Assembly (NCBI GenBank): GCA_913042175.1
Contig: CAJWIX010000011.1
Span: forward strand, 1-38,525
Source: an uncultured Flavobacteriales bacterium
GTDB taxonomy: Bacteria > Bacteroidota > Bacteroidia > Flavobacteriales_D > Parvicellaceae
Direction: 5' to 3'
DNA length: 38,525 nucleotides
The stretch's first letter is position 1, and the number at the start of each line of letters is the position of its first letter. Both the position numbers and the translations under genes were made by a program. Below, piece after piece: positions 1 to 38,525 of this stretch. The notes beneath the pieces are model-generated. The model searched no databases and was not told where the DNA came from. It worked only from the letters and a program-made list of their open reading frames with translations.

Positions 1-3000
1 TAATATCACTAATTGAGTCTGTTGTTAACCAGTCATAACTTATTCCTCCACCTGCAAGTATGCCAATAGTATCTCCAATACAAATTGCCGTATCATTAGA
101 AGTTGTAATGGTGGGTAACGCATCTATAGTTACTTGGACAGAATCTATATTGGAGCATCCGTTGGTATCAATTCCAGTGACAAAATAATAGGTTGCAGTT
201 GTAGGGAATACAAAAGGGTCACTTATGTTTGGATCAGTTATATTGGTAGCTGGAGTCCATGTGTATGTTTGTCCACCTGTTGCATTAAGTTGAATGGAAT
301 CATCCAAACAAATGGATAAATTATTACCTGCATCAATTGAGGGAAGTTGGACTAAGTTTATAGTTACAGTATCGCTATTACTACATCCATTTGCGTCAGT
401 CCCAGATAGAATATAATCTTGAGTGCTATTGACTTGGAAGTTTACACCATCAGTAATGCCATTGTTCCAAGTGTAGGTAATTGCACTTCCATTAGCTGTC
501 AATGAAGTAGAATCACCAATACATATATTTTGATCAAGTCCTGCATCTATTGCTGGTTTTGGATTTACAAATACAGTAACTTCTGTCGTGTCTTCACACG
601 TATTAACGTCACTAACTAATACATAACAAATAGTGGTAGTATCTGGCCAAACAGTAGGATTACTTATACTTGGGTCATCAATAGAGTCTGGAGATATCCA
701 ATTAAAAGTTATACCACCAAAAGCCTGAATTTGTACGCTATCCCCTTGGCATATAGTTTGATCTCCTCCATTAGATAAAGTTGGTAGTGGATTAACATCA
801 ATTAATAAGGTGTCTGTATTTGAACAACCATTGGCTAAAGTACCGGTTAAGATATACTCAGTAGCAGCTGTAGGTGTGGCCCATGGATTTGGAATGTTAG
901 GATCACTCAAAAAGGTATTTGGTGTCCACAAATATGTATCAGCACCTTGTCCTTGAAGTTGAACAGAATCATTAACGCAAAGGTTGATATATCCGTCAGT
1001 TTCACCTGTAAAAGTTGTTGGTATTGCCAGAGCATTTATAGTTACAGTATCATAATTAACGCAGCCCTCTACTGAGGTTGCAGTGAGAATGTAATCTAAC
1101 GTGTTTTGAACTTCAAAATTCAAACCATCTGTAATGCCATTATCCCAGTTGAAAGACGCTGCATTGCTAATCGCTGTTAGTGAAGTGCTGTCTCCTATGC
1201 ATACATCTTGATCTGAACCAGCATCTGCAGTAGGTAGATCATTAACAATTATTTGAAATGTGTCTTTGATAAAGCAACCAAAACTATTGGTACCTGTAAA
1301 AATATACTGAGTAGTTACGCTAGGATTAAATACTGGGTTTTCAATGGTGTTGTCATCAATAAAATTATTTGGTTCCCACAGATAAGTGTCAGCTGAAACA
1401 GGTGCGGTAATGGAAAGAGTATCATTGTTGCAAATGGTTTGATCTACTATATTGTTGAATGTAGAAGTGCTGTTATATCTTATTTTTTGTTCGTTATTTG
1501 ATCCACCTGTAGAAGCAGTAAACCCCCAATAGGTTGCTGATGCACCTCCAAATACATTATTGATAATGTCATAATTTAAGTTAATTACTTGAACACCATC
1601 GAATTCAACTGAAAAAATTTGATTTACAGGATCCCAATCAAAAATACAATTGTGCCATAGACCATCTTCCACATTTCCAGCAGTGCCAATAGATTGTGGA
1701 GGAGATAAGTTATTAACGGAAGAGTGGTCTAGTACTCCATCTTTTTGTACGGCAATATGGTCATTAGAAATATCATTGTAGGGCGCATTTTGCCAAGTAT
1801 CAAATTCAACAAAAAATGATGGTGATATATTTTCATATCCAATTCCACCTCCTTGTTGAAGTACTTGGTTGCTAAGTTGTTGTAATCCGAATGCAATACC
1901 ATCTGCTCCTGTTGCATCTTGATTGCCAAAATTAAGATCAACATCAAAATGAAAAGGTTGGTTTAGATTAACCAATGTGCTATTCCAAACAGCACCAGCA
2001 TCCCAATTCACGGCATCAGTAAGCAAATACTCATTATTTCCAAGATTCGTTGCACTACCATTAAGTATAAAGTTTGCATTAGCACCAGGCAAAGGAGATA
2101 CAAATACAGTTACACTATCTGTATTGGTACAATTGGCAGGGTTTGTACTAGTTTGAACAAAATATTGGGTTGTAAGAGTAGGGAAAGCGTCTGTTGTTGC
2201 ACTATTAGGTTGACCAAGGGATGCATTGGGAGTCCAAGTGTAGGTAGAACCGTTTCCGGCAGCAGTTAATTGAACAGTATCTCCCAAGCAAATAGTTTGA
2301 TTAAGACCAGCATCTATTTGTGCACTATCAATATTTACAGTGATACTATCAATGCCAAAACATCCTCCACCAATATCTACGATTAGATAGTATTTAGTGG
2401 TATCATTGGCTGTTACATAAGTTTGCAGCGAATTTGGTGTTGATACGGTAGGATCAGGGAAAACACTTGGGTTTGATGTCCATGTCGGAATAAACCCTGG
2501 TGTAGCAGTGGTGGTTCCTGATAATAAAACAGAATCCCCGTAACATATTGTAGTATCGTTTCCAACCGAAACGGATGGTGCAGGAGTAATGGTAGCATTA
2601 AATGAAATAGGATTAGATGGACAACCATATTGGTTCACGGCACTTAGAAATACTGTTCCTGTGCCAGCATTAGTCCAAAGCACTTGGACACTGTCCCCCC
2701 AGTCTTGAATAACAACACCGCCAAAAACACTCCAGTCGTAATTTGGTATATTAGGGTTGTTATCTGTTGTGTATACACCTGTTGAGTTTTGGCAAAAAAC
2801 ATTGCCACCATAAATGTTAGCAGGTGGATTGGGTTCAGTAACGGTGATTTCGTAAACTACATTTGTAGTTTTGGGTGGACAACCTCTATCTTCCACAGTT
2901 ACAGTAAAAATATATGGAAGAGCTTGAGCTTGGCCGCAATCTGTATTCCAACAAAAAGTAGCATTTATAGAATCTGCAGAGTTGGGGTCACTGAATATAG

Positions 3001-4270
3001 AATCAGTTATCGTAGCAGGCGGGTTTATGAATGTAGAATCAAATATTTGTCCAAAAGAGGTTAAAATAAGAGAGTCTGATGGAGAATCTGGGTCAGTAAA
3101 TCCAAAATCAAAGCATAATGTGTCTCCTTCTTCTACTGAAAAATTAGTTGCAGTTACACCAGCTTGAGGATTTAAATTAGCTGGGCTGTTAGGTGGGCAA
3201 TTAATTACATTTAATTGAACTTCTCTTGTGGATATTCCGATTAAAACACCATTTCTGTATTCCTTAATAATTAATGCGACAACATACTTTCCAGTGTTGG
3301 GCGCATAGTATTTTGTTAAACCATTGGATGCAGATAGTGTGTAATCTCCACCAGGTCCAAATGGCACTGCTTCACTGTAATTTGTTGCATAGGTTACAGT
3401 TTCTATAGGCCACGGGTAGTTATTGGGATACCAGCTTAACCCTCCAGGCGCAGGGCCACCACCACCAACTTGATTGGTGCCTCCAAAAGCATCAGCCCAG
3501 TTACCATCAAATGGTGCAGCACGTTCAAAAATTAGTTCATCTCCATCAGGGTCAATGGCAGAGTTTAAAAACGTTGTGGTGTCTTGAGCACAAATAAATG
3601 GAACGGGTGGGTCAGTAAAAATAGGGGTAGAATTTTCATAACCAAAAGGTGGTATGTAGGCATAGAAAGCCATCCCAGCTCCGCCAGGAGTTTGGATGTT
3701 GGTTATTCCATTAGCTCCTCCATTTCGACAACACCTTTCGTGAACAATGTGGTATCCTCCAATAGCAGGGGCTCCTGTAAGTGGGTTTATAGCTTCAAGT
3801 GTTATAGTATTGGAATATTGAACAGTATAAATGCAAGCCGAAATTCCAACAGAGCAGTTTGGAGGGTTATCTGGAGTAAAGGTTTCATAACTATTGGGCC
3901 AGGCAGATGTAAAGTAAAGCTTGTAATCAGTTCCACCACTAGAGCCGTCAGAATATTTAGGATAGCTACCTGAAGCTGTTGGAAAAGGGTTTGTTGGGTC
4001 ATTGTGGGCATACACAGCTATGTCCATTCCACTTGATCCTGGTATAGACGTAGGATCGTTAGGGTTAGGTATCCAATTGGAATTTGAGCCACAATCAAAG
4101 TAGTAATTTAAAGTAATTTTATACTCAAATTTATCAATGGTGCCATTCCCATCACTATCTATTCCTTGTATGAATTCATACGCCAGGTTTCCACCAACCA
4201 AATGGGTAGCTCTTAATCCACCTGAGACTAGCAAGAAAAATACTAAGATTAATGATAGTTTTTTGGTCAT
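1..4270 (-). CDS. Giant surface adhesin with L-type-lectin-like domain and Ig-like repeats (C-terminus off window)
   Basis: The reading frame stays open from the ATG at 4270 to the left edge, about 1423 codons, with no stop. A signal peptide (MTKKLSLILVFFLLVSGGLRA) is followed by THLVGGNLAYE, the start of an N-terminal domain with ERCCRN near residue 178 and DPDGDEL near 240. A second domain (EEGDTLCFDFGFTD) follows to about residue 430. Three Cys-containing Ig-like modules lead to a domain at about residues 732-935 that reads like an L-type (legume-type) lectin: ADGIAFGLQ, FFVEFDTWQN, NDHIAV, TYWGFTASTGG. At least seven more Ig-like modules of 70-80 residues follow. The first two domains match the 1370-aa protein at 25437, so a type B T9SS sorting domain is expected outside the window. 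It lies 10 bases downstream of the 841-aa secreted protein and is probably co-transcribed with it. Carbohydrate binding and cell-surface location are inferences; the ligand is unknown. Confidence 0.88.
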   Translation of the reverse strand, partial: MTKKLSLILVFFLLVSGGLRATHLVGGNLAYEFIQGIDSDGNGTIDKFEYKITLNYYFDCGSNSNWIPNPNDPTSIPGSSGMDIAVYAHNDPTNPFPTASGSYPKYSDGSSGGTDYKLYFTSAWPNSYETFTPDNPPNCSVGISACIYTVQYSNTITLEAINPLTGAPAIGGYHIVHERCCRNGGANGITNIQTPGGAGMAFYAYIPPFGYENSTPIFTDPPVPFICAQDTTTFLNSAIDPDGDELIFERAAPFDGNWADAFGGTNQVGGGGPAPGGLSWYPNNYPWPIETVTYATNYSEAVPFGPGGDYTLSASNGLTKYYAPNTGKYVVALIIKEYRNGVLIGISTREVQLNVINCPPNSPANLNPQAGVTATNFSVEEGDTLCFDFGFTDPDSPSDSLILTSFGQIFDSTFINPPATITDSIFSDPNSADSINATFCWNTDCGQAQALPYIFTVTVEDRGCPPKTTNVVYEITVTEPNPPANIYGGNVFCQNSTGVYTTDNNPNIPNYDWSVFGGVVIQDWGDSVQVLWTNAGTGTVFLSAVNQYGCPSNPISFNATITPAPSVSVGNDTTICYGDSVLLSGTTTATPGFIPTWTSNPSVFPDPTVSTPNSLQTYVTANDTTKYYLIVDIGGGCFGIDSITVNIDSAQIDAGLNQTICLGDTVQLTAAGNGSTYTWTPNASLGQPNSATTDAFPTLTTQYFVQTSTNPANCTNTDSVTVFVSPLPGANANFILNGSATNLGNNEYLLTDAVNWDAGAVWNSTLVNLNQPFHFDVDLNFGNQDATGADGIAFGLQQLSNQVLQQGGGIGYENISPSFFVEFDTWQNAPYNDISNDHIAVQKDGVLDHSSVNNLSPPQSIGTAGNVEDGLWHNCIFDWDPVNQIFSVEFDGVQVINLNYDIINNVFGGASATYWGFTASTGGSNNEQKIRYNSTSTFNNIVDQTICNNDTLSITAPVSADTYLWEPNNFIDDNTIENPVFNPSVTTQYIFTGTNSFGCFIKDTFQIIVNDLPTADAGSDQDVCIGDSTSLTAISNAASFNWDNGITDGLNFEVQNTLDYILTATSVEGCVNYDTVTINALAIPTTFTGETDGYINLCVNDSVQLQGQGADTYLWTPNTFLSDPNIPNPWATPTAATEYILTGTLANGCSNTDTLLIDVNPLPTLSNGGDQTICQGDSVQIQAFGGITFNWISPDSIDDPSISNPTVWPDTTTICYVLVSDVNTCEDTTEVTVFVNPKPAIDAGLDQNICIGDSTSLTANGSAITYTWNNGITDGVNFQVNSTQDYILSGTDANGCSNSDTVTINLVQLPSIDAGNNLSICLDDSIQLNATGGQTYTWTPATNITDPNISDPFVFPTTATYYFVTGIDTNGCSNIDSVQVTIDALPTITTSNDTAICIGDTIGILAGGGISYDWLTTDSISDI
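2..1475 (-). repeat. Tandem Ig-like repeat array inside the giant adhesin
   Basis: At least seven modules of about 70-80 codons follow the lectin domain, each with a core of D..IC.GDS..L.A, a central W, and a closing NGC.N.DTV.I. Two modules, near 1030-1235 and 345-560, are especially alike (DAGSDQDVCIGDSTSLTA with WDNGITDGLNF, and DAGLDQNICIGDSTSLTA with WNNGITDGVNF). The others carry a W.PN....DP.I.NP.. variant. The last visible module is cut by the window edge. These are protein-level repeats; the DNA copies have diverged. Confidence 0.8.
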
Positions 4271-4280
4271 TTTTAACTTA

Positions 4281-6806
4281 TCAATGTAGGATAACTCTTT
4301 TTAGAATTGTGTTTTTTGATGAATTCAACTTGACCTTTACGAAATAAACCCCTTTTTGTTCCATTGAAATATCAATATTTTTTGTCTTGGTATTTAGTTG
4401 ATTTTCTTGTACTATCATTTGACCAATCATATTTGTAATTTCTATGTTTTCAATATAGTCTGTAGATTTTAATATAAAATTACCATTATTTGGATTAGGA
4501 ATCACTTTAATAGACGATTTCAATTCTTCTTGGATATCGACAGTGCAGGCATTAAAAGGGCCATACCAATCACTGCTTGTGCCAGCACAATTCGATTGAA
4601 TATAAAAGTCATAACAAGTAAGTTCATTTAAGCCCGTTACATAAAAGTTATTGGTGAAAATGTTGTTTAGTAAGATTCCAGTTCCACTAAAAACGCCAAA
4701 TCCTTGTGGACCATACATAATATTCCAAGAACTTTCAGAACTTCCTGGATCCCAAGTTAATTGAATGTTAGTTTGATTTATTTGACCAATATTTACATTT
4801 ACAGGCTCGGGACATGTAGCAATCATAATAGCATAATCTTCGGTCTGACCTCTGTTAAGGTCAGAGCATGAAGTAAAACTACTCCCAACTTCATCACTAG
4901 ATATTCTTAACCTAAGCGCTTTGTTTACTACGGTGTTTGATGGTATTTGGACAATTGAAACCGGGTCATATGTGTTGATTTTATCCATGACTTTTTCATT
5001 TGATTCAAATATCCCATTGTCATTGTAATCTATCCAAGCCTTGGTGTCTTGTGGATTGTTGGAACCAGTGTAAACTCTTAGGGCATAGTTGGTATTAGGC
5101 TCTACAAATGCCTGATGTTCACAACTAAAATCCATATATCCTTCAATTGCATCTGAAGATGGATGGTTTATGTTTGAAAATTGAACTCTTGTTATTCCGT
5201 AGTCACAACAATAACTCAATGTAGAAGGATAGCAAGATGGTGTTCTTACTTTAAATGTGGTGTCTACTTCAATGAGCTGTGGAATAGTAATGTTATCAGA
5301 TCCATATGCATTGGTTGCAATTAATGTGATATCGTAGGTCCCATTGTCTGTGTAAGTGTGAGTTGGATTTTCTGCAATAGAAAAATTACCATCACCAAAA
5401 TCCCAGTACCAAGAATAGGGGACATTAGTGGACAAATCTGTAAATTGAACTGTTCCATCACATGTAAATGTTTTGTTGACAGCAAAATCAGCATTTGGTG
5501 GAGAGGTGTTAACCTTTAGAAATACGGTGTAGTCTTCAGCCTGTCCATAAGTCGGGTCCAAACATGGATCTAAAGAACCAGATAAGAAAAAATCTGCCAT
5601 AATTCTGAGTCTTAAAGGGGTGTTGGTGATAGATGTGCCTGGAATCTGAATAGAAACATTTGTTGTGTCTGCTTGTATGGTCTCTGCAATAAGTTCAGTG
5701 GTGTTGTCAAAAACACCATCGTTATTGTAATCAATCCAAGCTGCAAAATTTTGAAAATTGGAGTTACTATGGATTGCCGTAAGTTGATAGAATTGACCTA
5801 TATAGAAGGTGTCAATATCACAGGTAAAATCTGCATAACCTTCAGTAGCATCCAAGGAGTTTCTTGAAATATTTCCAAAATTAAAAGAAGTAATTCCCCA
5901 ACCAGCAAAACCGTTCTGAGAGTTAGGTGTACAGGAAGCAGGTGAAGGGTTTTGAGACCCAATATTTACAGTTACAATGTTGCTGAGAATAGTGGTGTCA
6001 GATCCAAATGCATTGGAAGCTACAAGTGTTACTGTGTAAGTTCCAGAGGAAGTGTAAGTGTGTGTAGGGTTTTGGTCTGTTGAGGTATTTCCATCACCAA
6101 AATCCCAAGACCAGGATGTAGGTGAATTAGAAGTTAAATCGGTGAAACTTACAGTGCCGCTACAGGAACTAGTGGTATTTAATGAAAAATTAGAAATAGG
6201 TGGACTACTTGGGTCAACCCATTCAAATCTCATATTTGGACGTTGAGTTTCAACACCATTAATCCAGTTGTTTTGACAGGGAGAACTATTTTGATTTCTT
6301 CTGTAAATGAGTGTGTTGTAACCATAATTGGTCATGTTCATAATGGCATTTTGAGAATTACCTGAACTGTAAAAACAAGTTTGAACAACAATATTTGAAA
6401 TGCCGTCCCAGTAAAAAGGAGTGTGGAAGTTGTGTTGATTCCATCCAGTTATTTCATTGACTGTGGTAGGGCCAAAACATGTTTGTAAGTTGTTGTTGCT
6501 CCATGCACTCAAAGAAACTTGGGTAGTTGATTTTAGTTCTATTTCAAAATTTGATATAGTTCCACCACTGGGAACAACTACATCAAAGCCAAGACCAGTA
6601 ATATTACCTGCTGACATACCAGCAGCTTGTAATTCTGATGCTTTAATTAACATTTGGTGTTTTACACCTCTGAACCAATTTCCGTAAATAGATGGATATG
6701 CAGTTGTAGAACTTTGCAGGTTGCCGGTTCCAACTATGTGAAATGAGCCTTGTGAAAATATAATACTTTGTATGAACAAAGCAATTAATAGGATTATCTT
6801 TTTCAT
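4281..6806 (-). CDS. Secreted multidomain protein: module X, two PKD-GEVED cassettes, FN3, type A T9SS sorting domain
   Basis: 841 aa, ATG start, signal peptide ending near FSQG. In order: an N-terminal domain at about residues 22-200 (YGNWFRGVKHQMLIKASEL...YWDGISNIVVQTC), PKD 1 at about 203-283 (WSWDFGDGN, NPTHTYT), GEVED 1 at about 295-430 (AWIDYNNDGVF, GQAEDY), PKD 2 at about 435-520 (WYWDFGDGN), GEVED 2 at about 525-665 (AWIDYNDNGIF, GQTEDY), an FN3-like domain at about 667-755, and a type A sorting domain from about 768 (KVIPNPNNGNF...GVYFVKVKL). The type A domain marks it as T9SS cargo, exported across the outer membrane and then anchored or released. GEVED and PKD domains are common in surface adhesins and enzymes of Bacteroidota; no catalytic domain is visible, so an adhesive or scaffold role is the best guess. 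It is first in a two-gene unit with the giant adhesin. Confidence 0.92.
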   Translation of the reverse strand: MKKIILLIALFIQSIIFSQGSFHIVGTGNLQSSTTAYPSIYGNWFRGVKHQMLIKASELQAAGMSAGNITGLGFDVVVPSGGTISNFEIELKSTTQVSLSAWSNNNLQTCFGPTTVNEITGWNQHNFHTPFYWDGISNIVVQTCFYSSGNSQNAIMNMTNYGYNTLIYRRNQNSSPCQNNWINGVETQRPNMRFEWVDPSSPPISNFSLNTTSSCSGTVSFTDLTSNSPTSWSWDFGDGNTSTDQNPTHTYTSSGTYTVTLVASNAFGSDTTILSNIVTVNIGSQNPSPASCTPNSQNGFAGWGITSFNFGNISRNSLDATEGYADFTCDIDTFYIGQFYQLTAIHSNSNFQNFAAWIDYNNDGVFDNTTELIAETIQADTTNVSIQIPGTSITNTPLRLRIMADFFLSGSLDPCLDPTYGQAEDYTVFLKVNTSPPNADFAVNKTFTCDGTVQFTDLSTNVPYSWYWDFGDGNFSIAENPTHTYTDNGTYDITLIATNAYGSDNITIPQLIEVDTTFKVRTPSCYPSTLSYCCDYGITRVQFSNINHPSSDAIEGYMDFSCEHQAFVEPNTNYALRVYTGSNNPQDTKAWIDYNDNGIFESNEKVMDKINTYDPVSIVQIPSNTVVNKALRLRISSDEVGSSFTSCSDLNRGQTEDYAIMIATCPEPVNVNIGQINQTNIQLTWDPGSSESSWNIMYGPQGFGVFSGTGILLNNIFTNNFYVTGLNELTCYDFYIQSNCAGTSSDWYGPFNACTVDIQEELKSSIKVIPNPNNGNFILKSTDYIENIEITNMIGQMIVQENQLNTKTKNIDISMEQKGVYFVKVKLNSSKNTILKRVILH
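4820..6205 (-). repeat. Tandem PKD-GEVED cassette duplication
   Basis: Two consecutive cassettes of about 230 codons each encode one PKD and one GEVED domain in the 841-aa protein. Matching landmarks are DFGDGN...NPTHTYT...GTY in the PKD parts and AWIDYN(N/D)(D/N)G(V/I)F with a closing GQ(A/T)EDY in the GEVED parts, in the same order and spacing. This points to an internal tandem duplication that has since diverged. Confidence 0.8.
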
Positions 6807-6944
6807 TTTAATCTACGTTGTCGAACATGTTAAAATCAGTAATTAATTTTAAACTTTCACTTTGTAACATATGACGTATTAATTTGCAAAAGGTTGGTTA
6901 AATTAATAGAAATGTATTACATATTGACAGTAAAACAATTTATT

Positions 6945-6980
6945 TTTTGTTTAAAGTTAATTAAAAAATATTAAACAAAA
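6945..6980. repeat. AT-rich 10-bp inverted repeat in a 199-bp intergenic stretch
   Basis: TTTTGTTTAA at 6945-6954 and its perfect complement TTAAACAAAA at 6971-6980 flank a 16-base AT-rich spacer, 26 bases past the glpD stop. Neither strand has a GC-rich stem followed by a clean T-run, so a normal intrinsic terminator is not convincing. It could be a weak terminator or a protein site. The rest of 6807-7005 is AT-rich with no gene and no clear TAnnTTTG box for the 841-aa gene. Confidence 0.3.
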
Positions 6981-7005
6981 CTTAACATAAGATAAATTAA
7001 CAGAT

Positions 7006-8589
7006 TTAAATGAATTTTTTTGAAGCTTTTAATTCTTCTAAAATTGAATCCTTATCTGCTTTTTCGATGTCCAATTTAGAAATAGAGTTATTGTAAAATT
7101 CAACAACTTTATCTAAAGACTTTTCTATTTGAAGTGGGTCAAAAAACATTAAGCCAGTTCTTCTTACATAGAAATCAAGAAGTGAATTCACTCCTTCATG
7201 GTCAATGCAATATTTTAGTTCACAACAAATCAGGACTTTATTTTCTTCTGATTTAAAATCATTTAAAATTGAAATTGCATTTGTACCATAATTTTGAATA
7301 AGGTAATCTGAGGTTAATTCATCAATCTCAAATTCATTACACAAATGAGTTTTTAAAGCTTGGTATGAATCATAATCATTATTAAAATTACCGTCAATAG
7401 TTATTAAATGTGTTTTACATTGATTTTTTTCATCAATCATATCCACTACTTTCTTAGCCATTAACCTGTAACCTGTCAACTTGCCACCTGCTATAGTGAT
7501 CATTCCAGAATCAGATAAAAATATTTCATCTTTTCTTGAAATTTCGGTGCTTTTTTTACCTGGTTCTTTAATCAATGGTCTCAACCCTGCCCATGATGAG
7601 ATTACATGTTTTTCATCTAAAATACTTGAATTAAAAACTTTATTAGCTCCATCAATTAAATATTTGACTTCATCATTTGAAATTTTTATGTCATTTATAT
7701 TTCCATGATAATCATCATCAGTTGTCCCAATATATGTCACTTTTCCTCTAGGTATCGCAAAACACATTCTATCATCCTCCATTGTATAATAAAGGGCTTG
7801 TTTCAGCGGTAAAACTTCTTTTGAAACTACTATGTGAATTCCTTTAGAAAGATGAATATTACTATTAAATTTTTCATTTTGAAGCAGACGGGTTTTATCT
7901 GCCCAAGGACCAGTGGCATTAATTAGGTTCTTACAATGTAGTGTTATATTTTTTTGATAAACATGATCAAAACAACTTATGTTGAAGTTCCCAGTTTTAT
8001 TTATGGATTTCACTTCCAAATAGTTAATGGCACCTGCATTAAATTGTTTTGCGGTTTTAATTAAACTTATGGTTAATCGAGCATCATCTGTTCTATATTC
8101 GGCATAATAACCACCCCCTATTAATTCCTCCGCATTTAGTTTACTTTCAAGTTCGAGAGTTGCCTTTTTTGATAAAATTTTTCTTCTGTCTTTTTTTCTG
8201 ACATTGGCTAGAATGTCATATAGTTTTAAGGCTACACTCAATTGCCATTTTTTGAACCCCTTTTTTTTATAAAGTGGAATGAGCATTTTTTCTGGTCTTA
8301 CTAAGTGAGGTGCGTTTCTAAAAGCAATATTGCGTTCTCTTCCCACGTCACTCACCATTTTAAATTCTAAATTTTTAAGATACCTCAGACCACCATGAAT
8401 TAATTTAGTTGATTTGCTGGAGGTACCTGATGCAAAATCATTTTTTTCAATGAGTAAACATTTTTTTCCTCTTGATGAGGCGTCCAACAAAATTCCTGCC
8501 CCTGTTATTCCACCACCAATTACAATTAAATCAAAAATAGTATTCTGATTTCCTTCAATAAATTTTGTTCTGTTTGCTAAACCAATCAT
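7006..8589 (-). CDS. glpD: Glycerol-3-phosphate dehydrogenase, FAD-dependent
   Basis: 527 aa. Oxidises sn-glycerol 3-phosphate to dihydroxyacetone phosphate at the inner face of the cytoplasmic membrane and passes electrons to quinone. The FAD-binding motif GGGITGAG is at residues 25-32, followed by LIEKNDFASGTSSKSTKLIHGGLRYL in two overlapping family signatures, then the DAO core with GTTDDDYHG and the C-terminal helical domain typical of GlpD. Length is normal for the family. It starts 3 bases after glpK, so the two are surely co-transcribed and catalyse consecutive steps of glycerol use. It is the last gene of the minus-strand run that begins at guaB. No glycerol facilitator gene (glpF) is in the window. 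Confidence 0.96.
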   Translation of the reverse strand: MIGLANRTKFIEGNQNTIFDLIVIGGGITGAGILLDASSRGKKCLLIEKNDFASGTSSKSTKLIHGGLRYLKNLEFKMVSDVGRERNIAFRNAPHLVRPEKMLIPLYKKKGFKKWQLSVALKLYDILANVRKKDRRKILSKKATLELESKLNAEELIGGGYYAEYRTDDARLTISLIKTAKQFNAGAINYLEVKSINKTGNFNISCFDHVYQKNITLHCKNLINATGPWADKTRLLQNEKFNSNIHLSKGIHIVVSKEVLPLKQALYYTMEDDRMCFAIPRGKVTYIGTTDDDYHGNINDIKISNDEVKYLIDGANKVFNSSILDEKHVISSWAGLRPLIKEPGKKSTEISRKDEIFLSDSGMITIAGGKLTGYRLMAKKVVDMIDEKNQCKTHLITIDGNFNNDYDSYQALKTHLCNEFEIDELTSDYLIQNYGTNAISILNDFKSEENKVLICCELKYCIDHEGVNSLLDFYVRRTGLMFFDPLQIEKSLDKVVEFYNNSISKLDIEKADKDSILEELKASKKFI

Positions 8590-8592
8590 TAA

Positions 8593-10065
8593 TTATTCTT
8601 GGTCATAATAATTTACAAGAGATGAAATGGCTTTATTCCAAGCTTTAATTTTCTCATCGATTTTAGTAGACTTTTGAGGACTGAAAGTGGTTTTACTTTT
8701 AGAATTTTGGGATGTGTTTTTTTCAAAAAATCCACTCTTGTGCCCAGCAAGCATAGCTGCGCCTAAAGCAGTTGATTCAATCTGAACTGGTTTGACCACT
8801 TTACAATTTAATACATCTGCTTGAAATTGCATTAAGTAGTTGTTTTGACAAGCTCCACCATCTACAGCTAAAGATTTCAGCTTGAAATTAGCATCTTTTT
8901 CCATAGCAATTAATACATCTTTACTTTGAAATGCCAAGGACTCTAAAGCTGCTTTAGCTATTTCTGCAATTCCAGTATTTCTGGTAATCCCAAGGATTGC
9001 TCCTTTGACATTCATATTCCAATATGGAGCACCTAGTCCAGAAAAAGCAGGAATAAATAAAACATCTTCATCCTTTGTTGTACAAGCAAGCTGTTCAGTT
9101 TCGGATGCATGGTTAATAATTTTAAGTGAATCTCTAAGCCACTGAATGGCCGCACCAGCAATGAATACACTTCCTTCCAATGCGTAATTTACTTCTCCAT
9201 CGACTGACCAAGCAACTGTGGTTAATAGACCATTTTTACTTGATATTATATTTCCCCCAGTATTCATCAACATAAAACAACCTGTCCCATAGGTGTTTTT
9301 TGCCATTCCTTTTTCAAAACATTCTTGTCCAAATAAAGCTGCTTGTTGGTCGCCAGCAACTCCTCTTATTGGAATTTGATGGTCTTTAAAATTCCAATGC
9401 CCAAAATCGTCAGCACTTTGCTTAACTTCTGGAAGAATGGATGATGGAATTTGAAAAATTTCCAAAAGTTCTTTATCCCATTTTAATTCATGAATATTCA
9501 ATAATTGGGTTCTTGATGCGTTGGTAACATCTGTAAAATGATTTCCAGTTAGATTCCAAATTAACCAAGTGTCAATGGTGCCAAAAAGTAAATCACCCTT
9601 TTCTATCAGGTCTTTGCATTCAGCAGAATGATTTAGAATCCAATGAATTTTAGTGGATGAAAAGTAGGAATCTACCACCAACCCAGTTTTGTTTCTTATG
9701 ATTTTTTCGTGCCCCTCTTTTATAATTGATTTGCAAAAATCAGCCGTTCTATTGTCTTGCCAAACAATGGCATTATATACTGGTTTTCCACTTTTTTTAT
9801 CCCATAAAACTGTAGTTTCTCTTTGGTTAGTTATCCCTATTGAGTCTATATTTTCAATGTCAATATTAGAATTCTGGATTAATAGATTTAATGTTTGAAG
9901 TTGTGTGTTTAGAATTTCAACCGCATCATGCTCAACCCATCCATTTTCTGGCATAATTTGGGTAAATTCTTGTTGTTCTACATGAACAATATTCTTGTTT
10001 TGGTCAAATAGAATTGACCTACAACTTGTAGTCCCTTGATCCAGTGAAATAATATACTTTTTCAT
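8593..10065 (-). CDS. glpK: Glycerol kinase
   Basis: 490 aa, a FGGY-family kinase that phosphorylates glycerol to sn-glycerol 3-phosphate with ATP in the cytoplasm. The N-terminal phosphate-binding loop is SLDQGTTSCRSILFD (residues 7-21). Further landmarks are GWVEHDA, WQDNRTAD, TIDTWLIWNLTG, GVAGDQQAALFGQ, and AVDGGACQNNYLMQFQAD near the C-terminus. Length and motifs are those of GlpK rather than another FGGY sugar kinase. The gene begins only 6 bases after surA and ends 3 bases before glpD, so it depends on an upstream promoter; glp expression may be tied to the envelope chaperone genes unless an internal promoter lies inside surA. Confidence 0.97.
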   Translation of the reverse strand: MKKYIISLDQGTTSCRSILFDQNKNIVHVEQQEFTQIMPENGWVEHDAVEILNTQLQTLNLLIQNSNIDIENIDSIGITNQRETTVLWDKKSGKPVYNAIVWQDNRTADFCKSIIKEGHEKIIRNKTGLVVDSYFSSTKIHWILNHSAECKDLIEKGDLLFGTIDTWLIWNLTGNHFTDVTNASRTQLLNIHELKWDKELLEIFQIPSSILPEVKQSADDFGHWNFKDHQIPIRGVAGDQQAALFGQECFEKGMAKNTYGTGCFMLMNTGGNIISSKNGLLTTVAWSVDGEVNYALEGSVFIAGAAIQWLRDSLKIINHASETEQLACTTKDEDVLFIPAFSGLGAPYWNMNVKGAILGITRNTGIAEIAKAALESLAFQSKDVLIAMEKDANFKLKSLAVDGGACQNNYLMQFQADVLNCKVVKPVQIESTALGAAMLAGHKSGFFEKNTSQNSKSKTTFSPQKSTKIDEKIKAWNKAISSLVNYYDQE

Positions 10066-10071
10066 AAGAAA

Positions 10072-11409
10072 TTAAGGGTTAACTATCCACTTAGATTTAT
10101 TATTACATGAATTGTAAATAGGATCTATTGAAACAAATGTTGTTTTAGCTGTTTTGGTAACCCAACCATCCATTGTGGTTATTTGTTTTTGTGATAATGC
10201 ATATTGTTGGATAAACTCATAATCATCATTTAAATTAGCCATATGTGGCGAAGTCCTATCTAATAATTTAAAAATTCTGTAACCTATATTCCCACTTGGA
10301 TCTTCGTAGTATTGAGGTTTAGAAATTTCATTAACTTCTAACGTTGATATCCCAAAAAATAAACTTTTATCAATGGTTTGCATATCCCAATAGGCTTCTC
10401 CAGTTGTTTCATTAAACACAATTCCATTGCTTTTTGTGTTTTCTTTATTGGCATATGTAGTTATTGCTTTTTCCCAAGAAATCTCTCCTTCAGCTATTTC
10501 GGAACTTATTTTTTCTAGATTTTGTTTGATGGATACAAGGTCTTTATCAGAAATTTTATTTTTAATTAAGATGTGAGATCCATAGTATTGTTCTCCTCTT
10601 CTCTTTTCAATAGATAGTATATGATAACCATATGGGCTTTCAAATACTTCTGAAACAGTGTTCAAAGGAATGGTGAAAGCAATGGCATCAAATTCAGGGA
10701 CAAAATCACCTCTGTCTACCCACCCAAAGTTGCCTCCATTAACTTTTGTTCCTGGATCATCAGAGTAAAATTCAGCTGCTACTGAAAATGAAATTTCATT
10801 GGATAAAATTCTATCTCTTATTTTTTTGAGCTTGTTTTTAGTTTCTAACTTTTGTTGATATGATAATTCTGGTGCTAAAATAATTTGAGAAACTTTAACT
10901 TTACTATTGATGTATGGAATGCTGTCAATGGGAATTTGATTGAAGTAATTTCTAACTTCTTTTGGGCTAACAACAATTTCACCAATAATCTCTTGCTGCA
11001 TTTTCTGAGCCTTCATTTTATCTTCTATTTGAATGTAAAACTCATCTTTAATTTCTTGCACAGATTTACCATAATAGTCTTCTAACGCATCTATGCCTCC
11101 AATTTGAGCAGAAAAATATTGAATTCTTTGATCAAGTTCGCTTTTGACCATGTCTTCAGTAACTTCAATACTGTCTATTTCAGCTTGGTGAATTAATAAC
11201 TGTTGTAACATGAGCTCTTCTAGTAGGAAACAATCCATATCTTCAGTAACTTCCATGCCTTGTTGTAGAATTTGAAGTTTTTGACTTTGTATTTGTGAAT
11301 AGAGTATAGGCTTTTCTCCAACAACTGCAATTACTTTATCTATCACTTCTTGCGAAAAAAGTGTAGTTAGTTGAAAAAATAGGATGATATAGCTAAAAAC
11401 GATCTTCAC
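10072..11409 (-). CDS. surA: SurA-like periplasmic chaperone and peptidyl-prolyl isomerase
   Basis: 445 aa with a GTG start two bases after the upstream stop; a signal peptide (MKIVFSYIILFFQLTTLFS) supports this start. A SurA N-terminal chaperone region (EVIDKVIAVVGEKPILYSQI) is followed by two parvulin-type domains at about residues 170-270 (KVSQIIL, GGNFGWVDRGDFVPEF, YGYHILSIEKR) and 275-385 (GSHILIKN, YRIFKLLDR). SurA escorts unfolded outer-membrane proteins through the periplasm. It is the third SurA-like gene in a row here. The first parvulin domain keeps the GG.LGW and GYHI landmarks; the second is more divergent and may be non-catalytic. Confidence 0.9.
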   Translation of the reverse strand: MKIVFSYIILFFQLTTLFSQEVIDKVIAVVGEKPILYSQIQSQKLQILQQGMEVTEDMDCFLLEELMLQQLLIHQAEIDSIEVTEDMVKSELDQRIQYFSAQIGGIDALEDYYGKSVQEIKDEFYIQIEDKMKAQKMQQEIIGEIVVSPKEVRNYFNQIPIDSIPYINSKVKVSQIILAPELSYQQKLETKNKLKKIRDRILSNEISFSVAAEFYSDDPGTKVNGGNFGWVDRGDFVPEFDAIAFTIPLNTVSEVFESPYGYHILSIEKRRGEQYYGSHILIKNKISDKDLVSIKQNLEKISSEIAEGEISWEKAITTYANKENTKSNGIVFNETTGEAYWDMQTIDKSLFFGISTLEVNEISKPQYYEDPSGNIGYRIFKLLDRTSPHMANLNDDYEFIQQYALSQKQITTMDGWVTKTAKTTFVSIDPIYNSCNNKSKWIVNP

Positions 11410-11411
11410 AA

Positions 11412-12257
11412 TTAGTATTTTTCAATTAATTGATTTTCGAGAGCGTCATCATATAAATCGAGTCTTAATTTTTTTCTCAACTCGTTTGCTCTTTGATTCA
11501 ATATTATACTTTTTATTTTATCTTTTTCAAAACTCATTGGTGATGTACCGTCTTTTATAATGTAATCGTAAATATTCACAAAATATAATTCATCATCCAC
11601 TTCTAATATTGTCTTTTTTTTCTTTTTAATGAAATTAATTTTCGTGAACTTTTCAAGGGCAGGTATTTGTTTTAATAAATCATCGAAATATATCCATTCT
11701 TCTGGATTGTAGTAAAATGTTGTTGCTTCCTTCTGAGCTAATGTAAGGAGATTATCCAACATTTTTTCGTTGTAAATATGATAGTATTTTTTAAAATCTT
11801 TAACTTTTTTAGATGACTTAGGTAGTTTGATGTAAAGGCACTTAACTACATAATCGTTTAGCACAAAATCATCAAGATGATTATTATAATAATCTTGGAT
11901 CTCAAAAGCATTAATGTTAGTGTCTAATCTTTTATTAACGTAAAATTGCTCAAACTCATGAGCAATTAATGACAACTTATATTTTTCTATTTTCTTTTCT
12001 ACTTTTTGTACTTCACTCGGAATAAGTTCTGCAGCCTTATTTGAAATTAAATGATCAACCACCCAATTATGAATGTAGTTTTGAACAAAAATTAAACTAT
12101 CGTCAGTGTTTAGATTTATTGGTGTTTCATTTACCAATTCACTTTTCAAAAGTTGGTGATTTTGAACTTTAACAATTACAACTTCATTATTTTCCTCTTG
12201 ACAGGAGGCTAAAATGGTTAAGATTCCTAATATGAAAAATAGTGGTTTAAAATTCAA
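11412..12257 (-). CDS. SurA-like lipoprotein without recognisable parvulin domain
   Basis: 281 aa. The start is a TTG overlapping the TGA of the gene before it (TTGA); it is favoured because it gives a full lipoprotein signal with lipobox LASC and Cys19. The body (VVIVKVQNHQLLKSEL, then long charged helices) resembles the N-terminal chaperone half of SurA/PrsA proteins, followed by a region of parvulin size (FVLNDYVVKCLYIKLPK to DELYFVNIYDYI) that lacks the GG.LGW and GYHI landmarks. A membrane-anchored periplasmic folding factor acting with its two neighbours is the likely role. This assignment rests mainly on position and weak resemblance. Confidence 0.7.
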   Translation of the reverse strand: MNFKPLFFILGILTILASCQEENNEVVIVKVQNHQLLKSELVNETPINLNTDDSLIFVQNYIHNWVVDHLISNKAAELIPSEVQKVEKKIEKYKLSLIAHEFEQFYVNKRLDTNINAFEIQDYYNNHLDDFVLNDYVVKCLYIKLPKSSKKVKDFKKYYHIYNEKMLDNLLTLAQKEATTFYYNPEEWIYFDDLLKQIPALEKFTKINFIKKKKKTILEVDDELYFVNIYDYIIKDGTSPMSFEKDKIKSIILNQRANELRKKLRLDLYDDALENQLIEKY

Positions 12258-14203
12258 TTTTTCGGCTTTTCTTTAATGCTGTATAATGATTCATAATTTA
12301 CTTCAATTTTGTTTTCTTGTCGTAAATTATTTATCCATTCTTTTTCTAAATGGTTTTGGTAAGCAGAAACAATAATTCCTTCGGCTTCGTTTAAATATTT
12401 TTCTCTTTGTGGAAGTTTGTCAATGACATTAAGAATAATCCATTTTTCATTTTGAGAAGTAGGTTTGTTAGGACCTAATTTCAAATCATTATATGATGTT
12501 GCATATGGTTTAAAGTCATCAATGGTTTTCTTGTTTAATTTTACAGCTAACTGGTCATTATTAACCAATTTCATGATAGAATCATAGTTGATTTCTTTTT
12601 TTAAGAATTTAAGAATTTTTTTAGCTGTTTTTTTATCATCGCAAGTGTAAATCTCAGCTTTAACTCGGTTATCATACTTCCATTTAGATTTATTTTTTTC
12701 GTAAAATGATTTTAATCCAGCAGTGTCTTTGATTGCTTTACTCCAAATCATTTGATCAGAAATATCAAATAATAATATTCCATCTCTATATTCTTTAAGT
12801 AACGCTTTAAATTCAGGATATTTATTGGGTAGTTGAGTTTTCTCATACTCAATAAGTGAATAATTTAAATATTGGTCATACATTTTTTCAAGCATCTCAG
12901 AATCAGTCTTATAAACGGATATGTACTTGGATGTTTTAGCTAAAAATGCAATAAATTCCAGGTTAGTGAATTTTTGGTCAGCAAATTGAATAATGATGTC
13001 GTATATAGTTTTTGGTGTCTTATTTCCCAAAATATTAGTTGTATCAAAAGACTTGTGTTTAAGAATAGATTGAATTTTTTTCGCACTGAAATTCCCCTCT
13101 AAGTTATAGGCTATTTTAAGGTTGTTAATAAAGGACTTTCGGGTCTTCTGTGCTCTTGCATCTTTTTGTATTTTATTTTTTAATTCATACCTGAGTTCAT
13201 CATATGATTTAACAGGTTCGTAATCTAAACGTTTTACAATATGCCACCCATTTGGTGTCTGAAATGGTGCTGAAAATTCATTGTTCTGTGAAAGACTAAA
13301 TATGGCATTTTCAAATGATGGATAAACATTACCACCAGAGTTTATCCAACCTAGTTCACCACCCTTGTGTGCAGAGTTTCTATCGTTTGAAAATTCTTTG
13401 GCTTGTTCTTCAAAGGATGCGTTGTTTTTTAAATTGTTGTAAATAGTTTCAATTTTATTTTTGGCGACTTCACATTCATTTTCTTTTTTGTTGTCACAAA
13501 CAATCATGATATGTGCCACTTTTACTCTGCCTTTTGCTTTCCTTAATTTGTTTGGTTTAACTAAGTGGTAACCAAATCTTGTCTTTACCACATTTGAAAC
13601 TTTGTTAACAGGTGTATTGTAGGCTGCATTTTCAAATGGATACACCATTTTAAATGCACTAAAGTAACCTAAGTTTCCTTTATCCATTTTACCTGATGGA
13701 CATTCAGAAATTTCTTCTGCAACTTCACCAAAAGAAACATTTGGATTTTTCAATAGTCTAGATAAAGAATCCATTATTTTCCATGCTTTTAAGGTGTCTT
13801 TTGGTGTTGAGGTGGCTGTAACCTTAAGCATGATGTGACTAGCTTCCACTTCGTTAATGGTTCTGTAATAAGCTTCTTTAATTAGTGCTTCATTTATAGC
13901 AGTGTCAATAAGGTATGGTTTTTCTAGTTGAATTTTGTATCCATTCAATTCATTGATAAATTTCTTGACTGTATCAAGACCTAATTCTTCTGCAGCAAGA
14001 ACTTTTAATTTGAAGTTGATGAATAACTCAATGTATTCATCAAGATCCTCTTTTGTTGCTAGTTTTTCTTTTTTATTTTTCCAATAAATCTGTTCGAACT
14101 CAGATTTATATATTTTCTGATCATTTATACTAAGTATATGCTGATCTTGAGAAAAAAATGTAGAGCTAATAAATATAATTGAAAGTAACCAAGTCAATTT
14201 CAT
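12254..14203 (-). CDS. Periplasmic foldase with two parvulin-type PPIase domains
   Basis: 649 aa, ATG start, signal peptide MKLTWLLSIIFISSTFFSQ. Parvulin domain 1 spans about residues 122-216 (VEASHIMLK, GNLGYFSAFKMVYPFE, RFGYHLVK) and domain 2 about 230-326 (VKVAHIMIV, GGELGWINSGGNVYPSFE, NGWHIVKRL). The C-terminal 320 residues are helical, charged and not recognised, with a third divergent parvulin-size stretch possible near 510-610. These PpiC-type enzymes speed proline isomerisation and chaperone exported proteins. Its 3' end overlaps the lipoprotein gene by four bases, suggesting translational coupling, and it follows guaB by 19 bases. Confidence 0.88.
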   Translation of the reverse strand: MKLTWLLSIIFISSTFFSQDQHILSINDQKIYKSEFEQIYWKNKKEKLATKEDLDEYIELFINFKLKVLAAEELGLDTVKKFINELNGYKIQLEKPYLIDTAINEALIKEAYYRTINEVEASHIMLKVTATSTPKDTLKAWKIMDSLSRLLKNPNVSFGEVAEEISECPSGKMDKGNLGYFSAFKMVYPFENAAYNTPVNKVSNVVKTRFGYHLVKPNKLRKAKGRVKVAHIMIVCDNKKENECEVAKNKIETIYNNLKNNASFEEQAKEFSNDRNSAHKGGELGWINSGGNVYPSFENAIFSLSQNNEFSAPFQTPNGWHIVKRLDYEPVKSYDELRYELKNKIQKDARAQKTRKSFINNLKIAYNLEGNFSAKKIQSILKHKSFDTTNILGNKTPKTIYDIIIQFADQKFTNLEFIAFLAKTSKYISVYKTDSEMLEKMYDQYLNYSLIEYEKTQLPNKYPEFKALLKEYRDGILLFDISDQMIWSKAIKDTAGLKSFYEKNKSKWKYDNRVKAEIYTCDDKKTAKKILKFLKKEINYDSIMKLVNNDQLAVKLNKKTIDDFKPYATSYNDLKLGPNKPTSQNEKWIILNVIDKLPQREKYLNEAEGIIVSAYQNHLEKEWINNLRQENKIEVNYESLYSIKEKPKN

Positions 14204-14222
14204 ATCAAATGGATTAGTTTGT

Positions 14223-15743
<1,521 letters not shown>

Positions 15744-15771
15744 CTAACAGCCATACTTTTAAGAATAGTTT

Positions 15772-15781
15772 AACATATGTT
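15772..15781. promoter_or_regulatory. Palindrome AACATATGTT between divergent guaB and porP-like gene
   Basis: A perfect 10-base palindrome in the 131-base divergent region. Related sequences with CATATGTT sit in two other intergenic regions, 22119-22127 upstream of purL and 6865-6875 on the minus strand upstream of the 841-aa gene. A shared binding site is possible but CATATG also occurs in coding sequence at about the frequency expected by chance. Confidence 0.25.
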
Positions 15782-15793
15782 GATTATAAAGTT

Positions 15794-15801
15794 TATTTTT
15801 G
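15794..15801 (+). promoter_or_regulatory. Possible -7 box upstream of the porP-like gene
   Basis: TATTTTTG matches TAnnTTTG and lies 28 bases before the TTG start at 15830. The TTG at 15780-15782 is too close to act as a normal -33 element, so this is a moderate candidate only. Confidence 0.4.
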
Positions 15802-15829
15802 TAATCTGTTTTTATACTTTCGCAACGAT

Positions 15830-16759
15830 TTGAAAAAAAGCATATTCATACTGACTTTTATTCTTGTTGGACTTACCAATTTTATAATTGCACAATCTGA
15901 TGCTTTGTATAGTCAGTATATGTTTAACCAATTTACTATTAATCCTGCTTATGCTGGGTCTAGAGATGCGCTAAGTTCTGTATTACTTTACCGTAGTCAA
16001 TGGACTGGTTTAGAAGATGCCCCAAAAACAGTAAATGTTTCTGCTCACTCTCCATTTCATCGTAAGAATATGGCTTTAGGGGTGAATTTTATGATGGATG
16101 AACTAGGTCCTTCTAAAATTCAATCTGTTCAAGGTACATATGCTTATCATATCAAAACCAATTTTGGAGATTTCTCCATGGGAGTTAGAAGTGGTATTAT
16201 TTCAGTAAGAAATAATCAAAATGATTTAAATTTTTACAATGACCAGCTTTATGGTAACAATACCATGGTTAATACCATCATACCAAATGTTGATTTTGGA
16301 CTTTACTTCTTTACAGACCTTTTTTACGCTGGGGCAAGTGCAAGCCATTTATTGGAGGACAATTTTACGCTCAATAATAATCAACAAGATAGTTTAATGA
16401 GTTTCGAATTACAACGGTATTTTAATTTAGCTTCTGGCGGTGTTTATGAGATAAACAAAAATATCTTATTTAAACCTTCTTTTATGGTTAAATTTTCTCC
16501 TTTAAATCCAATTAATTTTGATATTAACTCAAGTATCTTATTCAAAAAAGTTTTATGGGTTGGTTTTTCCTACAGATCTACTAAAAACTTGATTTGTTTA
16601 TTTGAACTTAATGTAACTGACCAATTAAGATTTGGTTACAGTTATGATTATGATTTTAGTGCTGTTCGCACAATAAGTTCCGGTTCCCATGAAGTTTTCA
16701 TTGGTTTTGACCAGTTAATGAATAAAAAAACACCTAACGTTTCTCCTAGATTTTTCTGA
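15830..16759 (+). CDS. PorP/SprF-family type IX secretion membrane protein
   Basis: 309 aa with a TTG start; MKKSIFILTFILVGLTNFIIAQ is a good signal peptide and no in-frame ATG fits better. Family hallmark: LYSQYMFNQFTINPAYAGSR directly after the signal, then repeated amphipathic strands (VLLYRSQWTGL, ALGVNFMMDELGP, VQGTYAYHIKT, LYFFTDLFYAGASASHLL) expected of an outer-membrane barrel. In Flavobacterium johnsoniae the relative SprF is needed for secretion of the adhesin SprB, and PorP-like proteins pair with type B cargo. The next gene starts inside its stop codon (TGATG), so the two are translationally coupled. The likely job is helping a type B adhesin such as the ones in this window reach the surface; which cargo it serves is inference. 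Confidence 0.9.
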   Translation: MKKSIFILTFILVGLTNFIIAQSDALYSQYMFNQFTINPAYAGSRDALSSVLLYRSQWTGLEDAPKTVNVSAHSPFHRKNMALGVNFMMDELGPSKIQSVQGTYAYHIKTNFGDFSMGVRSGIISVRNNQNDLNFYNDQLYGNNTMVNTIIPNVDFGLYFFTDLFYAGASASHLLEDNFTLNNNQQDSLMSFELQRYFNLASGGVYEINKNILFKPSFMVKFSPLNPINFDINSSILFKKVLWVGFSYRSTKNLICLFELNVTDQLRFGYSYDYDFSAVRTISSGSHEVFIGFDQLMNKKTPNVSPRFF

Positions 16760-19152
16760 TGACTCTTTTTCGTAAATGCATATTAACATTATTGATTTTT
16801 GCTTTCATAAGCAATGTTTTTGGAGTGGAAGGTGATTCTTTAAGAGTGAAAAAGGAAAGAATTTTTGAAGTATTTAGTACCTATGGTTTAAACTCAAATT
16901 ATTCGGAGATTTCACCTGTTTTTTACAACACAGAATTAATTTTTTGTTCAGATAGAGAATGGAACAAAAACACCTATGGGATGTCTGATTGGCACGAAAC
17001 TAAACATTATAATATATTTAGATCATCAGTGAACTTCACAACCGTTGACTCTGTAGAATTTGAAAAGGTCAAGATTTTCAATCATTTTTTAGTGACTCAC
17101 ATGAATGTTGGCCCAATAACTTTTGATAAAGATTTTAAAAATGCTGTTTACGTAGAAAATGAATTTGTAAAAAGAAAGTTTAGACACGATGAGAAAATGC
17201 ATTTACAACTTTATAGTTTAAAAATTGAAAATGGCAGATTAAAAGATAAGGAAAAGCTCATATTTTGTAATTCAAAGTATAACTATACACACCCTTCTCT
17301 TTCTAAATCAGGAGATTTATTGGTTTTTGCCTCTGATTTACCCTGTAAACATGGAGGTAAAAATTTGTTTTATTCCAAAAAAACGAATGGTACTTGGTCA
17401 GACCCTCTTCCATTAGACGGAGTAAATAGTGATGCAGATGAGATATTTCCCATGATACAAGGTAAAGACTTGTACTTCTCATCAAATGGCTATGATTCAC
17501 ATGGTGGATACGATTTATTTGTAGCTCATAAAATAGATACAACTGATGATATTTCTGGACAATGGTCCAACCATTTTAATTTGGGTGGAAATATAAACTC
17601 TAAAAAAGATGATTATGCCATGGTTTTTAACGTTGATGGATCTACAGGTTATTTTGTATCCAATAGAAATGACACCTTGATAGACAATATTGAAAATGAT
17701 GATATTTTTTCTTTTGAAATGATTGAAAAAGCCATTTTTAACAGTGATTATTCAAATGTTTCTGGAAAGTTTGAGTACTTTAAATTAAAAGACACCCCTT
17801 CTAATTTGAAGGTGATGTTACTTGATGATGATGGTAATGTATTTGCTGTAACATCAACAGATGATAATGGGCATTTTAACTTTGATTACATTCCTGTAGG
17901 AAAGAAATATACCATAAAATTAAATGCTGAAGGTGAGGTAGTTTTAACTCTGTTTGAAGATGACGATAATACCATGCTACTATCCAATGAAAGAGGTGAG
18001 TTTATTTTTAGAAAACTTGAATTAGATCAAGTTGGTACTCTAAGCCTTATTGATGAAGGGGATATAAATTTAGATATTGGATTTTATGACTTCAGGGGTC
18101 AAATTGAGTTCCAAAAGATAGAGGAAGGCCAAATTTCTAAGAAAATGCTTGTTTATCTTGTTGATGAGGATGGAAACATAGTGATGCAAACAGAAACAGA
18201 TGAATTTGGAAATTTTGTTTTTGAAAAATTACCATATGGTTCAAATTATATGATAAAAGTGGATGAAGATCAAGAGTTGTTTTTGAAAATATACAATAAT
18301 GTAGATCATTTAATGGCTACGCTAACTAACAGTCCTTCAGGTATATTTAATTACAGGCTTTTGGACTATGATAAAACAACTAATCTTACTTTGTTTTCTG
18401 ATGAATTAGATAATATATTTTTTTCCGAAGAAAGAATGTTAATTACAGGTTTATTTAAAACAATTGATGGAGTTAATGAGAAAATAAAGTTTGAGGTGCT
18501 TGATATGGATGGGAATTTACTTCTTGTTTCAGAGACAGATGAGTTTGGACGATTTAAATTAGATGATTTACCCCTATTAGAAAATTTTATTTTTAAGATT
18601 GATGAGGGTTCTGCATATTTTAATGAAGATTTAATAATTGAAATTTTAACTAGGGATAATCGTGTTCTAGTTACTTTAGATAAAGGGGAATATGGAATGT
18701 TCGAATTTAAACGATTGGTTTCTTCTAAATATCATTTAACTACCATGGAAGAACTCCAAGAAGAAATTGAAATCGCTAAGGAGGAAAGAACTTTAAGGAT
18801 AGAAAATTATGTGGTTTACTATCCTTCTAATGTCTATAAAATTGGAACAGATAATTATCCACATCTAGATACTTTATTGATGACATTAAATGAATTTCCT
18901 GAGTCTAAGATTCAGATCCATGCTCACGCTAGTGCAACGGCAACGGCATCATATAACATGAAACTTTCCGTTAGAAGAATGAATGCAATTATCAATTTTT
19001 TCGAAACCAATGGTATTTCAAGAAATAGGATGAATTATAAAGCTTATGGAGAATCTAAGCTTTTGAATCAATGTGGTAACGATGCTGAATGTGAAGATGC
19101 CATGCATCAAATAAACAGAAGAACCGAATTGAAAATTATTCTTAAAAATTAA
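16759..19152 (+). CDS. PD40-repeat, carboxypeptidase-regulatory-like, OmpA-domain protein (PorE-like layout)
   Basis: 797 aa; ATG overlaps the stop of the porP-like gene by one base. Signal peptide to about residue 22. PD40 (beta-propeller) repeats occupy about residues 45-320 (YSEISPVFYNTELIFCSDRE, YTHPSLSKSGDLLVFASD, DEIFPMIQGKDLYFSSNG, GGYDLFV). Three acidic repeats of about 110 residues follow (333-655), each with DGN...T.TD..G.F.F. Then an OmpA domain at about 690-797 (YNMKLSVRRMNAIINFFETN...NRRTEL). PD40, CRD and OmpA in this order match PorE, which links the T9SS to peptidoglycan; no TPR is evident. The aspartate that contacts diaminopimelate in OmpA domains appears to be Ser725, while the Arg is kept. 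It ends in a TTAA shared with the convergent amidohydrolase gene. Confidence 0.88.
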   Translation: MTLFRKCILTLLIFAFISNVFGVEGDSLRVKKERIFEVFSTYGLNSNYSEISPVFYNTELIFCSDREWNKNTYGMSDWHETKHYNIFRSSVNFTTVDSVEFEKVKIFNHFLVTHMNVGPITFDKDFKNAVYVENEFVKRKFRHDEKMHLQLYSLKIENGRLKDKEKLIFCNSKYNYTHPSLSKSGDLLVFASDLPCKHGGKNLFYSKKTNGTWSDPLPLDGVNSDADEIFPMIQGKDLYFSSNGYDSHGGYDLFVAHKIDTTDDISGQWSNHFNLGGNINSKKDDYAMVFNVDGSTGYFVSNRNDTLIDNIENDDIFSFEMIEKAIFNSDYSNVSGKFEYFKLKDTPSNLKVMLLDDDGNVFAVTSTDDNGHFNFDYIPVGKKYTIKLNAEGEVVLTLFEDDDNTMLLSNERGEFIFRKLELDQVGTLSLIDEGDINLDIGFYDFRGQIEFQKIEEGQISKKMLVYLVDEDGNIVMQTETDEFGNFVFEKLPYGSNYMIKVDEDQELFLKIYNNVDHLMATLTNSPSGIFNYRLLDYDKTTNLTLFSDELDNIFFSEERMLITGLFKTIDGVNEKIKFEVLDMDGNLLLVSETDEFGRFKLDDLPLLENFIFKIDEGSAYFNEDLIIEILTRDNRVLVTLDKGEYGMFEFKRLVSSKYHLTTMEELQEEIEIAKEERTLRIENYVVYYPSNVYKIGTDNYPHLDTLLMTLNEFPESKIQIHAHASATATASYNMKLSVRRMNAIINFFETNGISRNRMNYKAYGESKLLNQCGNDAECEDAMHQINRRTELKIILKN
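17758..18720 (+). repeat. Three acidic repeats in the PD40/OmpA protein
   Basis: Three consecutive units begin near residues 333, 442 and 560. Each has a first half of the form (L/V)LD.DGN....TSTD..G.F.FD.LP....Y.IK..E and a second half with a run ending L....GEF.FR.L. The first half looks like a carboxypeptidase-regulatory-like beta-sandwich; the second may be a further sandwich or an unnamed companion. The DNA copies have diverged. Confidence 0.75.
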
Positions 19153-20801
19153 TTTTCATAAACAATCTCTCCATCAACTATCGTATAACTTACTTTAGTA
19201 CTAAGTACTTTTTCTTCATCGCAATTCAATAAATCTGTGTTAAGAATAGTAATGTCAGCACATTTATCGATTTCTAAGGTTCCCTTTTCATTTTCTTCAA
19301 AATTTGCAATAGCTGCCCATATTGTCATGCCTTTTAATGCTTCAATTCTACTTAAAGCCTCATTAACTTGAAACCCACCAAGAGGTTTGTCTTGGAAATT
19401 TTTTCTAAAAACTGCAGCATAAAAAGTATGAATTGGATTAATTTTTTCAACTGGAAAGTCAGTTCCCAACGCGATTAATCCGTTTTGATTCATTAAATCA
19501 AAATATCTGTAGCAATTATTTAGCCTTTCCTTGCCCAATCTTAAAATAGCCCAACTAAAATCTGAAGTTGCATGAGTGGGTTGTACGGATGGAATAATAT
19601 TATTTTCTTTAATTACATGTATGTCTTCTGGGCTAATACATTGTACATGTTCAATTCTCCACCTTAAGTCGTTTTGACCACCTAAAGCGTTTGCATAAGC
19701 ATGGCTAATTATTCTATTGGCAGAATCTCCAATTGCATGTGTGCATGCCTGAAAACCATACTCTTTAAGTGTGTTTAGTTTTGATTTATAATTGGCAATA
19801 TTTTGTAGTAATTGTCCATGGGTATTTTTATTGTCTTGGTAAGGCTTAATTAAACATGCTCCCCTTGATCCTAAAGAACCATCTGCAAAAAATTTAAAGG
19901 AAGAAATAGTCATTTTATTGCTTTTATAAGGAGCATTTTTTTCAAATACATAATGCTGAAAATTCTCTTCATTATCTGATAACATAATGTAGGTTTTTAT
20001 TTCCAGCTCGTCTGTTTTGTGAAGTTTATCTATGAGTTCAATGTCTTCTTTAATTAATCCAGCAATATCCACTGTAGTAAGGCCCTTAGCGAAGCAATTT
20101 TTTTGGGCTTCAATAAGCGCTGATTTTTTTAATTCTTCATTGGGTTCTGGAATTTGATTTAAAATTAAATCCATGGCATTATCAACAAAAATTCCTGTTG
20201 GCTTGCCCTCAATTATTTCAATATGCCCCCCAAATACAGTGGTGTCCATATTGATATTAGATGTAGCTATGGCTTTTGCATTGGCCATCAAAGCATGTCC
20301 GTCAACTCTATTGATCACAACATTATGATCTGGGAATGCTTCGTTTAATGCTTTATTTGTAGGCCATTTTTTATTGGGCCATTTATTTTGGTCCCACCCA
20401 TTGCCAATTAGCCAATCATTATCTGATTTTTCTGCAAAATCTTTCATTAATTCAATGACTTCTTCAAATGATTGGCATGAAGAAAGTTCAACTTGTTGTT
20501 TTTGCAGTCCAAAACTTAATAAATGACAATGTGCATCTATAAAACCAGGATAGGCGTATTTCCCTTTTAAATCAATCGTTTTAGCTGAAGTATATTTATT
20601 TAAAATTTGATTATTCTTCCCAGAAGCCAATATCTTTCCTTCTTTAATTGCAATGGCTTCATCTACATCAAAATAAGCGTTAAGCGTATAAATTGTTCCG
20701 TTATGGATGATTAAATCAACATTTTCTTTAGAAATGCAAGAAGTAGCTAATAGGCCAACAAGTATTAAAAACTTTAAATTATTCTTTTTGTGTTTTTTCA
20801 T
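19149..20801 (-). CDS. Amidohydrolase-family lipoprotein (YtcJ-like)
   Basis: 550 aa. The N-terminus MKKHKKNNLKFLILVGLLATSC has a lipobox-like end with Cys22, so it is probably an envelope lipoprotein. The amidohydrolase 3 fold is clear: LIIHNGTIYTLN, the metal-binding YPGFIDAHCHLLSFG (HxH near residues 89-93), VDGHALMANAKAI, FFADGSLGSRGA, CTHAIGDSANR, RIEHVQ, and GTDFPVE with the metal Asp. YtcJ-type proteins hydrolyse amide or imine bonds of varied small molecules; the substrate cannot be told. The start overlaps the end of the membrane-protein gene by 23 bases, suggesting coupling. The 3' end shares TTAA (19149-19152) with the convergent PD40/OmpA gene. Confidence 0.9.
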   Translation of the reverse strand: MKKHKKNNLKFLILVGLLATSCISKENVDLIIHNGTIYTLNAYFDVDEAIAIKEGKILASGKNNQILNKYTSAKTIDLKGKYAYPGFIDAHCHLLSFGLQKQQVELSSCQSFEEVIELMKDFAEKSDNDWLIGNGWDQNKWPNKKWPTNKALNEAFPDHNVVINRVDGHALMANAKAIATSNINMDTTVFGGHIEIIEGKPTGIFVDNAMDLILNQIPEPNEELKKSALIEAQKNCFAKGLTTVDIAGLIKEDIELIDKLHKTDELEIKTYIMLSDNEENFQHYVFEKNAPYKSNKMTISSFKFFADGSLGSRGACLIKPYQDNKNTHGQLLQNIANYKSKLNTLKEYGFQACTHAIGDSANRIISHAYANALGGQNDLRWRIEHVQCISPEDIHVIKENNIIPSVQPTHATSDFSWAILRLGKERLNNCYRYFDLMNQNGLIALGTDFPVEKINPIHTFYAAVFRKNFQDKPLGGFQVNEALSRIEALKGMTIWAAIANFEENEKGTLEIDKCADITILNTDLLNCDEEKVLSTKVSYTIVDGEIVYEN

Positions 20802-22074
20802 TATGAGTGAATAAAATGTAAATGATAAAGATTAAGAATAAAGTTGCAGGTATTTTATATCTTACCATGGCACCAATTACAGGAGTTGTTAATCCAATTA
20901 GGGTATATAGTAAAATGATAAATGATATAGCTGAAAATATAAGAACGACTGCATTTTTATGTAATTGAATTTGAGATTTTGCTTTGATATATAATGCATA
21001 AGTCAATGCTCCATATATTAATATGTTTTCAATAAATGGCAAGAAATGAATAAGCTTATTGATGTCTAAAGGAAAGGGTCTAAAAAGCCCATTGATAAAA
21101 CCTAAAGGAAGTGATGTGATAAAATTAAAAAAATGATTATTAATTGTAGGTAATTCAAAATAACTTCCAGCCCTATTGTAAGTGGCTAAATTGGTAAAGT
21201 CTTGTTGTTTAAGCGATATAATATTTATGATGTCATAGTTACTTTCAAAAAAATGTAAAAAAGAAATAATTACTAAAATTATTGGTAAGGCAATCAGTGA
21301 GATAATTGAAGCCTTTTTTTTGAAGAAAAGACAAAGGCTTAAAAGGACTACTGAAGGAACTATACAACAAAATATATACAGCTTAGTTTTAAGGAGAATT
21401 ATTAGACCTATTAGTATGAATAAAATATGTTTTTTTAAATCTTTTTTTGTGTGGTAGTAGTTTCCAATACCATAAAATAATAATCCCAATCCAAAAAATA
21501 TAATGGGTTCTTTTAAAATACCTGAAGTCCATAAGAATATGGAAGGGAACAACATTATAGACCAAAACACATAGAAAAAATGTTTCATTGGGTGAATTCT
21601 ATCTATAGCTTTTAGTATTAGAATATTTCCAATAAAACCAATTAACGTAAACAATAATACATTTACTGCATATACATTGTTGTTTATAATATTAAAAATG
21701 GAACTTAGTTTAATTACGACTCTAGATTCATTAGTGATGACAGATTCATAAGAATTGTCCCAATGGTTCATATTTATAAAATAATCGTAGAAAAACTCTT
21801 TTTCGTAATACCCAATAATTATCTTAAAATAATCTAAGGTATTACTAAAAAAAACAGCTGATAATGCTCTACTATCATCATAAAACTTAAAGATATCTGC
21901 CGTTTGTCTTTCTCTGTAATATTCAGTGTATAAATAATAAAGGCATAGGGCACCAATAAGTTTGGCTAAAAAAGCCATATTAACATGAATTTTGGAGATT
22001 TTATTAAATCTAAAAAGCTTCCATTTGTTTATTAAAATAAAGCATAATAAAAGGTATGTTAAAGTGATAATCAA
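20779..22074 (-). CDS. Polytopic inner-membrane protein, unrecognised family
   Basis: 431 aa with a TTG start (MIITLTYLLLCFILINKWK); the start is chosen because it completes the first hydrophobic segment. About ten transmembrane segments are visible (for example VLLFTLIGFIGNILILKAI, IIFFGLGLLFYGIGNYY, ISLIALPIILVIISFL, AALVL-like stretch near residue 370, and a final IPATLFLIFIIYILF). A long non-membrane loop follows the second segment (residues 45-115), and a second loop lies near 275-320. The arrangement recalls polysaccharide polymerases or glycosyltransferase-C-like proteins, but no diagnostic motif is visible. It overlaps the amidohydrolase gene by 23 bases. Confidence 0.75.
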   Translation of the reverse strand: MIITLTYLLLCFILINKWKLFRFNKISKIHVNMAFLAKLIGALCLYYLYTEYYRERQTADIFKFYDDSRALSAVFFSNTLDYFKIIIGYYEKEFFYDYFINMNHWDNSYESVITNESRVVIKLSSIFNIINNNVYAVNVLLFTLIGFIGNILILKAIDRIHPMKHFFYVFWSIMLFPSIFLWTSGILKEPIIFFGLGLLFYGIGNYYHTKKDLKKHILFILIGLIILLKTKLYIFCCIVPSVVLLSLCLFFKKKASIISLIALPIILVIISFLHFFESNYDIINIISLKQQDFTNLATYNRAGSYFELPTINNHFFNFITSLPLGFINGLFRPFPLDINKLIHFLPFIENILIYGALTYALYIKAKSQIQLHKNAVVLIFSAISFIILLYTLIGLTTPVIGAMVRYKIPATLFLIFIIYILFTHNEKTQKE

Positions 22075-22160
22075 TGTTTCTTAAAAAGTAATCATAGTAA
22101 ATTAATTGAAAACCTATGACATATGTTAGTAAATGATGTAAAATTTAAGTGCTACTGATA

Positions 22161-22168
22161 TAACTTTG
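22161..22168 (+). promoter_or_regulatory. Bacteroidota -7 box upstream of purL
   Basis: TAACTTTG matches TAnnTTTG exactly and ends 36 bases before the purL ATG at 22205. The in-frame TTG at 22166 falls within this box, so the longer reading frame is not a credible start. No clear -33 TTTG is present. Confidence 0.6.
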
Positions 22169-22204
22169 GTTATTTTTGCATCAATTTTTTTAAAATTTTA
22201 TCTA

Positions 22205-24421
22205 ATGAGTAAAACTGCTACTGTAGAACAAGCCAAGGAATTGGGACTTCTTGAGGAAGAATATAATCAGATATGTGATATACTAGAAAGAAAACCAAAT
22301 TTCACGGAGCTTAGCATTTATTCTGTAATGTGGTCTGAACATTGTTCTTACAAGAACTCGATTAAATGGTTGAAGACTTTACCCAAAGATGGTCCACATA
22401 TGTTAGTTAAAGCTGGAGAAGAGAATGCAGGTTTAGTAGATATTGGAGATGGATTAGCATGTGCTTTTAAAATTGAATCACATAATCATCCAAGCGCTTT
22501 AGAACCTTATCAAGGTGCTGCTACAGGTGTTGGAGGAATAAATAGAGATATTTTTACTATGGGAGCTCGTCCTATCGCTCAAATGAATTCATTGCGATTT
22601 GGAGAATATACCAATGATCGAACAAAGTGGTTGTTAAAAGGAGTAGTTAAAGGTATTGGAGATTATGGTAATTCATTTGGTGTGCCAGTTTTATCTGGTG
22701 AGGTATTTTTTGATAAAAGTTACGATCAAAATCCATTGGTAAATGCATTTTCAGCTGGTATCATGAATACAGATCATTTAATATCTGCTAAATCTTCCGG
22801 TCCGGGTAATCCAGTTTTCATAGTAGGTTCATCTACTGGAAAAGATGGTATTCATGGCGCTGCTTTTGCCTCAAAGGACATAACCGAAGATTCTATGGAT
22901 GATCTTCCAGCAGTTCAAGTTGGAGATCCTTTTCAAGAAAAACTATTGTTAGAAGCAAGTCTTGAATTAGCTAAGACGGATATAATTGTGGGTATGCAAG
23001 ATATGGGTGCAGCTGGAATTACATGTTCAACTTCTGAAATGAGCGCAGCGGGAGATGTTGGGATGGATATAGATTTAGATAAAGTTCCTACTAGACAGCA
23101 GGGAATGAAAGATTGGGAAATATTATTGTCAGAATCTCAAGAAAGAATGTTGGTAGTAGTTCAAAAAGGCAAAGAAGAGCAGGTAAAAGAAATTTTTGAT
23201 AAGTGGGACTTAAATTGTGAGCAAATTGGTGTTGTAACAGATAAAGATGAATTGAATTTTTATCAAAATGGTGAATTAGTTGCCCAAGTGCCTCCTTCTT
23301 CCCTTGTGCTTGGTGGAGGAGCCCCAATTTATGATAGAGCATATAGCGAACCAGCATATTTTAAAACTTACAAACAATTCAAAATTGATTCAGTTGTTGA
23401 GCCTGAAAATTTAAAAGATGTGGCTAAGTTTCTTTTTCAACAACCCAATATAGCTTCTAAAAGGTGGGTTTATGAACAATATGACAGTATGGTTGGTACA
23501 AATAATATATCAACAAATCATCCATCAGACGCTGGTGTTGCATTAGTTAAAGGAACTTCCAAAGGAATTGCGATGTCTGTTGATTGTAACTCTAGGTATG
23601 TAAATGCAGATCCTGAAACTGGAACTGCAATTGCAGTATCAGAAGCTGCAAGAAATATAGTAGTAAGTGGAGGAGCTCCATCCGCAGTTACAAACTGTTT
23701 AAATTTTGGAAATCCATACCACCCTGAATCTTATTGGCAATTTGTAGGAGCCATCAAAGGAATGTCAAAGGCATGTGAGCAATTTTCAACACCTGTAACT
23801 GGTGGTAATGTTAGTTTTTATAATCAATCTGTTATTGATGGAAAAGAAGTACCTGTTTTTCCAACTCCTACCATTGGAATGATTGGAATTTTAGATGATG
23901 TAAGAAATATTATGAGCTTAGATTTTAAATCGGCTGGGGATGAAATATTTTTAATTGGAAAATTGGTTAATGACATTTCGTCTTCAGAGTATTTGGTTAA
24001 ATATCATGGTGTTGAAGCATCTCCTGCACCATATTTCAACTTAGAGGAAGAGCATCAATTGCATAAATGTATTGCTGAAATGATTGCTGAAAGGACTGTA
24101 AATGCTGCTCATGATTGTGCTGATGGTGGTTTGTTTGTCACTCTTGTTGAAATGGGTATGAATGGGAACTATGGATGCTCTATATCAACCTCAAGTGAAA
24201 TTAGAAAGGACGCTTTTTTGTTTGGCGAATCTCAAGGAAGGGTAGTTGTTTCTCTAAAAAAGGATAATGTAGATTCTTTAAAATCAATTTGTCAAAACCA
24301 CCATGTTCCTTTTTATCATTTGGGTCAAGTTAGAGATAATGATGAAATGGTTATTGATAATGAACAATTTGATAACATTGAGGATTATAAAAACCACTCA
24401 GAAAGCGTTATAAATCCTTAA
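22205..24421 (+). CDS. purL: Phosphoribosylformylglycinamidine synthase, large subunit type
   Basis: 738 aa from the ATG at 22205 (MSKTATVEQAKELGL). Catalyses the ATP- and ammonia-dependent conversion of FGAR to FGAM in purine synthesis. Landmarks: VMWSEHCSYKNSIKWLKTLP, ESHNHPSALEPYQGAATGVGG, GARPIAQMNSLRFG, GMQDMGAAGITCSTSEM, and a second AIRS-like half with TNCLNFGNPYHPE, GGNVSFYNQ and AHDCADGGL. The size is that of small-type PurL, which needs separate PurS and PurQ subunits; neither is in the window. A frame extension to 22166 is rejected because it begins inside the promoter. The Band 7 gene follows after 14 bases. Confidence 0.97.
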   Translation: MSKTATVEQAKELGLLEEEYNQICDILERKPNFTELSIYSVMWSEHCSYKNSIKWLKTLPKDGPHMLVKAGEENAGLVDIGDGLACAFKIESHNHPSALEPYQGAATGVGGINRDIFTMGARPIAQMNSLRFGEYTNDRTKWLLKGVVKGIGDYGNSFGVPVLSGEVFFDKSYDQNPLVNAFSAGIMNTDHLISAKSSGPGNPVFIVGSSTGKDGIHGAAFASKDITEDSMDDLPAVQVGDPFQEKLLLEASLELAKTDIIVGMQDMGAAGITCSTSEMSAAGDVGMDIDLDKVPTRQQGMKDWEILLSESQERMLVVVQKGKEEQVKEIFDKWDLNCEQIGVVTDKDELNFYQNGELVAQVPPSSLVLGGGAPIYDRAYSEPAYFKTYKQFKIDSVVEPENLKDVAKFLFQQPNIASKRWVYEQYDSMVGTNNISTNHPSDAGVALVKGTSKGIAMSVDCNSRYVNADPETGTAIAVSEAARNIVVSGGAPSAVTNCLNFGNPYHPESYWQFVGAIKGMSKACEQFSTPVTGGNVSFYNQSVIDGKEVPVFPTPTIGMIGILDDVRNIMSLDFKSAGDEIFLIGKLVNDISSSEYLVKYHGVEASPAPYFNLEEEHQLHKCIAEMIAERTVNAAHDCADGGLFVTLVEMGMNGNYGCSISTSSEIRKDAFLFGESQGRVVVSLKKDNVDSLKSICQNHHVPFYHLGQVRDNDEMVIDNEQFDNIEDYKNHSESVINP

Positions 24422-24435
24422 TATTAAGTATCTTA

Positions 24436-25371
24436 ATGGAAAATTATAACATGATGTATACAATGAACATTTTTAACATAATTATTTATGTTATTGCCTT
24501 TTATTTCCTAATAAGATCTATTATGATTATCCCGGAAAGACAGTCTTGGGTAATTCAAAGATTGGGTAAATTTAATAGAATTGCTCAGCCGGGCTTTAAA
24601 TTGAGAATACCTATAATTGAGTCTGTCGCGTCTAAGGAAAATTTAAGAATTCAGCAATTAGACGTTGATGTAGAAACTAAAACAAATGATGATGTATTTG
24701 TCATTCTTAAAATATCAGTACAATACCGAATTATTGGCAATAAAGTTTATGAAGCATTTTATGAATTAGATGACCCACACGGTCAAATTGCTTCTTACAT
24801 ATTTGATGAGGTTCGTGCTGAAGTGCCTAAGTTACCTTTGGATGATGTTTTTGCTAGAAAAGATGATATAGCTATTGCAGTAAGGGATAATATTTCTGCA
24901 CAAATGGAACAGTATGGCTATAAAATTGTAAAAACATTAATTACAGATATTAATCCAGATGAGCTTGTAAAAGCATCAATGAATAAAATTAACGCAGCAA
25001 CAAGAGAAAAAGAAGCGGCTATTCAAGAAGCTGAAGCGGAAAAAATTAGAATTGTCAAAAGAGCAGAAGCAGAAGCTGATTCAAAAAGATTATCTGGGGA
25101 GGGTATAGCACAGCAAAGGCTAGAAATTGTAAGAGGTTTTAAAGAATCTGTAGAAGATTTTCAAAAAGCACTTCAAGAAGTAGATCCACAAGAAATCATG
25201 CAATTTGTTTTGATGACCCAATATTTTGATACTTTAACTGCTATAGGTGCGAATGAAAATAACAACACTGTAATGGTTCCACATACACCAGGTGGTATGA
25301 AAGACTTTCAACAGCAAATCATAGAAGGTACTTTTATAGGTAAAGAACTATCAAATTCAAAAAAGTCATAG
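24436..25371 (+). CDS. SPFH/Band 7 (stomatin-like, QmcA-type) membrane protein
   Basis: 311 aa. One N-terminal membrane segment (about residues 10-26, IFNIIIYVIAFYFLIRSI), then the stomatin core starting IIPERQSWVIQRLGKFNRIAQPGFKLRIP, through QQLDVDVETKTNDDVFV and VRAEVPKLPLDDVFARKDD, and a coiled-coil of EAAIQEAEAEKIRIVKRAEAEA type near residues 190-235. Such proteins oligomerise in the inner membrane and scaffold proteases and lipid domains. No NfeD partner, often beside stomatins, is adjacent. The gene follows purL by 14 bases and is probably read from its promoter. Additional Met codons at residues 6, 7 and 10 leave the exact start slightly uncertain. Confidence 0.93.
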   Translation: MENYNMMYTMNIFNIIIYVIAFYFLIRSIMIIPERQSWVIQRLGKFNRIAQPGFKLRIPIIESVASKENLRIQQLDVDVETKTNDDVFVILKISVQYRIIGNKVYEAFYELDDPHGQIASYIFDEVRAEVPKLPLDDVFARKDDIAIAVRDNISAQMEQYGYKIVKTLITDINPDELVKASMNKINAATREKEAAIQEAEAEKIRIVKRAEAEADSKRLSGEGIAQQRLEIVRGFKESVEDFQKALQEVDPQEIMQFVLMTQYFDTLTAIGANENNNTVMVPHTPGGMKDFQQQIIEGTFIGKELSNSKKS

Positions 25372-25436
25372 CACTTTGGCAACCTTAACTAATTTCCACG
25401 TTGTGTAATTAGTTTAAATCATTTAATTTTACCAAA

Positions 25437-28400
25437 ATGGGTAATTCTTTTAAAAGCTTCATTTTCACAATCGTCTTTTTGTTTTGTACGTTTTTAAGTG
25501 CTAAAGCTTCTCACGTTCCAGGTGGAAATATTTCTTATGAAAATGTTGGACCAAATACATTTGTCATTACACTAACTGTTTTTGAAGATTGTGGAACTGC
25601 TTTTTATTCCAATTTCCCTGAGTCAATTGATGTATACAATAATTGTGGAATTCCTTTCCCTGCAACTATTCAATTGCCTAATATTATTTTTCAACAAGAA
25701 GTTTCTCAGTTATGTGCAAGTTCATTACCTCTAAGTGAATGCAATGGAGGTTCTCTACCAGGTGTATATATGCATGTATGGCAAGACACGATTACACTAC
25801 CAGGAACTTGCAATAGTTGGACTTTTGCTTTTGAAGATTGTTGTAGAAATAGTTCTAATAACCTTACAGGAACAGGTAACGATTATTACTGGGAATCTGT
25901 ATTAAATAGTAATACAGCCCCTGATAACTCATCTCCTGTAATTACTTCTCAACCTATCCCATACTACTGTATTAATCAACCTGTGATATATAACTTTGGG
26001 GTTTACGAACCTGACGGAGATTCCCTTTATTATTCCTTAATAAATGCCATGACTGGACCAACTACAACTGCTCCCTATCAGGGTGGTTTTTCTGGTACTG
26101 TTCCAATTCCTGGTATCAATATTGACCCAAATACTGGTGAAATTACCTTTACTCCTAATGCTACTGGTAATTATGTTGTAGCAGTTTTAATTGAAGAATT
26201 TGATGCAGCTGGTAACTTAGTAGGAAGTATTATTCAAGATTTTCAATTTGAAATAATTAATGTAGCAGGTTGTACTAACATTAACCCAGCACCACCAACG
26301 GGCGGTATTACCAATTTTAACAGCACTGGAGTTTTAACTGGACCATTTGATATTCAGGTTTGTGAAGGGGATAGTGTTTGTTTTGATGTAACATTTACAG
26401 ATAATCCAGGAGATTCTATCTATATAGCTTCAAATATTGGGCAGTTATTCCCAGGAGCTGTAATGACTCAAAATTCTTATTTTACACCTGCAACAGCTAC
26501 ATTCTGTTTTACTATTGCCCCAGGAACAAATCCATTTTCAACAATTAGTATTGATGTTAATGATAATGCTTGTCCAATTGTTGGAATTACTTCTGCTGCA
26601 GTTGGAGTAACTGTGATAACAAGTACATACGCAGGCCAAAATGTTACCATGTGTCAAGGTGTAGGAACACAATTATTAGCTACTGGTGGATCCAATTTTA
26701 ACTGGACTGTTCTTTCTGGAGACCCCATAAGCATTGGAAATAATTTTTCTTGTAATAATTGCCCTAACCCTGTAGCAAATCCTGCATTTACAACCACATA
26801 TCAAGTCGTAAGTAATTTAGCTGGTGGTTGTACAAATATTGATACTGTTGAGGTTACAGTAGTACCAGATTTTAATTACTCCTTAACTCAAACAGGTTCT
26901 TCAACCTGTCTTAATTCAACCATAGATTTTAACGCTGTTCCAACACCTAGTGGAAGCTACACCTATGATTGGCAACCCTCAGCTAATCTAAATAATAACG
27001 CCATTAGCAACCCTACTTTTAGCTCGTCTATGCCTGGCTTGTTTGACTATGAAGTTACTATTACAAGTGCTTTGGGATGTGTTAAGGTAGATACGTTAAC
27101 TATTGATGTGGTACCATCTTATTCACCAGACATAACGCTTACAGCTAGTGATACCAATATTTTGTGTGGAGATTCTGTTTTTATGAACGTTGATTTAGGT
27201 GGAGGTATTCCAGCGGTTTGTGGTCCTAGTGGTTCTACAGCATGTTCTGCACCATCTTCAACGAATATTGTTGGAACAAACATGGGAACAAATTCCAATA
27301 CTGTTTTTCCTGCACCATTTGGCAACTGGTACAAAAACGCCAAACATCAATTTTTATTCAGAGCATCTGAACTTCAAGCTGCAGGTATTTCAGGTGGAAA
27401 AATAACTGAAATTGCTTGGGAAACTACTGCTCAAAATACAGCAACAAACAACTTCAACAGCTTTTCAATAAGTATGGGTTGCACGGGCCAATCAACATTA
27501 GCCAATTGGCAACAAGGATTAACTCAAGTTTTTTCACCACAAAACATCATTGTTAATTTGGGGTGGAATACTTTCCAATTAACCACAGCTTATGAGTGGG
27601 ATGGTATTTCGAATTTAGTTGTGGAAATTTGTTATGACAACTTAAGTTCAAACTATACAAGAAATTGGTCTACTCCATACCATGTAACTAACTATAATTC
27701 AGTGTTGTATTATCGAAGTGATGTCACTCCTGCATGTCCTTTTACTTCTACTTTTACTAATTCTACTAATCGACCTGTAACCCAGTTTAAAACATGTCCT
27801 ACTACACCTGACCCAGCTAATTTTACTTTTCAATGGACTCCGCCATCCTTTTTAAGTAGTGATACTGTTCAAAACCCTTTAGCATTACCTATGGTAACCA
27901 CACAGTATTCTGTAGTTGCTACTGATTTAAATGGCGGTTGTACTGATACAGCTAGTATTTTAATCACTGTAATTTGTGACACTTGTGATAAACCTATTCC
28001 GACAATTGATGGGCTTACTTGTTATGGGGGTAATGATGCCTCAGTTTCTGGAATACCTGGAGGAACCGATGGGCCACCTTGGATTTTTCAATTGCTTGAT
28101 GGTTTTGGTATAAATCTTTATGCTGTTGATAGTAATGTTACCACCAACTTCTTTTTTGATAGTTTATCGGCTGGTGATTATATCATAAGATCTTTAGATA
28201 CAACAGGTTGTTATGCTGATACGATGATCACTATACCTGATGGTATTCCTATTGTTTTAAATATGAGTAGTGATACCATAATATGTTTGGATGGGACGGC
28301 TACTATAAGTGCCTCAGCTTCTGGAGGTACTCAACCTTACTCTTATAATTGGGTTGGTTTATCAGGAAATGGGCCTCATCAAGTATCACCTACATATTCT

Positions 28401-29549
28401 CAGTATTATAAAGTCAATGTAATTGATTCTGCCAATTGCGTTTCAGATCAAGACTCAGTACTTGTTGCGCTTAATCCTCCAATTTTATTATCTGTTTATA
28501 ATGATACTACCATATGTCCATATGATTCGGCTTTTGCTTTAGCCAATGCAACTGGTGGCAATGGTGGTCCTTACATTTACAATTGGGTTGATGATAATGG
28601 GAATTCTATTTCTTCAATACCTTCAGGAACTGGTTCGACTATTTATCCTGTTCCGATTGATGCATACACCCATTATTATGTAACTGTTGAGGATAATTGT
28701 GAAACTCCTTCAAAAACTGATTCTATATTGGTTGATTGGCATGACCTTCCAACAGTTTTGTTTGATGCCAATAACTTTGATGGGTGCTTTCCTGTAGAAG
28801 TTCAATTTACAAATAATACTTTATCATCTAATGTCCAAACTTGTAACTGGAACTTAGGAAATGGATTGACTTCTACTAATACAGATACTGTTAGTACTAT
28901 TTATAATACACCAGGTCTTTTCGATGTCTCCCTTGAAGTTACATCACCAGAAGGTTGTGTAAATGATACTACATTTTTTAGCTTTATAGAAGCATTTGAC
29001 TATCCAGTTGCTGGTTTCCTTTCTGTTCCAAATCCAGTTTCTGTATTAACACCTTCAGTTCAATTTATGGATACTTCAGTAGGTGCTGTTTTATTTGAGT
29101 GGAACTTTATGGATAGTTCTATGAATATATTAGGAAGTAGTTTTGATCAAAATCCAACATTTAATTTTCCAGATCAAGAAGAATATGCCTACTTAGTTGA
29201 ACTAATCGTTGAAAACCAACATGGATGTACTGATACGGCATACAATTACCAAATAGTAGAAGGACAGTTTGCCTTATTCTTACCCAATACATTTACACCT
29301 GATGGAGATGGTTTAAATGATGAGTTTTATCCAGTTGGTGATAAAATTGATCCTAATAATTATGATTTCCAAGTTTACAATAGATGGGGAGAAATGATAT
29401 TCCAAACAAAAGACCCTTTAGTTCATTGGGATGGTAAATTCAAAGGTGATTATGTCCCCAGTGGAAATTATCTTTGGAAAATTAACCTGAAAGACATTCA
29501 GAGTGGAGAATATAAAGAGTTAAAAGGATTTGTTATTCTTTCTAATTAA
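25437..29549 (+). CDS. Large type IX-secreted adhesin with type B (gliding-motility) sorting domain
   Basis: 1370 aa, signal peptide to about residue 24, then SHVPGGNISYENVGP opening an N-terminal domain with DCG, EDCCRN and EPDGDSL, paralogous to the left-edge adhesin; a second shared domain (CEGDSVCFDVTFTD) reaches about residue 400. Ig-like modules follow, then module X at about 605-786 (FGNWYKNAKHQFLFRASEL, YEWDGISNLVVEIC), an SprB-like repeat at about 855-935 (GLTCYGGNDASVSGIPGG...LSAGDYIIRSLDTTGC), Ig-like and PKD-like modules, and a type B sorting domain from about 1278 (LPNTFTPDGDGLNDEF, YNRWGEMIFQT, SGNYLWKI). Type B cargo includes the gliding adhesin SprB. A weak promoter, TTG at 25401 with TTAATTTT at 25423 (19-base gap), lies just upstream. 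The 3' end shares TTAA with the convergent gene. Confidence 0.93.
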   Translation: MGNSFKSFIFTIVFLFCTFLSAKASHVPGGNISYENVGPNTFVITLTVFEDCGTAFYSNFPESIDVYNNCGIPFPATIQLPNIIFQQEVSQLCASSLPLSECNGGSLPGVYMHVWQDTITLPGTCNSWTFAFEDCCRNSSNNLTGTGNDYYWESVLNSNTAPDNSSPVITSQPIPYYCINQPVIYNFGVYEPDGDSLYYSLINAMTGPTTTAPYQGGFSGTVPIPGINIDPNTGEITFTPNATGNYVVAVLIEEFDAAGNLVGSIIQDFQFEIINVAGCTNINPAPPTGGITNFNSTGVLTGPFDIQVCEGDSVCFDVTFTDNPGDSIYIASNIGQLFPGAVMTQNSYFTPATATFCFTIAPGTNPFSTISIDVNDNACPIVGITSAAVGVTVITSTYAGQNVTMCQGVGTQLLATGGSNFNWTVLSGDPISIGNNFSCNNCPNPVANPAFTTTYQVVSNLAGGCTNIDTVEVTVVPDFNYSLTQTGSSTCLNSTIDFNAVPTPSGSYTYDWQPSANLNNNAISNPTFSSSMPGLFDYEVTITSALGCVKVDTLTIDVVPSYSPDITLTASDTNILCGDSVFMNVDLGGGIPAVCGPSGSTACSAPSSTNIVGTNMGTNSNTVFPAPFGNWYKNAKHQFLFRASELQAAGISGGKITEIAWETTAQNTATNNFNSFSISMGCTGQSTLANWQQGLTQVFSPQNIIVNLGWNTFQLTTAYEWDGISNLVVEICYDNLSSNYTRNWSTPYHVTNYNSVLYYRSDVTPACPFTSTFTNSTNRPVTQFKTCPTTPDPANFTFQWTPPSFLSSDTVQNPLALPMVTTQYSVVATDLNGGCTDTASILITVICDTCDKPIPTIDGLTCYGGNDASVSGIPGGTDGPPWIFQLLDGFGINLYAVDSNVTTNFFFDSLSAGDYIIRSLDTTGCYADTMITIPDGIPIVLNMSSDTIICLDGTATISASASGGTQPYSYNWVGLSGNGPHQVSPTYSQYYKVNVIDSANCVSDQDSVLVALNPPILLSVYNDTTICPYDSAFALANATGGNGGPYIYNWVDDNGNSISSIPSGTGSTIYPVPIDAYTHYYVTVEDNCETPSKTDSILVDWHDLPTVLFDANNFDGCFPVEVQFTNNTLSSNVQTCNWNLGNGLTSTNTDTVSTIYNTPGLFDVSLEVTSPEGCVNDTTFFSFIEAFDYPVAGFLSVPNPVSVLTPSVQFMDTSVGAVLFEWNFMDSSMNILGSSFDQNPTFNFPDQEEYAYLVELIVENQHGCTDTAYNYQIVEGQFALFLPNTFTPDGDGLNDEFYPVGDKIDPNNYDFQVYNRWGEMIFQTKDPLVHWDGKFKGDYVPSGNYLWKINLKDIQSGEYKELKGFVILSN

Positions 29550-30493
29550 AACCTTCTTTGAAATCCAACATACGGAACAACTAATGCATTATTATTAATG
29601 TTTATTATGCCGTTTTGCACATTAGTTCCAACGTAAATTACGCCAACACTCCAATCTTCGCTACTGTTCCTTATCCAGTTTAAGATAATACTATTTAGAA
29701 ACAAGTACTGAACGTTATCAAAAGTTAGTCCAACACTTTCACCTGCAATGGTAAATCTTTCCTTTATTTTAATTTGACTTCCTAAATATCCACCATAAAA
29801 AAAACCACCAAATAGGTTCATATTATAGCCAATAAATCCCAATGAGGAATTTCTGTACTCATTTCCTAATGTAATTCTTCCTATTCCTCCCCAACCATTT
29901 AGATTATTTGGGTTATTATTTACATCAATTAAATAATTTCCCATTATTGATCCAGCAGCTGTTAATGATCTTCTGCCCAAAAAGTGGTTGGTTATATTTT
30001 TTGAAAAAGTAAGACTTGAAAAAAGATTAAATAACAAGAAATTCCCTACAGAAAATTCAACATTTTTATGCAATCCAATTTTGGAATTTGCAGTTACAAA
30101 ATAATGTGATGAAGTGCTAAATTCAGCTGGTTTATTTATGAAGGATGAAGGCATAAAACAGTATCGAGTGTAATTGGGGTTGGGGTTTTCAAATTCCTTA
30201 GTATTAAATATTTCATTTCTGGTGATGTATCTGATATGCCTAACTTCATTTTTATTAAAGGTTCTCTCCTCATTTGCAGTTTCAATGGTTATAAATTGTC
30301 TATTTTCTTTAATCAGAATTCCTCTTACTTCTTGATTAGTATAAGTAGTTATTACAGCAATAGAATCAGAGTGATGGTCTAAGTTGTTTTGCCCATTAAT
30401 TTTTGGCATCAAAAGCATAAAAATTAGCCCCAATAAAATATATGTGATGGTATTTAGATAAATGGGGGAACTTATTTGTTGTCTTTTATACAT
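29546..30493 (-). CDS. Predicted outer-membrane beta-barrel protein, unknown function
   Basis: 315 aa from the ATG at 30493; a GTG two codons upstream (30499) is possible. An unusual, rather long n-region ([14 protein letters not shown]) precedes the hydrophobic [21 protein letters not shown] signal. Residues 45-95 ([20 protein letters not shown]...[13 protein letters not shown]) look like a small Sm/SH3-like beta fold with the G.I..E and KN.I..I pattern. The remainder has alternating hydrophobic strands with Gly and aromatic residues ([21 protein letters not shown]) and ends [11 protein letters not shown], a terminal Phe typical of barrels. No family is recognised with certainty. It diverges from hemE with only 7 bases between the start codons, and its 3' end shares TTAA with the adhesin gene. 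Confidence 0.75.
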
Positions 30494-30496
30494 TTG
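30489..30496 (+). promoter_or_regulatory. -7 box immediately upstream of hemE
   Basis: TACATTTG matches TAnnTTTG exactly and ends 4 bases before the hemE ATG at 30501, so transcription from it would give an almost or fully leaderless mRNA. It also covers the complement of the start codon of the divergent barrel gene. No TTTG is found 19-21 bases upstream. Confidence 0.4.
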
Positions 30497-30500
30497 CACT

Positions 30501-31526
30501 ATGAAATTAGCGAATGATCTTTTAATTAGGGCAGCTAATGGCCAAAAAGTTGAAAGAACACCAGTTTGGCTAATGAGACAAGCTGGTCGAATTCTTCCAG
30601 AATATAGAAAAATTAGAAATGCTTTAAGTGGGTTTAAAGAATTAGTTGAAACCCCTCATTTAGCAGCAGAAGTAACAATTCAACCAGTTGATATTTTGGA
30701 TGTTGATGCTGCAATTATATTTTCTGATATTTTAGTTGTTCCTGAAGCAATGGGTTTATCTTATGAGATGGTTGAGAAAAAAGGTCCTTATTTTCCTAAG
30801 ACTATTCGTTCAGCTGAAGATTTGCTAAATATAAAAGTGCCTGATGTTGATGAAAAACTTTGGTATGTAACAGAAGCAATAAAAATTACCAAAAGAGAGC
30901 TTAATGGTCGAGTTCCTTTGATTGGTTTTGCTGGTGCTCCGTGGACAATTTTTGCTTATATGATTGAAGGGCAAGGCTCAAAAACATTCAGTAATGCAAA
31001 AGCATTTTTATACAGAAATCCAGAAACTTCACATCAGTTATTGCAGTTAATTACAGATACTACTATTGCCTACCTTAAAGCTCAAATTTCTGCTGGTGCT
31101 GATATTGTACAGTTATTTGATTCCTGGGCTGGGATACTAACTCATGATCAATACTTAGAGTTTGGCATGAAATATGTCAATCAGATTTGTGATGCTATTA
31201 AAGAAGTGCCCTTAACCGTTTTTGCAAAGGGAGCATTTTTTGCTTTAGAAAACATGAAAAATTTGAAATGCGAAACAATAGGATTAGATTGGAATATGAA
31301 TGTTTCGAACGCTGTTAATATTTTTAGTAATACTAAAACCTTGCAAGGAAATTTAGATCCATGTGTACTTTATGGAGATTTTTCTTTAATAAGGCAAAAA
31401 ACCAAAGAAATGCTAAATTCTTTTGCTAACCACAGACATATTGCTAATTTGGGCCATGGAGTTTATCCAGATATAAATCCAGATCACGTAAAATGTTTTA
31501 TTGAATCGGTAAAATCCCACAATTAA
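30501..31526 (+). CDS. hemE: Uroporphyrinogen decarboxylase
   Basis: 341 aa from the ATG at 30501. Decarboxylates the four acetate groups of uroporphyrinogen III to give coproporphyrinogen III in haem synthesis. Landmarks: [20 protein letters not shown] followed by [62 protein letters not shown] and NLGHGVYPD. An upstream in-frame ATG at 30462 adds 13 residues ([11 protein letters not shown]...) without similarity to the family and runs across the divergent gene's start, so it is rejected. The OmpA-domain gene follows after 9 bases. Confidence 0.97.
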
Positions 31527-31535
31527 AAAATAATT

Positions 31536-32720
31536 ATGAACCATAATAATCTAGTTACGATCTTATTTTGCTTTTTATCTGTTTTTTCATTTGGTCAAGA
31601 TCAAAATAACCTTGTTCCAAATTCAAGTTTTGAAAGTCTAGATGGAAAGCTCAAAAAATTAAAACAAATAAATGCTGCAAAGGATTGGAATTCCCCTACA
31701 GCATTGAATGCGGATTTATTCTCTACGAAAAAGGAAGGAGCCATTGGTGCACCTGTAAATATTTATGGTAAAGAACATCCTAAAGATGGGGATAACTATG
31801 CTGGTATTGTAGCTTACAGTTACAATAACAAAACTCCTAGAACATATGTCCAAGCACCACTGACTAATCAATTAACGGGTGGCTTAGACTATTGTGTGAA
31901 ATTTCATGTTAGTCTATCAGATTTAAGTAAATATGCCATCAATAATATTACAGCACATATAGGTGTTGATCCATTGGTTTTAGATACTAAGGGAGATATC
32001 ATCTTTAATAATCGTAAAGAATTTTCCAATGTTGTAAAAAACGCTACCAATAAAATTTATAATGCAAGGTACAATTGGGAGACTGTTTGTGGTACGTTTA
32101 GGGCAAATGGTAAGGAGAAATATATTACCATAGGTAACTTCTTCAACAACAAAGACACAAAGTATCAAAAGTTAAAAAAACTAGCTAATTTTCAAGGCAC
32201 TCAGAAACCCTTGGCTTATTACTACATTGATCAAGTTGAAGTTTTTATGATTGAAAACCCGTCAGATTGTGACTGTATGATGGGTACTAAAAAGCAGCGT
32301 GAATCTATAGTATACCACAGGGATTTTGCTGACAATGGTGAAGAGCTTACTATCGAAGAACGTTTAAAACGACATACAATTTATTTTGATGTTGAAACTG
32401 CAAAAATTGATGATATGTTTAAAAAATCATTAGATAAACTTGCGCTGCTTTTAACAGAGAATAAAGAACTAAAATTACAACTTAATGGACATTCAGATAA
32501 AAAAGAATCTGAAGCAATTAAGAATGATCCTGAAAATGAGCTTTTAATAAATTTGGGTAATTATAGAGCTAAATCAGTTAAGGATTATTTAGTTAGAAAG
32601 GGGATTTCATCTGATAGATTAACTACCATGGATGCGGGCTCAGATCAGCCGGCAGCTCCTGGGCTAAGTATGTTGAGTTTAGCTAAAAACAGAAGAGTAG
32701 AATTTATCATTACCAAGTAA
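31536..32720 (+). CDS. OmpA-family protein with N-terminal beta-sandwich domain
   Basis: 394 aa, ATG start, signal peptide to FSFGQ. The region at about residues 22-240 begins NLVPNSSFESLDGK and contains GDNYAGIVAYS, RTYVQAPLTNQL and HVSLSDLSKYAINNI, a pattern seen in Bacteroidota OmpA proteins with a carbohydrate-binding-like or galactose-binding-like sandwich. The OmpA domain covers about 270-394: HTIYFDVETAKID, LQLNGHSDKKE with Asp321, NYRAKSVKDYLVRKGIS with Arg344, and NRRVEF. Both peptidoglycan-contact residues are kept, unlike in the PD40/OmpA protein at 16759. An insertion of about 10 residues separates them. Likely an outer-membrane protein or lipid-free periplasmic anchor to peptidoglycan; partner unknown. 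It lies 9 bases after hemE and 1 base before the MFS gene. Confidence 0.88.
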   Translation: MNHNNLVTILFCFLSVFSFGQDQNNLVPNSSFESLDGKLKKLKQINAAKDWNSPTALNADLFSTKKEGAIGAPVNIYGKEHPKDGDNYAGIVAYSYNNKTPRTYVQAPLTNQLTGGLDYCVKFHVSLSDLSKYAINNITAHIGVDPLVLDTKGDIIFNNRKEFSNVVKNATNKIYNARYNWETVCGTFRANGKEKYITIGNFFNNKDTKYQKLKKLANFQGTQKPLAYYYIDQVEVFMIENPSDCDCMMGTKKQRESIVYHRDFADNGEELTIEERLKRHTIYFDVETAKIDDMFKKSLDKLALLLTENKELKLQLNGHSDKKESEAIKNDPENELLINLGNYRAKSVKDYLVRKGISSDRLTTMDAGSDQPAAPGLSMLSLAKNRRVEFIITK

Positions 32721-32721
32721 A

Positions 32722-34047
32722 TTGGAAATCAAGAACAATAAAAAAGTTCAGAATGCTTGGACTTTTTATGATTGGGCTAATTCAGTCTACCCCTTAGTAA
32801 TAACAACGGCTATTTTCCCTATTTTTTTTGAAGGATATGCCGTACATGAAATTATTGATGGAAAAAAATACATTGACTTTTTTGGTTACAGGTTCATCAA
32901 TACTGCTTTAATAACTATTCTGAGTTCAGCTTACTTTTTTCTATTGGTATTGTTGTTGCCTGTGTTAACTGGAATTGCAGATTCTTCTGGAAATAAGAGA
33001 GCATTTCTTAGATTCTTTTGCTACTTGGGGTCATTTTCATGTATCATGCTTTCTTTTTTTAATATTAATTATATTGAAATAAGTCTGTTTATATACGTGA
33101 TGGCTGGAATCGGATTCTGGAGTAGTTTGGTCTTTTACAATGCCTTTTTACCAGAAATTGCAGATGAAAAAGATCATGATAAGCTCTCTGCAAAGGGGTT
33201 TTCTATGGGGTATTTAGGAGCTGTCATATTATTGCTTACATGTTTAGGATTAATTTTTTTAACTCCAGCAGAAGATAGGAGCTTTTATACAAGATTGTGT
33301 TTTGCTTTAACAGGGTTTTGGTGGTTTGGCTTTAGCCATGTTACGTTTAAACGTTTGCCGAAGGGTAACAAGATTGTGCTAAATGATAAGACAACTTATT
33401 CAAGAGGTGTTAAAGAGTTAAAAAAAGTATGGTCCTATGTTGTTTTAACAAAACGATTAAAAAGATTTATTTATTCCTTTTTTGTATACAGTATGGCTAT
33501 TCAAACTATTATGTTAGTAGCTGTATATTTTGGTGCAGAAGAAATAAATTGGGGAGAGGGTGAAGAAGGAGCATTAAAAGCAAAAATGGGATTAATTGTA
33601 AGTATTTTATTAATCCAACTGATTGCCATTCCAGGTGCCTATTTAATCTCCAAAATTTCAACAATTAAAGGCAATTTATTTGCGCTAAAGACATCTGTTA
33701 TTTTATGGATATTACTTTGTTTTTGCGCTTTTTTCGTTCATGAACCTTTCGAATTTTATTGTGTGGCAGGTTTTGTAGGTTTAGTCATGGGAGGTAGTCA
33801 GTCTATTTCAAGAAGTACTTATTCAAAATATATACCACATGAAACTAAAGACACCTCTTCTTTCTTTTCATTTTATGATATTTCAGAAAAGTTAGGAATT
33901 GTTATTGGTATGTTTTCATTTGGATTTATTCATCAGCTGACTGGAAACATGAGAAATTCTGTTTTGGCACTTATAACTTTTTTTACGGCTGGTTTAATCC
34001 TATTGTATTTTGTACCTAAAAAAGAAGTAGAAATCAATAATGACTGA
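32722..34047 (+). CDS. MFS transporter of the UMF1 / Atg22-like type
   Basis: 441 aa, TTG start one base after the preceding stop; no ATG fits. MEIKNNKKVQNAWTFYDWAN is the characteristic start of UMF1 proteins, followed by about 12 membrane segments (for example TALITILSSAYFFLLVLLL, AVILLLTCLGLIFL, IVSILLIQLIAIPGAYLI, LWILLCFCAFFV). VLTGIADSSGNKRAFL and GGSQSISRSTYSKYIP match the loop motifs of the family. Atg22 effluxes amino acids from yeast vacuoles; the substrate of the bacterial relatives is unknown. Its end overlaps lhgO by 8 bases, so the two are probably co-translated. Confidence 0.9.
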   Translation: MEIKNNKKVQNAWTFYDWANSVYPLVITTAIFPIFFEGYAVHEIIDGKKYIDFFGYRFINTALITILSSAYFFLLVLLLPVLTGIADSSGNKRAFLRFFCYLGSFSCIMLSFFNINYIEISLFIYVMAGIGFWSSLVFYNAFLPEIADEKDHDKLSAKGFSMGYLGAVILLLTCLGLIFLTPAEDRSFYTRLCFALTGFWWFGFSHVTFKRLPKGNKIVLNDKTTYSRGVKELKKVWSYVVLTKRLKRFIYSFFVYSMAIQTIMLVAVYFGAEEINWGEGEEGALKAKMGLIVSILLIQLIAIPGAYLISKISTIKGNLFALKTSVILWILLCFCAFFVHEPFEFYCVAGFVGLVMGGSQSISRSTYSKYIPHETKDTSSFFSFYDISEKLGIVIGMFSFGFIHQLTGNMRNSVLALITFFTAGLILLYFVPKKEVEINND

Positions 34048-35257
34048 AGAACATTTTGACATAACAATTATTGGTGGTGGTATTGTAGGTTCAGCTACAT
34101 TTTATCAACTACAAAGAAAATTTCCAGATCAAAAAATAGTTTTATTGGAAAAGGAATCTTCCCTTGCTCAGCACCAAACAGGGAATAATTCTGGAGTTAT
34201 TCACTCAGGATTATATTATACACCTGGGTCAAAAAAGGCAGAAAATTGTGTTAACGGAAGACATGAGTTGGTTGACTTTGCAAAAAAATATAATGTCAAT
34301 CACGATGTTTGTGGAAAGGTAGTGGTGGCTACTGATCAAAAAGAATTACCCTTCCTAGAAAAAATCCTTAAAAATGGTTTAGAAAATAAAATTGAAGGAG
34401 TTGAGCGGATTGATGTTCATAAAATTAAAGAAATTGAACCACATGTTAATGGAGTTGCGGGTATTTGGGTGCCGTGCACAGGAATTATTGATTTTGTAGG
34501 GGCTACCAATAAAATGCTTCAAGTTGCTACAGGATTAAATTCTCATAGTAGATGCTATACATCAAGTGAAGTGATTGATATACAGCAACTTGAAAATCAT
34601 AAAGTTATTCATTGTAAGGATAAAATAATTAAGTCTAAATACCTTATTGTTTGTGCTGGTTTGCAAGCTGATAGGTTGGCCAAAGCAGATGATGTTCAAT
34701 TGAATGAAAGAGTGGTAGGTTTTAGAGGAGATTATTATGAGTTAGAGGATCATGCAAAACACAAAGTGAGAAATTTAATCTATCCAGTACCTGATCCGCA
34801 ATTTCCTTTTTTAGGTGTTCACTTCACCAGAATGGTCAACGGAGATATAGAGTGTGGTCCAAATGCAGTATTTAGTTTTAAAAGAGAAGGTTATGGAAAA
34901 ACTGACTTTAGTTTAAAAGATACCTATGATGCTCTAACTTATGGTGGTACATGGAAGTTGTTTATGAAAAATGCCAGTTATGGGATTAATGAATATAGAA
35001 GAGCATTTTCTAAAAACCTATTTTTAAAAACATTGCAAAAGTTAATACCATCATTAAAAATGGAAGACATTAAACCTGGAAGAGCTGGTGTTAGAGCACT
35101 TTTATTGGGTCAAGATGGTGACACGAGAGACGACTTTAGAATTGAATATGGACACCAAAGTATCCATGTTTTAAACGCTCCATCACCTGCTGCAACTGCT
35201 TCTTTAGCTATTGGAAATGACGTATCAAAGATGGCTAAGGAAAAATTTAACTTTTAG
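34040..35257 (+). CDS. lhgO: L-2-hydroxyglutarate oxidase/dehydrogenase
   Basis: 405 aa, FAD enzyme of the DAO family that oxidises L-2-hydroxyglutarate to 2-oxoglutarate. The dinucleotide-binding motif is DITIIGGGIVGSATFYQLQR (residues 7-26), followed by HQTGNNSGVIHSGLYYTPGS, KAENCVNGR, CGKVVVAT, YPVPDPQFPFLGVHFTR and a C-terminal GPNAV...PGRAGVRALL...VLNAPSPAATASLAIG. These are the landmarks of LhgO (YgaF) rather than glycine oxidase or GlpD. ATG at 34040 lies inside the end of the MFS gene. The reverse-strand 183-aa gene ends 2 bases downstream. Confidence 0.94.
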   Translation: MTEEHFDITIIGGGIVGSATFYQLQRKFPDQKIVLLEKESSLAQHQTGNNSGVIHSGLYYTPGSKKAENCVNGRHELVDFAKKYNVNHDVCGKVVVATDQKELPFLEKILKNGLENKIEGVERIDVHKIKEIEPHVNGVAGIWVPCTGIIDFVGATNKMLQVATGLNSHSRCYTSSEVIDIQQLENHKVIHCKDKIIKSKYLIVCAGLQADRLAKADDVQLNERVVGFRGDYYELEDHAKHKVRNLIYPVPDPQFPFLGVHFTRMVNGDIECGPNAVFSFKREGYGKTDFSLKDTYDALTYGGTWKLFMKNASYGINEYRRAFSKNLFLKTLQKLIPSLKMEDIKPGRAGVRALLLGQDGDTRDDFRIEYGHQSIHVLNAPSPAATASLAIGNDVSKMAKEKFNF

Positions 35258-35259
35258 GA

Positions 35260-35811
35260 TTAAAGTATAATTTTTGTTTTGTCAAAAAAGGATTTCCAAT
35301 CCCAGATATAGTTTTCAATAAGATTATCAATACGCTTTAAGAAAATTGGATTAGGCGTATTTAGTTGTGCAAAGTAATCTTCTTGAAATTGTCCAAGTTT
35401 AAATTTAAAAAAAACTGCTTTTGACATTCCATAAAGAATGTTTTTAGATGGGTGATTTACCCTTGATATAAATGAAGAATATTTTTCTAGTTTAGCTTGC
35501 ATCTCATGAAAGCTAACTTCATAAACAGACGCCATTTCTTCAATAATTGCTTGACACAAATTATTTTCCTCATATGCAGGTAATATCTGTTCAAAATACT
35601 TCATATTACCAGCTATTATAATAAAAGATAATTTCGTTGGATCTTTATAGTCTAATTTAGGATGTTCAGTGAGTTCTGGATCGTAAAATATAGCATCCAA
35701 AAAGTCACCATAAGTTTCGTCAATAATTTGCAAAGTATGGTGAACAAATTTGAAGGCAATTTGTTTGTGAGATAATTTTTTCTTTACAAAAAGTGAAGTA
35801 AACATCTGCAT
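35260..35811 (-). CDS. Unrecognised 183-aa protein
   Basis: 183 aa from the ATG at 35811 (a second ATG at codon 3 is equally possible). No signal peptide or membrane segment, so probably cytoplasmic. It is helical and rich in aromatic residues and Lys (KLSHKQIAFKFVHHTLQIID, FEQILPAYEENNL, FKFKLGQFQEDYFAQL), with no motif recognised. A TATTTTTG -7 box at 35825-35832 sits 13 bases upstream, supporting a real gene with its own promoter. It is convergent with lhgO and divergent from yidC. Confidence 0.75.
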   Translation of the reverse strand: MQMFTSLFVKKKLSHKQIAFKFVHHTLQIIDETYGDFLDAIFYDPELTEHPKLDYKDPTKLSFIIIAGNMKYFEQILPAYEENNLCQAIIEEMASVYEVSFHEMQAKLEKYSSFISRVNHPSKNILYGMSKAVFFKFKLGQFQEDYFAQLNTPNPIFLKRIDNLIENYIWDWKSFFDKTKIIL

Positions 35812-35824
35812 TTTTTGGTTATCA

Positions 35825-35832
35825 CAAAAATA
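35825..35832 (-). promoter_or_regulatory. -7 box for the 183-aa gene
   Basis: TATTTTTG on the minus strand matches TAnnTTTG and ends 13 bases before the ATG at 35811. No strong -33 element was found. The intergenic region 35812-35989 otherwise holds the yidC promoter and no gene. Confidence 0.5.
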
Positions 35833-35962
35833 TCTTATGGAACCTCATAAAGCTAAATGATGAGTTTTGGATTATTCACAAAGTTATTAACCGACTTTAT
35901 TTGTTAGTAACTATTCAAATCTAATATTTGTTAACATTCGAGGATAGTTCCTTTAGAAAAAA

Positions 35963-35970
35963 TATATTTG
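35963..35970 (+). promoter_or_regulatory. -7 box upstream of yidC
   Basis: TATATTTG matches TAnnTTTG exactly and ends 19 bases before the yidC ATG at 35990. The nearest -33-like sequence is TTCG at 35937-35940 with a 22-base gap, which is weak. Confidence 0.55.
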
Positions 35971-35989
35971 TCCTCTGAAATTTTTAGGA

Positions 35990-37891
35990 ATGGATAAAAA
36001 CACAACAACCGGATTAATTTTGATAGGAGCAGTAATGATAGCTTTCTTCATGTTGAACAGGCCAACCGAACAGCCTAAAGAAGAGCCAATTGTTCAAAAC
36101 ACAAAAGAAGAGGTTGTAGAAAAACTAGACACCAATAATTTAGTTGACTCAGAAGTTAGTATTGATACCGTAAAACAAGAAATATCTCAAGAAGATAGTT
36201 TAATTGCAGCTCAATTATTAGAACAAAAAGAAAAAGATAAGTTAATCAATGAGTTTGGTATTTTTTATCAGGCTGGTAAAGGCATTGAAGAAGATGTTAT
36301 TATAGAAAACGATAAAATTAGTTTGTCAATTTCTACAAAAGGAGGAGGGGTCAGTGAGGCTAAAATGGTGGAGAAAAATGATGAGGGTCAATATAAGTAC
36401 AAAACACATCACGATTTTGTTAACGAAATTGAAAATCCTTTAGCTCTTTTTGAGAAGAAAACGTCTAGCATGTCTTTGACTCTAGAAGATATAGACAACT
36501 CCAATCTTGTATACACAAAAGATTTGTTTTTCTCTGTTCATCAAAAAACAGATAGTTCTTTAATTCTAAGAGCTAGTGCGGGAAGTTCTGATAAATATAT
36601 TGAATTCTATTATGGCCTTTCAAAAGGAAAATATGATGTTGATTTTAATATTGATTTTCATGTGCCAGAAGATGAACTAGGACCTCAAGTTGATTTAACT
36701 TGGAATATGCTGGGCCTTTCAACTGAAAAGCTGGCTGATGATGAGCGAATGATTTGCTCTATTATGTACCGTTACTTTGGTGAAGGAAGAGATTATTTAA
36801 GTGAACGTTCTGATAAGGAAGAAGACATTAAAGGCTCCATGAACTGGATTGCTTTTAAACATAAATTCTTTTCCTCAATTTTAATTAGTGAAGATGATGG
36901 TTTTACCAGTGGAAAAATGAGACAAAGGCAACTTGAAAGCGAAGACTACACTATCGAATATCTCACTACTGTTGAACTTCCAGCAGATGAAAAAGTTCCG
37001 CTTAAATTTTATTTTGGTCCAAATGATTATGATGTTCTCTCATCATACAACAATGAAATGGAAGACATTGTAAACCTTGGATGGGGTGTTTTTGGATGGG
37101 TAAATAAATTCATGATAGGTCCAATCTTTAATTGGATTAAAACATGGGGGTTAGGTTATGGTTTAGCCATATTATTATTGACCCTTTTTGTGAAGATTAT
37201 CATTATGCCTTTGACTTATAAAAACTATGTTTCATCTGCTAAGATGAAAGTGCTTAAGCCTGAAATCACCAAACTCAATAGTAAATATGAGGGCAAAACA
37301 GATAAAAATGCCTCTATGAAGAAGCAGCAAGAAACCATGGCATTATATCGTCAAACTGGAGTAAATCCCATGGCAGGATGTATACCAGTCATTATCCAAA
37401 TGCCGATTCTTTTTGCGGTTTTCCGTTATTTCCCAGCGAGTTTAGACCTAAGACATCAGGGATTTTTATGGGCCGAAGATTTAAGTTCTTTTGATTCTAT
37501 TCTTGATTTAGGATTCGAAATTCCATTTTATGGAGATCACATTAGCTTATTTACCTTGTTGATGGCTGCTTCAACATTATTTTATACTATGATGAACAGT
37601 AATCAAATGACTCCAACGGGTCCAGGCATGCCGAATATGAAAATTATCATGTATATGTTTCCAATCATGATGCTCTTCTTTTTTAACACCTATTCATCTG
37701 GTTTGAGTTATTATTATCTATGCGGAAACTTAATGAATATGGGTATTATGTGGGGTATTAAGAAATACATGGTAGATGAAGATAAAATTCGTACTCAAAT
37801 TGAACAGAATAAGAAAAAGCCAAAGAAAAAGTCCAAATTTCAACAACGTATGGAAGACATAGCCAAACAACAACAAAAAAAGAAGCGTTGA
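35990..37891 (+). CDS. yidC: Membrane protein insertase YidC
   Basis: 633 aa. Inserts and folds inner-membrane proteins, alone or with SecYEG. One N-terminal membrane segment (TTGLILIGAVMIAFFML) is followed by a charged linker, a large periplasmic P1 domain (about residues 85-350, from GIFYQAG to KFYFGPNDY), and the Oxa1-like core from about 365: GWGVFGWVNKFMIGPIFNWI, LAILLLTLFVKIIIMPLTYK, MAGCIPVIIQMPILFAVFRYFP, IIMYMFPIMMLFFFNTYSSG, LSYYYLCGNLMNM. The C-terminal tail is strongly Lys-rich (KKKPKKKSKFQQRMED), as expected for ribosome contact. The gene has its own -7 box and is followed 66 bases later by rpmB. Confidence 0.97.
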   Translation: MDKNTTTGLILIGAVMIAFFMLNRPTEQPKEEPIVQNTKEEVVEKLDTNNLVDSEVSIDTVKQEISQEDSLIAAQLLEQKEKDKLINEFGIFYQAGKGIEEDVIIENDKISLSISTKGGGVSEAKMVEKNDEGQYKYKTHHDFVNEIENPLALFEKKTSSMSLTLEDIDNSNLVYTKDLFFSVHQKTDSSLILRASAGSSDKYIEFYYGLSKGKYDVDFNIDFHVPEDELGPQVDLTWNMLGLSTEKLADDERMICSIMYRYFGEGRDYLSERSDKEEDIKGSMNWIAFKHKFFSSILISEDDGFTSGKMRQRQLESEDYTIEYLTTVELPADEKVPLKFYFGPNDYDVLSSYNNEMEDIVNLGWGVFGWVNKFMIGPIFNWIKTWGLGYGLAILLLTLFVKIIIMPLTYKNYVSSAKMKVLKPEITKLNSKYEGKTDKNASMKKQQETMALYRQTGVNPMAGCIPVIIQMPILFAVFRYFPASLDLRHQGFLWAEDLSSFDSILDLGFEIPFYGDHISLFTLLMAASTLFYTMMNSNQMTPTGPGMPNMKIIMYMFPIMMLFFFNTYSSGLSYYYLCGNLMNMGIMWGIKKYMVDEDKIRTQIEQNKKKPKKKSKFQQRMEDIAKQQQKKKR

Positions 37892-37906
37892 AAATTGGTT
37901 TAATTA

Positions 37907-37938
37907 TTTGTTTATCCCGTTAAAATGAATTTAATTTG
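37907..37938 (+). promoter_or_regulatory. rpmB promoter, -33 TTTG and -7 TTAATTTG
   Basis: TTTG at 37907-37910 and TTAATTTG at 37931-37938 are 20 bases apart, the normal spacing of the Bacteroidota housekeeping promoter; the -7 box differs from TAnnTTTG at one position. The ATG follows 19 bases after the box. This is the best two-part promoter in the window. Confidence 0.6.
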
Positions 37939-37957
37939 CACCTCAAAATAAGAAAAG

Positions 37958-38191
37958 ATGTCAAGAGTTTGTCAAATAACAGGAAAGAAAGTGGTAGCTG
38001 GGAACAACGTATCTCACTCAAATAAGAAGACAAAAAGAAAGTTTTATCCAAACTTACAAACGAAGAAATTCTACATCCCAGAAGAAGATAAGTGGATTAC
38101 TCTTAAGGTTTCTACTTCTGCAATAAGGAACATCAATAAAAAAGGAATTTCTGCCGTACTAGCTGAGGCCAAGGCACAAGGACATTTATAA
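37958..38191 (+). CDS. rpmB: Ribosomal protein bL28
   Basis: 77 aa. MSRVCQITGKKVVAGNNVSH followed by the basic stretch KKTKRKFYPNLQTKKFY and a C-terminal INKKGISAVLAEA is diagnostic of L28, part of the large ribosomal subunit. Only one Cys (Cys5) is present, so this is a zinc-free form. It has its own promoter and terminator. In many Bacteroidota rpmB is followed by rpmG; here no rpmG follows. Confidence 0.97.
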   Translation: MSRVCQITGKKVVAGNNVSHSNKKTKRKFYPNLQTKKFYIPEEDKWITLKVSTSAIRNINKKGISAVLAEAKAQGHL

Positions 38192-38211
38192 AAAAAGATT
38201 TTCTCAATTCT

Positions 38212-38246
38212 AAAAGCCTTATTACATTAGTAGTAAGGCTTTTTTT
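38212..38246 (+). terminator. Intrinsic terminator after rpmB
   Basis: The arms AAAAGCCTTATTAC (38212-38225) and GTAGTAAGGCTTTT (38230-38243) form a 14-bp stem with one T-G wobble and a 4-base loop (ATTA), followed by more T residues to 38246. The next ATG starts at 38247, directly at the end of the T-run. Confidence 0.88.
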
Positions 38247-38525
38247 ATGCGCATTGTTTTACTCTTCTTTTTTGTTTTTGTTTTTCTAATTTCTCAATCT
38301 CAGGAATTAGCTGCTGGGTTTAGATATGAAAGTAATGTAGACTCCTTAGGGATTTACGATAAAGATTTACTTCCTGCATCGTTTCACAAGGTGAATCGTA
38401 AAAAGGTTAGAGCATTGATGCCAGAATCCACCATGGCTATTTATTATGCGGGAACTGAAAAAGTACGTTCTAATGATGTAAGTTATGAGTTCCACCAAGA
38501 CCCAGATTTCTACTATTTAACAGGG
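38247..38525 (+). CDS. Xaa-Pro aminopeptidase (aminopeptidase P), N-terminal part only
   Basis: 93 codons are visible before the window ends. The ATG at 38247 opens MRIVLLFFFVFVFLISQSQE, a clear signal peptide, so this form is exported. The rest (FHKVNRKKVRALMPESTMAI, then YYAGTEKVRSNDVSYEFHQD and PDFYYLTG) is the N-terminal AMP_N domain of aminopeptidase P, which in full-length proteins precedes the pita-bread metallopeptidase domain that removes a residue in front of proline. The catalytic half lies outside the window. The start abuts the rpmB terminator, leaving no room for a separate promoter of normal layout. Confidence 0.9.
   Translation, partial: MRIVLLFFFVFVFLISQSQELAAGFRYESNVDSLGIYDKDLLPASFHKVNRKKVRALMPESTMAIYYAGTEKVRSNDVSYEFHQDPDFYYLTG

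Follow-up and report, generated by a model that had tools for sequence, protein, structure and literature searches.

Module X, a widespread unnamed domain of T9SS cargo proteins predicted to be an accessory beta-sandwich binding module

Two proteins encoded in a 38,525-nucleotide stretch of DNA from an uncultured Flavobacteriales bacterium (hereafter the window) share a domain, here called module X, that represents a real, widespread and unnamed family, best read from its predicted structure as a familiar kind of part, namely an accessory beta-sandwich binding module. Computation on sequences and models reveals a family that is closely associated with T9SS hosts, adopts a predicted all-beta fold, occurs both nested within other domains and circularly permuted, and includes an ancestrally linked gene pair. 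We infer ligand binding, with a glycan as the ligand. A non-catalytic module of T9SS cargo that probably binds glycans is the account we favour, with confidence slightly above even. A family of several hundred members, which is a globular part of many T9SS adhesins, has no model in the main domain libraries. With a name for it, many proteins annotated as "T9SS sorting domain-containing protein" would become testable binding proteins.

The window comprises the entire contig C11 of its source genome, an assembly of 2.36 Mb in 165 contigs that is 85% complete, and contains one copy of module X in each of two genes (Table 1). The original prediction had proposed a domain common to the 1370-aa adhesin P0003 and the 841-aa protein P0002. 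The motifs that it quoted are indeed present in the translations of 27249-27794 (forward strand) and of the open reading frame at 4281-6806 (reverse strand), and a single BLASTP comparison of the full proteins aligns residues 608-786 of P0003 with residues 21-196 of P0002 at E = 1e-25, with about 31% identity across a longer segment. The similarity is more than a short motif, as conserved blocks cover the full aligned length. The natural module is slightly longer than first delimited, spanning approximately residues 596-787 of P0003, since it is bracketed by the conserved cysteines C596, C603 and C787. Another two cysteines, C732 and C767, are invariant in 82 of 82 aligned modules; C682, C787 and C603 mostly occur together, and all three are missing from P0002, while C596 is a further cysteine directly upstream in the nested form. 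This pattern of co-occurrence suggests the disulphide pairings C732-C767 and C682-C787.

Table 1. Features of the window that bear on module X (positions in nucleotides)
Feature	Position	Strand	Remarks
Related adhesin	2..4270	-	Incomplete at contig end; N-terminal homology with P0003, E 3e-16
L-type lectin domain in Ig array of related adhesin	1472..2080	-	PF18483, E 1.3e-42
P0002	4281..6806	-	841-aa protein: module X, PKD, GEVED, PKD, GEVED, fn3, sorting domain
Type A T9SS C-terminal sorting domain, P0002 769-839	4290..4502	-	2.2e-10
Module X copy 2 (P0002 ~22-197)	6216..6743	-	N-terminal; retains just the invariant Cys pair
P0003	25437..29549	+	1370-aa adhesin: N-terminal domain, Ig/PKD array with nested module X
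Ig-like host domain, first part (strands A-B, P0003 561-590)	27117..27206	+	
Module X copy 1 (P0003 596-787)	27222..27797	+	Includes bracketing Cys596, Cys603, Cys787; core 601-787
Ig-like host domain, second part (strands C-G, P0003 795-848)	27819..27980	+	
Type B T9SS C-terminal sorting domain, P0003 1282-1368	29280..29540	+	CHU_C 2.2e-15; TIGR04131 2.5e-13

The two copies are old relatives. Synonymous differences between them, from which an ancient duplication had been proposed, are real but modest, affecting three of eight codons in ASELQAAG and three of six in WDGISN. The module tree places P0002-type sequences apart from P0003 and two other copies of the same genome (support 99/96), and both types are found in other genomes; with long branches and unsettled bootstrap values, finer placement in the tree is unsure. 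Within the source genome, the copy-1 query (P0001) recovers 27249-27794 itself, contig C89 at 63% identity and contig C82 at 56% identity, as well as positions 6225-6746 of the window at 36% identity (E 1.9e-26). Beyond these four clear copies, a profile search finds a fifth, divergent one in contig C40 (5018-5377; L115), which belongs to a PNGase F-like protein. Here a LamG domain may lie inside a loop of module X, a tentative reading in which the joined tail adds just 1.6 bits. Partial matches of similar extent are also seen in frames of about 1160-1370 aa in many genomes.

Outside the source genome, the scan of species-representative genomes confirmed at least 508 relatives of module X, and 79 of the 80 loci kept from them carry a Bacteroidota label, chiefly Flavobacteriales and Crocinitomicaceae-type MAGs. 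A profile search across a sample of the phylum found the module in 46 genomes out of 396. The sole exception to the Bacteroidota label, L076 (G396:C312), is an adhesin of T9SS type that has two modules and comes from a MAG labelled Chloroflexi; SprA is missing from its genome and module X from 150 further genomes of that phylum, which makes contamination the probable explanation. The proposal of an unnamed domain that recurs in other secreted Bacteroidota proteins holds. No Pfam or NCBIfam model lies over module X above its curated cut-off in P0002, P0003 or 82 close members, and among 31 divergent members no Pfam family matches and PHROGs yields nothing above chance level; a sequence search of the PDB likewise returns no family that covers the module. 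The best Pfam matches, including GhoS and DUF1989, are isolated occurrences in single members and were taken as chance, as were the motif-level PDB sequence matches to maltoporin and to IcmE/DotG, the latter arising from short "aaeLxaaG" repeats.

Mobile elements were searched as well. By tblastn, no module X was found in 50,697 phage records or in plasmids, and a profile-guided scan of viral contigs found none. A motif scan of viral contigs returned only L146 (IMGVR_UViG_3300017917_001283), a contig filed as viral that codes for an adhesin of bacterial type containing module X (E 1e-32); the contig is probably host DNA that entered the viral collection. Among predicted viral structures, a domain of the 463-aa protein A0A6J5NL19 in BFVD ("uncultured Caudovirales phage") matches module X with a TM of 0.81 at 22% identity. 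As sequence searches of phage collections turned up no relatives, phage carriage of the module is not claimed.

As far as sampled, module X is very nearly confined to T9SS cargo, a point on which the original prediction had sought a survey. The N-termini of P0002 and P0003 (MKKIILLIALFIQSIIFSQG and MGNSFKSFIFTIVFLFCTFLSAKA, respectively) are hydrophobic and look by eye like signal peptides, and with their type A and type B sorting domains the two proteins qualify, by sequence, as predicted T9SS cargo. Among the complete host C-termini, 64 of 91 match CHU_C and 33 of 91 Por_Secre_tail, some possibly both. The T9SS translocon component SprA is present in all 46 module-positive genomes, and the source genome is SprA-positive as well. 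SprA occurs in 305 of the 396 genomes sampled, for a hypergeometric probability of 2.6e-6 for the overlap with kinship ignored, and the SprA-negative genomes listed belong mostly to one family. The non-adhesin hosts include M28 and M43 peptidases, LTD-CotH, beta-helix and reelin-subrepeat proteins, and a PNGase F-like protein with an N-glycanase_C domain; several proteins contain two or three copies of module X. In CAZy, a CBM is by definition attached to a carbohydrate-active enzyme; the PNGase F-like protein is a host of this sort, but most hosts are adhesins or peptidases. Like the SprB/TIGR04131 type B adhesins, P0003 combines a putative signal peptide (judged by eye), a repetitive Ig/PKD array and a type B C-terminal domain, whereas module X is its own feature. 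Its predicted role as a surface adhesin is consistent with work on Flavobacterium johnsoniae (PMC12618676), and it looks like an "orphan" type B substrate, since the PorP/SprF-like gene of the window is not adjacent to it.

The two hosts accommodate the module in distinct ways. It had been described as N-terminal in P0002 and as an insert between Ig-like repeats in P0003; the first placement is right, but in P0003 the insert interrupts one Ig-like domain, separating its strand B from its strand C. Because the joined flanks (561-590 and 795-848) gave no match in Pfam, a profile was built from the window's own Ig repeats, those of the neighbouring adhesin, against which the joined flanks score 48.5 bits as one whole Ig repeat, compared with 6.0 and 38.6 bits separately. 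An AF2 model of residues 548-851, computed with 71 homologues (pLDDT 90.8), has Ig strands at construct positions 20-23, 27-29 and 34-39 before the module and at 249-254, 275-283 and 289-299 after it, and all 71 homologues of the alignment have the module inserted in the same setting. A more radical rearrangement is found in two LTD-CotH proteins from genomes of the window's order (L134, G041:C10; L135, G045:C8), in which the second half of module X comes first. The halves score 73-90 bits each in their real order and merge into one full-length match of 171-180 bits when swapped; removing the insert from L134 lengthens the LTD match, which spans profile positions 16-74 at 46.7 bits before removal and positions 16-106 at 59.2 bits afterwards. 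In these proteins module X is naturally circularly permuted and inserted in a lamin-tail domain. Nesting and permutation together imply that the termini of the module are close to one another, a geometry that makes insertion into loops of unrelated domains, and even circular permutation, possible. The nested and permuted forms constitute a clean natural example of domain insertion.

The isolated module, modelled by AF2 from an alignment of 82 modules (pLDDT 94.8, pTM 0.91), is predicted to be an all-beta sandwich whose one short helix falls on the SELQAAG motif. Comparison with carbohydrate-binding folds, proposed at the outset, points to a weak similarity to carbohydrate-binding-like domains. 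Foldseek against the PDB gives resemblance at the level of fold class only (best E 5e-4, TMq about 0.5). At the top stand the Bxb1 tail tip, the lectin-like domain of Cwp84, CBM-like domains of carbohydrate esterases (AcXE), a PVA esterase and the central fibre of Douge, followed at lower rank by plant lectins, CBM32 and CBM35; a longer model adds the CBM domain of FjoAcXE (7tok). The same fold class includes domains that bind partners other than carbohydrates, such as PHR domains and the Ephrin receptor ligand-binding domain.

Three of these neighbours merit closer comparison. The N-terminal CBM-like domain of FjoAcXE-type acetyl xylan esterases (7toh/7tog/7toj/7tok), which its authors put in no existing CBM family, is also an accessory domain found on secreted Bacteroidota proteins and built as an all-beta sandwich (for 7toh, foldseek E 2e-3 and TMq 0.48; for 7tok, TM 0.65 over the target). 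Identity is about 9-10% with no sequence-profile match, and that domain helps to build the active site of its esterase, whereas module X is not tied to any one enzyme. The lectin-like domain of Cwp84, an S-layer protease of Clostridioides difficile (4ci7; E 7e-4, TMq 0.47, about 10% identity), is likewise a beta-sandwich accessory domain, of about 165 residues, in a surface protein; it has a Ca2+ site, and its function was left open by its authors. The carbohydrate-binding domains of the Douge/Bxb1 central tail fibres (8zdp, 9d93) are beta-sandwiches like module X, and glycan binding has been proven for Douge, but they superpose with a TMq of about 0.5 and an rmsd of 5-9 A and belong to phage proteins unrelated in sequence.

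Conservation within the family offers a complementary view. Among divergent members, G123 alone is invariant; W121, N126, E45 and a handful of other positions exceed 90%, and these members show no conserved catalytic set. Positions 628, 631 and 632 of P0003 are aromatic in 85-94% of members, which could reflect core packing.

A binding role is also suggested by the adhesin at the left end of the window, a relative of P0003 that carries an L-type lectin of family PF18483. Like module X, this lectin is a globular domain in an Ig-like array behind a homologous N-terminus; unlike module X, it belongs to another sequence family and sits between Ig repeats rather than within one. Through a comparison of the two adhesins, the question of what marine Bacteroidota stick to can be approached directly. 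Emerging from the B-C loop of one Ig-like domain, module X would project from the stalk of P0003 as a knob, with the C-terminal type B domain presumed to keep the protein at the cell surface; in P0002, a type A cargo, it would be the first mature domain. A binding module is the best reading of a secreted domain that lacks a conserved catalytic set, forms an inserted head, and occupies the kind of array in which a relative has a lectin. A glycan would be the most likely ligand by analogy with fold neighbours that bind glycans, namely the Douge fibre domains, which bind mycobacterial glycans (PMC13033339), and the CBM-like domain of PbeAcXE, which provides residues that hold the glucuronoxylan ligand (PMC9105624); the similarity on which this analogy draws is weak. 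We count the fold, the lectin swap, the fusion partners, the lack of a conserved catalytic set, the aromatic loop and surface display toward a non-catalytic glycan binder, and against it the TM of about 0.5 or less and E of 5e-4 or worse to solved carbohydrate binders, the other kinds of binder in the fold class, the caution of the Cwp84 authors and the chance that the aromatic positions pack the core.

Three other functions were weighed. Given that its fold class includes protein binders (the Ephrin receptor ligand-binding domain and PHR), module X might be a protein-protein contact domain that docks cargo to another protein of the cell surface or to the identical adhesin of an adjacent cell, and the P0003-type insertion keeps its position and architecture in many genomes, as would be the case with a fixed partner. 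We regard this as unlikely, because hosts as different as peptidases, CotH, PNGase F-like and beta-helix proteins speak against one dedicated partner, and the related adhesin has a lectin in its Ig array. Rather improbable, in our estimate, is a ligand-free spacer or cap, a stable knob, clamped by disulphides, that would make the stalk stiffer or shield it. The top conserved positions do look structural (G, W, I, a buried-type WDGxSN and Cys), and an invariant polar site is lacking; on the other hand, a spacer needs neither the N-terminal position found in P0002 and other hosts nor the two or three repeats found in some proteins, and the array occupied by module X holds a lectin in a relative. 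That module X serves T9SS targeting, for instance as a recognition or folding element during export, would fit its tight link to T9SS hosts and SprA-positive genomes but is highly improbable, as hosts already carry type A or type B sorting domains, the module occurs with both types, and just 46 of the 305 T9SS-positive genomes sampled have it.

A more speculative reading is that module X founds a new binding family specific to T9SS cargo, a head that Bacteroidota move between adhesin stalks and secreted enzymes, the permuted lamin-tail form included, whose ligand would define the grip of these marine bacteria on particles or on each other. We consider this reading possible but somewhat short of even likelihood.

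The genomic arrangement links the two hosts. Related loci L013 and L015 share the order P0002 homologue-glpD-glpK-P0003 homologue-hemE-OmpA-MFS-L2HGDH-hypothetical-yidC, with neighbours named by eye from proteins and cross-genome matches, which indicates that, for part of the group at least, linkage of P0002 and P0003 is the ancestral state. The "distant loci" of the original prediction are thus apart in the window, but descend from neighbours. The window has the same flanking genes, but about 15 kb separates glpK from P0003 (within 6807-25436), with ppiC genes, guaB, porP/sprF, an OmpA-type gene, purL, an SPFH gene and others; its purL-P0003 arrangement is also found in L007 and L009, and the SPFH gene in L007.

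At the left end, positions 1-130 of the window and of contig C89 carry the same Ig-repeat DNA, with the first 55 bases identical and 116 of 130 overall. As both contigs start with it, the assembly evidently broke at a repeat common to two adhesin genes, which accounts for the truncation of the left-end adhesin. Also seen by eye in the window are a PorP/SprF-like gene and, next after it, a PorE-like gene of OmpA type (15830-19152) and three PpiC/SurA-type peptidyl-prolyl isomerase-like genes in a row (10072-14203).
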